A stretch of DNA of 53,422 nt, from positions 1-53,422 of the forward strand of contig JADZFF010000054.1 in NCBI GenBank assembly GCA_020850015.1, read 5' to 3'. Positions 1 to 53,422 of this stretch are shown here, piece by piece; positions within the stretch are counted from its first letter, which is position 1; every line of letters begins with the position of its first letter. A model generated the notes under the pieces. It saw only the letters and a list, made by a program, of their open reading frames with translations, was not told the DNA's origin and ran no database searches. Both the position numbers and the translations under genes were made by a program. This stretch comes from Bdellovibrionales bacterium (GTDB lineage Bacteria; Bdellovibrionota; UBA1018; JADZFF01).

Positions 1-70
1 AGAGGTTTGGGTCGCGATTGAGTCTTGCGCGGGGCATGGTCGCCGACGTTGCAAGTTTCGGGGTAAGCGC

Positions 71-142
71 GAAGGGGTCGGAGCCTTTTCTGCGTAACGG
101 CGCATTTACGCGCCGTTACGCAGAAAAGGCTCCGACCCCTTC
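71..142. repeat. 72-base palindromic repeat, copy 1
   Basis: Two 33-base arms (71-103 and 110-142) are perfect inverted copies around a 6-base loop (104-109). The left arm begins GAAGGGGTCGGAGCC. A second copy lies at 9815-9886. The element starts exactly one base after the stop codon of the RDD gene (143-145), so it forms that gene's immediate 3' flank and would fold into a very stable RNA hairpin. Compared with copy 2, the pair 101:112 is C:G here and T:A there, so the structure is kept although the bases differ. It looks like a REP-type or miniature palindromic element; no partner transposase is in the window. Confidence 0.9.
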
Positions 143-1558
143 TCAGAGCTTCTGGGCTTCGAGCCAGAGGTTCTGGAGCCGCTCAGTTTTCGGATCGTCA
201 GGAGAGACATCCTTGGCGAAGCGGGCGGCGGCCTTGATCATGGGGCGCGCAGCCGCGGTCCAGCGGTCGAGCATCACAAGCACGTCGGGCGGCACGAGCT
301 GCGTGCGCGCGGTGCGAAGCTCGGTGGCGTGCTGGAGCAGCATCAAGGAGAGCCCGCCCAGGTGGTAATAGGCGTTCAGGTTCGCGGGCTGCACCGTGAT
401 TTGCGCGATGAGCATCGCCTGAATCTCCGAGAGCCGGGCCGCGAAGGACAGCGAGTCGCGAAGCTGACGGAGGTCCTCCAGCCGAATGTCGGCCAGCGCC
501 TGCTCGATCATCGCGCGGCCCGAGTTGAGATCGGGCGCGATCCGGAGGCCCGACACGGTGATCTCGAGATCCGCGCGGGCGCGCTCGCCCCCCGGCCCGG
601 AGGGACGATCGAGGATCAGAGGCTGGATCGACCCCGAGGGCAGCACCAGCAGGTACCTTTCCTGGGCGCGTTTTACGCCTTCCGCCGCGAGGTAAACCCC
701 ACGCGGCCGCTCGGACTCTGGCAGGGCGGGGTTGCGCACCTCGAACCAGCGCAGGTACCAGCGTTTCGGGCTCACTCTGCGCATTTTTTCGACGTGCGGT
801 CCCAGAGCCAGAGCCTTCAGCCCCGCACATCCCCCGCCGAGGCGGCCCTCGAGCAGGCAGCTCTTGAGCCTTGACGCCAGGGACGCGGCGTCGGTGCCTC
901 CCTCCGGCGTGCGTGGGCCCTCCAGAGTGAGCCGCACCCCGGGATCGTGCCACCGGGAAATCACCCGCGCCGGAAACTGTTTCGGGGGGCCCGGAGTGTA
1001 GGGGAGCGAGAAAAACACCGGGTTCCCATCGAAGCGCTTCGGCCAGAGCCCGATGGCGTAATAAAAGGGCAATGGGGCCCAGGATCTCCGGAAAAAGGGA
1101 TCACCGATGGCGGGCGTAGCCTGGACGTTCCAGTCGAAAGCCTTCTGCGCCAGAGGCTGCGAGCGGAGCCAGGCGAGCCCGCCCGCGATGTTAAGCAGGA
1201 CGCCCGCCAACGCGAAAAGCGCTGCGGTCGCGAGACCGAGCTTCCGAGGCGTTTCGGGCCGCGCGGCGAAGGCGCCTCGCTGCAGCCCCCAGGCCGCGCG
1301 CGCCGCCACGAGCCCCGTGAGCCGCTCGCCGGTGGAGTCCGTCAGTCGCAGCCCGCAGGCCAGCTGCCCCGGAGTCCCCGATAGCGAAGCGCAGGAGATC
1401 GTTCGCGCCGCTGCCGCCGTCAGTATCCAGACGGCGATGAGCGGGGCCGTCGGGAAGGGGGGCGCCCCAGGAGCCGCGAGCAGGAACCAGTGCAGGCCGA
1501 ACATCCAGCCGAGGTCCACGCATGCGGCCAGCACGCGAAGTGCGAAGGGGGCGCGCAT
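143..1558 (-). CDS. RDD-family membrane protein
   Basis: The 471-residue protein has hydrophobic segments near residues 8-29, 38-56 and 107-131. It carries RDD hallmarks: an Arg and an Asp in the first helix (RVLAACVDLG) and a GTPGQLACGLRL stretch at 61-72, like the G-T-P-G-K motif of RDD proteins. The remaining 340 residues are mostly soluble and helical and match nothing I recognise. RDD proteins are inner-membrane proteins of mostly unknown, possibly transport-related, function. A strong Shine-Dalgarno (GGAGGAG) sits just before the ATG. It is divergent from flbD with only 38 bases between the starts, so the promoters must overlap the leaders. The palindromic repeat abuts its stop codon. 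Confidence 0.75.
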   Translation of the reverse strand: MRAPFALRVLAACVDLGWMFGLHWFLLAAPGAPPFPTAPLIAVWILTAAAARTISCASLSGTPGQLACGLRLTDSTGERLTGLVAARAAWGLQRGAFAARPETPRKLGLATAALFALAGVLLNIAGGLAWLRSQPLAQKAFDWNVQATPAIGDPFFRRSWAPLPFYYAIGLWPKRFDGNPVFFSLPYTPGPPKQFPARVISRWHDPGVRLTLEGPRTPEGGTDAASLASRLKSCLLEGRLGGGCAGLKALALGPHVEKMRRVSPKRWYLRWFEVRNPALPESERPRGVYLAAEGVKRAQERYLLVLPSGSIQPLILDRPSGPGGERARADLEITVSGLRIAPDLNSGRAMIEQALADIRLEDLRQLRDSLSFAARLSEIQAMLIAQITVQPANLNAYYHLGGLSLMLLQHATELRTARTQLVPPDVLVMLDRWTAAARPMIKAAARFAKDVSPDDPKTERLQNLWLEAQKL

Positions 1559-1596
1559 TTGACTCCTCCTCCCACGAGGTTACACTTAAACCACCA

Positions 1597-1797
1597 GTGA
1601 TTGAAGTAAGCCGCCTCAATGGAACGCCCTTCTTTCTCAATTGCGAGCTGATTCGATCCGTCGAGGCCACCCCGGACACCGTCATTTCGTTGTTGAGCGG
1701 CGAGAAGTTGATGGTGAAGGAGACCGTCGACGAGGTGATCCGCAGGGTGATGGACTACCGGAAACGGATTCACCAGGAGCCGCCCGCCCGGGCGTGA
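1597..1797 (+). CDS. flbD: FlbD-family flagellar protein
   Basis: This small protein (66 residues) matches the FlbD family over its whole length: an N-terminal VSRLNGTPFFLNCELI, then TPDTVISLLSGEKL and EVIRRVMDY. Family members sit beside motA/motB and are linked to flagellar function, but their biochemical role is not settled. The frame is open back to 1522, but the GTG at 1597 gives the usual M-I-x-x-x-R-L-N-G start, so I chose it; the nearest Shine-Dalgarno-like GAGGT (1576-1580) is rather far upstream. It is 7 bases from motA, clearly the first gene of a flbD-motA-motB operon. Confidence 0.9.
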   Translation: MIEVSRLNGTPFFLNCELIRSVEATPDTVISLLSGEKLMVKETVDEVIRRVMDYRKRIHQEPPARA

Positions 1798-1804
1798 GGC
1801 AACG

Positions 1805-2575
1805 ATGGACATCACATCAGTAGTTGGAACGCTCCTCGGCATCCTCGCCGTCTTCGGGGGGGCGCTGCTCGAAGGCCTGCATATGTCGGACATCATGCAG
1901 CCCACCGCCGCGATCATCGTGTTCGGCGGCACCTTCGGCGCCGCGCTCGTGTCTTATCCGCCGCAGGACATCCGCAAGGCGGCCTCGATGTTCCCGCTGA
2001 TCTACCAGAAGGTGGAGCTCGACGTGCGCCCCGTGATCGAGGAGATCGTGCGCATCGCGACGATCGCGCGCAAGGAAGGCGTGCTCGCGATCGAGGGTCA
2101 GCGCGAGTCGATCGTGAACCCGCTGTTCAAGAAAACCATCAAGTACGTCATCGACGGGTTCGAGCCCAACACCGTGAAGGAGATCATCGACACCGAGATC
2201 ATCCTCGCGCTCGAGGAGGAGGAGACCGCGGGCAAGGTGTACGAGGGCGCCGGCGGATACTCGCCCACGATCGGCATCATCGGCGCCGTGCTCGGCCTTA
2301 TCCACGTCATGAAGTCACTCGACGACCCGTCGAAGATCGGCTCCGGCATCGCCGTGGCCTTCGTGGCCACCGTGTACGGCGTCGGAGCCGCGAACCTGCT
2401 GCTCATCCCTTGGGGTACCAAGCTCCAGCGTAAGGCCGCTCAGCGCGCGATCCAGAAGGAAGTCGTGAAAATCGGCGTCGTGGGAATTCAGGAGGGCCTG
2501 AACCCGCACTTCCTCCAGGAGAAACTCGAGGTCTTCGTGGAGGAACACCTCCGCGCGGACGGCGAGCACAAGTGA
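1805..2575 (+). CDS. motA: Flagellar motor stator protein MotA
   Basis: MotA forms, with MotB, the ion-conducting stator that drives flagellar rotation in the inner membrane. The 256-residue length is normal. The family signature in the second half is clear: GGYSPTIGIIGAVLGLIHVM followed by DPSKIGSGIAVAFVATVYGV and NLLLIPWGTKL, the two helices that line the ion path. Four hydrophobic segments can be seen, with a large charged cytoplasmic region between the second and third. It starts 7 bases after flbD and ends 7 bases before motB. Whether it uses protons or sodium cannot be decided from sequence alone. Confidence 0.96.
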   Translation: MDITSVVGTLLGILAVFGGALLEGLHMSDIMQPTAAIIVFGGTFGAALVSYPPQDIRKAASMFPLIYQKVELDVRPVIEEIVRIATIARKEGVLAIEGQRESIVNPLFKKTIKYVIDGFEPNTVKEIIDTEIILALEEEETAGKVYEGAGGYSPTIGIIGAVLGLIHVMKSLDDPSKIGSGIAVAFVATVYGVGAANLLLIPWGTKLQRKAAQRAIQKEVVKIGVVGIQEGLNPHFLQEKLEVFVEEHLRADGEHK

Positions 2576-2582
2576 GCGCGGC

Positions 2583-3386
2583 ATGAAGAAGAAACATCCG
2601 GAGCACGTCAACCTGGAGAGATGGTTGGTGTCTTACGCGGACTTCATCACGCTGCTTTTTGCCTTCTTCGTCGTGATGTACGCCATCTCCATGCAGGATC
2701 TGGCCAAAGTGAAGATGGCGGCCCAGAGCATCCGCGACGCCTTCGGCTCCGGTGGCGACGTGGGTGTTGTGGGTCTCGACGGCCAGGGCGGCGGCGAGAC
2801 GATGAATCAGTTCGATACCGCGAATCCCCCTCAGGGCCGGATCCTCGATATGCCCGCGGGCAAGGTGAATGTCTCGGCCGATCCGGACCCGGAGCTCAAG
2901 ACCCTCAAGGAGAAGCTCGAGGAGACCGTGAGCCTCGAGCTCGGAGTGACGAGCGCGAGCGACCGGATGCATATGCTCTTCGATAGCCGGGGCCTCGTCG
3001 TGAGGCTCGCCGTCACGGACTTCTTCGAGCCCGGGGGGATCGAGGTGGTGGCCGACTTGAGGCCCCTGCTCGACCGCGTGGGGCGGGTGCTCGCCACCAC
3101 TCCGAGGCTCATCCGGGTGGAGGGGCACGCGGACCCGAGCGAGGAGCGCCTCCTCGCCGCGCGGAGGGAAAAGGGAGGCACGGGCCCGGCTACGGGCTGG
3201 GAGCTTTCCGCGGCGCGGGCCTCGTGGGTGGTGAGGTATTGGCTGTCGCGCTTCGCCTTCGATCCCACGCGGATAGGAGCCGCGGGCTACTCGCATTACC
3301 GGCCCCTGCGTGAGTCGGGCACGGAATGGTCGAAGGGCGCGAACCGGCGGATCGAGATCGTGATCCTGAACAACGAGTACCGGTAG
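2583..3386 (+). CDS. motB: Flagellar motor stator protein MotB
   Basis: MotB anchors the stator to peptidoglycan and supplies the ion-binding aspartate. The 267-residue protein has a short basic N-terminus, one membrane helix at about residues 15-42 and the essential Asp in WLVSYADFITLLFAFF (Asp20). The C-terminal half is an OmpA-like peptidoglycan-binding domain (about 135-265), with VEGHAD, WELSAARA and the closing NRRIEIVIL. A Gly-rich linker lies around residues 55-90. The stop codon lies inside a small perfect hairpin shared with the convergent downstream gene. Confidence 0.96.
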   Translation: MKKKHPEHVNLERWLVSYADFITLLFAFFVVMYAISMQDLAKVKMAAQSIRDAFGSGGDVGVVGLDGQGGGETMNQFDTANPPQGRILDMPAGKVNVSADPDPELKTLKEKLEETVSLELGVTSASDRMHMLFDSRGLVVRLAVTDFFEPGGIEVVADLRPLLDRVGRVLATTPRLIRVEGHADPSEERLLAARREKGGTGPATGWELSAARASWVVRYWLSRFAFDPTRIGAAGYSHYRPLRESGTEWSKGANRRIEIVILNNEYR

Positions 3387-3401
3387 CGGCGCTCGCCGCT
3401 A
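3384..3401. terminator. Stop-to-stop hairpin between convergent genes
   Basis: The bases TAGCGGCG and CGCCGCTA form a perfect 8-base inverted repeat with a 2-base centre. The left arm starts with the motB TAG and the right arm ends with the TAG of the convergent fusion gene. The intergenic gap is only 12 bases. There is no T-run, so a classical intrinsic terminator is not shown; a role as a bidirectional 3'-end hairpin is inference. Confidence 0.45.
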
Positions 3402-5885
3402 GATTCCCCGGAAGAGGTCGAGGGGATCGATGCTCTGGCGCTTCTTCGTGACGAAGTTGCACTTGAGGTCCCGCCAGAAGTTTTTCCCGGCGTCGAACTG
3501 CAGGATCTGGTTGTCGTCCGTGTTGGTCACGAATCCTTCGGTTGCGGCCAGCGCGGCCTTCCGATCGAACAGGAAGTGGCGGTTCACGAGCTCGGTGTAC
3601 CACTCGTGGGTGCCGGTCTTGGCTCTGAGGTTGAGCGTGTCCGCGAGCCGTTCGAGGTTGGAGTCGTACTTAGGGCCGGGCGTGAGCAGCATCCCGTCCT
3701 CGCGGCGCGCGATCATGTAGAGATCGCCTCCGACGTCAAAGATGAAGAGGCCATTGAAAACCTCGGCTGCCGCGCGAAGAACGCTCGCCATCGCCGGGCA
3801 GCTGAGTCCATAGCTATGGAACCAGAGAAGCGCAACGCCGCCCGGAGTGAGGCGGGAAAGCACCTCCGCGTAGTATTCGCGCGTGAAAAGGCTCGCCACC
3901 CCGTCCACCCAGGGGTTCGAAGGCTCGGATATGATCAGATCAAAGGTCCGGCGCGTATTCCGGAGAAACTCCCTGCCGTCGCGGTTCAGGATGCGGACGG
4001 CGGGATGATCCCAAACGACGCCGTTCACCTCAGGGAAGTACTTCTTCGAGAACTCGATCATCGCCGGGGAGAGCTCGATCAAAGTGGAGCGTTCCACCTT
4101 CTCGAAGGCGAGCGTCTCGGCAAGCGTGGACCCGATCCCCAGCCCCACGGTCAGGATGTTTTTCGGAGAAGGCTGAGCCAATACAGCGAGCTGCGCAACG
4201 AGCCGCGTGGTGCGCAGGTCGCCCTTGTTGTTGCCGTCGACTTTTCCGTTGATCGTGAAAAATCGGGTGTCACCGTCGCGCGGCTCGTGGATCCCGATGG
4301 TCGCGTGCGGATCATCGCGGTAGGCGAGCAAGCGCCTGAACTGCGAGGTCTGAAAGCTCCAGGCGTCGACGAATCCCCCGTCCTTGAGCATCTTCTCGGT
4401 TGGGCGGGCGAAACGGTTGTAGAAGAGTCCAGAAGTGAGGAGTACCGGATCGAACGCGGGCACCACGGCGAGGCACACGGCGCCCAGAGTGAGCGCGGCC
4501 ACGGGACGAGCGCCGCCCTTCCACAGCACCGCGGCGGTCACAGCCGAGGCCAGGAACAGCGCGCCGCCGATGACCTGCCGCAGGCTTTCGATTCCGAAGA
4601 CGGGCAGAAGCAGGAATGAGCCCGAGAGGGCCCCGAAGAGCAGACCGAGCACGTTGAGAGCGTAACCGCGGCCTACCGCCGTCGTCGGGTCGGCGCGGTC
4701 GCGCGTGATCTGGCTCAGGGCTGCTGGAAACATCGCCCCCAGGACCGCAGAAGGAGGTACGAGGCAGAGCCAAACCCAGAGCGTGGCCACTGAGTAGTAG
4801 GTCAGAGCCGAGCGCTCGCCCTCGATGAGGTGCAAGGCATAGGCGATCCCGGGCGAACGCCCGAGCGCCCAGGTGCCCGCGAAGAAGAGGATCGCTCCCG
4901 CGCTTGGCAGAAGCGCGAGGAGCCGCTCCTGCGAATGGTTCCGGGCGCTCAGGCGTCCGAAGAGAAGGCTCCCCGCCACGATCCCGCCGAGGATGGCCGA
5001 GGTCACCATGGGAAACACGAAGGAACTGGGGCCGAAACCGAGGGCTGTGAGGCGGTTCCAGAGAATCTGGCACCACATCGAGACCGCGCCCGAGAGGAAC
5101 AGGATCCAGGCCGCGGCGCGATCCTGAGAGGAGAGGGTTCTCATCCATCCTCGGGCCGCCGAGCGGAGGTCGGGGGTACGGAAAAGCTTGCCCCACTTGA
5201 GCTTCGACCAGTCGTCATCTGGGCGGCTCGAGGGAACCAGAAGGGTAGCGGTGAGGAAAAGAAGGAGATTGAGCCCGGCCGCGAGCAGGATGCAGTTTCG
5301 GTAGCCCAACCATGGGAGCAGGGCGAACCCGGCGGTGATGGCACCGAGGCACGCGCCGACGGTATTCGCGGCGTAAAGGGAGGGAAGCCGCTCGGAGATC
5401 TCGTTCTTCCCCTTGAACAGGGAGGAGCAGAGCACCGGCAACGTGGTGCCCATGAGCGCCGTGGGAATGAACACGATCATCCCCGCGATGAGAAACTGCG
5501 CGGCGGAGAGAAGTGGCACGCCCGGCTGGAAGGCCGTGACCCAGGCGGAATAGGGGATCTCGGCTACCCGGAGGAGCGGTTCGAACAGCAGCCCGTAGAG
5601 GCCAATGGCGAGCTCGGCCCAAAGGTAGAGCTTCAGCCCATCCACCCCCGTGGCGATGAGGCGCGGCGCGAACCAGGCGCCGACGGCGAGGCCAGCGAGG
5701 TAGGCGCAGAGGGTGGTCGCGAGCGAGTAGACGGTGTGCCCCATCAGCAGCTGAATCCGGTTCAGCCAGGTGACCTCATAGAGGAGGGCTGTGAATCCGC
5801 TCACGATGAAAAGGCCATAGGCCAGGGGTACGGTAGCCACGCGCGTGGACGCGGATTCACTCAAGCGACGCAGTTGCAGGGCCAT
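3399..5885 (-). CDS. Membrane-fused spermidine synthase-like protein
   Basis: The N-terminal two thirds are a polytopic membrane domain, opening with SGFTALLYEVTWLNRIQLLM, the signature of the MFS/spermidine-synthase fusion family, and containing roughly 12-14 hydrophobic segments. The C-terminal third is a Rossmann-fold aminopropyltransferase/methyltransferase-like domain: LTVGLGIGSTLAETLA, an acidic ribose-binding strand (STLIELSPAMIEFSKKYFP) and LIISEPSNPWVDG. The last motif has Glu-Pro-Ser-Asn-Pro where true spermidine synthases have an Asp-rich motif, so polyamine synthesis is not assured; most of this family is uncharacterised. The frame is open to a GTG at 5924; I chose the ATG at 5885 because neither start has a good ribosome-binding site. 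It is convergent with motB. Confidence 0.82.
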   Translation of the reverse strand: MALQLRRLSESASTRVATVPLAYGLFIVSGFTALLYEVTWLNRIQLLMGHTVYSLATTLCAYLAGLAVGAWFAPRLIATGVDGLKLYLWAELAIGLYGLLFEPLLRVAEIPYSAWVTAFQPGVPLLSAAQFLIAGMIVFIPTALMGTTLPVLCSSLFKGKNEISERLPSLYAANTVGACLGAITAGFALLPWLGYRNCILLAAGLNLLLFLTATLLVPSSRPDDDWSKLKWGKLFRTPDLRSAARGWMRTLSSQDRAAAWILFLSGAVSMWCQILWNRLTALGFGPSSFVFPMVTSAILGGIVAGSLLFGRLSARNHSQERLLALLPSAGAILFFAGTWALGRSPGIAYALHLIEGERSALTYYSVATLWVWLCLVPPSAVLGAMFPAALSQITRDRADPTTAVGRGYALNVLGLLFGALSGSFLLLPVFGIESLRQVIGGALFLASAVTAAVLWKGGARPVAALTLGAVCLAVVPAFDPVLLTSGLFYNRFARPTEKMLKDGGFVDAWSFQTSQFRRLLAYRDDPHATIGIHEPRDGDTRFFTINGKVDGNNKGDLRTTRLVAQLAVLAQPSPKNILTVGLGIGSTLAETLAFEKVERSTLIELSPAMIEFSKKYFPEVNGVVWDHPAVRILNRDGREFLRNTRRTFDLIISEPSNPWVDGVASLFTREYYAEVLSRLTPGGVALLWFHSYGLSCPAMASVLRAAAEVFNGLFIFDVGGDLYMIARREDGMLLTPGPKYDSNLERLADTLNLRAKTGTHEWYTELVNRHFLFDRKAALAATEGFVTNTDDNQILQFDAGKNFWRDLKCNFVTKKRQSIDPLDLFRGI

Positions 5886-5994
5886 CTCCACTGATCGGTG
5901 GATTGCCGATCTGGATAAAATCACCCTATCTATATGATAAGAAAGAGATTCTCACGGAATGACGCGGCGCTAGGGCCATATGACGCTATGTGGT

Positions 5995-6003
5995 AAAGGA
6001 GGG
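5995..6003 (+). promoter_or_regulatory. Strong ribosome-binding site
   Basis: An unusually complete Shine-Dalgarno (AAAGGAGGGG) sits 7-8 bases before the ATG at 6012, far better than most others in this window. It suggests high translation of the secreted EEP-fold protein. Confidence 0.7.
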
Positions 6004-6011
6004 GTTCAAAT

Positions 6012-7460
6012 ATGAAACGGGGTGTCATGCGTCCTCTTCCTCAGTTTTCGCTCTGGGTGTGCGTGTTGGCGTTGGCCGCGGCCGGTCCTGTGACCGTCGC
6101 TCGCGCCGCGGGTGAAGTTTCCAACGTGGAGGTCTGCCAGTCCGCCAAGGACCGGTTCTTCTCGGACTCGGACGTGATCGTTCAGTGCCGTGAAAAGTAC
6201 CACCACTACAACGCCGGCGCCGTTACCGCGCACTACAAAGCCCGCAAGAACCGCGAGTTCAAGCTGGGCTCCTTCAACATGTTCCACCTGGGCGACAACC
6301 AGAGCCGTTACAAGGACTACTCGGTGATGGCCCAGATCATCAACCAGTGGGACGTCGTGGCGGCGATCGAAGTACAGCCCCTTCCCACGGCCGAAGCCAA
6401 GCGGAACGATGATCTCGCGGAATTTCTCGCGGTAGTGGAGCAGAGCGAGACTGAGATCACCTCGGCGGATGGGCGTCCGGTCACGGCCGAGCGCATCTAC
6501 GGAGACATGACTCCTCCGGGATACGTGAAGCTGCTCAAGTCCCTGATGGAGCTCGACCCCAGCTGGTCGCTCATCATCGCGGCGGAACCCGCCGGCGAGG
6601 GCACCCACAAGGAGCTTTCAGGCTTTTACTACCGTGCCCAGAACGTGAAACCCAAGCGGGTGACGGGCTGCGCGAACCAGATGGGCTGCGTGGCCCAGAT
6701 CCCGAACGACATGAAGGTCGCCGTGGCGCGTGAGCCCTTCATCGCGGGATTCCAGAGCGGTCCATTCGATTTCATCGGCATGGCCCTGCATGCCCGATTC
6801 CGCGAGCCGCCGCAGGCCAGCGCCATGGCGGCCATCCGCCGGATCTTCGACGGCGTGGCGCTCGGCGTCCGCCCGAACGAAGAGGTGGCCCGCTTCGCCG
6901 AGGTGAAAGCGGTCCTGAAGGTCGCGGGCAGCCTGGCCCGGGGCGCGGAGAAGGACGTGATCGTCGCGGGCGACTTCAATCTGACCTTGAAGCCCGGCTT
7001 CACGTCGGCCTGGGAGCACGTGCTCGAAGGTCTGCCGGGCTCGCAGGTGTTCGTGAACCAGCCCACCAGCGTGAGCAAGATGAACGGGCTCGCGAACGAG
7101 TACGATCACTTCATCGCGAACGTGGAGCGGACGGCCGAGTGCTCGGTGGCGGAGGCGTCTTCCTTCAACTTCCTCGACGCCGAGACCGCCCCGATGGTTC
7201 AGGAGGCGATCGCCGGCCTGTCGCGGTACCGCCGCTCCTATGAGACGGCGATGCGCTCGGCCTACATGCCGAAGAGCAACCGCCACTACGTTCCCGTCTA
7301 CAAGGAAGATCAGATCGACCAGATGATGGCCGATTTCGACCGCCGCCTGGTGGATTCGCAGTCGGACGAAAGCAACGACTTCCTCGTCTACGTGGAGCTC
7401 GTCAGCGATCACATTCCGATCGAGATGACCTGCAATACGGGCGCGAGAGACGACGATTGA
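6012..7460 (+). CDS. Secreted endonuclease/exonuclease/phosphatase-fold protein
   Basis: The 482-residue protein begins with a signal peptide (hydrophobic core LWVCVLALAAAG, probable cleavage after ARA near residue 32), so it should be exported. The rest carries the DNase I-like (EEP) landmarks in order: KLGSFNMFHLG (about 84-94), a metal-binding Glu in VVAAIEVQ (Glu120), VIVAGDFNL near 320, and SDHIPIEM close to the C-terminus. All four catalytic positions seem present, so hydrolysis of a nucleic acid, phospholipid or phosphate ester is plausible; the substrate cannot be told. It is about 100 bases upstream of another secreted protein in the same direction. Confidence 0.7.
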   Translation: MKRGVMRPLPQFSLWVCVLALAAAGPVTVARAAGEVSNVEVCQSAKDRFFSDSDVIVQCREKYHHYNAGAVTAHYKARKNREFKLGSFNMFHLGDNQSRYKDYSVMAQIINQWDVVAAIEVQPLPTAEAKRNDDLAEFLAVVEQSETEITSADGRPVTAERIYGDMTPPGYVKLLKSLMELDPSWSLIIAAEPAGEGTHKELSGFYYRAQNVKPKRVTGCANQMGCVAQIPNDMKVAVAREPFIAGFQSGPFDFIGMALHARFREPPQASAMAAIRRIFDGVALGVRPNEEVARFAEVKAVLKVAGSLARGAEKDVIVAGDFNLTLKPGFTSAWEHVLEGLPGSQVFVNQPTSVSKMNGLANEYDHFIANVERTAECSVAEASSFNFLDAETAPMVQEAIAGLSRYRRSYETAMRSAYMPKSNRHYVPVYKEDQIDQMMADFDRRLVDSQSDESNDFLVYVELVSDHIPIEMTCNTGARDDD

Positions 7461-7491
7461 TTTAGTTGATATTCACAGTCCGCTAACTTGT

Positions 7492-7521
7492 CGCGGTGCG
7501 TATCTTTTGGTAAGCACCGCG
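7492..7521. promoter_or_regulatory. Inverted repeat ahead of secreted orphan
   Basis: Perfect 8-base arms CGCGGTGC (7492-7499) and GCACCGCG (7514-7521) flank a 14-base AT-rich loop. The repeat lies 32 bases after one secreted-protein gene and 43 bases before the next. No T-run follows, so an operator or an mRNA processing hairpin is as likely as a terminator. Confidence 0.5.
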
Positions 7522-7563
7522 TCGTAACCAACAACATGCACCGGTAAGGTGGGAGTCCCTATC

Positions 7564-9393
7564 ATGATTCAGATTTCCAAAGCTCAGGGGTGGGCTGCGG
7601 GCTTGACGGCGATCACGGTGGCAGCAACGGCTGCTCCGGCGATGGCCGCTCCGAGCGCCGCGGATGTGGCGATGTGGAACCGTTACTGTAATCGCGACGG
7701 AAGCGTGCGGATCAACTCCGCCGAGATCCCGAAGCCGAATTACACGAACGCGCTCGTGAAGGGCGTGGTGGCGAAGCTGAACCACCTCGACGTGTCGAAT
7801 GAGTCGGACGAAGGCGCGCAGCGCACGTTCTACTTCTACGGCGACATCGAAAAAGTATACGGAGTGTCGAGCTCGCCCACGGGCGCGAAGCCGGCCGGAA
7901 CGCCTGCTGACGTGAATGCCGTCTCGGCGGCCTTCCTGACGATCGCCTGCGGCGAGTTCCGCGACAACCCCAAGATGCTCGAGCGCAAGCTCAAGTGGGC
8001 GAAAGACATCGTGGTCGTGCCCGAGCAGCGCCAGGACTACGACCCCTCGAAGCCGGTGTGGCCGCAGGTCACGGGCCCGGGCTACCGCAAGCTCCTGGAA
8101 ATGAGCGAGACCCTCTATTCGCTCCGCCAGCGTGAGCTGGGCGCGGCCGCGAACGCCAGCCACACGCTCGATCAGCGCGTGGTGGACGGCATCACGAACT
8201 GCGAATACCGCTACATCCTGAAAGAGTACCTCGCGGGCGACAACGAGCTCGAAGCCTGGGGCGGCCCTGAGTCGTTCAACGCGTACAAGCGCGGCCTGGC
8301 CGAGTTCGAAGCCGGCGACGAGTGCTCGCAGGACGAGAAGGACCACTACATCGAGTTCCGCGGCGACGGCAATTTCAAGGCCCAGTCGCTCGAGTCGAAC
8401 GCCTTCATCTGGAACACCCGCGTGTTCTCGAAAGGCTGCGAGACGCCGAAGAAACGCAAGAACGTCGCCGGGAACATCCTGACCGACAAGGACTGCGAGA
8501 ACTACTTCAAGGCTCCGTGGCAGTCCCGCTATGAGCTGACCAAGCAGGGCGCGCTCCGCCTGTTCTTCTACCCCTCCACCCCCGAGATGGAGCGGGTCAT
8601 GAAGGCCTACCAGCGCGGGTCAGGCGTGCTCGTCCTCATCACCGAAGACCTCTCCGGCGACGGCGTGGCTGACATGGTGGTGATCGACCGCAACCAGGCC
8701 GGCGGCCGGAAAGTGCTCGAGCTCCGCGCTCAGGCCGAGGGCGGCAACCCCGCTACGTCGGCTAAGCTGCGCAAGGAGATCTACGGCTACATCCTGAAAG
8801 CCGCCTCCGAGCAGATCACGCTGCCCGCGTCCTACAACGCGGCGGTGGCCTCCTTGGCCAGCGCCACGATCACGTCCACCGACGGCATCAAGCTCGTCAC
8901 GAACGTGGACTCGGCCTGGAAGCCGGAGTACCTGAGCCGCCCCGACAAAGGGCTCTCGCTGGTGTTCCCGGACAAAGCCAAAGCCTGGGATCGCCTGGCC
9001 ACGGTGCTGGATCGCCACACGGACTGGTACATGATCGACATGGCCAACCTGAAGATCGGCTTCTACCAGCCGACGTACTCGCCTTGGGTGGCGTCGAGCT
9101 ACTACATCCACGAGTCGGACGCCTTCACGCGGCCCGGCTACGCGATGGGTCAGCCGGGCGACGGGCACCGCCACTGGATGTATGTCCAGAAGGTGCGCAA
9201 GCCGAATTGGTTCAAGGCTGAGACGATGAAGGCCGACTGGCCGAAGAACATCGATCTGCTGAACACCTGGTTTGACGAGACCACGTTCTCTCGCTCCGGC
9301 CTGGGCGCCAGCGAGAAGGCCTGGGATCGCTTCGGATCCGCGGACCACACCGAGATCGAAGCCAACCTCTGGCTGTTTGAATCGGAAGAATAG
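7564..9393 (+). CDS. Large secreted protein of unknown function
   Basis: I do not recognise this 609-residue protein. It starts with a clear signal peptide (hydrophobic 11-27, cleavage probably after AMA at 28). The mature part is rich in Trp, Tyr and charged residues and has several Cys (for example 42, 129, 213, 254, 292, 311) that could pair in the periplasm or outside the cell. Residues 362-370 (DLSGDGVAD) look like a calcium-binding loop of the dockerin/FG-GAP type. The frame opens at a GTG at 7549, but the ATG at 7564 is preceded at good spacing by AAGGTGGGAG, so I start there. It follows the secreted EEP-fold gene, separated by an inverted repeat, and ends before a strong terminator. 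Confidence 0.75.
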   Translation: MIQISKAQGWAAGLTAITVAATAAPAMAAPSAADVAMWNRYCNRDGSVRINSAEIPKPNYTNALVKGVVAKLNHLDVSNESDEGAQRTFYFYGDIEKVYGVSSSPTGAKPAGTPADVNAVSAAFLTIACGEFRDNPKMLERKLKWAKDIVVVPEQRQDYDPSKPVWPQVTGPGYRKLLEMSETLYSLRQRELGAAANASHTLDQRVVDGITNCEYRYILKEYLAGDNELEAWGGPESFNAYKRGLAEFEAGDECSQDEKDHYIEFRGDGNFKAQSLESNAFIWNTRVFSKGCETPKKRKNVAGNILTDKDCENYFKAPWQSRYELTKQGALRLFFYPSTPEMERVMKAYQRGSGVLVLITEDLSGDGVADMVVIDRNQAGGRKVLELRAQAEGGNPATSAKLRKEIYGYILKAASEQITLPASYNAAVASLASATITSTDGIKLVTNVDSAWKPEYLSRPDKGLSLVFPDKAKAWDRLATVLDRHTDWYMIDMANLKIGFYQPTYSPWVASSYYIHESDAFTRPGYAMGQPGDGHRHWMYVQKVRKPNWFKAETMKADWPKNIDLLNTWFDETTFSRSGLGASEKAWDRFGSADHTEIEANLWLFESEE

Positions 9394-9448
9394 TTCTTTG
9401 ATCGCGCGGGCCTCGGTTCGGGGTCCGTGAGTTCACGAGTCATCGAAG

Positions 9449-9500
9449 GTCCCCGGCGTCGCCCCTCATGGGGCGCGGCGTCCGGGGACTTTCTGTTCTG
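9449..9500 (+). terminator. Rho-independent terminator
   Basis: The arms GTCCCCGG (9449-9456) and CCGGGGAC (9482-9489) plus an inner CGCCCC/GGGGCG stem (9460-9475) make a long GC-rich hairpin with a TCAT loop, followed by TTTCTGTTCT. It ends the transcript of the secreted-protein genes. Confidence 0.8.
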
Positions 9501-9530
9501 GGTGGCCGAACCTTGTTGCGGGCGCCAGGC

Positions 9531-9562
9531 CCCTGGGGTAAATCCCAGGGTCTATTCTCTTT
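9531..9562 (+). terminator. Second hairpin with T-rich tail
   Basis: CCCTGGG (9531-9537) and CCCAGGG (9544-9550) pair across a 6-base loop and are followed by TCTATTCTCTTT. It lies just ahead of the tRNA gene and may be a back-up terminator; the T-run is interrupted. Confidence 0.5.
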
Positions 9563-9570
9563 GAAAACGT

Positions 9571-9646
9571 GGGCCTATAGCTCAGTTGGTAGAGCGCTTC
9601 AATGGCATTGAAGAGGTCAGCGGTTCGAATCCGCTTAGGTCCACCA
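9571..9646 (+). tRNA. tRNA-Ala (GGC anticodon)
   Basis: The 76-base sequence folds into a full cloverleaf. The acceptor stem GGGCCTA pairs with TAGGTCC and contains the G3:U70 wobble that is the main alanine identity element. The D arm (GCTCAGTTGGTAGAGC), the anticodon stem CTTCA/TGAAG with loop ATGGCAT (anticodon GGC) and the T arm AGCGG TTCGAAT CCGCT are all regular. CCA is encoded at the 3' end. No integrase or duplicated tRNA end is nearby, so it does not seem to serve as an attachment site here. Confidence 0.97.
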
Positions 9647-9728
9647 ATTCTCCAAGTGATCACCCCGGCCGGAATCTCCGATATCACCACGACTCCAGGC
9701 GGCGTTCATGCCATCGAGCGATCCCCTT

Positions 9729-9757
9729 GGAATTCAACCGCGTGCCGCGGCGATTCC
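9729..9757. other. Small inverted repeat in phosphatase leader
   Basis: GGAAT (9729-9733) with ATTCC (9753-9757), and CCGCG (9738-9742) with CGCGG (9746-9750), form a nested imperfect hairpin upstream of the App1-type gene. The rest of 9647-9807 holds no gene; no convincing -35/-10 pair was found there. Confidence 0.3.
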
Positions 9758-9807
9758 AGAGTCGCAATTCTTTACAGAAACAGTTTGGTTTGCTAAAGGT
9801 TGGACGC

Positions 9808-10674
9808 ATGAAACAAAGGGGTCGGAGCCTTTTCTGCGTAACGGTGCGTTTACGCACCGTTACGCAGAAAAGGCTCCGACCCCTTTTTGTTCTCGCCTTG
9901 AGTGTGGCGGCGCCGAACGTCTGGGGTGCCGAGCCCTTTGTCGTTGTGAGCGACATCGACGATACGGTGAAACTCACGAACGTCATGAACAAGGCCGAGG
10001 CCGTGAAAAACGGGTTCTTCGGAAAGAAGACCTTTCTGGGCATGGCCGAGCTGTATCAGGCCTGGCTCAGGGCCTCGGGGCTCGCGAATACGCCGGATGA
10101 GCGGTTCATGTACTTCTTGTCGGCCTCGCCGACTTTCCTGCGGTCGGGGCTTTGGAATACGCTGATCACGCTCGGCGGATTCCCCGATGCGCGCTTGGTG
10201 CTGCGGCACTGGGTGGCCCAGCCCTCGACCCACGACTACAAGATCGGCTCTCTTCGTAATATCGCAAACCGCTCGGCGCACGAGCTCGTGCTCGTAGGCG
10301 ACGACACCGAGCACGACCCCGAGATTTTCCTGGAGTTCGCGGGGATGCAACCGGGAAGGGTGGGGGAGGTTTGGGTCCGCCGGAACCTGAACCGACCGCT
10401 GCCCCCCGGCGCGCGCGGGTTCTACAGCGCTTTTGATCTGGCGCTCGCGGAGCTGGAATCGGGGCGGATCGAGCCTCAGGACGTTCTGGCCGTGGCGGAA
10501 CGGATCCTGAGCGCCGGCCGTCCGGACCTGCTGTTCCCGGATTTTTCCTATTGCCCGATGACCGAGCTCATCGACCTGCCCGCGGGGCCCGTGGAGCTGG
10601 CGAACCCGGCCGTGAGCGAAGCGCGCCGCGCGGTGGTGGACTACGTGATCGGCGTTTGCGTCGGGCGCGAGTGA
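9808..10674 (+). CDS. App1-type (DUF2183) phosphatase, secreted
   Basis: The 288-residue product resembles the catalytic domain of App1-type phosphatidate phosphatases of the HAD superfamily. Motif I is VVVSDIDDTVKLTNV (Asp49/Asp51), motif II SASP (105-108), the HAD lysine is probably Lys145 (YKIGSL), and motif IV is VLVGDDTEHDPEIF (162-174). A hydrophobic stretch LFVLALSVAA (26-35) ending in WGA indicates a signal peptide. The N-terminus is odd: residues 3-27 are encoded by the 72-base palindromic repeat. Without it the start would read MKLVLALSVAAPNVWGA, a textbook signal peptide. The ATG at 9808 has AAAGG 8 bases upstream. Known relatives act on phosphatidate; the substrate here is inferred. 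Confidence 0.82.
   Translation: MKQRGRSLFCVTVRLRTVTQKRLRPLFVLALSVAAPNVWGAEPFVVVSDIDDTVKLTNVMNKAEAVKNGFFGKKTFLGMAELYQAWLRASGLANTPDERFMYFLSASPTFLRSGLWNTLITLGGFPDARLVLRHWVAQPSTHDYKIGSLRNIANRSAHELVLVGDDTEHDPEIFLEFAGMQPGRVGEVWVRRNLNRPLPPGARGFYSAFDLALAELESGRIEPQDVLAVAERILSAGRPDLLFPDFSYCPMTELIDLPAGPVELANPAVSEARRAVVDYVIGVCVGRE
9815..9886. repeat. 72-base palindromic repeat, copy 2
   Basis: This copy has outer arms AAAGGGGTCGGAGCC... and the inverted ...GGCTCCGACCCCTTT, meeting at a central TTTA. It differs from copy 1 mainly at the centre, where base pair 9845:9856 is T:A instead of C:G. It lies wholly inside the coding frame of the App1-type gene, adding exactly 24 codons with no stop codon. Confidence 0.9.
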
Positions 10675-10687
10675 AGGGCCGCGAAGG

Positions 10688-12358
10688 CTACTTGCGCTTC
10701 GGGGCCGCAGCAGGCGCGCCCGCGGCACGCCCCGCCGACCCGGCCGTGACCTGGTTGTACTGCACGGCCCAGGGCAGGGACTCGACGTTGTTGCCGCGCA
10801 GGTTCGACTTGTAGCGGAAATCGATTCGCTGGAAGAGGCTGATCGTCTTGTCCTCGAAGATCTGGTCGTGGGTCTTGCCCGCGATCTTCGCGCCGAAGTC
10901 GATCACGTTTGACTCGCCTTCTTTGCCGTCTTTCTTGCCGCCCAGTTGGCCCATGAGGCCTTCCATCATGCCGGCGAGATCAGGGCCCCCCGAGCCGCCG
11001 CCGCCCGAACGGCTGCGTCCACCGCCGCCTTGGAATGTCGAGCCGGCGGCAGCGGCCAGCTCGCTTGCGTTGTCTTTCAGGCCCTGTTCGGCCAATCCAA
11101 TGAGGCTCGCCGCGGTTTCTCCGGTGAGCAGCCCGGCCATTGCCGCGCTCGCCGCGCCGCTCGGGGACGAAGACGCGGTGGAATTGAGGAAGCTGCGTGC
11201 GTCCATTCCCTTTGCCCGCTTGAAGGCATCGTTGACATCCGGACGGTTCACGAAGCTGTTGCCCGCAGTGGCCGCGGATCCCGTCTCGTCCACGCAGAGG
11301 GACTCGCTCCCCGCACCTGAGCAGCGTCCGCCCTCGGCCTCATCACCACGTTTCTTGCCTCCGCCCTTTCCGCCACCATTCATGCCTCGCGCGCCGCGTT
11401 TGGCGCCGGCATTGGCCTCGAAGGCTGTCACTTCCGTATTGGCCGACTTAATGTCCGCGTTGAATGTGCGAGCGCCATCGAGGTTGCTCTCGATGCTTTT
11501 TGCGGCGTCGACCGCGCCCTTTCGCTTCGCGATATAGGTGAGCAGATGGAGAAAGCTTGTACCAAAGAGAAAGACCGCCGTGGCCGTGGAGCAGGCGGCG
11601 TCGGCAGCTTGGGTTGCGCCATCATCGGAGGCCTGAACGGCCTGGGTGAATCCCATGCCGGCGCCCCCGATCAGCATTGCCGCCCCAGAGATGATTCCGG
11701 TTCCCATTGAAAGGCCGTTTGCGACTTGGGTGGCCGTACTCGAGAAGGATGACTGGACAGCAGCATTCCAAATTCCGTCGGCCACAGCGGCAAGTGCCCC
11801 GCCGATCGAGCAGGCGAGTGCGAATGCCTGCCCGATGGGGACCAGTACGGTAGCCTGGGGGCCGGACGTGGCTACGCAGATGATCGCGGCCGTGAGACAG
11901 ACCGCAAAGAGAGCGATGTAGAAATAAGAGACGCCCTCAAGGTAACCGACTGCCTTGTCGGCGTTCACGGCCGCTCCGCAGTAGGTGATCTTTTTTTCGT
12001 AATAGGTCTTGTAGGAGCTGTCCGTTGCAACTTCCCCGCTTTCGTCAACGACGTCCCCGCAGACCTCCAGGATTTCAGGCATTTGGCTGCCCCGATAGCC
12101 GAACCCATCCGCGAAAAACTGTTCGACCGTGTAGTCTTCGGCCTGCGCGGTAGACCAAGTCCAGGGCTCGAAAGCGGAGCCTGGAGCCCCAAAGTCCGAC
12201 GGGCGCCAAGGCGCGAAGGTCACGGCCAGGATGAGCAGCGAGTAGAGTCCAGTCCTGCCGGCGAGCGCGAGCAGCGGACGGATCGATGAGCGGAGCTTCA
12301 GGTTACGCACGTTTCCCCCTAACTGAACGCCGAGAGGCCGAAGAACCCGGGTCCCCAC
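10688..12358 (-). CDS. Polytopic membrane orphan with shared C-terminal tail
   Basis: This 556-residue protein is not a family I know. After a basic N-terminus it has a signal-like helix (about 36-50), a Cys-containing exported segment (75-140), and four hydrophobic helices at about 144-163, 169-195, 215-236 and 259-276. Then follow a Gly/Lys/Ser-rich region and a C-terminal segment (443-522) that is clearly related to the end of the upstream gene's product: both have GGGGR, a Leu-rich G-x-L-x-x-L stretch, an I-x-D-[FY]-G motif, and I-x-[LF]-[FQ]-x-R-I-x-x-x-Y. The layout loosely resembles VirB6/TrbL-like channel proteins, but no secretion genes are nearby. The GTG start has AAGGAG 5 bases upstream, overlapping the upstream TAA, so the two are translationally coupled. 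Confidence 0.75.
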   Translation of the reverse strand: MGTRVLRPLGVQLGGNVRNLKLRSSIRPLLALAGRTGLYSLLILAVTFAPWRPSDFGAPGSAFEPWTWSTAQAEDYTVEQFFADGFGYRGSQMPEILEVCGDVVDESGEVATDSSYKTYYEKKITYCGAAVNADKAVGYLEGVSYFYIALFAVCLTAAIICVATSGPQATVLVPIGQAFALACSIGGALAAVADGIWNAAVQSSFSSTATQVANGLSMGTGIISGAAMLIGGAGMGFTQAVQASDDGATQAADAACSTATAVFLFGTSFLHLLTYIAKRKGAVDAAKSIESNLDGARTFNADIKSANTEVTAFEANAGAKRGARGMNGGGKGGGKKRGDEAEGGRCSGAGSESLCVDETGSAATAGNSFVNRPDVNDAFKRAKGMDARSFLNSTASSSPSGAASAAMAGLLTGETAASLIGLAEQGLKDNASELAAAAGSTFQGGGGRSRSGGGGSGGPDLAGMMEGLMGQLGGKKDGKEGESNVIDFGAKIAGKTHDQIFEDKTISLFQRIDFRYKSNLRGNNVESLPWAVQYNQVTAGSAGRAAGAPAAAPKRK

Positions 12359-12367
12359 CCGAACTCC

Positions 12368-14731
12368 TTACGGCGCGCCGACGATGCCCTTGCGCCCACG
12401 ATCCTGGTAGGCCGTGTGAATCCGTTCGAAGATGTTCACGCTGCGGTCGAGCAGGGATTCGCCCACCCCGGCCGGAGCGCGGCCCCCGTAATCGAGGATG
12501 CCGTTCTTGTCCTCTTCGCCCTTCTGGCCCGGCAGGAGCTGGCCCAGGAGGCTGTTGAGATCGATGCCCGAGTTGCCGCCGCCCTTGCCGCGTCGGCCGC
12601 CGCCGCCGCCGAAGGTCGCGCCCGATCCGTAGCCCGCGCCGCGTTCGTTCAGGCCGGCGTAGGTGGCCGCGTCGGAGTCGCCCTTGTCATCGCCCGAGGG
12701 GCCGGTGCCGCCTCCGCCCAAGCCGGGCGCGCCGCCGCCGCCTCCGCCGTTGTCGGCGCCGGGCGTGAGATTGGAGGCCTCTGGGCCGGTCTCGGTGAGG
12801 TCATCCTCGGTGTTGCCGTTGCCGAAGCCCTCGCCCAGGTCGGCCACTTCTTCTTCCTTCTGTTCATCGTCGTCCTGCTCGGCCGCGAAGTTGTCGCCGC
12901 CGCCGAAGCCCGTCACTCCGGGGCCGCCGCGGTCGCCCGTGCCTTCGTTGAAGGCGAGGGGGTCGAACTCCGTGTCGATCGCCGGGGCGTCGGTGTCCGG
13001 AGACTGGAACTTGTCCGCGAGCTCGTTGTACTTCGCGGCCATAATTCCCTGCGCCACCGCCGCGCCCGCGCGGGTAGCCATGCCCATGAGTTGGGTGAAG
13101 AGGCCCTGGCCGGCCTCGGAGGCGCCCTTTTGCTGCTCCTGAATGACGCCGCCGGCGATGCGGTCCACATCCTGCTTCATCTTGCCGCCTTTGTCTTTGA
13201 AGCTGGCAATACGGTTGCTGTAGATCTGCTCGCGGCAGTTCCGTTGCGTGGCCGCGCGCACACGAGGGTGCTCGGCCGTGCCCTCGAGGCCCTTTTCATC
13301 GACCCACCGGCCGTTGTTTTGTACGAATCCGAACTGGTTGAGGTTGCGCATGATCTTGCGCTCGGAAATGGCGAGTTGGTTTTCGTCGGTGCATTCCTCA
13401 CCATCGGCCGCGCGCATGTGGCTGAGGGCGTACCCATCGTTCAGGTTGATTCCCTTGTCATTCATGCGTTCCGCAAGAGTTTTGCGGTTGCCATCGTAGG
13501 TACGGTAGAAGACCTGTCCTTGTCCTTCGGCACCAATGTCGCCTTCGTTCCCGTTGCCGGTACGCCCGGCAAGCCTCGCCAGCTCGCCACGGTCAACGTC
13601 GTCACCCGTCTTGCTCGAGATCAGGGCTTTCATGTTCTTGGCGTCTGTAGTTGCGTCTTTCTCGTCCGAGGAGTGTTGACCTAGTCGGGCCCCCATGGCG
13701 ATAGCGCCAATGGCATGTACACCGGCCACCACCCCCTGCTGGATAGCAGCGGCTGACGCCTGTGCAGCGGCCGCCCGATAGACATCCGCCTGCGTCTTGC
13801 CCGGTTGGTTCGCCTCCATCGCCGCCATTTGTCCACTTGCGGCCACTACCTGGCTCCCTACGCCGTCCGACATCTGGGCAGTAACGGTTGCGGCCGTATT
13901 GAGCCCCTTGGTGGTGCTCGCGGAGGCGTAGCCAAGGGCATCGTTTGAAGCCTTGTTGGTGTTTTCCTCACGGCCAGCCATGCGCAATTTGGTTTCGCCT
14001 TCGGAGAGAAGTCCCTGAGCGCCCTCGGCCGCGGCGGCGTCGCCTGCCTTTTTGTTTTCATCGGGCCGGCTCCCATCGGCGCCTCGGAGGCCCGCCGCCT
14101 CGACTTCTGCCTGCCAACGGGCCACGATGTCGGCGGGCTTGGTGCCGTCGGAGATGGCCACCAGATCGGCGTTCGTCAAATCGACGGAGCGGCTGCTGTT
14201 GCTGCCGACTTGGTCGTCGGCCGCACGGCCTCGCGCACCGAAATTTGCGGTGTTGCGAGACTCCAACCAGCGTGGCGTGCCATCGAGCGTGAGGGGAGCC
14301 ACATCGTCACTTGCGCGCGACTGATCAGCACAAAAGACCTTCAGATTGCCGCGGGAATTCAGGCCTCCGCAACCTTCAGCGATGCCCTCTGCGGTGCCTA
14401 CGACACTCGGAAACTCGGTAGCGCTTTGGCAAAGGCCGTCGGTGTGGCCGTTCATGAGGTTCGTGCGTTCGGCTTTGCTCATGCACGCGGCGCCGCCCGG
14501 AACCCCTCGCACTTGAGCAGGCTCGACCGTGCAGGGCACGCGGGCGAACTGTCCGGTGTCATTGCCGGTGCGTTGAGCCCTAGGGGCATCTGCCGAAGGA
14601 GCTTGGCAATCCGTTGCTGGGGGGGTGGCAGGTGCAGCGGCCAATGCCCTGTTCGGCAGCAACGCGACGGCAGGGAGACCCACGAGCGCGAGCAAAACAC
14701 ACAGATTCGATTTGGATCGGAAGCCAGTCAT
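12368..14731 (-). CDS. Large exported orphan with shared C-terminal tail
   Basis: The 787-residue product starts with a signal peptide (core LCVLLALVGLPAVALL, cleavage near ALA at 32). The Cys-containing N-terminal third is followed by an Ala/Gln-rich helical part (about 270-400), a charged globular part (400-600), an acidic stretch of Asp/Glu, and long Gly-rich linkers (from about 610). The last 80 residues (708-787) match the tail of the downstream membrane protein, ending SVNIFERIHTAYQDRGRK. I recognise no enzyme motif. Size, low-complexity linkers and pairing with a polytopic partner suggest a structural or secretion-type cell-envelope complex; this is inference. A strong promoter lies at 14794-14822. 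Confidence 0.75.
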   Translation of the reverse strand: MTGFRSKSNLCVLLALVGLPAVALLPNRALAAAPATPPATDCQAPSADAPRAQRTGNDTGQFARVPCTVEPAQVRGVPGGAACMSKAERTNLMNGHTDGLCQSATEFPSVVGTAEGIAEGCGGLNSRGNLKVFCADQSRASDDVAPLTLDGTPRWLESRNTANFGARGRAADDQVGSNSSRSVDLTNADLVAISDGTKPADIVARWQAEVEAAGLRGADGSRPDENKKAGDAAAAEGAQGLLSEGETKLRMAGREENTNKASNDALGYASASTTKGLNTAATVTAQMSDGVGSQVVAASGQMAAMEANQPGKTQADVYRAAAAQASAAAIQQGVVAGVHAIGAIAMGARLGQHSSDEKDATTDAKNMKALISSKTGDDVDRGELARLAGRTGNGNEGDIGAEGQGQVFYRTYDGNRKTLAERMNDKGINLNDGYALSHMRAADGEECTDENQLAISERKIMRNLNQFGFVQNNGRWVDEKGLEGTAEHPRVRAATQRNCREQIYSNRIASFKDKGGKMKQDVDRIAGGVIQEQQKGASEAGQGLFTQLMGMATRAGAAVAQGIMAAKYNELADKFQSPDTDAPAIDTEFDPLAFNEGTGDRGGPGVTGFGGGDNFAAEQDDDEQKEEEVADLGEGFGNGNTEDDLTETGPEASNLTPGADNGGGGGGAPGLGGGGTGPSGDDKGDSDAATYAGLNERGAGYGSGATFGGGGGRRGKGGGNSGIDLNSLLGQLLPGQKGEEDKNGILDYGGRAPAGVGESLLDRSVNIFERIHTAYQDRGRKGIVGAP

Positions 14732-14793
14732 CTAATCCCCCAAACGAGCCCGTTCCCCGTATTCCCCAAAGCCTGAAGAAGGGCTCAGTTAAC

Positions 14794-14822
14794 ATTGTCT
14801 CACTGCGCAAAATCTGAGTCAA
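14794..14822 (-). promoter_or_regulatory. Sigma-70-type promoter for the paired orphan operon
   Basis: On the minus strand, TTGACT (14817-14822) and GACAAT (14794-14799) are separated by exactly 17 bases. That is 5 of 6 and 4 of 6 matches to the -35 and -10 consensus. It sits 63 bases before the ATG of the 787-residue gene. This is the best promoter seen in the window. Confidence 0.6.
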
Positions 14823-14870
14823 ACAATCAGACATCGGTCGACTGGAAGGGGATGTCGTCGAAGACACGCT

Positions 14871-15908
14871 TCAACGAAGTGTGTGTAAGAAATAGTCCCG
14901 CAGGGCGTCGGCGAGACCGCGGGAGAAGCCGGGCAGATGCTCGCGCTCGAGCGTGGCGAGCGGCGAGGGCAGGCCGGTCATGAGCAGGCGGTGGAAATCG
15001 TCGGCCACGCCCACGATCTCGCCCAGGCGGTTCACGCGCGAAACGCCGAAATGCACGGGGAAGCCCCGAAGGTCGCGCCGCTCGTGGTGCGAGCGCACGA
15101 TCTCCACGACGGCCGTTTCCAGCCCCGCGGCCTGGAGCAGCTCGGCGCCCACGGCCGGGTGCGTGCGGTAGAGCGCGCGCAGGGACTCGGGCATGCGGCC
15201 CTCGTCCTCGGTCTGGACCTCCACGGGCATGCGGTGCAGCCCGATGTCGTGGAGGAGCGCGGCGACTCCCACCACCTCCACGGCAAGGTGGTCTTCGATG
15301 CCCATCGCTTCGCACACGAGCGCGGCCACGAACGCCGTGCCCACTCCGTGCTCGCAGGCGGCGGCGTCGGCGAAGAATGCCTGGAGCGACTCGCGGGAGC
15401 GCAGATCCAGGCGTTTCACCACGCGCTCCACGTTGCCGAGAAAACGATGGGCCTCCGCGAGCTGGGCGTCGTTCACGCCGCAGGCCCGAAGCGCCGAGGC
15501 CAGCGCCTCTCCGTGGGCGGCGACGGACTCCAAGGCTGCTCCGGCGGTGGGAGCGGGGCCCGACGAGGGCGACGCACGAAGGACCTCAGCGGCGAGCGAG
15601 GCGCCTTCGCTCAGCGCGCGCTCAAGCTCCGCGCGCCGCACGTGGAACCAGCGCACGCCCTTGGCGGCGTAGCGGGCGAGCTGCTCTTCGGTGAGGATGT
15701 CTCCCGAGCGCAGCACCTTCACGTAGTGTCCCGACGAAAGCCTGAGGTGCACGTCGTGTGGGCAGGCCGTGCGGGTGAGCAGCGCCGAAGCCACCACCGG
15801 CACGAACTCGCCGTCCGCGCGCGATACGATCTCATGCGGGAGAGACAGCTCCACCCCAGGCGGGCTCGCCGTCACTTGGGAATCTTTTTTTCGGGCGGCA
15901 CCGCTCAT
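14871..15908 (-). CDS. HD-GYP-like protein with degenerate GYP motif
   Basis: The 345-residue protein has an N-terminal domain (about 20-95) with EFVPVVASALL and VKVLRSGDILTEEQLARYAAKG, of the kind placed before HD domains in predatory and related bacteria. The HD-GYP-like domain spans about 185-330, with the metal-binding HDIG at 220-223 and a second His cluster SHHERRDLRGFP near 273-284. In canonical cyclic-di-GMP phosphodiesterases the last part reads HHE-x-x-D-G-x-G-Y-P; here Gly and Tyr are changed, so activity may be altered. AAGGAG lies about 11 bases before the ATG. It is the neighbour of a second, intact HD-GYP protein at 19845-21092. Confidence 0.78.
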   Translation of the reverse strand: MSGAARKKDSQVTASPPGVELSLPHEIVSRADGEFVPVVASALLTRTACPHDVHLRLSSGHYVKVLRSGDILTEEQLARYAAKGVRWFHVRRAELERALSEGASLAAEVLRASPSSGPAPTAGAALESVAAHGEALASALRACGVNDAQLAEAHRFLGNVERVVKRLDLRSRESLQAFFADAAACEHGVGTAFVAALVCEAMGIEDHLAVEVVGVAALLHDIGLHRMPVEVQTEDEGRMPESLRALYRTHPAVGAELLQAAGLETAVVEIVRSHHERRDLRGFPVHFGVSRVNRLGEIVGVADDFHRLLMTGLPSPLATLEREHLPGFSRGLADALRDYFLHTLR

Positions 15909-16074
15909 GCGAGCGAGGGCTCCTTGGGAAAATCGCCAACGGTCTGCATCCGGCGCCCCCCAGGGGCGGCCAGAATTTCAGTTTAGCATGGCGCGTTACA
16001 AATTCGCCAGCCGAGCCTCAAGAACCAGGGTCGGCGTGGACACAGCCAAGCGCCCGCGGTGGACGCTGCGGCCC

Positions 16075-17010
16075 TCAGCGCGTGCGGCGCATGGGGCGGA
16101 TCCCTGATGAGAAGGAGCTGCCCGAGACGCGCACCTCGAACTTCACGCTGAAGCGGAGCTTTCCGTCCGGATCGAAGATCTCGCGGGGCGGGTGGGGGAA
16201 TCGGCGGAGTTTCCGGAACGTGTGGTCCACCACGTCGTCGAGCTCGGCGTAACCTGAGCTCTGGATGAAGCTGACCTCGCGCACGTCGCCCTCGCCGTCC
16301 AAGGTGATCTCCGCGACGGTGGTGTAATTGCCCGAGGGAATGGACGCGTGATCGAGCGCCGAGCGCATGGTGGTTTCCCAGAGGGGGGCCACGCCCTCGC
16401 GAAGCCGCGCGAAAAAGCCGTAGAATGTGACCCCTTTCGTGTTGAGCAGGTTTTCGCCGCTCTGGGGGAGCTCGTCGTCGTCGACGTACTGGGCGGCGCC
16501 CGGTTCAGCCACGCGGGGCTGGGCGGCGGGCTCGGGCCGCGCGCGGCCCTCCTGGGTTCCGCTCCGGAAGGCGCCCCTCCCCACGGGAAGCGCCACGCCG
16601 AGCTGGTCGATCCGGGGTTTCGGCTGCTGGGCTGCAGAGGTCGCCGGGGGGGCAGCGGCTCCCGGGCGCGGGAGATTTTCCTGCCGAGTGGAGCGGCTTT
16701 CCTTCTCCACCCGCACGTCGCGGTCAGAAAAATAACGGGCATCCTCCACCGGGGCCTTCGCGTCGGGGAGCGCCGGGTTGAGGCCCGAGAGGAGCGAGCG
16801 CTTTTCCCACTGTTTCTTGAGGCGGCTGAGCTCGGCCGGGCTCACGGAGTTCATCTCGAGCGGGATGGGAAGCGTCAGAGATCTGTCGGGCAGGAGCCAG
16901 CCGCCGAATTCCGTGCCGAGGATCATCACGCCAAGGTGCCAGAGCAAAGCCAGCAGGGCGGCCACGGCCCAAGGCACCCACTGACGGCGGTTTGACGCTG
17001 CAACGCCCAT
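16075..17010 (-). CDS. TonB-family protein
   Basis: The 311-residue protein has one membrane helix near the N-terminus (about 13-33, WVPWAVAALLALLWHLGVMI), a long Pro/Arg-rich periplasmic spacer, and a C-terminal TonB-like domain: TVAEITLDGEGDVREVSFI, SSGYAELDDVVDHTFRKL and RFPHPP. TonB couples inner-membrane energy to outer-membrane receptors, but variants of this class often serve other envelope machines. No ExbB/ExbD is adjacent. The frame is open much further upstream into the opposite gene; the ATG at 17010 is chosen because it directly precedes the membrane helix. It is divergent from the 913-residue gene with 87 bases between starts. Confidence 0.72.
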   Translation of the reverse strand: MGVAASNRRQWVPWAVAALLALLWHLGVMILGTEFGGWLLPDRSLTLPIPLEMNSVSPAELSRLKKQWEKRSLLSGLNPALPDAKAPVEDARYFSDRDVRVEKESRSTRQENLPRPGAAAPPATSAAQQPKPRIDQLGVALPVGRGAFRSGTQEGRARPEPAAQPRVAEPGAAQYVDDDELPQSGENLLNTKGVTFYGFFARLREGVAPLWETTMRSALDHASIPSGNYTTVAEITLDGEGDVREVSFIQSSGYAELDDVVDHTFRKLRRFPHPPREIFDPDGKLRFSVKFEVRVSGSSFSSGIRPMRRTR

Positions 17011-17097
17011 CGCAGGCAGGGTAGCCCGGGGCCGCTTCAGATTCAAATGCTGGAATTCCGATAGGAAATTGAAGAGGAGGGTCCTCGTACGTCCGAA

Positions 17098-19839
17098 GTG
17101 CCATCGGCACCCGCGCTTCCAGAACTTTCGCCTGACAAGGTTCCCGTGGTGGTTGTCGAACCCGCCACGGACCTCGTGCGCAAAGTGGTGGAGGAGCTCA
17201 AGCAGCGCGACGACGTGCAAATCCTGAGCTGCGCGAGCACGCTCGAGGCCTTGCCTCTGCTGCGGCAGCTGGGCGGAGGTGTGCTCGTGCTCTGCATGGG
17301 CGACCGCGAGACCGTGGTGAAGCAGGTGAGCCTGCTCAAGATGCTCGGAAAGTTCCTGAGGCGCGGAACGCTGAAGGCCGTGTCGACCTCGCAGGCCTCG
17401 CATCGTCCGCTGTACTCGCTCTACGCCAAACACGGGCTCAACGAGGTCGTGGAGGAACCGGCGCGCCCCCGCACGCTGCTCATGAAGCTCGAGCGGCTCA
17501 TCGGGAGGCTCGCGCGCAGGCTCGCGTCGAAGCAGGCGGCGAAAAAGGAAGCGGCCACGGGAAAGAAGCGCTCAGGCTCGGCCTGGCGCGACCGCCGCGC
17601 CGAGGAGGCCGGGGGCAAGGGCCGATCGGGCGAGGCGACCCAGCGCTTCGTGGATCCGCTGGGCATCGAGAGCGATTTCTGGGTGGCGATGGGAGGGAGC
17701 GCGCGCCAGGTGATGGGCCGCTGGATGGTGAAGCTGATCGGACCCGCGCCCACCGTGGGCCGCTGGGTGGAAACGGAAACCGATTCGGACGAGGAATCCC
17801 ACGAGAAGTACTACGAGTGGGTGCCCAACAACGCCGAGGACGCCACCTTCCTGAAGGAGCAGGGCGCCTGGTTCTTCCTGGGGCACAAGCCCGAGTTCCA
17901 CGATGAACGATGGACCTTCGTGGGCAAACGCCCCGAGCTCGCGTTCTACTACGAGAGCCAGAACCACGGTTCGAAGATCGCCACGGACGAGGGGGGCCAC
18001 CTGCTCGTAGCGAAGGATTCCGAGGCCGCGAAGAAGCTCATGCCTGCGATCCTGAAGACCTTCGAGCGCGTGATCCGCTCCGAGCTCCAGAAGGATCAGG
18101 GCAAGGACTTCCTGCTCGAGGGAGCGGAAACCCGCCCGGATTACGCGCAGGGCGATCTCTCGCCCGATGTGGAGGCTCCGGGCCGCGAGGATTACGTGGC
18201 TCAGGCGGAGGGCCCGAGCGGCGAGTTCAGCGACCTGCGGGGCGACGACCCGGAGGCCGCGGCCTGGAACGATTCGCGCGAGAACGAGGAAGTTCAACCT
18301 TCGGAAGAGAAGGACGACGCCGAGGAAGGCGAGGCCGGCCTCTGGGACACCCGCCCGCGGCGCAAGCGGGCCTCGCCCGCGAAGGGCGAGAGAACGGAAG
18401 ACGAAGGGCCCGAGCTCAGCCAGGCGGGTGCGGGCGCGGGCCCGCGCGGAAAGCGGCCCGGTAAGGGCGGCCCCGAGACGAAGGAGGGCGCCGAGGACTA
18501 CGTGGATGAGGCGCCCGCACCAGGAGAAGCGCCCAGGCGGGGAAAAGGCGGAGAGCGCGCACCGGGCGAGGAGCTCTCGGAAGCGCCCGCCGAGGAGGCG
18601 GCCCAGGGCGGCCCCGGCTCCAAGCGGAGTTCTGGCTCAAAGGCTGGCCCCGGGAAGGGGAAGGGGAAGGGGAAGGAGGCCCCCGAGGCGCCGGCGCGCA
18701 AGGAGTTCCGATTCCCACGCGCCCATTTTGGCGACCGCGACGGCGAGTGGGATTACGTGATGGAGAAGATGAACGGCAACAAATGGTTCGTCTTCGTGAT
18801 CGCCGCGCTCGCGAAGGGCGAGGTCCCCACCGCCGAGGAGATCCGCGTCTACTGGCTTTACGAGGGCCGCGGGGCGCCCGAGCTGACGGACGACCGCAAG
18901 GAGTGGATTTTCCAGGACCGCTCGCCGAAGCGCTACGACGAGTTCACGGCTCTGCCGAAATCGGTTCGCGACTACCTCGGCGAGCTGGAATCCGACGAGG
19001 GGGGCAATGACGCCGCGGTCCTGCGTGAGATGCTGGACCGGTACGCGGACGCCCAGCCCAAGGCGGGCAGCGTGGACCGCATGGAGGAGCCCGAGGACAA
19101 AACGCCAGCCGACCTTGAGATCAATCTACCGAAGGCGGGTGCCAAAGGCGGGCCTCGCGGAAGCGGCGGCGCCGACGAGGCCTCGCTCGCGGACGTGGAG
19201 GCCAAGCCGCAGGAGCAGGGCCTGGGCGGGGTGATCCGCAAGAAGCTGCGCAAGATGGAGTCAGAGCTCCCTGAGGGGGTCGTGGCCGCGATGAAGGTGG
19301 TGGAGCTTTCGCTCCAGAACAGCGGCATCGGGGCGGTGCTCGAGAGCGTGCGCGGCGGCGAGAGCCGCGAGAAGGCGAAGACTCAGGCCGCCTCGGACCT
19401 GAAGGGTTCGCCGGCGCGCCCTGGCCTGAGCGCGATGGCGCTGGCCTTTCTCATTTCCGAGCTCCTGAGTCGCGTGGACATGGACTGCAAGTGGGCCGCG
19501 GGGCGCTACTGCGGCTACCTCAGCACAGCTCTGGGCGGCATTCGCACCGAAGTCTGGGCGCTCAGAGGAAACGGGTGGGTTCGGGTGGCCTGCGAGGGCG
19601 ATGGCGATCGCGAGGGCGAGAAGGCCGTGCAGGAGCTGACCTCGCGCGCCAGTCGGGGCGAGCCCGCCGTTTGGCTCGTCGATGGCGAGCAGAAAACCGT
19701 GGCCGTGAAAAGCCCGGAAGGAGCGCTTCTGGGCGCAGTCGTGATCACGGGAGTGGACGCGGGCGAAGCCTCGGACGCGTTCCTGGCCGCGAACGCCGAG
19801 ATCCTGGTGGGGCTGTCCACCGCCCTGGCCGCGGCCTGA
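17098..19839 (+). CDS. 913-residue multidomain orphan (receiver-like and GAF-like)
   Basis: Residues 12-130 resemble a receiver-like alpha/beta domain (VPVVVVEPATDLVRKVVEEL, VLVLCMGDRE), though the phosphoacceptor Asp is not evident. Two segments, about 240-290 and 575-620, look like repeats of one small domain: both contain a P-E-[FL]-x-D-[DE]-R-x(1,2)-W-x-F core followed by a K/R-P and aromatic residues. They are joined by an acidic, Gly/Pro/Lys-rich low-complexity stretch (about 345-535). The C-terminus (about 780-910) has the feel of a GAF domain. No membrane segment is seen, so it is probably cytoplasmic. The start is a GTG; GAGGAGG lies 17 bases before it, so the true start may differ slightly. 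Function unknown. Confidence 0.68.
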   Translation: MPSAPALPELSPDKVPVVVVEPATDLVRKVVEELKQRDDVQILSCASTLEALPLLRQLGGGVLVLCMGDRETVVKQVSLLKMLGKFLRRGTLKAVSTSQASHRPLYSLYAKHGLNEVVEEPARPRTLLMKLERLIGRLARRLASKQAAKKEAATGKKRSGSAWRDRRAEEAGGKGRSGEATQRFVDPLGIESDFWVAMGGSARQVMGRWMVKLIGPAPTVGRWVETETDSDEESHEKYYEWVPNNAEDATFLKEQGAWFFLGHKPEFHDERWTFVGKRPELAFYYESQNHGSKIATDEGGHLLVAKDSEAAKKLMPAILKTFERVIRSELQKDQGKDFLLEGAETRPDYAQGDLSPDVEAPGREDYVAQAEGPSGEFSDLRGDDPEAAAWNDSRENEEVQPSEEKDDAEEGEAGLWDTRPRRKRASPAKGERTEDEGPELSQAGAGAGPRGKRPGKGGPETKEGAEDYVDEAPAPGEAPRRGKGGERAPGEELSEAPAEEAAQGGPGSKRSSGSKAGPGKGKGKGKEAPEAPARKEFRFPRAHFGDRDGEWDYVMEKMNGNKWFVFVIAALAKGEVPTAEEIRVYWLYEGRGAPELTDDRKEWIFQDRSPKRYDEFTALPKSVRDYLGELESDEGGNDAAVLREMLDRYADAQPKAGSVDRMEEPEDKTPADLEINLPKAGAKGGPRGSGGADEASLADVEAKPQEQGLGGVIRKKLRKMESELPEGVVAAMKVVELSLQNSGIGAVLESVRGGESREKAKTQAASDLKGSPARPGLSAMALAFLISELLSRVDMDCKWAAGRYCGYLSTALGGIRTEVWALRGNGWVRVACEGDGDREGEKAVQELTSRASRGEPAVWLVDGEQKTVAVKSPEGALLGAVVITGVDAGEASDAFLAANAEILVGLSTALAAA

Positions 19840-19850
19840 GCCCGTCAGGC
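19834..19850. terminator. Stop-to-stop hairpin between convergent genes
   Basis: GCCTGA (19834-19839) and TCAGGC (19845-19850) pair across a 5-base loop; each arm contains the stop codon of one of the two converging genes, which are only 5 bases apart. No T-run follows on either strand. A second such arrangement lies at 3384-3401. Confidence 0.4.
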
Positions 19851-21092
19851 GGCCTTGGAATCCACGACCTGCTTCGCCTGCTGACCCACGGCCTGCGCGG
19901 CCTCCGAGAGCGCGTTGGGGTCGGTTGCGCTCTTAGTCCAGCGCATCACCTCGGCGAAAACCTCGGGGTTGAAGAACTCGGGGAAGCTGCGCTTGCGTTC
20001 GAAACCCTCGATGATCTGCAGGGCGTCCTTGAGCGTGCGCCTCTGGCCGTCCCATTGGCCGGACGAGATGGAGTCCACGAACTCGGACATGGCCACGAGT
20101 TGGGCGACGTCGTCGAGCTTGAAGCCCCTCAGTCCTTCGGGGTACCCGCTTCCGTCGAATTTCTCGTGCGTCTGCCCGATGATCGCGCGCACGCGCTCGG
20201 GCACGTCCGGAGCGTGGCGGGCCAGGAGGGCGAGCCCCGCGGGAACGTGCCCGCGGTACTGGAGGTGCGAGGCGTCGTCCATTTCCACCCAAGGGCGGCG
20301 CGAGGCTCGGCCGTCCACCTGGCAGAGTCCGATGTCGTGCAGCAGCCCGGCCATCGCGAGATCGGCCACGAGCTCCTGGTCGATGCGGCCGAAGGCCATG
20401 GCGAAAACCACGGCATAGGTGGCCACGTTCACGGAGTGCTCCAGATCCGGGTCGATGTCGGCCATCTTCCAGATCTCCTGCACGAGAGAGGTGGCGGAGG
20501 CGCTCGTGCCCTCGAGCACGTCCTGGATGATCTCGCGGGCCTTCTCGTTGCGTTTCACCTGGTCGCGGGCGCTGTCGGCCTCGCCCAGTTCCTCGAGCAC
20601 CCCTTGGGCGATCTGCGCCACCACGGCTTTCTTCGCCTCGGGCGGGACTTCCGGCGCGTTCATCGTGGCCGCGATGAGAGCCCCCTCCTCGGTGCGGGGC
20701 GGGGGGGCCTCGACAGGGAGAGGGCCTGTGTCCGCGGGGGCTGGCGCCGCCGTCGCCGCGGGAGGCGGCGCAGGGGATTCGGGGCGCGACGGAGCTTCGA
20801 CGGCGGCCTTCGGCGCCTCTGGTGCGGGCGCAAGTGGCGCCTCGGATTCGCTGAGGCCCATGTAGCTGAGGTAGGCGGCTTTCTCGGACTTGTGGATCCA
20901 GATTCGGTTCAGGCTCCGGCCGGAATAGCGTTCCAGGAACTCCGCGCTGAGCGTCTCGCCGAGGTTCTTCCAGAGAATCAGGTGCCGGTTCTGCGGGAAA
21001 TACAGGTACAGGTGGAATGGGATCTCGCTGTCGACGCGAAGCTTCGAGAACTCCGCCGGGAAATACTCCGCGATGTCCTTGGAGGGGATCAT
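19845..21092 (-). CDS. HD-GYP domain protein
   Basis: The 415-residue protein has an N-terminal domain (about 1-75: FSKLRVDSEIPFHLYLYF, then LSAEFLERYSGRSLNRIWIH), an Ala/Pro-rich linker (about 80-135), and a complete HD-GYP domain. The metal-binding HDIG is in AGLLHDIGL, followed by a His in GHVPAGLALL and the hallmark THEKFDGSGYPEGLRG. HD-GYP proteins of this form degrade cyclic di-GMP, so an active phosphodiesterase is likely. The frame reaches back to a GTG at 21158, but the ATG at 21092 overlaps the upstream stop codon as ATGA, typical of coupled translation, and is preferred. It is the second gene of a two-gene operon. Confidence 0.86.
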   Translation of the reverse strand: MIPSKDIAEYFPAEFSKLRVDSEIPFHLYLYFPQNRHLILWKNLGETLSAEFLERYSGRSLNRIWIHKSEKAAYLSYMGLSESEAPLAPAPEAPKAAVEAPSRPESPAPPPAATAAPAPADTGPLPVEAPPPRTEEGALIAATMNAPEVPPEAKKAVVAQIAQGVLEELGEADSARDQVKRNEKAREIIQDVLEGTSASATSLVQEIWKMADIDPDLEHSVNVATYAVVFAMAFGRIDQELVADLAMAGLLHDIGLCQVDGRASRRPWVEMDDASHLQYRGHVPAGLALLARHAPDVPERVRAIIGQTHEKFDGSGYPEGLRGFKLDDVAQLVAMSEFVDSISSGQWDGQRRTLKDALQIIEGFERKRSFPEFFNPEVFAEVMRWTKSATDPNALSEAAQAVGQQAKQVVDSKAA

Positions 21093-22543
21093 CCCGCGGA
21101 TCTCCCGGCCCGTGCCTGCTTGAAGGCCGAGAGCAGGCGCGCGAGCGTGCGCATCCACTCGGTTTCGCGCTTGGCGAGCGCTTCCATGCGGCGTTTCAGG
21201 TTCGCGGGCTCCACGTCCGAGGCGGGGGCCGCTCCGGCCTCGAGCGCGCGCAGCCGTTCGGTGATGTCGCGCAGCTCGAGCTCGGCCTCGTGGTAGTGGT
21301 GCTCGAAGGCGCCCAGCAGGCCCTCTGCGTCCGGCGGGGGAGGCGGCGCCGCCGTGCTCACTCCCCCCATGCGCAGCTCCTGGATGAGCTTGTCGCGCTC
21401 GAGGAGCTGGCGCTTCAGGCCGGTCAGCCTGTCGATCGCCTCGCGAAGCATCTTGTCCTTGCGGCGCGAGGTTTCGGCGTCCTCCGCGCCGCCCGGTGTT
21501 TGCGCGAGGACGGGCATGGCCTTGAGGCCGGACTCCGGCCCTGGGGCCTCGAAGGGCACCTCGAGCACGTCGGAAGGAGCCACGGGCTCGATCCAGAGCG
21601 TGCGCGCGTGGCGGGGAGGAAGCTCGGAGGCCGCGGACTTGAGGAACCCGGCCACGATCTCCACGTCCTGAGTTTCCTGCACGGCCTGAACACGGAGGAA
21701 ATCAGCGTCCCTCAGCAACACCTGCGCGGCCGAGCGGAGCGGAGCGCGCGAGATCTCGCGGTTCGGCCAGAAGCCCTCGATGAGCTTCTTGATGTGGCTG
21801 CCCTTCAGGGAATAGAAAAGGCGCAGGGTCAGGGTCTGGGAGTCGGCCGCGAGCTGGAGGCAGGCTTTGGGTACGCCCACGGCGCCGGCGGATTCGGCCT
21901 TGCCAGGGCCCTCCTCGAACACGAGGCTCCAGAGCGCGCCCAGCGCCCCGCGGATCGCGCCGAGCCGCGGGGCCCAGGCGTTCTCTCCGAGCTCGGGAAT
22001 CGACGACAGGGCGTCGAGCCGCGGCCCGAGCGGCGTGCCGGCCGGCCAATTTTCCGTGTATACGTTCGCTTGCGGGGAGACGAGCGCGCGGATCCCCGTC
22101 CTTCCGCGCTCCACGCACAGGGCCTGCATCAGGTGCGCGGCCTCCGCGGCCGTGACCTGCGAGAGATCCAGCAGCAGCAGCCGCTGGTACGGGGGGATCT
22201 CCTGGAGGGATTCCGTATCGAGGGGTTCCCCCGCGTAGCCGGCGAACACGGGTCCGCCCACGCGCGCGAGTCCGAAGGCACCCTCGATGCGGGTCCACTT
22301 CAGGTACAGGAACCAGGGCACGAGCACGAGCTGGTAGACGTTGGCCGAAAGTTTTTCGAGGACGTTCTCCTCTTCCTCGGTCTCCCAGACGTCGAGCGTG
22401 GCCGTGCGTTTCAGAATCGTGAGCGCGGCGCTCAGATGGGCCCGCCGCTCGCGGGTGAGCCGGCGATCCACGACGAACGCCACCCTGGGCTTGCGTCCCG
22501 CGCGCCCTGAAGTCGTCGAAGATGGAGAAACGCCTGGGTTCAT
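21089..22543 (-). CDS. Conserved-looking hypothetical with coiled-coil tail
   Basis: I do not recognise this 484-residue protein. It starts with a flexible Ser/Pro stretch, then an alpha/beta-looking region (RVAFVVDRRL, VYQLVLVPWFLYLKW, RLLLLDLSQVTAAEA). A middle section resembles DUF4388/PATAN-like wording (LRLFYSLKGSHIKKLIEGFW). The last 130 residues are charged heptad-like helices (about 375-480), likely a coiled coil. It is the first gene of an operon with an HD-GYP protein, so a signalling role is plausible. The frame opens at 22654, but the ATG at 22543, with GGGG a few bases upstream, leaves room for the divergent kinase promoter. Confidence 0.6.
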   Translation of the reverse strand: MNPGVSPSSTTSGRAGRKPRVAFVVDRRLTRERRAHLSAALTILKRTATLDVWETEEEENVLEKLSANVYQLVLVPWFLYLKWTRIEGAFGLARVGGPVFAGYAGEPLDTESLQEIPPYQRLLLLDLSQVTAAEAAHLMQALCVERGRTGIRALVSPQANVYTENWPAGTPLGPRLDALSSIPELGENAWAPRLGAIRGALGALWSLVFEEGPGKAESAGAVGVPKACLQLAADSQTLTLRLFYSLKGSHIKKLIEGFWPNREISRAPLRSAAQVLLRDADFLRVQAVQETQDVEIVAGFLKSAASELPPRHARTLWIEPVAPSDVLEVPFEAPGPESGLKAMPVLAQTPGGAEDAETSRRKDKMLREAIDRLTGLKRQLLERDKLIQELRMGGVSTAAPPPPPDAEGLLGAFEHHYHEAELELRDITERLRALEAGAAPASDVEPANLKRRMEALAKRETEWMRTLARLLSAFKQARAGRSAG

Positions 22544-22672
22544 CCCGTACCCCGTCCCTTTCTGATCGGAGTTCTGGGGAGGAGCCTGAACACTGCGGCA
22601 CTGTTGGGAAAACATCGCATTTAACGCGCCAAGTCTTACTTCGTGTCGAAGCATTGAGGTATCCTGGCCGCG

Positions 22673-24670
22673 ATGGCCCGCCGAATGCCTATGCGCGCGA
22701 AAATCCTAGCCTCCGTGGGGGCTCTGGTACTTTGCTCGCTCTTGGGTTCAACCGTGAGCCTCCTTCGGATCACCGAGGTCCGGAACTCCCTGGACGCCAT
22801 CAATCGGACAGCCATTCCTTTCGGCAGGATCTTGACGCAACTCCAGGCGGACTCGGACATCCTGGCGCGGGAGATGGAGCGCCGCCTCGGCACGGTGCAC
22901 TGGAAGGACCCGCACTGGCGCCCCCAGCCCACGCCCCGCTGGATCGTCGAGGTGCTCTCGCACGAGCTCGCGGTGGCGCGCTCGATGCTCTCGCAGCCCG
23001 AGGGTTGGGAAAGCCCCGAGGTGCGTGACCGCTGGAACGGCTGGGTGGACGAGGTGGCGGCCGGGCTGGAGTCGATGCAGGTGAAATCCCGCTCCGTTTA
23101 CGACTCGCTCGTGGCCGGCGATCTCAAGGCCGCGGCCCGGCTTTATCCGGAGTGGAAGGCCCAGGGCGACTCCTGGGCACGGCGCGTGGAGTGGGGCACG
23201 CGCGAGTACGAGCGCGGGTTGCGCCGGCGCTTCGCCACGGCGGAATCGAGCGTGAGCGGCCTGCGTACGGGGCTGCAGGTGATCCTCGCCGTGGTGGTGG
23301 TGCTTTCGCTTCTTCTGCTCTGGCTGGGCGAGCGCGCGCTCCGGCCGCTGGCCGAGCTCACGCGGCTCGCGCGCGACATTACCGAGCGCGGGCTGCGCAA
23401 AGAGGACAAGGCCCGCCTGCCGGCTTTTCCTCTGACCCGGGGGGACGAGGTCTCGGGCCTGGGCAGGGAGTTCCACCGCATGGCGACCGCGCTCCTGGAG
23501 CGCGAGAAAACCGTGGAAACGCAGAGAGGCCGCCTCGAGGCGCAGAACCGGCTCCTCCGGGAGATGGGTTCGTTGAACGAGAACGTGCTTCGCAGCATCC
23601 GCTCCGTCCTGATTGCCACGGATCCTCAGGGCCGCATCACCCAGTGCAACGCGCTCGCGGCGGAGTTCCTCGGGCGGAGCCCCGAGGCGGTGATCGGCAC
23701 GCGCCTGGCCGACCACGAGCGCCTGGCCCCGGTTGTTGCGGGAATCGGCGCCGCCGCGCTTGATGAGACGGCCCGGATCGCGCCCACCGAGCTTCGTGCG
23801 GGGCTGGGCGAGCAGAAACGGGTGTATGGAGGGCGCGTTCAGCCGCTGCGCGACGAGGAGGGGGCATCGGCCGGACTGATCCTGGCCCTCGAGGACCTCA
23901 CGGATCAGCTCGACCTGGAGCGCCGGCTCCGCTCTGCCGAGAACCTCGCCGCCGTGGGGAGGATGTCGGCGCAGGTGGCGCACGAGGTGCGCAACCCGCT
24001 GCACGCGATCGGGCTCGAGGCCGAGTACGCGCTCGAGGCGCTCTCCGGGAACGAGTCCGCCGGGGGCGCGCGGCAGTCGCTCCAATCCATCCTCGCCGGC
24101 GTGGACCGCCTGGAGAAGATCACGCAAAGCTACCTGCGCCTGTCGCGCCTCACGGAGGGGACGCGTGGCCGCGTGGATCTGCGCGACGTGCTCGAAGCGG
24201 TGCTCGCCACCTACTATCCGGTCTGCGAGGCGCGCGGCGTGCGGGTGGACTGGCGGCTCGAGCGCGCGGCGAGTTTCCTGGTGCTGGGCGATCGCGACCT
24301 GCTCGAGCAGGCCTTCGGGAATCTCGTCCGGAACGCGCTCGAGGCGCTGGAGGGCGCGGGCGTGGAGTCGCCCCGCATCGATTGGAGCCTGGGCAATACC
24401 GAAGACGGCCGCGTGTGGGTGCGGATCCAGGACAACGGCCCGGGAGTCTCGGCGGCGATCCTCGATCGCCTGTTCAGCCCCTTCGTCACGACGAAAGCCC
24501 AGGGCACGGGGCTCGGGCTGAGCTTCAGCAGAAAAGTGTTGGCCGACCACGGCGGGGATCTGAGGCTCGGGCCCGCATCTCCGGGCGGAGGAGCCTGCTT
24601 CGAGCTCCTGATCCCGGGAGCGGCGGTGGCCGAGGAAACGCGGAAACCGGAAGGCGAGGCGGTCGTATGA
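22673..24670 (+). CDS. NtrB-type membrane sensor histidine kinase
   Basis: The 665-residue kinase has membrane helices at about 11-31 and 200-222 bounding a periplasmic sensor of about 165 residues. A HAMP-like linker (223-280) and a PAS domain (about 301-410, SVLIATDPQGRITQCN) follow. The H-box is MSAQVAHEVRNPLHAI (His437). The ATPase domain is complete: NLVRNALEAL (N554), DNGPG (587-591), FVTTKAQGTGLGLS. Its stop overlaps the start of a sigma-54-dependent response regulator (ATGA), so the two form a two-component pair. A second ATG 12 bases downstream is an alternative start. The signal sensed is unknown. Confidence 0.93.
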   Translation: MARRMPMRAKILASVGALVLCSLLGSTVSLLRITEVRNSLDAINRTAIPFGRILTQLQADSDILAREMERRLGTVHWKDPHWRPQPTPRWIVEVLSHELAVARSMLSQPEGWESPEVRDRWNGWVDEVAAGLESMQVKSRSVYDSLVAGDLKAAARLYPEWKAQGDSWARRVEWGTREYERGLRRRFATAESSVSGLRTGLQVILAVVVVLSLLLLWLGERALRPLAELTRLARDITERGLRKEDKARLPAFPLTRGDEVSGLGREFHRMATALLEREKTVETQRGRLEAQNRLLREMGSLNENVLRSIRSVLIATDPQGRITQCNALAAEFLGRSPEAVIGTRLADHERLAPVVAGIGAAALDETARIAPTELRAGLGEQKRVYGGRVQPLRDEEGASAGLILALEDLTDQLDLERRLRSAENLAAVGRMSAQVAHEVRNPLHAIGLEAEYALEALSGNESAGGARQSLQSILAGVDRLEKITQSYLRLSRLTEGTRGRVDLRDVLEAVLATYYPVCEARGVRVDWRLERAASFLVLGDRDLLEQAFGNLVRNALEALEGAGVESPRIDWSLGNTEDGRVWVRIQDNGPGVSAAILDRLFSPFVTTKAQGTGLGLSFSRKVLADHGGDLRLGPASPGGGACFELLIPGAAVAEETRKPEGEAVV

Positions 24671-26067
24671 GCCAGAGGCCCCCGGCCACGATCCTGGTGG
24701 TGGACGACGATCCGCAGTCGTTGGAGTCGACGGCGCGAATCCTCGCGCAGGAGGGCTTCGCCGTGGAGACGGCCGGCGAGGGCGAAGCCGCGCTGGCACG
24801 CCTTCGTCCAGGCGGCGACGCCGCGCCGGACCTGGTGGTGACGGATCTGCGCATGCCCCGCATGGACGGCATGGAGCTCCTGAAGGCGGTGGCGCTCGTG
24901 CGGCCCGAGATGCCCGTGCTCCTCATGACGGCCTTCGGGAGAGTGGAGGACGCCGTGGGCGCGATGAAGCTCGGCGCGGTGGACTTCCTGATGAAGCCTT
25001 TCCGAAGGAAGGATCTGCTCGGCGCGGTGAGCGCGGCCCTGCGCCGCTCGCGCCCGTCGCACGTGCAGGATGCGAGGGGCGAGCTCCTGGGCCGCACCGA
25101 GCCGATGATTCGGCTGCGCGCGCTCTGCGATCAGGTCGCGGCCACCGAGGCCACGGTGCTCATCTCGGGTGAGAGCGGAACCGGGAAGGAGAGGGTGGCT
25201 CGTCGGATTCACGGCGGCAGCCCGCGCGCGCGCGGCCCCTTCGTGGCGCTCAACTGCGCGGCGCTTCCCGAAACTCTGATCGAGTCGGAGCTCTTCGGCT
25301 ACGAACGGGGCGCCTTCTCCGGAGCCACATCCGCGAAGCCCGGCCTTTTCGAAGCCGCGGAGGGGGGAACCCTCTTCCTGGACGAGATCGGCGATCTCCC
25401 GCTCCTGGTTCAGGCCAAGCTCCTGCGCGCCTTGCAGGAGCGCGAGATCCGCAGGCTCGGGGCCACGCAGTCCCGCAAGGTGGACGTGCGCGTCGTGTCC
25501 GCCACTCACCGCGATCTGCGGGCGGCCGCGGCGGAGGGACGCTTCCGCGAGGACCTGCTTTTCCGCCTAGAGGTGATCGCGATCGCCGTCCCTCCGCTGC
25601 GCGAGCGCGCCGAGGATATCCCCTTGCTCGCGGCCCAATTCCTCCGGGAGGCCGCAGAGCGACACCGCCTGCCCGAGCCCAGCCTCGCCTCCGCAGCCCT
25701 GGACTGCCTGAAGCGCCACACCTGGCCGGGCAACGTGCGGGAGCTGTCGAACGCCCTGGAGCGCGCGGTCGTGCTTTGCGTGGGAGGCGAGATCGATGTC
25801 GACCTCCTTCCCCGCCCGCTGGTTGAGTCGGTGGGCGGCGGCGCGAGGGGCTCGGTCGTCGTGCCCTTCGGCACGCCCCTTCGCGAGGTGGAAGAGCTCC
25901 TGATCCGCAAGACGCTTGAGGCCACGGACGGGGACAAGAACATGACCGCGCGCCTGCTCGGGATCAACTCGCGGACGATCTATCGGAAGCTTGAGAGACG
26001 GGCCGAGCCTGGTCTGGAGGACGCGCCTCCGCCGCCCACGCCGCCGGGGGGACCCGAGCCGGGCTGA
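24667..26067 (+). CDS. NtrC-family sigma-54 response regulator
   Basis: The 466-residue regulator has a receiver domain (8-120) with phosphoacceptor Asp60 (VVTDLRMPRMDG) and Lys110. The AAA+ sigma-54 activation domain (about 140-365) has Walker A GESGTGKE (168-175), Walker B LFLDEIGD (236-243) and the sigma-54 loop reading GAFSGA (215-220) in place of the usual GAFTGA. A Fis-type helix-turn-helix (about 405-448, TARLLGINSRTIYRKL) is followed by a Pro-rich tail. Phosphorylated by the adjacent kinase, it should open sigma-54 promoters. The frame is open upstream, but the ATG at 24667 overlaps the kinase stop. Targets are unknown; flagellar or envelope genes are common for this class. Confidence 0.95.
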   Translation: MSQRPPATILVVDDDPQSLESTARILAQEGFAVETAGEGEAALARLRPGGDAAPDLVVTDLRMPRMDGMELLKAVALVRPEMPVLLMTAFGRVEDAVGAMKLGAVDFLMKPFRRKDLLGAVSAALRRSRPSHVQDARGELLGRTEPMIRLRALCDQVAATEATVLISGESGTGKERVARRIHGGSPRARGPFVALNCAALPETLIESELFGYERGAFSGATSAKPGLFEAAEGGTLFLDEIGDLPLLVQAKLLRALQEREIRRLGATQSRKVDVRVVSATHRDLRAAAAEGRFREDLLFRLEVIAIAVPPLRERAEDIPLLAAQFLREAAERHRLPEPSLASAALDCLKRHTWPGNVRELSNALERAVVLCVGGEIDVDLLPRPLVESVGGGARGSVVVPFGTPLREVEELLIRKTLEATDGDKNMTARLLGINSRTIYRKLERRAEPGLEDAPPPPTPPGGPEPG

Positions 26068-26079
26068 GAGGCCACTTAG

Positions 26080-26802
26080 TTAGAGCGAGGCGAACCGCAC
26101 CTGGCAGCGTTTCCCCTGGGGGCGCGCCGCTTCCAGCACCATGGCCGGGTTGAGCCCGTAAACGAACCCGCGCATCCAGGACGCATGCGCGCGGCACAGA
26201 TCGTCGGCCACCTCGGCCACCTCGGGAAACGGACTCAGGTGTGGGCAGGCCAGCTGTTCGAGCTCGGCCGCCGCTGAGGTGCACCGGAGCGTGAGGAGGG
26301 ACTGGCCTTCGGGATACCCGGCGAAGGGGCTGTCGCGCAGGGCGGCGAGCAAGCCACGCGCGTCCGCCGCGGCTTCGATCGGAAGAGTGGGCCACCGGCG
26401 CGAAGCCGCCGCGCGCCCCGTCTTCCAGGAGGTCTGCTCCAGGATCTGGCGGAGCGCGGGCCTCTCGCTCTCGCTCGTGCGCTCGAGAATGCTCTTGAGG
26501 GTCCAAGCCTGGAGCGCCCAGACCGCGTACTCGAGCCGGGGCAGGAACTCGTCCGGGGATGAGGCGTCCACGAGGTCTTCCAGGCGGGGAGTGGCTCCGC
26601 CGCGAGTGAGCTCAGCGAGCTTGGCGAGGTGCGAGCGTACCTCGGGCGCGGCCACCCGGCGAAGCTGGTAGGCGGTCGTGGTCTCGTCGAGATCGAGGTC
26701 CCTCAGCCAGGCCGTGGTGAGGGAGTGCAGCCCCATGATGTTCCGGTAGCGCTGCTCGTGACCGGAGTGCGGGGCGGGGCGGTTCCAGGGAGTCTCGCGC
26801 AT
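26080..26802 (-). CDS. Hypothetical protein with C-terminal Cys pair
   Basis: The 240-residue protein is soluble and largely helical. The last 70 residues (TLRCTSAAAELEQLACPHLS, then VADDLCRAHASWMRGFVYGLNP and a final GKRCQVRF) resemble the end of the 2-amino-thiazoline-4-carboxylate hydrolase-like/V4R-like group, where conserved Cys residues follow the same spacing. That match is from memory and weak. It is convergent with the sigma-54 regulator. No clear Shine-Dalgarno precedes the ATG; a later Met at residue 23 is possible. Confidence 0.55.
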   Translation of the reverse strand: MRETPWNRPAPHSGHEQRYRNIMGLHSLTTAWLRDLDLDETTTAYQLRRVAAPEVRSHLAKLAELTRGGATPRLEDLVDASSPDEFLPRLEYAVWALQAWTLKSILERTSESERPALRQILEQTSWKTGRAAASRRWPTLPIEAAADARGLLAALRDSPFAGYPEGQSLLTLRCTSAAAELEQLACPHLSPFPEVAEVADDLCRAHASWMRGFVYGLNPAMVLEAARPQGKRCQVRFASL

Positions 26803-26938
26803 GCACCACAGGTTAGCGCCCGAAACGGGAAAAGGGAACCAACCGCGAGGTCAGCTCCCTTTCTCGTATTTTGAGGCGTGAGGGTGAAGCCATGGGTCCG
26901 AGTCCAGGGCTTCGGTGGGATATGGGTAGGGGCGTGGT

Positions 26939-27583
26939 TCAGCGCTTTCCGAAGTCGTTCAGGAATCCCGCCATCTGGGTGTCGTACTGGCTGGAGCAGG
27001 AGTTGACGCCTACGGAAAAAGCACAATCCATGATGTAGATCGCGGACTGTGTCGGATCAAATTGTTTGGCCCCGTTTGGCTGCGTGCGCACGCCGAGGAT
27101 CAGGCCGAACGAAACCTCGGAGCCCACCCAGTTCGCCACGAGCTCGGCGGGGAGGATGTTCGAGGCGAACATGTAATGGGTCACGCCCGAGGCGAGCGTG
27201 TAGGGGTAGGGCGCGGCCTGCAGGTAGGCGCCGAAAGCGATGTTCCCGAGCTGCCCTTCCGATTGGAAGGCCAGATAGGGGTACACGACGCCGTTGTGGG
27301 CCTTGGTCGTGAGCTCGAAACTGTAGCTCTGCTGATCGTACATGTAATACAGAGAGCCGCCGTAGCCGCCCGCCAGGACCTGGAAGTCCGCGCTGGGAAT
27401 CGCCGACAAGCCCTGGCCGCTCCCGGGGAGAGTGTTGCCTCGTCCGTCCACGATGCTCTGGGGGAAGGTGGTGTTTTCGGCCTCGGGCAGCTCGTTCCGG
27501 GGCTGCGTGGGACCGCAGCTCAGCAGGGGCAGAGCCGATGCCATCAAGATCCAGTTCAGCGAAAATTTCTTCAGGGCACTCAT
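26939..27583 (-). CDS. Small lipoprotein of unknown function
   Basis: The 214-residue product has a short signal with lipobox ALPLLSC (Cys23), so it should be lipid-anchored. The mature part is rich in Tyr, Gly and Ser (GGYGGSLYYMYDQQSYSFEL) with a beta-rich look and two Cys near the C-terminus (MDCAFSVGVNSCSS). I know no family for it. The frame opens at 27643; the ATG at 27583 gives the best lipoprotein signal. It lies downstream of the glycosidase-like lipoprotein on the same strand. Confidence 0.6.
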   Translation of the reverse strand: MSALKKFSLNWILMASALPLLSCGPTQPRNELPEAENTTFPQSIVDGRGNTLPGSGQGLSAIPSADFQVLAGGYGGSLYYMYDQQSYSFELTTKAHNGVVYPYLAFQSEGQLGNIAFGAYLQAAPYPYTLASGVTHYMFASNILPAELVANWVGSEVSFGLILGVRTQPNGAKQFDPTQSAIYIMDCAFSVGVNSCSSQYDTQMAGFLNDFGKR

Positions 27584-27728
27584 CGTACAGATGAGGGGTG
27601 CAGGAGTGGTGCCAGGATGACACAGGGTGTTGCGCGCCTGCATCTACTCGCAAACGCTGGGATATCTCCGTACGGGCGCGGCCAGCGAGCGTGTCCAAGG
27701 ACTCGACATTCAGTCAGGGCTCATGCGC

Positions 27729-29567
27729 TCAGCGCGCACAGCCCGGCCACGCGCACGGCGTGGCGATCTCGTCGAGGATCGCCTCGAACTTGGGGCTCGT
27801 GGTCTGGGTGGGGCTTTCCAGCGCGCCCCAATTGTCCATCCCGCTCGCGGAGGTCACATGCACGTAGTGCAGGAACTCCCGCCCCCCGGCGGCCTTCCAG
27901 GCAGCGAAATAGTCGCGGTAGAGCTGGCCCATGCGGGCGTCGCGGTTGGCGTTGCGGAACAGGACCTCCGCGCGGGCATCCCAGAGGTGCTGTCCGCCCT
28001 CGTAGGCGATCACCCGCAGGTTACGTGCCGCCGCGTCGCTGACGTGGGCGCTCACTCCGGCCATCGTGTCGGGAATTCCCACGTCCCGCAGGTGCGTGAA
28101 CAACTGCTCCAGCGACATCCCCGTGGGGTCCGTTCCCTCGGCCATCCCAAAGTAGGGCGCGATGGCCAGCGCGTCAAAGTGCGCGGAGGCGCCGTTGTAG
28201 TCCAGAGCCCCCGTGGCCACCCCCAGGTTAGCCGATTGCCCGCCAAACACGCGCACGATGCGCTCGCTCTGGCCCGCGAACACGCTGGCCCATAGATCCG
28301 CCATCTGGACCGCGCGGCGGCTGTAGAAGCGGGACGTGGCGGTCCATTCCGTACCCAATCCGAGCGCCTCGCCCTGAGCTCGAGCGTAGTCGTGCACGTC
28401 GAACATCCCGTTCCAATGCTCGTTGCTGTACTCCACATAGGCCTTGAGACTCGACTGCAGCCCGTCGCGCACCAGCTCCGCGAACCGGGTCATGAAGTCG
28501 TTGTCGGCCCGGTGAGGCATGCAGAACCAGGCGTCGGAACCCATGAAGTTGGCGAACGCCACGAGTACCTCGTAGTTGATGCCCCGATCGTCGGCGAAGG
28601 TTTGCTCCGTGAGGAGGTTGCGATCCGACCAATGCTCCACGGGCGAATGATTGGTGGCCATCCAGTCCATGAAGCGATGCGCGCGATAGCCACGCATTCG
28701 CGAGACAGACTGCGGGTGGAACAGGACCTTGGGGTTCTGCGCCGTCGAGAGAGGGTCCGCGAAGCGATTGAAGTGGACCTGCTCGAAATCCTGGCAAGTC
28801 TGCCCGGCGTCGCAGCTCCCCGAGCCTCCTCGCGCGGTGGCGCAGGGGCGGAAGGGATCGAGAGCCTCGGGCGAGGCGCCGCAGACTCCGCCCGGCATGA
28901 GCACACGGATGTTGCGCACGGGCAGGGCACGCGAAAACGCGCGGATCACCAGGTGGATGCCCGAGTTCGCGCTATTGACGTGGAACGTGGCCCGGTGGGG
29001 ACCGGCCCCGGCGGAAGTAAATTCGTCCCCCGAGCGCGTCACCGAGGCCGAGCCCGCGGCGTGACCGCTCGCATCCCACTCCACACTCAAGGTGCCCTCG
29101 CCTTCCCAGAGCACCACATAGGTGGCGTTGGAGGGATAGCCGGGGTTGTCCATGAGGATGGTGCCGGGACAAACGCCCGCCGGGGCGTTGAGCACCCACC
29201 CGTCGTCGCTCAGGGTGAGCGCGGCGCCGGAGTCCCACGCCCCGCTACATCCGTGCGGGATCCAGCGGCGGGACTTCATGAACTGGTCCACGAACAGCCA
29301 CTCCGCCGTCCAGCTGTCGAAAAAGTGGTGGTTGGTGCCAATCGCGCTTGTGACGTTCTCGGGGCGCGGGCCGGCGCCCGCATAGGGCGGCTCGCTGGGG
29401 GGCTCTTCTTCAGGGGCGTTCGGGCCGGCGTTCGGGATGGCGTTCCCCGTTGTGGGCGCGCGCAGCACTCCTCCCTGAAGCGCCTTGCACCCTCCGGTGA
29501 GAGCCGCGAGAAGGCCGACGGCGAGGACGGTCTGGAGCAATACTCGGGTCTGCATTTTGGATTTCAT
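27729..29567 (-). CDS. Glycosidase-like lipoprotein
   Basis: The 612-residue protein has a lipobox LTGGC (Cys27) and a Pro-rich spacer (to about 70). Residues about 80-225 look like a jelly-roll, possibly carbohydrate-binding. The following region resembles TIM-barrel glycoside hydrolases of the GH-A type: KAYVEYSNEHWNG with the probable acid/base Glu383 after Asn, and a later RVIAYEGGQHLWD whose Glu could be the nucleophile. Similar uncharacterised proteins are often called cellulose-binding domain proteins. Substrate is unknown. Its GAGG ribosome-binding site overlaps the TGA of the FG-GAP gene, so the two are co-translated. Confidence 0.68.
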   Translation of the reverse strand: MKSKMQTRVLLQTVLAVGLLAALTGGCKALQGGVLRAPTTGNAIPNAGPNAPEEEPPSEPPYAGAGPRPENVTSAIGTNHHFFDSWTAEWLFVDQFMKSRRWIPHGCSGAWDSGAALTLSDDGWVLNAPAGVCPGTILMDNPGYPSNATYVVLWEGEGTLSVEWDASGHAAGSASVTRSGDEFTSAGAGPHRATFHVNSANSGIHLVIRAFSRALPVRNIRVLMPGGVCGASPEALDPFRPCATARGGSGSCDAGQTCQDFEQVHFNRFADPLSTAQNPKVLFHPQSVSRMRGYRAHRFMDWMATNHSPVEHWSDRNLLTEQTFADDRGINYEVLVAFANFMGSDAWFCMPHRADNDFMTRFAELVRDGLQSSLKAYVEYSNEHWNGMFDVHDYARAQGEALGLGTEWTATSRFYSRRAVQMADLWASVFAGQSERIVRVFGGQSANLGVATGALDYNGASAHFDALAIAPYFGMAEGTDPTGMSLEQLFTHLRDVGIPDTMAGVSAHVSDAAARNLRVIAYEGGQHLWDARAEVLFRNANRDARMGQLYRDYFAAWKAAGGREFLHYVHVTSASGMDNWGALESPTQTTSPKFEAILDEIATPCAWPGCAR

Positions 29568-29577
29568 GATATCTGCC

Positions 29578-32313
29578 TCAGTTCCCCGTCAGAATCGAGA
29601 TATTGCCGTTGTAAGCGTCGAGCAGGATGATGTCGACGCGGCCGTCCTCGTTGACGTCGGCCGTCGGGGTCGTGGTCGCGTCCTTGAGCGGCTGGCCGCC
29701 CCACTGGAGCGGAAGAGGGTAGGTGACGGTATCGCCAAACCCCAAGAACCCCGCCCCGCCGTTGGGGTGGATCACGAGCTCCGTCTCCTGCGACCAAAGC
29801 CCCAGGTCCACGAGCCCGTCGCCGTTGAAATCACCCAGGGCCGGGTGGTCCGTGCCGCGAAGGGGCTGGGTGAGCAGGAAGTTGGATCCGTCGTCGAGCA
29901 CGCCCGTGCCGTCGTTGAGGTAGACCAAAAACCCGTTCCCGGCGTAAGGGTCCACCGAGCCGATGTCGAAGTCGCCGTCGTTGTCGAAGTCCGCGCAGAC
30001 GGGCATCCGATGCAGCCCCGCGCGCCCGCCCGCGCCTGCGAGCGCCGCCCCAAACGCGAGGCCGCCCTGGTTGGGAAAGACCTCGAGGTTGGGCGTGGCC
30101 CATAGATCGTGGATGAGCGCGATGTCCGGAAGCCCGTTTCCGGTGAGATCGCAAAGGGCCGCGTAGCCGTTGTCCGAGGTGACCAGCATCCCGCCCGGGA
30201 GGACCCCGACCGCCTCGCTGAACCCGCCCGCGCCGTCGTTGAGCAACAACGCGGGGGCGACGGAGTTCTGCCCCGGACGCAGCAGGTCGACGTCGCCGTC
30301 GCCGTCCATATCCGCCGCGGAGATGGTCTCGGGCGCGCTCAGAGCGATCGTGGAGTGCAGACTGAAGGAGCCCGAACCGTTGTTCTCGAGGAGGCGGATC
30401 GCGTTCGCGGAGCTGGAGGCCATCGCGAGATCCAGGTCGTCGTCGCCGTCGAAGTCGAAGACGGCCACGTCATCGAGGTCCAGGTCGGCGAGGGCAGAGA
30501 CCACCGCGGCCCCAAAGGCGCCGGCGCCGTTGCCGGGATAAACTTCGACGTCGCCGTTGGCCTGGTCGACGACGGCCACGTCGACGTGATCGTCGCCGTC
30601 GAAGTCCGCGGCGAGAGCCCGGTAGGGATTCACGCCCACGGTGAACATGAACGATGAGGAGATTCCGTCGGACTCGAAATCCGCGGCCCCCGTGACGTCC
30701 ATGAACCAGTTGAGGCCGCCGGGGCCCAGGAGCGCGATGTCCATGAGCCCGTCCCCGTTGCGGTCATAGATGCGGCGGCGGCTTCCTTGGGACCAATACT
30801 CTGGAAAATGTTTTCCGAGCGCGTTGTCCACAAGCACCCCGGACCCGTCCCCTTCCAGCACCACCATCCCAGCGCCCCCTTCGCGGTAACCGAGCACGTC
30901 GAGGTGCACGGGCGCGTCAAACCTGAACTGCGCGATCTCCACGCCCTGGCACATCCAGCAGGAGTAGGGACTGCCCCCCGCCTCCGCGAACACGTGCAAG
31001 CCGCCGTTTTGCAGATACACACGCAGGTTGTTCGCGTCGTAGAAAGCGACCGCGAAGTCGGTGAGGTTGTCCTCGTCGAGGTCGCCGGCGGCGAGGCCAT
31101 ACGGGGCGCTCGGCAGCGCGACGCTTTGGGGCGCGCCCAGGGCTCCGGCGCCGGTGTTCCAGAAGATCGAGAAGTCCGTGGCCGTGCCGTCGGTGTTGAC
31201 CGCCGCGACGTCCACGCCGTTGGCGTTGTCGAACTCGCCCACGCGGATGAGGTCAAACACCGGCGAGCCCGCCACGGTCGTGAGGTTGCCAAACGCGCCG
31301 GGGGTCGCGCCGAAGTTGTTGTACAGCACGCCGATCGAGACATTGGTGGCGCCGGCCAGCCGGCCGTAGGCCACGATCACCTCGGGGTAGGTGTCGCCGT
31401 CCAAGTCGCCCGCTCCGATCGCCCTGATGTTGATGTCCGAATCCAAGGGGTAAGCGTCGTAGGTCACGGGTGGATCAAAGACGTCGGTAGCGCTGTTGTA
31501 GTGGAGAATCGCGACCTGATGCGGGTAACGGAATCCCAACACAAGGTCGAGGTAGGTGTCGCCGTCGACGTCGGCCACGACCCCATTGCCGTGCTCGTCC
31601 GCCAGGTATTCGATTCCGTCGGCATTGTCGTAGTACTGGTCCGGCGCGAAGGTCGCCGCCCCGGTCGAGAGCCTGAGCCACAGGTCCTGGTAGTTCGGGC
31701 CGGAAAAAACATAGTCCGGAAATGTATCTTTGTTGAAGTCGGCGACAAACAGCGTTTCGTAGGAGTGGGAGTCCGGAAGCTCCATGATGGCCGCGTGGCC
31801 CGAGAAGGTGCCGGTGGCCGCCGGGTTGACGACCGAGTTGACCCGCAGTCGCGCGACTTCGTCACCGGTGGCCGCCAGATCCGGAAGTTCACCCTCGGTG
31901 AGCGAGCGCACCACCACGCGCGAGCGGGGCGCCGAGATGCCGCCGCGCACGTTCACGGAGGCCAGGCCGCTCGCGTCGGTCACGTCGATGGACTCGGAGG
32001 CGCGGATCGTGGCGTCTCCGGCCGCCACTGAAAACAGCACCGAATGCCCCGCCACCGGGTCGCCGTACTGGTCCACCACGCGCACGACGAGCGGCGAGTC
32101 GAGCCACAGCCCGATCTGCTTGGATTGGTTGTCGCCCGAGACGATCTCGAAGTGGTCAGCGGCCGGGGGGCCGAGGTCGACGTACGCCGTGCCCCCGCCC
32201 CCTACCAGGCCTTCCGTTTCAGCGGGGCGGTTGAAGGCGATGCAGCCGCCCGCGAGGGTCGCCGTGAAGCCCGCGAGCCCCGCCAGTGCGCACAGATGCA
32301 GGCGTCGGTGCAT
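29578..32313 (-). CDS. FG-GAP/VCBS-repeat lipoprotein with Ig-like domain
   Basis: The 911-residue protein has a lipobox LAGGC (Cys24). Residues about 55-160 look like a bacterial Ig-like (invasin-type) domain: VVRVVDQYGDPVAGHSVLF. The rest is a series of FG-GAP/VCBS repeats with calcium-loop motifs such as DVDGDTYLDLVLG, DLDGDTYPEVIVAYG, DLDEDNLTDFAVA, DFDGDDHVDVAVV, DFNGDGLVDLGLW and DVNEDGRVDIILL. Such repeats form beta-propellers like those of integrin alpha chains and are used for surface binding. It should be cell-surface or periplasmic. It is first in an operon with the glycosidase-like lipoprotein; TATAAC just before the ATG might be a -10 element. Confidence 0.85.
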   Translation of the reverse strand: MHRRLHLCALAGLAGFTATLAGGCIAFNRPAETEGLVGGGGTAYVDLGPPAADHFEIVSGDNQSKQIGLWLDSPLVVRVVDQYGDPVAGHSVLFSVAAGDATIRASESIDVTDASGLASVNVRGGISAPRSRVVVRSLTEGELPDLAATGDEVARLRVNSVVNPAATGTFSGHAAIMELPDSHSYETLFVADFNKDTFPDYVFSGPNYQDLWLRLSTGAATFAPDQYYDNADGIEYLADEHGNGVVADVDGDTYLDLVLGFRYPHQVAILHYNSATDVFDPPVTYDAYPLDSDINIRAIGAGDLDGDTYPEVIVAYGRLAGATNVSIGVLYNNFGATPGAFGNLTTVAGSPVFDLIRVGEFDNANGVDVAAVNTDGTATDFSIFWNTGAGALGAPQSVALPSAPYGLAAGDLDEDNLTDFAVAFYDANNLRVYLQNGGLHVFAEAGGSPYSCWMCQGVEIAQFRFDAPVHLDVLGYREGGAGMVVLEGDGSGVLVDNALGKHFPEYWSQGSRRRIYDRNGDGLMDIALLGPGGLNWFMDVTGAADFESDGISSSFMFTVGVNPYRALAADFDGDDHVDVAVVDQANGDVEVYPGNGAGAFGAAVVSALADLDLDDVAVFDFDGDDDLDLAMASSSANAIRLLENNGSGSFSLHSTIALSAPETISAADMDGDGDVDLLRPGQNSVAPALLLNDGAGGFSEAVGVLPGGMLVTSDNGYAALCDLTGNGLPDIALIHDLWATPNLEVFPNQGGLAFGAALAGAGGRAGLHRMPVCADFDNDGDFDIGSVDPYAGNGFLVYLNDGTGVLDDGSNFLLTQPLRGTDHPALGDFNGDGLVDLGLWSQETELVIHPNGGAGFLGFGDTVTYPLPLQWGGQPLKDATTTPTADVNEDGRVDIILLDAYNGNISILTGN

Positions 32314-32390
32314 ATCCGTTATAGTTTAGGCCCGCGGGGCACCGAGAAACAGTGGGTCGGGTTCGACCGTGGCCGAGGAGACGCAGGGGG

Positions 32391-33290
32391 CTATCCGCGC
32401 GGGGCATGCAGGACGACGATGGCGGGGCGGGGATCCCCACCGACGAAGGCGCCGAGCGTGGTCCGGCCTTCGGTGTCGTCTTCGGAGCGCACCCGCACCT
32501 CCGCGCCGTAGGGGACGGAGCCCTTCAGCCAGACGTCCATTCGGTGAGGAGCATCCGTCTGGAGGTTCGGGAGCCGCGAGAGCGCCAGCCCGACCACGCG
32601 TTGAGGGTGCAGCGTTGCGCCGCGAAACCCGAAGACTCTCGCGTAGGTGTTCGACAGGTGAATGCCGTTGTAATCGCCGGTGATCCCGCCGAAGCGCCAG
32701 CCCCCGTCGTTGGGCATGCGGTGAACGGCGCGAACCTCGCCCTGGACCCGAGGCGATCGGGCCGCATCCGAGGCCGGCTGGGGAGTACCGAAGCGCCCGC
32801 GGGCGAAAAAGGTATTGAGGGACTCGAAGACCAGGCCCCCGTCCGCCGTCGCCGCCGTGCGGACATCGATCTCAAGTCCTTTCTCCACGGCCCGGTAGGC
32901 CAGCACCGCGGCCTGGAGGTTCAGCGGAGCCCCCTTGGGAATTTCGGCGAGCAGGCTGATTCGGTTCCGGATCTGCAGGACGTTCCAGATGCGCACGGGG
33001 AACGCGGGATGGCACAGAATCACCATGTTGATCCTGATCGCCACGGATTGAAGAAACAGCGCTGGCAGGTTCCGTTCCGACGCCAGAAAGGCGAGCTGGC
33101 TGAAGTGCTCGAGGTCGGCGGGAGGTGCGCGGTATCCACTCCAGGTGGCCTGGATTCGCGGACCTCGGACCTGAAGAAGCGGGCGGCGCGAAGGAGGAAG
33201 GAACGCCTTGGCCAGGTAGACGAGGGCCGAGGGCGTACTCTCAAAACTCAAGGCGGCGGGGTCCGGGGCCTTCGCGTGCGCGTCGTTCAT
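32391..33290 (-). CDS. MaoC-like double hot-dog protein
   Basis: The 299-residue protein looks like a double hot-dog enzyme. Residues 40-170 form a first, non-catalytic hot-dog. Residues 190-290 carry the MaoC/hydratase motif GITGDYNGIHLS (Asp206, Asn208, His211), followed by FGFRGATLHPQ. The usual form is S-G-D-x-N-P-I-H, so the catalytic Asp and His are kept and Pro is replaced by Gly. This suggests (R)-specific enoyl-CoA hydratase or acyl dehydratase activity; the substrate is not known. It stands alone on the minus strand just upstream of the FG-GAP operon, with 77 bases between. Confidence 0.7.
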   Translation of the reverse strand: MNDAHAKAPDPAALSFESTPSALVYLAKAFLPPSRRPLLQVRGPRIQATWSGYRAPPADLEHFSQLAFLASERNLPALFLQSVAIRINMVILCHPAFPVRIWNVLQIRNRISLLAEIPKGAPLNLQAAVLAYRAVEKGLEIDVRTAATADGGLVFESLNTFFARGRFGTPQPASDAARSPRVQGEVRAVHRMPNDGGWRFGGITGDYNGIHLSNTYARVFGFRGATLHPQRVVGLALSRLPNLQTDAPHRMDVWLKGSVPYGAEVRVRSEDDTEGRTTLGAFVGGDPRPAIVVLHAPRG

Positions 33291-33351
33291 ACGGAGATCT
33301 ACTGGGAATCCCCAAGCTGCGGGCGTGGCCTGTACCTGCGAAGGTAGCCCA

Positions 33352-36231
33352 TCAGAACGCCGCGGCGGCCGAGGTGAGGTCCTGAAGCTCTCGGATCCTC
33401 TGGAGCTGCTCCTGGTGGGACCGAAGGATGTCGTTGGCCGTGGACTGAGCGACGTCCGCCTGCCGGGGAAGTTCCACCACCCGCGTGAGCTCGTTCCAGG
33501 TGGGGTGTTCCAGTCCTTCCAACTGACCGCACAGGAGCTCCATCAGAAAGGCGTCCTCGCTCGTGACGCAGAGATTGAGCCCTCCCTCGGTGGCCAGGAG
33601 CACGCCCCGCGCCGGGCGTTTCAGGGGCTGGATCTCCTCGATCGGGAGGTGTGGCGGGAGCGAGCCGCTCATTCGAAGCGAAGGATGCAGCTGAAAGCTC
33701 ACTTTCTCCGAGCGGGGCAGGATCCTCATGAACTCGCGCCAGTGGATCCGGCCGTCCGCGGCCACCATGCCGAGGAGCCGAGCCTGTGAGGCTTTCAGCT
33801 CAGCCAGGGCCCGCGCCGCCCGGGTGAACACGCGCGCTCGGACGGGGCCCGCGGTGCTGGAATCGAGCGCGGCCGCCGCCTCGCCCGGCGAGAATGGGAT
33901 TTGCTCGGCCCGGCGCTCCCACTCCGCCGGGATCGAGGCGTCCGTTCCCTGGAGCGCGTCCACCAGGGCGCGCGGGAGCGGGATGACCTTCACGGTCTGT
34001 TCGCTCAGCAGCCACTGGCCCTTGCGGCGCTCGCAGAAATGATCGAACCATTCGCGTACCGGCGCGCTTTCCAGGAAGGCCGCGATCGGCGCCACCCAGG
34101 AGGCGTCGGGGCACATGAGGAGGAACTCGCCTTTGAGGTCCGCCGCCGCCGCGTCCGCAGGAACCGCGCGCAGCTCGCGCTCGCTCGCGGCGCCCTTGCC
34201 CGAGCACAGGACGACAGTCTGTTTCGTCATCCCCGCGCGCGACCAACCCCGCTCCTGCAGACTTTGGCTCTCCTTGGTCGTCACTGGGCGCACGGCGATC
34301 AGCTGGCCGAGCGGAACGGAGCGGCCCCTGAGGCCTTCCAGGCGGACGAGAGTGTCCTGGCTCGCGGCATCGGGCCAGTGCTCGCTCCACTCCTGCTGCG
34401 CCTGCGGCGCCACCTGATGATGAATGCGCCACTGTCCCTGCCCGACCGAGCTGCGGGTGCCGGGCCGAGGCGGCTGCGCCCCTTCCCTGGGTTCGAGCAA
34501 GAAGGCGAGCCCCGCCCGCTCGCCTGCCGTGACCCGCGAATCCGGCCGGTAGGCCGAGAACGCTTCCTCGAGCAGGCGCGGCACTTCGGCGTGGCTCCGG
34601 ATCTCGCCCTCCACGCGCACGCGCTGGGGACGGTGCGCGCGGCGCAGATCCGTTCGCGGCTCGCGCCGGAAGGCATAGAGGTAGCGCGGGAACAGGGGGA
34701 TTTTCACGGGGAGCGTATGAGTCGCGGCGGAAAGATCCCACTCGCAGAGCAGGGTGGAGCGGTCGAGCAGGAACCGCAGGATCTCCTGACCGTCGTCGCG
34801 CGTGAGAGGCGCTTCCCGCGCCCACCAGAGCAGACCGCCCGGGCGAAGCTTGGTCAGGGTCACGCAGGCTTGGAGGCTGCCCAGGCTGACCCGGTCAGAT
34901 CGCAGGGGCTTGAAGTAGGGAAGCCGGTCAAGCTCCTCCCGAAGGGCCGCGGAGTCCGCGCCGCGCTCACTTGCCCGCACGGGGCGCTCCTCGAGCACGA
35001 ACCCCAACTCGCAGTTCTCACGTTCCGCGATGCGCGCCACGGGCGAGGGTTTCGGCGCCCCCAAGCGCAGAGCGAGCTGCTCGCGCGAGTGTGCATCGAG
35101 CCCTGTGCCCGTCATCCAGAGGGGCGGGACCTTCGGGCCCTTCCAGAGCTCGGCCATCTCGGCCGCCAAGAGTTGGAAGGGATAGGCTTCGGTTCCATGC
35201 CACTGGAGCTCGGCCGGGCCGGTACGCACGAAGGCCCCGTCCCGGAGGGTCGGGCTGAAGGCATGCCGCTCGGGAACCAAGGCGGCCGAGTCCGAACGCT
35301 GGGCGAAGTGGCCGAGCTTCTCCCAGACGGAACAGTAGAAGCGGAGGTCGTAACCCCGGATCTCGGGCAGCGCCGGGGCATGTCGCCGGCCCGCGCGCAG
35401 GAGCCCCGTCAGGAGCGACGGCACGGCGTCGCTGAGGTCCCAGCGGCGCAAGGTTTCCCAGATCTCCTCCTGGAGCGTCGCCGGAGGGTTGTACCAGGAG
35501 TAGAGGTTGGGCCGTGTCAGCTGCCAGCACTCCCGATGCAGCGGCACGAAAGGCTTGAGGCTAGCGCTCAGGGTCCAGTTCAGGCGCCCCAGGTCGGTCC
35601 TGGTCCAGGGACGCACCCCTCGGTCGGACCAGGATTTCAGGAGCATGGCCTGGCCCAGGCAGGTCAGAGCCACCTCCTCGACGAAGGTGTCGAGCGCGCG
35701 TTCCTGGGGAGCGGTGCGGGTCTGTTCCACCCAGCGCCGGAGCCCGCCGGCCTCATAGCCGCGATCACCGGTGGGATGGGGTTGCGGGGGGATGCCCGCG
35801 AGCGCGTCCAAGTGCCTCGACAGGGCATCGCGACGGCTGGGATTCAACGAGAGCAGGCAAGCCAGACCCGCGCGAAGCTCGTCGGTGATGCGCCGGCAGA
35901 GGGCGGCGACGTCGGGAAGATGGGCGGCAAGGCCGGGCGAATGCGCCGAATCCGGGTGCGCGGCCACGAGCTGGATGATCGAGGCGGCGGGAGGAGGCTG
36001 AGAGGCGGGGAAGTTCGTTTCAAGCGCGCGACGGAGATCCGAGCCTTGGCCCGAGGTGAGCGCCGACGGTGAGGCCATTTCCTCGGGCTGGAGAAGCAGG
36101 GAGGCCAGAACGTCTCTTTCCGTTGGAGCGGGCTCAGCCGGCGGAGGGCCCGCCAGCCAAGCGGCGACGTCCAGGTCGACCGTACCCTGCGGTTTCAGCT
36201 CGGAGCTGATGAAAAAGGAAGAGATCTTCAA
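33352..36231 (-). CDS. 960-residue orphan with methylase-like C-terminal half
   Basis: No family is certain. The N-terminal 350 residues are helical with many Trp and Arg. Around residues 470-510 a strand-like TKLRPGGLLWWAREAP is reminiscent of the Lys-Pro-Gly-Gly step of Rossmann methyltransferases, but no NPPY/DPPY or Gly-rich SAM motif is present. Near residue 750 LLMCPDASWVAPIAAFLESA followed by GQWLLSEQTVKVIPLP is like the target-recognition part of type IIG/N6-adenine methylases, where retained strands end in IPIP. It may be a catalytically dead relative. The start is uncertain: I use TTG at 36231 (M-K-I-S-S-F-F with upstream AGG); GTG 36270 and TTG 36330 are alternatives. Confidence 0.55.
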   Translation of the reverse strand: MKISSFFISSELKPQGTVDLDVAAWLAGPPPAEPAPTERDVLASLLLQPEEMASPSALTSGQGSDLRRALETNFPASQPPPAASIIQLVAAHPDSAHSPGLAAHLPDVAALCRRITDELRAGLACLLSLNPSRRDALSRHLDALAGIPPQPHPTGDRGYEAGGLRRWVEQTRTAPQERALDTFVEEVALTCLGQAMLLKSWSDRGVRPWTRTDLGRLNWTLSASLKPFVPLHRECWQLTRPNLYSWYNPPATLQEEIWETLRRWDLSDAVPSLLTGLLRAGRRHAPALPEIRGYDLRFYCSVWEKLGHFAQRSDSAALVPERHAFSPTLRDGAFVRTGPAELQWHGTEAYPFQLLAAEMAELWKGPKVPPLWMTGTGLDAHSREQLALRLGAPKPSPVARIAERENCELGFVLEERPVRASERGADSAALREELDRLPYFKPLRSDRVSLGSLQACVTLTKLRPGGLLWWAREAPLTRDDGQEILRFLLDRSTLLCEWDLSAATHTLPVKIPLFPRYLYAFRREPRTDLRRAHRPQRVRVEGEIRSHAEVPRLLEEAFSAYRPDSRVTAGERAGLAFLLEPREGAQPPRPGTRSSVGQGQWRIHHQVAPQAQQEWSEHWPDAASQDTLVRLEGLRGRSVPLGQLIAVRPVTTKESQSLQERGWSRAGMTKQTVVLCSGKGAASERELRAVPADAAAADLKGEFLLMCPDASWVAPIAAFLESAPVREWFDHFCERRKGQWLLSEQTVKVIPLPRALVDALQGTDASIPAEWERRAEQIPFSPGEAAAALDSSTAGPVRARVFTRAARALAELKASQARLLGMVAADGRIHWREFMRILPRSEKVSFQLHPSLRMSGSLPPHLPIEEIQPLKRPARGVLLATEGGLNLCVTSEDAFLMELLCGQLEGLEHPTWNELTRVVELPRQADVAQSTANDILRSHQEQLQRIRELQDLTSAAAAF

Positions 36232-36440
36232 GTGGTGCCTGTCCCCCGGTGCAACGACAAACGGACCCACAGTGATACCCCAGGCGAGCCAGGGCCGGCC
36301 CGCAATTCCTTGGGGCGAGGGCTTGTGCAAAAAAGTTCGTTTAAGTTCAAAGGACTTGATGCGAGGCGAAAAGTTGACGCTCGGAGGTCAGTGCGCTGGG
36401 CCGAAATCTGACCCCCCAAAGGAGTTCTTTGATCGCAGGG

Positions 36441-36458
36441 CTCAAAGTTTTCTTTGAG
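36441..36458 (+). promoter_or_regulatory. Leader hairpin / possible sigma-28-like element
   Basis: CTCAAAG (36441-36447) and CTTTGAG (36452-36458) are perfect inverted copies around TTTT. The same bases include CAAAGTTT followed 10 bases on by TCCGAAGA, which partly matches the flagellar sigma-28 pattern (TAAAGTTT, 11 bases, GCCGATAA). The 265-base region 36232-36496 holds no gene; also in it is an inverted pair GGTCAG/CTGACC at 36386-36413. Confidence 0.3.
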
Positions 36459-36496
36459 AGTCCGAAGAGACAGAAGGTTGGGGAGACCAAGGACTT

Positions 36497-37156
36497 ATGT
36501 CGGCACAGCCCAAAGGTGCAGCTCAGCACGCGGCCGCTCTTGAACAGGACACCGCAGACGAGCTCGAACAGATCATGAACGACATCGAGGAGCTACAGGA
36601 GGAGATGGCCTCCGAGGAGGCCACCGAGGCCACCCGAAAAGCTCCCCCGCCGGCCGCAGCCGCGCCGCGCCCTCGCCCGGCGCTGAAATCGGTGCCGACG
36701 CCGTCGGACGATGCGGAAGAGCCGATTCTCGAAACCACGATGGCGGATTTCCACGGTTCTTCCGACGACGCATCGCTCGAGGACACCTTGGTGGGCCTCG
36801 AGGAGGAGGCTCCCGCCACGGGTGCGAGTCTGCTCGACGCCGACCTGGAGGCGAGCCTGGCTGACGACTCAGGGGCCCTCGAAGAGGTGGAGGACGAGGT
36901 TTCGAAGATCGTGGATCAGATCAGCGTCAAGAAGGAGAAGCCCATGACAGCCATGAAACGGACGGAGGCGCCCCCGGGTGCCGCGCAGGAAGGCTCGTTG
37001 ACGCTCTCCGTGACGGGGGCGATGACGCTGAAGCTGCGCTTCGAGGGCGGAGAGCAGGACGTCGAGCTCGCGATGACGGGAGACGCCCTGGTCGTGAAAC
37101 TCTCCGACGGCACCGAGTTCCGCATCCCGGTGAAGACCGGCCGCGCCGCGGCCTGA
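36497..37156 (+). CDS. Acidic hypothetical protein
   Basis: The 219-residue protein has an acidic, helical N-terminal part (ELEQIMNDIEELQEEMASEE, about 22-41), an Ala/Pro linker, a further acidic segment (70-140), and a small beta-rich C-terminal domain (165-215: SLTLSVTGAMTLKLRFEGGE, LVVKLSDGTEFRIPV). No membrane segment or signal is present. I recognise no family. AAGGA precedes the ATG closely. It is upstream of rsmD in the same direction with 45 bases between, and may be co-transcribed. Confidence 0.65.
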   Translation: MSAQPKGAAQHAAALEQDTADELEQIMNDIEELQEEMASEEATEATRKAPPPAAAAPRPRPALKSVPTPSDDAEEPILETTMADFHGSSDDASLEDTLVGLEEEAPATGASLLDADLEASLADDSGALEEVEDEVSKIVDQISVKKEKPMTAMKRTEAPPGAAQEGSLTLSVTGAMTLKLRFEGGEQDVELAMTGDALVVKLSDGTEFRIPVKTGRAAA

Positions 37157-37201
37157 TCCCGCTTTCCTTTCAGGCTCCGATGAGCCAACGTGCCGTTCGC
37201 C

Positions 37202-37828
37202 ATGATCCGCATCACCGCCGGTGAGTTCCGCGGCCGGAACCTCCACACGCCCCCCGATCTTCGCACCCGTCCTACCCATGCGCGCCTCCGAGCCGCTGTT
37301 TTCAACGTCCTCCAAGGCAGGGTAGAGGGCGCTCGCGTGCTCGATCTGTTCGCGGGCTCGGGTTCGCTGGGCTATGAGGCGCTCTCGCGGGGCGCGGCCT
37401 CCGTCGTGTTCGTCGAGCCGGCGGCCCCGGCCCTGAAGGCGATCCGCCGGAACGCGGCCGACCTGGGCGTGGAAGATCGGGTGAGGGTGGTTGCGGAGCC
37501 GCTTCCGCGGGCGCAGGCCACGGTGCTCGATCTCGGGCCCTTCGATCTGGTATTCGCGGATCCGCCCTACGCCGAGCTCTGGGAGGAGAAGCTGCTCAAG
37601 GATCTTCCCTGGGACCGCCTCCTGGACGAGGACGGGAGGCTGATCCTGGAGTGGAGCGCGAAGGAGGGGCGCGCGCGGGGCGAGGCGCTCCGGCAGCTTC
37701 CCGAGCGCACTCCGTTCCTTGTCAAAATCCGCGAGAAAATTTATGGTGAGAGCTGGTCGACCCTCTACGCGAAGGGATCTTCATGCTCAGAGCCATCTAC
37801 CCGGGATCCTTCGACCCCATCACCGTAG
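37202..37828 (+). CDS. rsmD: 16S rRNA (guanine-966 N2)-methyltransferase RsmD
   Basis: RsmD methylates G966 of 16S rRNA. The product (208 residues) starts MIRITAGEFRGR as in the family. It has the SAM site VLDLFAGSGSLGYEALSRGA, an acidic FVEPAAPAL and the catalytic DPPY motif (FADPPYAEL). An upstream GTG at 37190 is in frame, but the ATG at 37202 fits the family N-terminus. The C-terminus runs 46 bases into coaD, and its last residues are Ser/Pro-rich and probably not conserved. The rsmD-coaD pairing is common in bacteria. Confidence 0.93.
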   Translation: MIRITAGEFRGRNLHTPPDLRTRPTHARLRAAVFNVLQGRVEGARVLDLFAGSGSLGYEALSRGAASVVFVEPAAPALKAIRRNAADLGVEDRVRVVAEPLPRAQATVLDLGPFDLVFADPPYAELWEEKLLKDLPWDRLLDEDGRLILEWSAKEGRARGEALRQLPERTPFLVKIREKIYGESWSTLYAKGSSCSEPSTRDPSTPSP

Positions 37829-38292
37829 GCCATCTCGATATCCTGGATCGGGCGCTGAACCTCTGTTCCGAGGTGACGATCGTGGTCGCGGGCAGCGGGC
37901 GCAAGGCCTCGCTCTTCACACCGGAGGAAAGGGTGGAGGTGATCCGCGAGGTCGTGGCGGGCAGGAAAAACGTCAAAGTGGAGATGACCTCGGGGTTGAT
38001 CATGGACTACGCCCGGTCGAACGGGATCCGCTCGGTGATCCGCGGCCTCAGGGCGGCCAGCGACTTCGAGTACGAGTTCATGATGGCGTCCATGAACAAG
38101 CAGCTCAATCCGGAGGTCGAGACCGTGTTCATGATGAGCTCCCAGAGCGTCTATTTCGTGAGCTCGACGATGATCAAGGAACTCTTCCTCTACGGGGGCG
38201 ACATCTCAAGCTACGTTCCCGCCGAGGTAGTGAAGCGGCTTCGCGACAAGGTGGCCCGCGGCGAGCTGGCGCCGGGCGGAGGATCGGCATGA
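37783..38292 (+). CDS. coaD: Phosphopantetheine adenylyltransferase CoaD
   Basis: CoaD adenylates 4'-phosphopantetheine to dephospho-CoA, the next-to-last step of coenzyme A synthesis. The 169-residue length is normal. The nucleotidyltransferase motif reads YPGSFDPITVGHLDI (T-x-G-H with His17), and SVIRGLRAASDFEYEFMMA and SSTMIKEL are as expected. It overlaps rsmD by 46 bases and the aminotransferase start by 4 (ATGA). Confidence 0.97.
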   Translation: MLRAIYPGSFDPITVGHLDILDRALNLCSEVTIVVAGSGRKASLFTPEERVEVIREVVAGRKNVKVEMTSGLIMDYARSNGIRSVIRGLRAASDFEYEFMMASMNKQLNPEVETVFMMSSQSVYFVSSTMIKELFLYGGDISSYVPAEVVKRLRDKVARGELAPGGGSA

Positions 38293-39524
38293 GCGCATCG
38301 GGGCCGGGCCTCTCCACGCGCGCGAAGGAGCTCCAGGAGAGCGTGACGCTGGGACTGAACGCGCTCGTGAAGCGCCTCCAGGCGGACGGCGCCGACCTCG
38401 TGAACCTCACGGCCGGGGAGCCCGACTTTCCCGTGCACGAGCTCGCGGTGAAGGCCGCGGTGGAGACCGCGGGCGCTCAGGGGAAAAATCGGTACACCGC
38501 GGTGACCGGTATCCTCGAGCTTCGCGAGCGCGTGGCGAGAAAAACGAACCTTCAGCAGCCCGAGGTCGCGGCGCGCCGGCCCTGGCGGGCGGCGGACGTC
38601 GTCGTCACGAACGGCGGCAAGCAGGCCCTCTTCAACGTATTCCAGGCGATCCTGAATCCGGGAGACGAGGTGATCGTGCCGGCCCCTTTCTGGCTGAGCT
38701 ATCCTGAGATGGCGAAGTTCTCCGGGGGGGAGGCCAGGATCGTGAAGACGCGCCTCGCCGATGGCTACGTGATGATGCCGGATCAGCTTGCCTCGGCGCT
38801 CACCCCCCGCACGAAGGCGCTCGTGCTCAACTCGCCGTCGAACCCGACGGGCGGGATGTATACGCGCGAGCAGTTCCGCGCTCTGGCCGAGGTTCTCGAG
38901 AAGCATCCTGAAGGTCGGCACGTCTGGGTGATCAGCGACGAGATCTACGATCGGATCGCGCTCGACCGCGTGCCTTTCTGCTCGTTCCTTTCCGCGGCTC
39001 CGGAGCTGCAGGACCGCGTGGTCACGGTGAACGGGATGTCCAAGAGCGCGGCCATGACGGGCTGGCGCGTGGGCTGGTCGGTGGCTGCGGCCCCGCTCAC
39101 TGACAAGCTTGCCAACATCCAGGGTCAGAGCACCTCGGGCATCAATTCCGTGGCGCAGTGGGCAGCCTGTGCCGCCCTGGACCTACCCGAGAGCTATTTC
39201 CTAGCCAATGAGGCCACTTACCGCCGCCGGCGCGACCTGGTCTTGGAGTCCCTCGCCGCATGCGGCAAAATGGAGATATGCCGTCCGCTGGGGGCGTTTT
39301 ACGCGTTCCTCGGCGTGCGGGCCTACCTGCGCCCGGGAGAAGGATCCGTGAAGTTCGCGGAGACTCTCCTGAGGGAGGCGGGGGTGGCGGTGGTTCCGGG
39401 AGGCCCTTTCGGAGAGGATTCCTCGGTCCGCATCAGCTTTGCCACAGATGAACGGTCGCTCCAGGAAGGATGCCTTCGGATTGTCCGATTTCTTCAGAGC
39501 AGGGATGGGGGAAAGGGCGCCTGA
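38289..39524 (+). CDS. Class I aminotransferase (aspartate-type)
   Basis: This 411-residue PLP enzyme has the fold-type I landmarks: NLTAGEPDFP, TNGGKQALFN, NSPSNPTGG (Asn185), VISDEIYDRI (Asp217, Tyr220), the PLP lysine in NGMSKSAAMTGWRVGW (Lys252) and a final Arg in SSVRISFAT. It resembles the Ib aspartate/prephenate aminotransferases. Whether it acts on aspartate, prephenate or another amino acid cannot be decided. The frame is open upstream through coaD; the ATG at 38289 overlaps the coaD stop and has GGAGG 6 bases before it. Confidence 0.92.
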   Translation: MSASGPGLSTRAKELQESVTLGLNALVKRLQADGADLVNLTAGEPDFPVHELAVKAAVETAGAQGKNRYTAVTGILELRERVARKTNLQQPEVAARRPWRAADVVVTNGGKQALFNVFQAILNPGDEVIVPAPFWLSYPEMAKFSGGEARIVKTRLADGYVMMPDQLASALTPRTKALVLNSPSNPTGGMYTREQFRALAEVLEKHPEGRHVWVISDEIYDRIALDRVPFCSFLSAAPELQDRVVTVNGMSKSAAMTGWRVGWSVAAAPLTDKLANIQGQSTSGINSVAQWAACAALDLPESYFLANEATYRRRRDLVLESLAACGKMEICRPLGAFYAFLGVRAYLRPGEGSVKFAETLLREAGVAVVPGGPFGEDSSVRISFATDERSLQEGCLRIVRFLQSRDGGKGA

Positions 39525-40476
39525 TCGGCGCCCGCATCCGCTCGTCCTTTTCTTCCTTCTGACCGCCGCGGTCTTCGGCTCCGCCTGCACCCAGTCAGGC
39601 GAGCTCGACAAGCGGGGGAAGCTCGATCTCGTGAACCGGCTCCTGACGGAGGGCGACTGCGCGGCCGCGATCGAGGTCATCGACCCCCTCTACGACAGCT
39701 CCGATACCGACAACGAGGTGCGCATGCTCAGGGCCTCGGCATACGGATGCTCGGCCGGGATCAACTACTTCGATCTCGTGGAGGAGTTCCAGACGGGCAA
39801 TCTCGTTGGGAACGCCTTCTGGGAGTTCAGCACGCGTCTGTTCCCCTCGGTTTCCACGGACAACATCCTCGAGTCGTCCTGGTTCGCTTTCGACGCCGTC
39901 CAGGCCGCGGTCGAGGATGGGGTCGCGGTGCCCGATTCCCAGAAACGCGAGATAAGCGACGACTACAATTCGGGGGCGCTCCGGGCCGTGCATCGCACCC
40001 CCGACTCCAACCAGTACATGACGATGGTGGCGATGGCGGTCATGGGCGCGACTCACAACCGCCACGGAAGCCCCTCGCCCCTGAGCTACCGGAAGCTCGC
40101 CGACCTGCCTTGGATCGCGGGCGGAGTCGTGAACGAGACGGGCTGCGCCTACGCGGGCGCCGTGGTGAGTTTCTTCGACGGGATCGACGAGGCCGCGGAT
40201 CTTTTCCCGGCCTCGACCGCGGCGCAGCTCCAGGCCGCGTCCACCCAGTTCAGCGCCGCCATCGATGACGCCTGCGACCGGGGCTGCCGAGGCGTGGACT
40301 CCCTGAACAACGTGGTGGACGCGCCTTGCGCCTTCAACGATTGCGGGGGAGTCTGCCCCTATCCTCTGCTCGGGCGGCTGACCTGCGCGACGGATCCCCG
40401 GGCCCGCTGCGCGGCCGCGGGGTTGGTGAGATTCGTAAACGACGACGCCGCGCTCGGCTGGCTGGACGGACCCTGA
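39505..40476 (+). CDS. Lipoprotein of unknown function
   Basis: The 323-residue product has a signal with a lipobox-like FGSAC (Cys28). The mature part opens with helices like a tetratricopeptide unit (DLVNRLLTEGDCAAAIEVID, EVRMLRASAYGCSAG) and has eight or more Cys, several near the C-terminus (CDRGC, CAFNDCGGVC, CATDPRARC), suggesting disulfides. Function unknown. The start ATG at 39505 lies inside the end of the aminotransferase gene; a longer frame from 39439 exists. Its TGA overlaps the ATG of the outer-membrane gene (TGATG), so the two are coupled and perhaps work together. Confidence 0.65.
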   Translation: MGERAPDRRPHPLVLFFLLTAAVFGSACTQSGELDKRGKLDLVNRLLTEGDCAAAIEVIDPLYDSSDTDNEVRMLRASAYGCSAGINYFDLVEEFQTGNLVGNAFWEFSTRLFPSVSTDNILESSWFAFDAVQAAVEDGVAVPDSQKREISDDYNSGALRAVHRTPDSNQYMTMVAMAVMGATHNRHGSPSPLSYRKLADLPWIAGGVVNETGCAYAGAVVSFFDGIDEAADLFPASTAAQLQAASTQFSAAIDDACDRGCRGVDSLNNVVDAPCAFNDCGGVCPYPLLGRLTCATDPRARCAAAGLVRFVNDDAALGWLDGP

Positions 40477-41576
40477 TGCGAAACCTGAGGCACGCGTGGA
40501 TCGTTTCCCTGGCGGCGATGGCTTGCGCGGCGCTCGCTCCCGAGCCTGCTCAGGGCGAGATCCACCACATGTTCCGCGGCGGGCGCGTGCAGGCCATGGG
40601 CGGCGCGGGCATCGCCGTGGCGGATGATCCGGCCACCGGGTTCTGGCTCAATCCTGCGCTCGTGGGCGCCGCCGAGGACACCCGGCTGAACTACGCCGTG
40701 GCGGACGTGGAGCTGGCCGGGAACCTGATCACCGACGGGCCCGCGGTTCTGGGGATCGCCACGGATTTCTCGCCGAGCACCTTGAACCAGCTCCTGGGCC
40801 GAAACGTGTTCGGCCGCGCGCAGGTCTCCCCGACTTTTGTCGCGCCCGGCTTCGGCGCGGGTCTGCTCCTCGACGGCCAGAGCGCCTTGTATGCGAAGAA
40901 CTCCGCTTTGCCTCAGGTAACTCTCGGGCAGCAGACCACCATGGGCGCCCAGGCGGCCGTGGCCCTGCCGCTCCAACGCCGTCGCGGTCGTCGCTCTAGC
41001 GGCGAGTCCTATCTCGGCGCCGCGGTGAAGGTGATGTGGCGAAGGGGGGGGTACTACCGCTTGCCGACCGCCGAGCTGATCGCCGCCTCGCAGAACGGCC
41101 AGGCGGGGCTGAACGGGATCATCGGCAACTTCGAGTTCGCGTTGGGGGCGGATGTGGGTGTGTTTCACCGCCGCCGCGTCAGCCGGAAGTTCAGCTGGTC
41201 GGTGGCCTCGTCGCTCGTGGACGCGGGCAACACGCACTTCGGGGGGCTTGCCACCGACGCCGAGTCCAACTGGACCGTCGGGGCAGCGGGCGAGTACGAC
41301 ATGGGTTCCGCCAAGCTCACCGTGGCCTACGACTTCTCGAACATCACGCAGGACGAGGACTGGAAGCTCAAGAACCACATCGGGGCTGAGCTTCGGTTTC
41401 CCGTGCTGCGGCTCTACGCTGGCGTGCACCAGGTTTACCTGACCTACGGGGTGGGCCTGAACCTGTGGCTGCTGGATTTCGTGGCTCAGAGCTACGCCGA
41501 GGAGCTGAGTACATCGGCGTTCCAGGAGCCCAACCGCAGGTTCATGGTCCGCCTGGGCATGAACCTGATGTTCTGA
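40476..41576 (+). CDS. Outer-membrane beta-barrel protein (FadL/PorV-like)
   Basis: The 366-residue protein has a signal peptide (to about AQG at residue 27). MGGAGIAVADDPATGFWLNP follows, the start typical of FadL-, PorV- and TraF-like barrels (M-G-G-A-x-x-A-x-A-D-D-x-x-A-x-x-x-N-P). The remainder alternates hydrophobic and polar residues in strand-sized steps, and the last residue is Phe (MNLMF), as usual for outer-membrane proteins. It overlaps the upstream Cys-rich lipoprotein gene by one base, so the two may form a lipoprotein-barrel pair. Confidence 0.78.
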   Translation: MRNLRHAWIVSLAAMACAALAPEPAQGEIHHMFRGGRVQAMGGAGIAVADDPATGFWLNPALVGAAEDTRLNYAVADVELAGNLITDGPAVLGIATDFSPSTLNQLLGRNVFGRAQVSPTFVAPGFGAGLLLDGQSALYAKNSALPQVTLGQQTTMGAQAAVALPLQRRRGRRSSGESYLGAAVKVMWRRGGYYRLPTAELIAASQNGQAGLNGIIGNFEFALGADVGVFHRRRVSRKFSWSVASSLVDAGNTHFGGLATDAESNWTVGAAGEYDMGSAKLTVAYDFSNITQDEDWKLKNHIGAELRFPVLRLYAGVHQVYLTYGVGLNLWLLDFVAQSYAEELSTSAFQEPNRRFMVRLGMNLMF

Positions 41577-41589
41577 GGTCCGCCGATCC

Positions 41590-41814
41590 ATGCCTGACGA
41601 ACCGCCCCAACAGCCTGAGCCCGATCGCACCGTGTGCTTCTGCCACAACGTGCCGCGATCCCGCATCATCGCCGAGATCCGCGCCGGTAACCGAACCCTC
41701 CAGGCCATCCGCGCCTGTACCCACGCCTCGACCGGCTGCGGCGGCTGCGAGTTCGAGGTGCGCGAGATTCTGGCCGAGGAGGCTAAACTGGCGGACGAAC
41801 CCGACCAGTGCTAA
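41590..41814 (+). CDS. BFD-like [2Fe-2S] ferredoxin
   Basis: The 74-residue protein matches the bacterioferritin-associated ferredoxin domain: VCFCHNVPRSRIIAEI supplies Cys-x-Cys and STGCGGCEFEVREIL supplies Cys-x-x-Cys, with about 33 residues between them, the spacing of a [2Fe-2S] site. Such domains release iron from bacterioferritin or serve as small electron carriers; no bacterioferritin is in the window. It is 10 bases upstream of the Mrp-type ATPase, hinting at an iron-sulfur link. Confidence 0.85.
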   Translation: MPDEPPQQPEPDRTVCFCHNVPRSRIIAEIRAGNRTLQAIRACTHASTGCGGCEFEVREILAEEAKLADEPDQC

Positions 41815-41824
41815 ACCTCCGGGC

Positions 41825-42676
41825 ATGGGAACCTCCATGCCTCAGATGCAGCCAAAAGCGCCCGGTCTTCCGGGAGTCCGCCACATCATCGCCGTCTCGA
41901 GCGGCAAGGGAGGGGTAGGGAAGAGCACCGTTTCCGCGAACCTGGCCTGCGCGCTCGCCGCGGCTGGGAAACGCGTGGGCCTGATGGACGCCGACATCAT
42001 GGGGCCGAACATGCCCATCATGATGGGAGTGACCGAGGAGCCCAAGATCCAGAAGACGCCCACGGGCGGCGAAGAGTTCATACCGCCCACCGCCCAGGGC
42101 GTGAAGGTGATGTCGATGGGCTTCCTCGTGGAGCCCGATCAGCCCGTGGTGTGGCGCGGGCCCATGCTGCACAACCTGCTCACGCAGTTCGCGAAGAACG
42201 TGAACTGGGGCGAGCTCGACTACCTCGTGATCGACTTCCCGCCCGGCACGGGCGACGTGCAGATCTCGCTCTCGCAGCTCCTTCCGATCACGGGCGCCGT
42301 GATGGTGACCACGCCCCAGGAGGTGGCCATGCAGGACGTGCGGCGCGCCTGGCGCATGTGGAGCCAGGTCCGCGTGCCGGTGATGGGCGTCGTGGAGAAC
42401 ATGAGCTACTTCATCTGCGCCCACGGCGAGAAGTACGAGATCTTCGGCAAGGGCGGCGGCGAGATCCTGAAGACGAAGTTCTCCACCGAGCTCCTGGCCC
42501 GCGTGCCGATCGAGATCGCGGTGCGCGAAGGCGGCGACCTGGGTCGCCCCGTGGTCGTGGCGAAACCCGAAAGCGAGAGCGCGCGGGCCTTCACTGAGCT
42601 TGCGCAGAAGGTGATGGCCGGGGCCGAGCAGCTCGCCTCTGCTCAGCCCGCCACCGTCGAAATCGGCAAGTTCTAG
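41825..42676 (+). CDS. mrp: Mrp/NBP35-type iron-sulfur carrier ATPase
   Basis: The 283-residue P-loop ATPase belongs to the Mrp/ApbC family that carries Fe-S clusters. It shows the deviant Walker A GKGGVGKST (27-35), DADIMGPNMPIMMG and VIDFPPGTGDV. It lacks the N-terminal DUF59 domain of many Mrp proteins. The usual C-terminal Cys-x-x-Cys is broken: ENMSYFICAHGEKYEIFG has Cys198 but the second Cys is missing. So cluster binding may differ from the standard dimer. Start ATG at 41825 has no clear ribosome-binding site; the ATG at 41837 is an alternative. Confidence 0.9.
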   Translation: MGTSMPQMQPKAPGLPGVRHIIAVSSGKGGVGKSTVSANLACALAAAGKRVGLMDADIMGPNMPIMMGVTEEPKIQKTPTGGEEFIPPTAQGVKVMSMGFLVEPDQPVVWRGPMLHNLLTQFAKNVNWGELDYLVIDFPPGTGDVQISLSQLLPITGAVMVTTPQEVAMQDVRRAWRMWSQVRVPVMGVVENMSYFICAHGEKYEIFGKGGGEILKTKFSTELLARVPIEIAVREGGDLGRPVVVAKPESESARAFTELAQKVMAGAEQLASAQPATVEIGKF

Positions 42677-42683
42677 CTCAGGA

Positions 42684-43700
42684 TCAGAGCTCTTCGGCTG
42701 AGGCTTCCACCTCGGCTTCGGCGTTTTTGCCCTCGGCCATGCGCTCCTTGCGGAGGCGCTTCAGGAGCTTCTTCATGTCGGCGGTGAGATTCTGGTCGAA
42801 GGTGGTCATCACCGGTGCGCCGAGCGTTCCAGCCAGCAGGGCGTCGAGCCTGCGCACACGCGAGAACGAGTCGGCGGCGCTCATGGCCGCGCTCTGACGT
42901 TCGCGCTCCGTGCAGGAGATGCAGCGGCGAGCCACCTCCGACTGGAACACGCCTTCCACGGCGTAAGAGCCCCAGGCGTGGTCGTCGCAGGCGGCGTAGC
43001 CGGCGAAGGCGTGGCCGGCCGGGCAGATCCCGTGCAGGTTTCCGCAGAAGCCGACCGCGGCAGTGTTTCCGTTGATGAGCTGTTGGAACTCGGCGTTCGA
43101 CGGGCGGCGCGAGCAATCCGAGTGGCGGGCCTCATGGATCAGAGTGCCGATGCGGGTCGGGGTGTCGCGGTCGGGCGAGTAGCCGGCGCCGAGCTGAATG
43201 ATGCCGATGCGCGGTCCCTGGACGGGGATCTTGGAGTTGCCGATCTGGAACCCGACGCGCGGGCGAGGAAGGTTGTTCTGGATCTGGTCGATCGCGGCGA
43301 CGAAGTAGACCACCGTGCCCACATTCTGGGCCATCGTCACGACTTCACGCTCCTCGCCGAAGAAACCCGACGACAGGAGCTTCAGTCGTGAATCGAACTT
43401 CACGCGCTCTGAGAGAAGGTAGTTCACGCGGGCATCGAGGAATCTCAGGGCGTGCGCGCCCGAGTTGCCGCCGAACACCGGGGCGAACCAGCGGCCCGGG
43501 GTGCCGCCGAGCTCGTAGCGCATCAGGCGCAGCACGTCCTGGCGAAGAAGGCTCTTTTCGGCCCTGTTCAGCGAGGGGTCGAGCTTCATGGTGACGGCCT
43601 CGTTGAGCTCCTCCACCTTGCGGCAGCCTCCGAGCAGGAACGAGGACGCAAGCGTCAGGGCAAAAAGAGTCTGGAGCGTGGTGCGGCGATTCAGTGTCAC
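42684..43700 (-). CDS. Lipoprotein with HExxH metalloprotease-like motif
   Basis: The 338-residue lipoprotein has lipobox LLGGC (Cys26). A short zincin-like motif HEARH (His189, Glu190, His193) occurs in RIGTLIHEARHSDCSRR, so it may bind zinc and cleave peptide bonds; no full peptidase family was identified. Cys-rich stretches follow (CGNLHGICPAGHAFAGYAAC, ARRCISCTERE). The C-terminus is Lys/Arg- and Glu-rich. The GTG start has AAAGGGGAT 6-8 bases upstream. It is divergent from the GcvH-like gene. Confidence 0.7.
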   Translation of the reverse strand: MTLNRRTTLQTLFALTLASSFLLGGCRKVEELNEAVTMKLDPSLNRAEKSLLRQDVLRLMRYELGGTPGRWFAPVFGGNSGAHALRFLDARVNYLLSERVKFDSRLKLLSSGFFGEEREVVTMAQNVGTVVYFVAAIDQIQNNLPRPRVGFQIGNSKIPVQGPRIGIIQLGAGYSPDRDTPTRIGTLIHEARHSDCSRRPSNAEFQQLINGNTAAVGFCGNLHGICPAGHAFAGYAACDDHAWGSYAVEGVFQSEVARRCISCTERERQSAAMSAADSFSRVRRLDALLAGTLGAPVMTTFDQNLTADMKKLLKRLRKERMAEGKNAEAEVEASAEEL

Positions 43701-43768
43701 GGTAGATCCCCTTTCAAGTGGTCCACCCGGCCTAGCATGGGGCGCCAGCGCACCGCAAAAAACAATCC

Positions 43769-43785
43769 CGCATCACGGTGATGCG
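43769..43785. promoter_or_regulatory. 17-base palindrome in a divergent promoter region
   Basis: CGCATCAC (43769-43776) and GTGATGCG (43778-43785) are perfect inverted arms around one base, an operator-like dyad between the divergent lipoprotein (start 43700) and GcvH-like (start 43851) genes. TTGACG at 43814-43819 with ATAAGG/CATAAG 16-17 bases on could be a promoter for the latter. Confidence 0.45.
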
Positions 43786-43850
43786 AAGCGGCAATTTCTC
43801 ATGCAATGCTTCATTGACGCTGCTTTCCCTTAGCCCATAAGGTCAAAGTC

Positions 43851-44219
43851 ATGTCGAACCCCGCGGAACACTCAGGCGAGACGGATCAGGGCCGGATTTG
43901 GTGGCACTGGGCGGGCGGAACGCTCACGCTCGGCATGACGGGAGCGGCGATCTCCGAGCTGGGCGAACCCGAGGAGGTTTCGCTGCCGGAGGAAGGCGAG
44001 TCGCTCGAGAGCGGTGATATCCTGTTCTCGTGCGGAGGTTCTACGGGAAGCTACGAATGGGCCTGTCCGGTGGAGGGCACGGTCAGTGCCGTGAACGCCG
44101 CCGTGCTCGACGATCCCCTGGTTCTGGCCGAGGATCCCTTGGAGTCCTGGCTCGTGCGGATCGAGGTGGTCGATGAGTCCCAAATCGCCCCGCTCCGGTC
44201 CGGGAAAAAAGCAGGCTAG
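43851..44219 (+). CDS. GcvH-like protein lacking the lipoyl lysine
   Basis: The 122-residue protein follows the glycine cleavage H-protein fold: LTLGMTGAAISELGEPEEV, SLESGDILFS, CPVEGTVSAVNAAVLDDP and EDPLESWLVRIE. In true H proteins the segment before the last strand reads E-S-V-K-A and carries the lipoylated Lys. Here it is GGSTGSYEWACPV with no Lys, so it cannot be lipoylated. It is probably a repurposed H-like domain, perhaps regulatory. It overlaps the next, kinase-like gene by 47 bases. AAGG lies 8 bases before the ATG. Confidence 0.8.
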   Translation: MSNPAEHSGETDQGRIWWHWAGGTLTLGMTGAAISELGEPEEVSLPEEGESLESGDILFSCGGSTGSYEWACPVEGTVSAVNAAVLDDPLVLAEDPLESWLVRIEVVDESQIAPLRSGKKAG

Positions 44220-45423
44220 GAAACCCTCAGCCGCGGAGAGCGCGCCGTTTGGGGAAGGGCTCGCCGTCGGCCACCGCGCCGGGAACCGCCTCTCCCCCCA
44301 TGACGAGGAACTGTTCCGCGCCTTCCAGTCGAACCTGCTCTCGCTGATCTCCCATGAGCTTCGCACGCCGCTCATGGGGATCCTGAACGCCCTTTCTCTC
44401 CTTCAAGATGCGGCGGATCCGGGGCACGCCGGAGAGCTTCCGTTGCCCGAACTGGTGTCGATGGCGCGAAACAACGCGCAGAAGCTTCACCACGCGCTGT
44501 CCTCGCTTCTTGATCTCGCTGCGATCGAGTCGGGCGCCTTCAGGGCGCGGCTGAAGGAGGTTGATTTCGCGCGCTTGGCGGTCCTCAGGATCGGAGCCCT
44601 GGAGCCGCGCCTGAACGATCGCCGGCTGACCTTCACGGTCGACGCCGTCTCAGCGAAGGAGGCCCAGGCCTCGCCGCTTCTGGGTGATCCCCAAAAGCTG
44701 TCGCGGGCCGTGGATCTCGCGCTCGAGATCCTTCTGGAAAGGGCAGAGCCGGGGTCGAAGGTGCATTTCGAGGCCGACGCCTCCCACCTCAACGTGAGCT
44801 TCACGCTCCCGCCCTCAGCAGAAGAGGAGTGGGAGACGGATTGGACCCAGGCGCGCGCGGGGTTCCAGGGCGGCGTGGTTTCGCCGGTGTCGGCTTTCGC
44901 CGGGACGGTGAGAAGCGAGCGCGACTTCCTGACTCGGACCCGGGAAGGTCTGGGAAGCGAATTCCTCCTGGTGATGGAGATCCTGCGGCTCCATGGCGGC
45001 GAATTCAAGGCGGCGCGCTCCGGGACGCAGGTGCGGCTGGAGCTTCGCTTGCCGCGGCTCGAGAGCGAGGAAGGCGTGAAGGCCGTGCTTCAGTCCCGTG
45101 CCTACGAGAGCTCTCATGGGCTCGCGAGCCTCGCTGTGGCGCTGGTCGCGGTTCCCCGCGGGGAGGAGGCCAGCGCCTTTCAAGGGCGGCTCCGAAGGGC
45201 GCTGTTCCGTGCCTCCGACGCGGTTTACGCCCTGGAGGGCGCGGGGAAGGTGGCCCTGGTGCTCGACGACTGCAAGAGCCAGGATTCACCTCGGCTCTTG
45301 GAGCGCATTTCCGAGATTCTGGGGCACTCCCTGGAGGCGGGTGTGGCGCACTGTCCGGAAGAAGGCACCGACCCTGAGGTACTGCTGCGGCTCGCCAATT
45401 CCAGACTCAAAAAGTCCAATTAA
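44173..45423 (+). CDS. Degenerate histidine kinase with GGDEF-like end
   Basis: The 416-residue protein has a HisKA dimerisation/phosphotransfer helix: LLSLISHELRTPLMGILNAL (His61). The ATPase half that follows (about 130-300) lacks clear N, G1 and G2 boxes, so ATP binding is doubtful. The C-terminus (about 330-410: RLRRALFRASDAVYALEGAG, KVALVLDDCK) is like a GGDEF domain without the GGDEF signature. No membrane helix is present. It starts inside the GcvH-like gene with GAGGTGG just upstream of ATG 44173, so the two are probably co-translated and may act together. Confidence 0.72.
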   Translation: MSPKSPRSGPGKKQARKPSAAESAPFGEGLAVGHRAGNRLSPHDEELFRAFQSNLLSLISHELRTPLMGILNALSLLQDAADPGHAGELPLPELVSMARNNAQKLHHALSSLLDLAAIESGAFRARLKEVDFARLAVLRIGALEPRLNDRRLTFTVDAVSAKEAQASPLLGDPQKLSRAVDLALEILLERAEPGSKVHFEADASHLNVSFTLPPSAEEEWETDWTQARAGFQGGVVSPVSAFAGTVRSERDFLTRTREGLGSEFLLVMEILRLHGGEFKAARSGTQVRLELRLPRLESEEGVKAVLQSRAYESSHGLASLAVALVAVPRGEEASAFQGRLRRALFRASDAVYALEGAGKVALVLDDCKSQDSPRLLERISEILGHSLEAGVAHCPEEGTDPEVLLRLANSRLKKSN

Positions 45424-45495
45424 GCGAGAGAGGTTGCCGCCCCGAGTCAGAGCTGGAGCGCCCTGCTCAGGTGTGGTAATCCGTTTCATCAATCC

Positions 45496-46997
45496 ATGAG
45501 CGATCCGACGCCAGAAACCACGGTCCGGCCTCAGGCTAACCGAGGGCGATTCTTTATCAAAACCTTCGGCTGCCAGATGAATGTGGCGGACACCGAGCGC
45601 ATGTGCTCGCTCCTCCGCGACAGCGGCATGGAAGCGGCTGAGGCCGTGGAGCAGGCCGATCTCATCCTCATCAACGGCTGCTCCGTCCGCGACAAGGCCG
45701 TGCACAAGGCCGTGTCGACCCTGGGCACCTATCAGGACTTCGTAACCGCGGGTCGCAAGCCCCTCCTGGGCCTGGGCGGCTGCGTGGGTCAGATGGAGAA
45801 GGGCACGATCTTCAGGCGGGCCCCTTACCTCGACTTCGTCTTCGGCCCGGACGCTATCGACCAGATCCCCGAGATCGTGAGCCGTGTGCAGCAGGGCGAG
45901 CGCCACTCCGTCTACGCCGACTTCGACCGCCGCGACGACTACTCCACCGAGACGCGCGCGCTTCCGGGCCAGGCCCAGGCCTTCGTGAACATCATGAAGG
46001 GCTGCGACAAGTACTGCACCTACTGCATCGTGCCGTTCACGCGGGGCCGCGAGAAATCGCGCACGATCTCCGAGGTGCTCGACGACCTGGCGAAGCTCGT
46101 GGGGCAGGGCGTGCGCGAGGTGACGCTGCTCGGCCAGAACGTGAACTCCTTTGGCAAAGGGAATCCCAACAAGCTGGGGCTGGAGCCCCGCGCGCTCGTC
46201 GGCCCCATCGGCCGCGTGGGCCCCGAGGAGGGCGAAGAGACCTTCCCGATGCTCCTGCGCGCGATGGACGCCGATCCCAGGCTAGCGGAGCTCAAACGCA
46301 TCCGTTTCACATCGAGTCACCCGCTCGATTTCAGTGATCAGCTCCTGGAGTGTTACGCGCCCCCATCCGAGGGCGGCGTCGCCCGCCTCGCCCCCCACCT
46401 CCATCTGCCCGTACAGAGCGGCTCCGACCGTGTGCTCTCGAAGATGGGCCGCAAGCACAAGATCGAGTCCTATATCGCGCAGATGGACCGCCTGAAGGCG
46501 CTCAATCCGGACGTGGGCCTGGGCACTGATCTGATCGTGGGGTTCCCCACGGAGACGGAAGAAGAGTTCGAGGAGACGCTGAAGCTCCTCGATCGCGTCC
46601 AGTACGACACTGTGTTCGCCTTCGCCTACTCGCCGCGCCCCGGAACTCGCGCCGCGAAGCTGCCGGACGACGTGCCGGACGAGGTCAAGAACCGCCGCTT
46701 GAATCAGCTTCTGGCCCACCAGAAGCTGATTTCCGAGAGACGCTACGCCGAGCGCGTGGGCCGCAGGTACGAGGTGCTCGTGGAAGGTTCTGCGAAGAAC
46801 GATCTGATGCTTCGCGAGGGCGAGAGTCGCGGCCTCCGCGTGTGGACCGGCCGCACTGGATGCAACCGCGTGGTGAATTTCCGCGCGGGCGCTCCGCGCT
46901 CGCTGACGGGCAGATTCCTCGAGGTCGAGATCACGGATTCCTCTCCGATCGCGCTCACCGGCAACCTGCTGAGTGACGTTTCCGAGGGATCGAGCGC

Positions 46998-47001
<4 letters not shown>
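45496..47001 (+). CDS. miaB: tRNA methylthiotransferase MiaB
   Basis: MiaB adds a methylthio group to i6A37 of tRNAs. The N-terminal UPF0004 domain holds three cluster Cys: FGCQMN (Cys26), NGCSVR (Cys62), GGCVGQ (Cys96). The radical-SAM motif is CDKYCTYC (Cys170, 174, 177). LLGQNVNSFG and the C-terminal TRAM-like part are present. At 501 residues it is longer than usual; part of the excess is a stretch around 216-240 (LEPRALVGPIGRVGPEEG). No Shine-Dalgarno is clear. Its TGA overlaps the GTG start of the carbonic anhydrase gene. Confidence 0.95.
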
Positions 47002-49060
<2,059 letters not shown>

Positions 49061-49094
49061 CGTACGAAGCAGCCCAGAGGAGGGCCCAAGAGCC

Positions 49095-50696
49095 GTGACC
49101 GCCCGCAAGCATTCCACCGTGGTGATCCTGGATTACGGCTCGCAGTACACGCAGCTCATCGCGCGGCGGGTGCGGGAGCTCGGGATCTATTCGCGGGTGC
49201 TCTCCGGAGATGCGTCACTCGCGCGGATTCAGGAACTTGATCCAAAGGCCGTGATTCTCTCGGGCGGGCCGAGCTCGGTCTACGACGCTGGCGCGCCGAC
49301 TCTGCCGGCGGGATTCCTGGAGGAGCAGAGGCGCACGAAGCTCCCCACGCTCGGCGTCTGTTACGGCATGCAGCTTCTGGTGCGGGATCTCGGCGGCAAG
49401 GTCGACCGCGCCGAGAAGCGCGAGTACGGCAAGATGGACGTGCACCCGGAGTCGGGCTCGCGGCTCTTCAGCGGACGGCCGAAGTTCTCGGCCTGGATGA
49501 GCCACGGGGATGAAAGCGCCGAGCTCCCCAAGGGCTTCCGCTTGGCCGCGAAAAGCGCCGCCGGTGCCGTGGCCGCTGCGGAGGCCCCGGAGCTCGGGCT
49601 TTACGGCCTGCAGTTCCACCCCGAGGTCACGCACACCGAGCGTGGCATGGAGCTCCTTCGCGCGTTTCTGCTCGACATCGCGGGCATCCGCCCCGACTGG
49701 ACCATGGGCTCCGTGATCGAGGAGCAGGTGGAGCGCATCCGCGACCTCGTGCCCCCGGGCGAGCACGCGCTTTGCGCGCTTTCGGGCGGCGTGGATTCGG
49801 CCGTGGCGGCCGTGCTCGTGCACAAGGCGCTGGGCGACCGCCTCCACTGCGTGTTCGTGGATCACGGCCTGCTGCGCTTCCAGGAGCGCGAACGCGTGAA
49901 CACGATGTTCCGCGAGAAGCTGCATCTTCCGGTGGAAACGGTGGACGCCTCCGCGCGGGTCCTGGGCAAGCTGGCCGGCGTGGCCGACCCCGAGAAGAAA
50001 CGGAAGATCATCGGCTCCGAGTTCATCTCCGTGTTCGACGAGGCGGCAGATCGCATCGGGAAGAAGATGGGCAAGACTCCGCGCTTCCTGGTGCAGGGCA
50101 CGCTCTATCCGGATGTCATCGAGTCGAGCCCGGCCCCCTCTGATGGCCCGGCGATCCCGGGCAAGAAGCACTCCCATACGATCAAGTCCCACCACAACGT
50201 GGGGGGCCTGCCGAAGGACCTCAAGTTCACGCTCATCGAGCCGCTCCGCGATCTCTTCAAGGACGAGGTGAGGCGCATGGGCAAGGAGCTCGGTGTGCCC
50301 GAGGAGTTCCTGGCCCGCCACCCGTTCCCGGGCCCTGGGCTCGCCGTGCGTATCATCGGCGACGTCACGCCCGAGGCCATCGATATCCTTCAGCGAGTGG
50401 ACGAGGTGTTCATTCAGGGGATCAGGGAGGCCGGGCTCTACTCCGAGATCTGGCAGGCCTTCGCGGTGTTCCTGCCCATTCGGTCCGTGGGCGTCCAGGG
50501 CGACGGTCGCACGCACGACCACGTCGTGGCTCTCCGGGCCGTAACCTCCACCGACGGCATGACGGCCGACTGGTACCGATTCCCCCACGACGTCCTGGCA
50601 CGTATCTCTACCCGGATCTGCAACGAGGTGAGGGGCGTGAACCGCGTGGTTTACGACGTCAGCTCCAAACCCCCCGCCACCATCGAGTGGGAATAG
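49095..50696 (+). CDS. guaA: GMP synthase (glutamine-hydrolysing) GuaA
   Basis: GuaA converts XMP to GMP with glutamine and ATP. The 533-residue protein has the class I amidotransferase domain with VILDYGSQYTQLIARRVREL, catalytic Cys89 in GVCYGMQ, and FHPEVTHTE. The ATP-pyrophosphatase domain follows with LSGGVDSAVAAVL, and the dimerisation part ends in NRVVYDVSSKPPATIEWE. Start is a GTG with GAGGAGGG upstream. Confidence 0.98.
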   Translation: MTARKHSTVVILDYGSQYTQLIARRVRELGIYSRVLSGDASLARIQELDPKAVILSGGPSSVYDAGAPTLPAGFLEEQRRTKLPTLGVCYGMQLLVRDLGGKVDRAEKREYGKMDVHPESGSRLFSGRPKFSAWMSHGDESAELPKGFRLAAKSAAGAVAAAEAPELGLYGLQFHPEVTHTERGMELLRAFLLDIAGIRPDWTMGSVIEEQVERIRDLVPPGEHALCALSGGVDSAVAAVLVHKALGDRLHCVFVDHGLLRFQERERVNTMFREKLHLPVETVDASARVLGKLAGVADPEKKRKIIGSEFISVFDEAADRIGKKMGKTPRFLVQGTLYPDVIESSPAPSDGPAIPGKKHSHTIKSHHNVGGLPKDLKFTLIEPLRDLFKDEVRRMGKELGVPEEFLARHPFPGPGLAVRIIGDVTPEAIDILQRVDEVFIQGIREAGLYSEIWQAFAVFLPIRSVGVQGDGRTHDHVVALRAVTSTDGMTADWYRFPHDVLARISTRICNEVRGVNRVVYDVSSKPPATIEWE

Positions 50697-50726
50697 CGGA
50701 GGGAAGGAGGTCAGTCTCAAGCTCCG

Positions 50727-51455
50727 GTGGGATTCCGCCGATCCGGAGACGTGGCCCTCCAGCCCTTTTCAATTGTGCCTCGCCTGCGCTTCTACCCGCG
50801 GTGGGCGCTCGTGGTGAGCCCCCTGCTGATCGTCGGGTTCTTCGGTGTCGGCATCGCGGCGAAGGTGCCGCCCTTCGCTTCGCGCGTGGAGACGCCTAAC
50901 GGGGTGGAGTACCTCGGCGAGGAGGTGGCTTGGGTGGAGAGCTGGTGGCCCCCGACGGTGGCCCGGAATCACTACCATCGCGTGCTTTCCTACGCCTGGA
51001 ACTTCCCAGAGGTGTGCTGGCCGGGGCGCGAGATCAACGATTTCCAGACGAAGCAATGCGCGCAGTTTCGCGAGCGCATGATTCTTGGAGCGGGTCTCTG
51101 CCTCTTGCCCCTGATCGTGCTGCTACTCGCGCTCATGAACGGCGGCGGAAAGCTCACCCTTCTCTATCGCAAGGGCTGGAGCAGCCTCACGAAGGGGCGC
51201 CCGCTGGCTCAGGCCGTCGTTACCGATCCACCCGAGGCCGGTACCGACTTCTTTTCCTGGCTCTTCTGCTTGCAGGGGGTGAGCCTGCAGCTTCCCGACG
51301 GCCGTCAGGTGGTGGCTTCTATCGACTCGGAGACGCCCATTCCGCTCCCCGGGCAGAAATTTCTCGTCTATGACTTGGGGCAGTATTTCGGGAAGCCGCG
51401 TTATGTCGGCCTGCTTCACGCGCCCCACCTAGCCGTGGTGGCGGGTTCGCGGTAA
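50727..51455 (+). CDS. Two-helix membrane protein of unknown function
   Basis: The 242-residue product has two clear membrane helices: about 26-44 (WALVVSPLLIVGFFGVGIA) and 118-137 (MILGAGLCLLPLIVLLLALM). A Trp/Tyr-rich loop of about 70 residues lies between them, with Cys in FPEVCWPG and TKQCAQ. The C-terminal 100 residues form a soluble beta-rich domain (VSLQLPDGRQVVASIDSETP). No family is recognised. GTG start; the GGAAGGAGG at 50702-50710 is 16 bases upstream, so a different start is possible. It lies 30 bases after guaA and 12 bases before dnaE. Confidence 0.65.
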   Translation: MGFRRSGDVALQPFSIVPRLRFYPRWALVVSPLLIVGFFGVGIAAKVPPFASRVETPNGVEYLGEEVAWVESWWPPTVARNHYHRVLSYAWNFPEVCWPGREINDFQTKQCAQFRERMILGAGLCLLPLIVLLLALMNGGGKLTLLYRKGWSSLTKGRPLAQAVVTDPPEAGTDFFSWLFCLQGVSLQLPDGRQVVASIDSETPIPLPGQKFLVYDLGQYFGKPRYVGLLHAPHLAVVAGSR

Positions 51456-51464
51456 TACCGCGAA
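51446..51464. promoter_or_regulatory. 19-base perfect palindrome before dnaE
   Basis: TTCGCGGTA (51446-51454) and TACCGCGAA (51456-51464) are perfect inverted copies around a single A. The dyad contains the TAA of the upstream membrane-protein gene and ends 3 bases before the dnaE ATG, where a Shine-Dalgarno would be expected; none is seen. It may be an operator or an mRNA hairpin that limits dnaE translation. Confidence 0.5.
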
Positions 51465-51467
51465 TCC

Positions 51468-53422
51468 ATGTCCGAGCCGCAGCCCGAAACCGCATCGACG
51501 GACTTCGTCCATCTTCACGTCCACACCCACTACAGCCTCCTCGAGGGGACGATTCGGATCAAACCGCTGGTGAAGCGGGTTCAGGAGCTCGGAATGAGCT
51601 CCGTGGCCATCACCGACTCGAACAATCTCTTCGGCGCGGTGGACTTCTACGGAGCCTGCAGAGGGGCGGGGATTCGTCCGATCATCGGCTGCGAGGTGCT
51701 CTTCGCGCCGGAGGGGCGTTTCGGTGCCTTCGCTCCGAAGGCGGCCTCGGCAATCGGCGCGCAGGGCGGTGCTCAGGCCTATTCACCCTACTTTTTCCAT
51801 CTGGTCCTCCTCTGCAAGGATCTGCGCGGGTATCAGAACCTCTGTCGGATGGTTTCCCGCGCCTACACCGAGGCTCCGCCCGTGCAGAAGGGGCAGCCCA
51901 CGGGGCCGCGCGCGCTCGTGGACCACGCTCTTCTGGCGGAGTACGGCGAGGGTCTGGTGGCTCTCAGCGGCTGCCTTCGCAGTGAGTTCGCGTTCAGAAT
52001 CCTGAAGGGCGACGAAGCCGGCGCGGAAGACAGCGCGCGCTGGTTCAAGAACCAGTTCGGCGAGGACTTCTACCTCGAGCTCGTGGACTCGGGGATTCCG
52101 GAACAGGAGCACGTGAACCAGGCGCTCTTCGCCCTGGGTGCGAAGCTCGGCGTGAAGTGCGTGGCCACGGCGAACTGCCACTACCTGGAGCCCTCGGAAG
52201 CTGAGGCGCAGGAAGTGCTCCAGTGCATCGAGTACAACAAGAACCTCGACATCGACCGCCCCAAGAGCCTGGTGCCGAGCGAGTTCTGGCTCAAGCCGCC
52301 GGCCCTGATGCGCGAACGCTTCGAGCGGTTCCCGGGGGCCTGCGACGCCACCGTGGAGATCGCGGCGAAGTGCGACGTGGAGTTCAAGTTCACGGACGAG
52401 AAGGGCCGCCCCATCTACCACCTGCCGAGCTTTCGCCCGGACGGCGTGGCGCCCACGGACTCCTTTGATCTCGAGGCCTACTTCAGGGATCAGTCGAAGC
52501 TCGGGCTCGAAAAACGGCTGGCGGATCAGAACTTCGATGCGCTTCGCGCACAGCCCGACTGGGAGACGAGACGTAAAGGATATGAGGATCGCCTGAGCTA
52601 CGAGACCGAGATGATCCTGCGCACGGGATTCTCCGGCTACTTCCTCGTCGTGGCGGATTACATCGCTTGGGCGAAAATGAACGACATCCCCGTGGGCCCG
52701 GGGCGGGGCTCCGGCGCGGGCTCGCTCGTGGCCTGGTCGCTCGGGATCACCGACATCGATCCGATCCCGTTCAACCTGCTCTTCGAGCGCTTCATCAATC
52801 CCGAGCGCGTGTCGATGCCGGATTTCGACGTCGACTTCTGCCAGGACCGGCGGGGCGAGGTGATCGACTACGTGGGCCGCAAGTATGGCTCGCAGAATGT
52901 TTGCCAAATTATCACCTTCGGGAAGCTCCAGGCGCGCGCGGCCGTGAAGGACGTGGGGCGCGTGCTCGGCATGAGCTTCGCCGAAACCGATCAGGTCACG
53001 AAGCTCATCCCGGAAGAGCTCAACATCAAGCTCAAGGATGCGCTCGAGCAGGAGCCGCGGATCCGCGAGCTCATGGCCTCCGATCGCAAGATCGCGAAGC
53101 TCATGGAGTACGCGCTCGCGCTCGAGGGCCTGTCGCGTAACCCGGGCGTTCACGCCGCGGGCGTGATCATCACCGAGAAGCCGGTGGTGGAGTACTGCGC
53201 CCTCTACATGGGCGCGGACGGCGCCCCGGTGACCCAGTTCGACAAGGACTACGCTGAGAAGATCGGGCTCGTGAAGTTCGACTTCCTGGGGCTGAAGACG
53301 CTGACCGTGATCGACAACGCCGTGAAGCTCATCCGCATGGGGGGTGGCGCCGATGCCAGCTTCACCATCGAGCGCATCCGGTACGACGACCCGAAGGTGT
53401 ACGAGCTTTTGGGCTCGGGCGA
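51468..53422 (+). CDS. dnaE: DNA polymerase III alpha subunit DnaE (5' part)
   Basis: This is the replicative polymerase subunit; 651 codons are visible and the frame runs off the window end. The N-terminal PHP domain starts FVHLHVHTHYSLLEG with His15, 17, 19 and 21. The polymerase domain shows VGPGRGSGAGSLVAWSLG and the catalytic Asp triad region MPDFDVDF (Asp452, 454, 456), followed by ARAAVKDVGRVLGMSF and GLSRNPGVHAAGVII. The ATG at 51468 has no clear Shine-Dalgarno, and a perfect palindrome lies just upstream. Confidence 0.97.
   Translation, partial: MSEPQPETASTDFVHLHVHTHYSLLEGTIRIKPLVKRVQELGMSSVAITDSNNLFGAVDFYGACRGAGIRPIIGCEVLFAPEGRFGAFAPKAASAIGAQGGAQAYSPYFFHLVLLCKDLRGYQNLCRMVSRAYTEAPPVQKGQPTGPRALVDHALLAEYGEGLVALSGCLRSEFAFRILKGDEAGAEDSARWFKNQFGEDFYLELVDSGIPEQEHVNQALFALGAKLGVKCVATANCHYLEPSEAEAQEVLQCIEYNKNLDIDRPKSLVPSEFWLKPPALMRERFERFPGACDATVEIAAKCDVEFKFTDEKGRPIYHLPSFRPDGVAPTDSFDLEAYFRDQSKLGLEKRLADQNFDALRAQPDWETRRKGYEDRLSYETEMILRTGFSGYFLVVADYIAWAKMNDIPVGPGRGSGAGSLVAWSLGITDIDPIPFNLLFERFINPERVSMPDFDVDFCQDRRGEVIDYVGRKYGSQNVCQIITFGKLQARAAVKDVGRVLGMSFAETDQVTKLIPEELNIKLKDALEQEPRIRELMASDRKIAKLMEYALALEGLSRNPGVHAAGVIITEKPVVEYCALYMGADGAPVTQFDKDYAEKIGLVKFDFLGLKTLTVIDNAVKLIRMGGGADASFTIERIRYDDPKVYELLGSG

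Follow-up and report, generated by a model that had tools for sequence, protein, structure and literature searches.

Organization of the Locus

The window, meaning the whole stretch of 53,422 nucleotides analyzed here, carries on its minus strand two adjacent genes, which we call A and B and to which all coordinates below refer. ORF calls and translations place A (787 aa) at 12368-14731 and B (556 aa) at 10688-12358, back to back as an earlier sequence-only reading had described them. The GTG of B begins 9 nt past the stop of A, and this stop overlaps the Shine-Dalgarno sequence of B in the motif TAAGGAG (12364-12370). In several relatives the two genes overlap by 4 nt, which supports the translational coupling that had been proposed. 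A second GTG of B at 12310 has its own Shine-Dalgarno sequence (AGGGGG) and is an equally good start, leading to a product of 540 aa. Upstream of A, one sigma-70-like promoter match is found where 0.2 are expected (TTGACT-17-GACAAT, 14822-14794); the promoter previously rated as good is a candidate defined by its match to the consensus only. A check for plasmid or viral origin gave no match.

Protein A has orthologues in the order and starts with a signal peptide (residues 1-31; 14639-14731) recognizable by a basic start, a hydrophobic core and an ALA site; no other hydrophobic segment is present in A. The AlphaFold2 model (pLDDT 54.5) predicts a long helical hairpin (residues 271-375; 13607-13921; pLDDT about 90) and a further long helix (residues 489-576; 13004-13267; pLDDT 80-90), followed by a Gly-rich flexible linker that is predicted to be disordered (12572-12769) and includes Y701, the top conserved column of A. 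The protein ends in the tail described below.

Protein B, as judged from its ORF, its orthologues and the AlphaFold2 model (pLDDT 63), is an exported helical protein with conserved cysteines and the same tail. A hairpin of two long helices (residues 114-216; 11711-12019) holds C127, C154 and C183, which rank among the most conserved columns, and a third long helix (residues 258-316; 11411-11587; pLDDT > 90) is directly preceded by the conserved C256. A Gly-rich linker (10988-11035; pLDDT < 50) leads to the tail. The earlier view that B is a membrane protein with four or five helices is not supported: just two segments beyond the signal peptide reach the TM-like threshold, 20 of 38 orthologues have none at this threshold, and AlphaFold2 predicts long bundle helices instead. 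In relatives the picture is extended by a paralogue, C, which is homologous to B over its full length (hhalign E 3e-20, 376 columns); some orthologues of B and of C have moderately hydrophobic segments.

Neither A and B nor their tails contain a known domain from Pfam, NCBIfam or PDB, and no Foldseek match accounts for any part of A or B. A match of the A profile to YukC/EssB (0.004) was judged to be coiled-coil noise.

A Shared C-Terminal Module

The tail is a C-terminal module of roughly 65-100 residues. Its core, [SN]-[IL]-F-x-[RIK]-[IV]-x-x-R-Y, lies ~65 residues past a Tyr-Gly element that opens the flexible Gly-rich linker, and the median distance from this element to the core Phe is 64-69 residues in all four tail classes. 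Both A and B of the window are exported proteins in which the core follows a Gly-rich linker and is no more than about 70 residues away from the C-terminus. The A tail (residues 721-787; 12371-12571), supported by conservation and by its profile match to the B tail, is the stretch of highest conservation within A and runs from H1 'IDLNSLLGQLLP' through 'ILDYGGRAPAG' to H2 'LLDRSVNIFERIHTAYQ'. Its core helix (residues 767-780, IFERIH..Y; 12392-12433; pLDDT 75-87) contains a Phe that is invariant in A6. The B tail (residues 458-556; 10691-10987), defined by sequence and profile comparisons, consists of 'PDLAGMMEGLMGQL', 'VIDFGAKIAG' and 'EDKTISLFQRIDFRYK', followed by a C-like extension; in its core helix (residues 507-521, SLFQRIDFRY; 10796-10840; pLDDT about 86-90), F509 is invariant and R515 almost so among 47 sequences. 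In both models the tail helices reach pLDDT 75-90 amid disordered surroundings, a confidence that stems from single chains and is no indicator of binding.

The relatedness of the two tails, claimed earlier from inspection, withstands comparison with shuffled sequences. Without the Gly-rich part, the A and B tails align with a Smith-Waterman score of 74, compared to maxima of 49, 58 and 65 in shuffles (2000 each), and the profile-profile score is 60.1, compared to a maximum of 24.6 with block-permuted columns. Furthermore, an HMM of the A tail from which the window sequences were left out gives B of the window 34 bits; among several thousand tails shuffled locally, the highest score is 24. Chance or the composition of Gly-rich C-termini might be invoked since raw BLASTP of A against B is weak and by itself insignificant (E = 2.3); the shuffles, the permutations and the relatives rule this explanation out, and we give it practically no credence.

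The kinship of A and B is limited to the tail. Their bodies have no profile similarity, in line with the differing architectures noted before, and the bodies of A, B/C and a third family, D, are without detectable mutual kinship although their tails are related. What D shares with A, B and C is limited to about 20-40 columns of the tail (E 5e-7 to 1e-5). Every tail class has a separate consensus built on one core, and the tail tree groups by class (5 changes vs. 58.7 in shuffles), which points to tails that are old and vertically kept rather than recently copied.

Distribution of the Operon and the Tail

Among Bdellovibrionota MAGs of the same order, A is followed immediately by B in 31 of 35 loci and by C in 2 of 35. 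The expected adjacency of the pair is hence borne out in the sense that B or C comes directly after A, and the A-B(-C) order is retained, in 33 of 35 loci. In many relatives the operon adjoins a gcvH-HisKA-miaB-hexapeptide-guaB-guaA-dnaE block; these are housekeeping genes, and we regard the neighborhood as synteny, not function. Neither A nor B is found in three genomes (G002, G020, G033; each > 90% complete), which means that the system either is absent from part of the group or escaped detection there.

Further carriers, which the sequence-only reading had anticipated, are detected by the tail HMM: this genome has four (A, B, G000:C31 and G000:C168), and 47 of 58 relatives have one to six apiece. 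Elsewhere in this genome, the tail is found on D and on a fourth protein. D is a short protein, often a lipoprotein, that adjoins the exported D0; in this genome D0 and D are fused. No Pfam domain is present in D0, in D or in the homologues that make up the other family, f9, and an ahcY-linked tail protein of family f9 was rejected as a D orthologue because the assignment has no support outside the tail. Across the phylum the tail recurs weakly, and a pattern scan of 84,980 genomes, a single pass that is not systematic outside the phylum, returned only Bdellovibrionota-type MAGs. At the sequence level, then, the predicted export signals, the shared tail, the conserved operon and the recurrence on bodies without detectable kinship are well established.

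A Putative Docking Module and Its Alternatives

Related tails on unlike bodies are most naturally read as a common docking or sorting signal. The extra carriers and the unlike bodies make this earlier proposal plausible, while nothing in the present data points to a machine or receptor. With roughly even confidence, we propose that A, B, C, D and the fourth protein are Sec-exported and use the same C-terminal docking module to gather as a small fixed set on a common envelope partner. The module would sit on a flexible Gly-rich arm and start with the Tyr-Gly element. After the linker would come a short helix of amphipathic character (DLxxLLxxFLP), then a turn (F/Y-G-x-R-x-PAS) and finally the core helix ([SN][IL]F-x-R-[IV]-x-x-R-Y), likewise amphipathic. 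As bodies, A and B would have bundles of long helices, and D a small part that is anchored by a lipid or contains cysteine. The arms would let the core helix reach and bind either a single shared partner or the sister proteins' tails, thereby keeping the set assembled in the periplasm or at the outer membrane. That the tail binds, that a common partner exists and where in the envelope this happens are what we infer here. An extension to a phylum-wide and undescribed targeting or assembly system of the Bdellovibrionota envelope, in which a dedicated receptor reads one C-terminal helix and builds several unrelated exported proteins and lipoproteins into a single structure, is conceivable but somewhat doubtful.

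The main rival to docking is a sorting or secretion signal, in which a dedicated post-Sec machine reads the C-terminal helix, transfers the proteins to or through the outer membrane and possibly removes the tail, much like C-terminal signals known from other systems. The C-terminal place on unlike exported proteins, past a flexible linker, would suit such a role, and a protease or export machine could also read conserved C-termini. One carrier in this genome even adjoins the type II secretion genes gspK-L-M, a neighborhood of little weight because that carrier is almost without orthologues. However, four carriers here and one to six per carrier-bearing relative are few for a general route and fit the parts of one assembly better than general sorting cargo; moreover, no machine is consistently co-localized and no NCBIfam C-terminal signal model matches. 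We thus consider a sorting signal rather unlikely.

The tail might instead be the remnant of an old whole-gene duplication: A and B would go back to a single exported helical protein, after which their bodies diverged and the tail changed most slowly without having a special partner. B and C are clearly paralogues of such a kind, the A-B-C order is what tandem duplication would leave, and the models of A and B are alike in that some three long helices are followed by a linker predicted as disordered and by the helix of the tail. Yet profile similarity between the A and B bodies is missing, the same tail occurs on the quite different bodies of D and the fourth protein, and slow change of the tail would still need a functional reason, which makes this origin improbable as the full explanation. 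Finally, A, B and C could form a tripartite alpha-helical pore of the SmhABC, AhlABC or ClyA kind with the tail as an added assembly helix. The three-gene operon, the exported long-helix proteins and a hairpin that is moderately hydrophobic in some B and C proteins are reminiscent of such toxins, and SmhB, AhlB, AhlC, ClyA and MakA recur in the Foldseek lists of both models. All Foldseek hits are insignificant (for these targets E ≥ 0.9, probability ≤ 0.25, TM ≤ 0.37) and come from models that are partly of low confidence, and coiled coils of axonemes and chemoreceptors appear among them. As A lacks a hydrophobic segment past its signal peptide, more than half of the B orthologues lack any at threshold, and single-copy syntenic retention through an order is unlike most toxins, a pore-forming assembly appears highly improbable.

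The bacterial predators that are known best belong to Bdellovibrionota, a phylum whose envelope biology depends on many proteins without domain annotation. The tail joins at least four such proteins in a genome and is kept order-wide and, weakly, phylum-wide. Isolated hypothetical proteins hence become one testable system, for which the tail peptide offers a handle for partner fishing.

Comparison With Known Systems

A literature search for a described tail or operon of this type found nothing relevant. The closest paper reports AlphaFold-predicted complexes of Bdellovibrio hypothetical proteins, and the operons discussed in its accessible text are others (PMC12034629). When 50 tails were compared with Pfam and NCBIfam, including the C-terminal signal models, nothing rose above noise, and the same holds for A and B of the window.

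Type IX CTD, LPXTG, PEP-CTERM and GlyGly-CTERM signals likewise are short C-terminal homology regions past a flexible linker on unlike exported proteins. LPXTG, PEP-CTERM and GlyGly-CTERM signals have a hydrophobic segment and basic residues at the end. The present tail differs from these sorting domains in having no TM segment (a hydrophobic 19-mer is absent from the window A and B tails) or basic end, few carriers per genome, no recognizable enzyme or translocon and no NCBIfam or Pfam model match. The tripartite Smh and Ahl alpha-pore-forming toxins and ClyA resemble A-B in their tandem operon, long-helix proteins and weak recurring Foldseek matches, whereas A-B lacks a significant fold match and has signal peptides, conserved cysteines, the tail and order-wide synteny. 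Disordered arms with a docking peptide, a general design in protein interactions exemplified by the SSB C-terminal peptide, differ in that the present tail is found on several exported proteins and has no sequence kinship to them; both, however, join a flexible arm, Gly-rich in our case, to a short and highly conserved C-terminal element.

The A-B gene pair

Genes A (12368-14731, minus strand, 787 aa) and B (10688-12358, minus strand, 556 aa) encode neighbouring exported proteins, and an ORF check agrees with the sequence-only reading on their positions. The N-terminus of A carries a classical signal peptide by sequence, and upstream of the gene lies a sigma-70-like site (one seen, 0.2 expected). 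The start codon of B is a GTG 9 nt past the A stop, which is overlapped by TAAGGAG; another GTG, at 12310 and preceded by AGGGGG, is an equally good candidate. Neither protein has a match in Pfam or NCBIfam.

Two HD-domain proteins are encoded close to the pair (14871-15908 and 19845-21158, both minus strand), the first of them 139 nt upstream of A on the same strand, and in family f5 the pair has a PilZ plus degenerate HD protein beside it. An exported orphan protein of 614 aa (7549-9393, plus strand) and an APP1-type phosphatidate phosphatase (9586-10674, plus strand) adjoin the pair and are convergent with it. A housekeeping block (43851-53420, plus strand: gcvH, a HisKA protein, a miaB-like radical SAM/TRAM protein, a hexapeptide protein, guaB, guaA, a small membrane protein and dnaE) adjoins A-B in many relatives; in the window, about 29 kb of the contig separate it from the pair.

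The organism belongs to Bdellovibrionota, its named matches being Oligoflexia and Bdellovibrionales MAGs. Among 35 distinct A loci of the order, the gene directly after A on its strand is B in 31 and C, a paralogue of B and the third gene seen in relatives, in two; of the remaining two, one has B past a doubtful gene call and the other has no resolved neighbour. Spacing to the next gene lies between -23 and +63 nt, and 4 nt overlap at several loci; the genes in these loci were called by a simple script, so that start positions and some reading frames may be wrong. Genomes seemingly without A-B often contain a piece of it close to a contig end or in an incomplete assembly; neither gene was found in G002, G020 and G033, each above 90% completeness.

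A common C-terminal tail

As the sequence-only reading had proposed, the common tail of A and B is real and not a product of chance. BLASTP between just the two window proteins yields 32% across 78 residues (E = 2.3), and because this value is weak the Gly-rich lead was removed and the remaining tails were compared alone. Their Smith-Waterman score of 74 exceeds the maxima of 2000 shuffles, whether global (49), within 10 residues (58) or within 6 (65). Profile-profile comparison of the tails from window and relatives scores 60.1 (E about 1e-12), against maxima of 17.1 for 150 column permutations and 24.6 for permutation within 8-column blocks. Furthermore, window B reaches 34 bits against an A-tail HMM built without the window; among several thousand locally shuffled tails the highest score is 24 bits.

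In full-length profiles, A and B have the tail alone in common (62 columns), whereas B and C are homologous over their whole length (376 columns, E 3e-20). Residues 721-787 are the most conserved part of A. The ungapped core consensus is LDRN.NIFeRIH.tYQ.K in A, EDrdISLFdRVt.RY in B, gSIFQIVS.Rl in C and SLFKiVErRY.kKa..W in D, a third family of carriers. The distance of the core Phe from the C-terminal end is 12-67 residues, and always 16-23 in A. A Tyr-Gly element opening the Gly-rich linker sits at a median of 64-69 residues N-terminal of this Phe in classes A-D; its pattern is present in about 37-57% of proteins, which is 3 to 6 times the shuffled frequency in B, C and D and about 2.4 times in A. 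Built on few columns and with many open forks, a tree of 110 tails sorts by class (5 changes versus 59 with shuffled labels), suggesting that the classes probably split before the radiation of the order.

AlphaFold2 models of A and B, of medium to low overall confidence (pLDDT 54 and 63), are alike: each has three long helices (pLDDT about 80-95), followed by disorder and then a confident short tail-core helix. B had been read as a four- or five-helix membrane protein; this was not borne out, and it is no clear multi-pass membrane protein. Foldseek searches of both models against the PDB returned nothing significant.

Further carriers

A combined tail HMM matches in 47 of 58 relatives, at 1-6 places each. 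In the window's own genome it finds a third carrier, a 683-aa protein (G000:C31:3633-5684, L092_04), an exported protein, D0, fused to D; the two are adjacent genes in most relatives. Outside the fusion D is short (about 300 aa), is a lipoprotein by pattern in 7 of 18 cases and in more by eye, and has only about 20-40 tail columns in common with A, B and C. An Lgt-family gene lies near the fusion. The fourth carrier (G000:C168, L189:5112-6785, minus strand, 557 aa) has a Gly/Ala glycine-zipper-like stretch and hardly any orthologues; it is near and convergent to gspK-L-M-type secretion genes. Two very long proteins, L113_02 (1851 aa) and L152_06 (1270 aa), combine large coiled-coil or repeat N-terminal parts with a C-type end including the tail.

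Phylum-wide, the A-tail HMM gives weak matches, with per-genome E values of 1e-5 to 1e-2. They fall at the C-termini of proteins 350-880 residues long, most of which have export signals as judged by eye. Beyond the phylum, a single pattern scan over 84,980 genomes returned only Bdellovibrionota-type MAGs. The A-like protein of the other family, f9, is a true relative (hhalign E 5e-20). There, A-like and B-like tail genes lie on either side of a VanY-type D-Ala-D-Ala carboxypeptidase gene and a thioesterase-like one, next to a YiiX/C92-type amidase (L096, L100, L102, L103, L110), an arrangement that hints at peptidoglycan work. A tail-bearing gene also lies near ahcY in f9 (L098, L099, L101) and in the window's order (L177, L183, L186, L187), the bodies of these proteins having no detectable homology between the two groups.

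Possible role of the tail

What is seen is a set of exported proteins whose bodies differ but which have flexible Gly-rich arms and one conserved terminal module, together with a long-kept operon and few carriers per genome. The terminal helix may well be a common docking element, which would hold these proteins on a single envelope partner or on one another. A signal for sorting or secretion would give a similar picture, but carriers are few and no machine co-localises with them, which makes this reading rather unlikely. That the A/B tail is a remnant of tandem duplication is unlikely too, given that D and the fourth carrier also bear it.

Tripartite alpha-pore-forming toxins recur in the Foldseek long-helix noise (E of at least 0.9), and a pore-forming tripartite assembly of this kind would be a highly improbable reading of A, B and C.

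Follow-up and report, generated by a model that had tools for sequence, protein, structure and literature searches.

The N-box asparagine of histidine kinases binds Mg-ATP, and DivL carries a tyrosine at the position of the phospho-acceptor histidine. Eukaryotic pyruvate dehydrogenase kinase (PDK) binds the lipoyl domain L2, with the lipoyl-lysine itself making contact, and the RxxD motif of GGDEF domains is the c-di-GMP inhibitory site (I-site). According to an excerpt of PMC5898713, the phosphotransferases Spo0B, ChpT and PhyT are tied to histidine kinase degeneration, and an excerpt of PMC9491836 presents ChrS of Corynebacterium as a kinase with a broken ATPase (CA) domain that acts with a paralogue. 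Degenerate GGDEF proteins that retain c-di-GMP binding include PopA, PelD and CdgA of Bdellovibrio (excerpt of PMC3974145), and the GcvH-like LbpA proteins retain the lysine (excerpt of PMC6067878). In the open-access literature we searched, nothing joined a GcvH-like protein with a histidine kinase and nothing dealt with a Bdellovibrio pseudokinase; for Bdellovibrio gcvH, nothing was on topic as judged by title. Here we describe a locus in a window of 53,422 nucleotides (the whole stretch of Bdellovibrionales DNA that was analysed) in which a GcvH paralogue without the lipoyl lysine overlaps a pseudokinase derived from a histidine kinase. The two genes are a real, conserved pair that has probably been repurposed.

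Results

Two overlapping genes and their upstream region

The features of the locus are collected in Table 1. A preliminary description of this DNA had placed the second gene as starting inside the first, and its coordinates proved exact. The second gene has the ATG at 44173 as its sole in-frame ATG, GTG or TTG ahead of the HisKA motif. For the palindrome in the upstream region, the chance expectation in the window is 0.47 at three mismatches, and since no second exact copy occurs in the genome it does not have the status of a demonstrated regulon site. Our search for a sigma-70-like promoter at the pair found none, nor was an RNA family found near it, the one Rfam match being a tRNA at 9571-9643. 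Divergently, on the minus strand (42684-43700), lies the gene for a 338-aa protein with a lipobox-like signal; the best Pfam match of this protein is not significant (E 0.029), and a relative is absent from the 40 neighbourhoods compared.

Table 1. Features of the two-gene locus, in window coordinates
Feature	Coordinates	Strand	Basis or remark
17-bp near-perfect palindrome CGCATCAC-N-GTGATGCG, candidate operator	43769..43785	.	divergent intergenic region upstream of pair
Lys-less GcvH paralogue ('GCVHL'), 122 aa, H-protein fold	43851..44219	+	Pfam GCV_H; model; structure matches
Former lipoyl hairpin, residues 62-70 GGSTGSYEW	44034..44060	+	alignment of 43 class, 8 outside-class and 46 canonical GcvH copies
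Two-frame overlap	44173..44219	+	47 nt; GAGGTGG at 44163-44169 precedes ATG
Histidine kinase-derived pseudokinase (DHp, pseudo-CA, pseudo-GGDEF), 416 aa	44173..45423	+	
HisKA/DHp domain, HELRTP intact, His61 codon 44353-44355	44323..44535	+	HisKA 44 bits
Degenerate ATPase (CA) domain, G2-like EGLGSEF kept	44545..45063	+	residues 125-297 match histidine kinase CA domains
Degenerate GGDEF domain, no GG[D/E]EF	45064..45420	+	structure match; hhalign
RxxD (R346-A-S-D349), putative c-di-GMP I-site, 5 residues before lost GGDEF	45208..45219	+	
miaB, gamma-carbonic anhydrase, guaB and guaA genes, conserved downstream	45496..50696	+	NCBIfam; order shared with relatives

An H-protein fold without the lipoyl lysine

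The product of the first gene matched Pfam GCV_H (PF01597) with 53.1 bits, above the cut-off of 22.2, and scored below the cut-offs of both NCBIfam GcvH models (PRK01202, 54.5 bits against 117; TIGR00527, 50.5 against 115.85). Its predicted structure (mean pLDDT 88.9) matched solved H-proteins with Z scores of 14-18, the highest being 18.0 for 1zko, and the next fold followed at 7.7. Profile alignment placed Thr65 (codon 44043-44045, within CGGSTGSYEWACP) in the lipoyl-lysine column. A lysine concealed by misalignment was ruled out by profile alignment of all copies. The window genome holds exactly two GCV_H matches, and the other copy passes the GcvH models with 164.2 and 143.5 bits.

Lysine was missing from this column in 33 of the 43 paralogue copies of the class, which have N, Q, S, R, L, D, T, H or Y instead. 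Nine of the ten lysine-bearing copies belong to one family, f5, where the residues around it are unlike those of GcvH (EGEKQN, for instance). In f5 (L007, L010, L011, L029 and others) the lysine is present in 9 of 11 copies and the pseudokinase is absent. Given such a lysine in a non-GcvH context, the description 'never lipoylated' should not be extended to the f5 copies. All 46 canonical GcvH copies, the window genome's own included, have the lysine, nearly all within ESxKA; here the label 'canonical' went to the lower-scoring copies before the lysine column was read. Eight Lys-less copies were found outside the class, with aspartate at the column in seven and glutamate in one, and because of these loci we regard the Lys-less paralogue as wider in distribution, and probably older, than the gene pair.

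In a tree of 94 rows, from which rows under 85 aa and a third copy in genome G022 were omitted, canonical GcvH formed one group (support 100/99) separate from the paralogue. The finer structure is unsure because only 110 columns were available, and the window's row forms a long branch. The A2 alignment used 27 of the 30 GcvH-like rows. The third copy in G022 (L221, G022:C16:62800-64600, minus strand) is a 276-aa frame with a hydrophobic N-terminal segment; it has no lysine at the lipoyl column and is another type of Lys-less H-protein.

A kinase core with an intact phospho-acceptor and a degenerate ATP site

The AlphaFold model of the second gene product (mean pLDDT 79.9) contains a DHp hairpin followed by CA-like and GGDEF-like domains; Pfam recognised no sensory domain. 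In the Foldseek and VIA matches DivL came first (Z 20.6), followed by HK853 and, further down, RetS. The VIA list was mostly filled by the histidine kinase core, and the absence of other folds from it is uninformative. SHELxTP is kept in all 28 orthologue rows that cover the HisKA motif, the histidine being invariant. HATPase_c, however, scored just 13.8 bits against a cut-off of 26.4 and covered residues 251-294, which are the G2 region alone. Motif alignment found the N-box asparagine, the F-box and the G1 Asp-x-Gly all absent from the second gene. Measured against the definition of a histidine kinase, the protein has a DHp domain with its phospho-acceptor histidine but, of the N, G1, F and G2 boxes, retains a G2-like loop alone.

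The same holds for close relatives: HATPase_c reached its cut-off in none of the 15 orthologues of set A1, which comprises 15 of the 16 pseudokinases first found (truncated L025 was excluded). The N-box asparagine is kept in 4 of 29 orthologues, all from the outlying families f3 and f7, and the F-box FEPF in families f7 and f8. The outgroup L144 (f7) scores 46.3 bits with HATPase_c, above the cut-off, and is also without the G1 Asp-x-Gly. Since outlying orthologues retain the asparagine and the histidine is present in 28 of 28 rows, the ATPase has decayed with His61 unchanged. Judged from these sequences, loss of the ATP site is graded across families, with the phospho-acceptor box untouched.

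A dead GGDEF domain that retains RxxD

Residues 294-416 of the second gene product matched DgcB (6tts_B) over 120 residues with a Z score of 14.8 and an rmsd of 2.5. PF00990 gave 11.5 bits for the C-terminus, below the cut-off of 23.8, and hhalign of a 15-member profile with the genome's own GGDEF domains gave a probability of 91.5 (E 8.7e-7). EGAGK replaces GG[D/E]EF, and this tip is variable in the orthologues. The domain thus has the fold of a diguanylate cyclase but not its active site. Upstream of the lost motif, R346-x-x-D349 aligns with the RxxD of the genome's own GGDEF domains, RTTD in an active-type one, and is therefore in the homologous position; the arginine is conserved in 24 of 25 orthologues (the exception, G003, has KxxD) and the aspartate in 25 of 25. 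What is new here, on the alignment, is a dead GGDEF domain with a putative RxxD site at the spacing of the c-di-GMP inhibitory site. Because roughly 44-57% of all GGDEF domains have RxxD, according to an excerpt of PMC3974145, the motif alone is modest evidence, and its arginine and aspartate may be structural rather than ligand-binding. Signalling by c-di-GMP is plausible in this organism since its genome has 5 GGDEF and 10 PilZ matches.

The second gene descends from a protein that combined a histidine kinase with a GGDEF domain; its ATP-binding site and its cyclase motif are gone, and the phospho-acceptor histidine, with Glu at +1 and Thr at +4, remains. These results agree with the preliminary description, which had seen in the first gene an H-protein fold with the lipoyl-lysine segment replaced and in the second a HisKA helix with His61, no recognisable ATP-binding boxes and a GGDEF-like end without GGDEF. 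The folds it proposed are matched by solved structures, Thr65 and EGAGK stand where the motifs would be, and of the ATPase boxes just a G2-like loop is left. It had also named two findings that would overturn it; re-alignment brought no lysine to light in the first gene, and the HMM search recovered an ATPase in 0 of the 15 A1 members.

Adjacency, neighbourhoods and selection

An orthologue of the first gene was found in 43 of the 58 class genomes and of the second in 29. Both genes occur in 23 genomes, the paralogue alone in 20, the pseudokinase alone in 6 and neither in 9; the table was compiled by hand, and two of the pseudokinase-alone genomes (G043 and G048) concern a contig end or apparently rearranged contigs. 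Wherever both genes are present they are adjacent on one strand (23 of 23), and in most cases the possible starts overlap or lie close together. This adjacency is far beyond chance, and we consider the linkage strong. Since many genomes hold one gene alone and joint presence across the 58 genomes is not significant (Fisher p 0.55), the two are nevertheless not obligate partners. An N-terminal LAVGHxP motif was considered as a docking site for the H-protein and dropped, as it also occurs in pseudokinases without the paralogue (G005, G041).

In many class genomes the paralogue lies upstream of miaB, a gamma-class carbonic anhydrase gene, guaB and guaA, and in family f5 it has a different neighbourhood. 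In the outgroup operon of the pair (L144 and L145, family f7), a polyketide-cyclase-type (START-like) protein and the fructose-1,6-bisphosphatase gene glpX lie upstream. In the Bdellovibrio-like family f13 the Lys-less GcvH directly follows glnA in five of six loci (L166, L168, L181, L183 and L185), a metabolic context unlike that of the pair, and glnB precedes glnA in four of these. A phylum sample of 290 genomes, in which up to six candidates per genome were scored, yielded no pseudokinase at E 1e-22 in the 232 genomes outside the class. A search of other genome contigs likewise gave no recognisable relative of the pair among the 80 HisKA-type loci listed (22-41% identity).

Both genes are under purifying constraint. 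For the GcvH-like genes dN/dS was 0.033-0.061 in six pairs, ratios that are rough because dS was above 1.2, and so saturated, in five of them. For the pseudokinase it was 0.28 in one pair (G017/G034; 0.19, 0.31 and 0.28 for its three domains) and 0.03 in another (G041/G042), in which no paralogue adjoins. Recent decay is ruled out by these values. The first gene is an old GcvH paralogue without the lipoyl lysine whose fold is under strong selection, and because the lysine was lost while the fold stays selected it is no ordinary carrier of glycine cleavage.

The preliminary description had called the two genes worn-down modules in a coupled operon and a repurposed regulatory pair. Coupling is supported by the overlap and by the conserved adjacency in all 23 two-gene genomes. 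'Worn-down' does not fit genes maintained in 43 and 29 of 58 genomes at dN/dS of 0.03-0.06 (six pairs) and 0.03 and 0.28 (two pairs); since selection retains both across the class, they look repurposed rather than decaying. Repurposing remains the best general idea, but a strict pair does not, with 20 of 43 paralogues and 6 of 29 pseudokinases unpaired.

Discussion

The reading we favour, at a probability of roughly 0.45, is that the product of the second gene, derived from a kinase, now works as a histidine phosphotransferase or phosphatase, which c-di-GMP may gate and for which the Lys-less H-protein may be a partner. The pseudokinase would not autophosphorylate. Instead, by analogy with Spo0B, ChpT and PhyT, its DHp dimer would use His61 to take phosphoryl groups from the receiver domains of other two-component proteins, or to strip them off. 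More tentatively, c-di-GMP bound at the RxxD of the dead GGDEF domain might gate this activity, and the H-protein, made by coupled translation, might bind to the pseudokinase in a regulatory or scaffolding role. We favour this reading because SHELxTP is kept in 28 of 28 rows as against 4 of 29 for the N-box asparagine, because L144 still scores 46.3 bits with HATPase_c, and because the nearest folds are DivL, HK853 and RetS. Selection in all three domains, the homologous position of RxxD in a genome that has 5 GGDEF and 10 PilZ matches, adjacency in 23 of 23 genomes, the presence of a separate canonical GcvH and the precedent of phosphotransferases derived from histidine kinases (PMC5898713) also favour the reading as a whole. 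Against it stand the separate occurrence of the two genes in many genomes, the frequency of RxxD among GGDEF domains, the KxxD of G003 and the lysine in most f5 copies. Dimer structure could also be the sole reason why His61 is kept, as it would be in a pure scaffold.

Such a scaffold, forming complexes with an active kinase in the manner of RetS-GacS or DivL-CckA, with His61 never phosphorylated, would agree with DivL and RetS being among the closest solved folds and with continued selection on the degenerate CA and GGDEF domains. We consider it rather unlikely, since HELxTP in 28 of 28 rows exceeds what a scaffold needs and DivL itself has Tyr instead of His. Somewhat more credible, if still doubtful, is that these are two independent housekeeping genes in an operon with miaB-guaBA, the paralogue having its role in another process, for instance by regulating the glycine cleavage enzymes, or nitrogen or purine metabolism, or by serving as a decoy. 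The paralogue does occur without the pseudokinase in 20 of 43 cases and the reverse in 6 of 29, and it follows glnA in five of six Bdellovibrio-like loci but precedes miaB-guaBA here; what speaks against independence is that all 23 genomes with both genes keep them side by side, their possible starts usually overlapping or close together. An active but atypical histidine kinase with an unrecognised ATP site could draw on the retained Bergerat-like fold and G2-like loop, yet with the N-box asparagine and G1 aspartate missing and the F-box deleted we think this very improbable. Finally, the loss of catalytic motifs from both genes and the broken frames in an incomplete assembly of a relative (G051) might suggest decaying pseudogenes, a proposal refuted by dN/dS well below 1 (0.03-0.06 for the paralogue; 0.03 and 0.28 for the pseudokinase) and by frames that are open in most class genomes carrying the genes.

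The locus offers a stepwise loss of the ATPase of a histidine kinase that can be traced within one class with the phospho-acceptor intact, and a GcvH paralogue that departed from lipoate chemistry. Should the protein prove to be a relay element that responds to c-di-GMP, it would be an independent case of conversion of a kinase to a phosphotransferase and, as far as the open-access literature we searched shows, the first to connect an H-protein fold with two-component signalling. A bolder version, which we think unlikely, would make it a relay element of new make-up, in which a histidine phosphotransferase or phosphatase with its own c-di-GMP sensor and a lipoyl-free H-protein as regulatory subunit connects c-di-GMP with one-carbon or purine metabolism or with tRNA modification. 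A laboratory-tractable entry point is provided by those Bdellovibrio-like relatives in which a Lys-less GcvH follows glnA.

Compared with described systems, the first gene shares the GcvH fold (PF01597; TIGR00527) over its whole length, but it has no lipoyl lysine in ESxKA, scores below the NCBIfam equivalog cut-off and lies outside the canonical clade (100/99). PDK with lipoyl domain L2 (3crk, 2q8i), which appeared among the structure matches of the first gene product, resembles the pair as a GHKL-fold protein with a lipoyl-type partner, by analogy alone, whereas the contact-making lipoyl-lysine is absent here. With PopA, PelD and CdgA the second gene has in common a lost GGDEF motif and a kept RxxD at the I-site; its domain, for which c-di-GMP binding is putative, instead lies C-terminal to a DHp-CA pseudokinase. 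DivL and RetS are its nearest folds and have a pseudokinase-like role in common with it, but the second gene keeps the histidine, has no recognised sensory domain and ends in a pseudo-GGDEF tail. Like Spo0B, ChpT and PhyT, it has a fold derived from a histidine kinase, with a conserved histidine in the DHp domain and a vestigial CA domain; it differs from them, with phosphotransfer here putative, in its intact HELRTP, its extra pseudo-GGDEF domain and its coupled H-protein paralogue.
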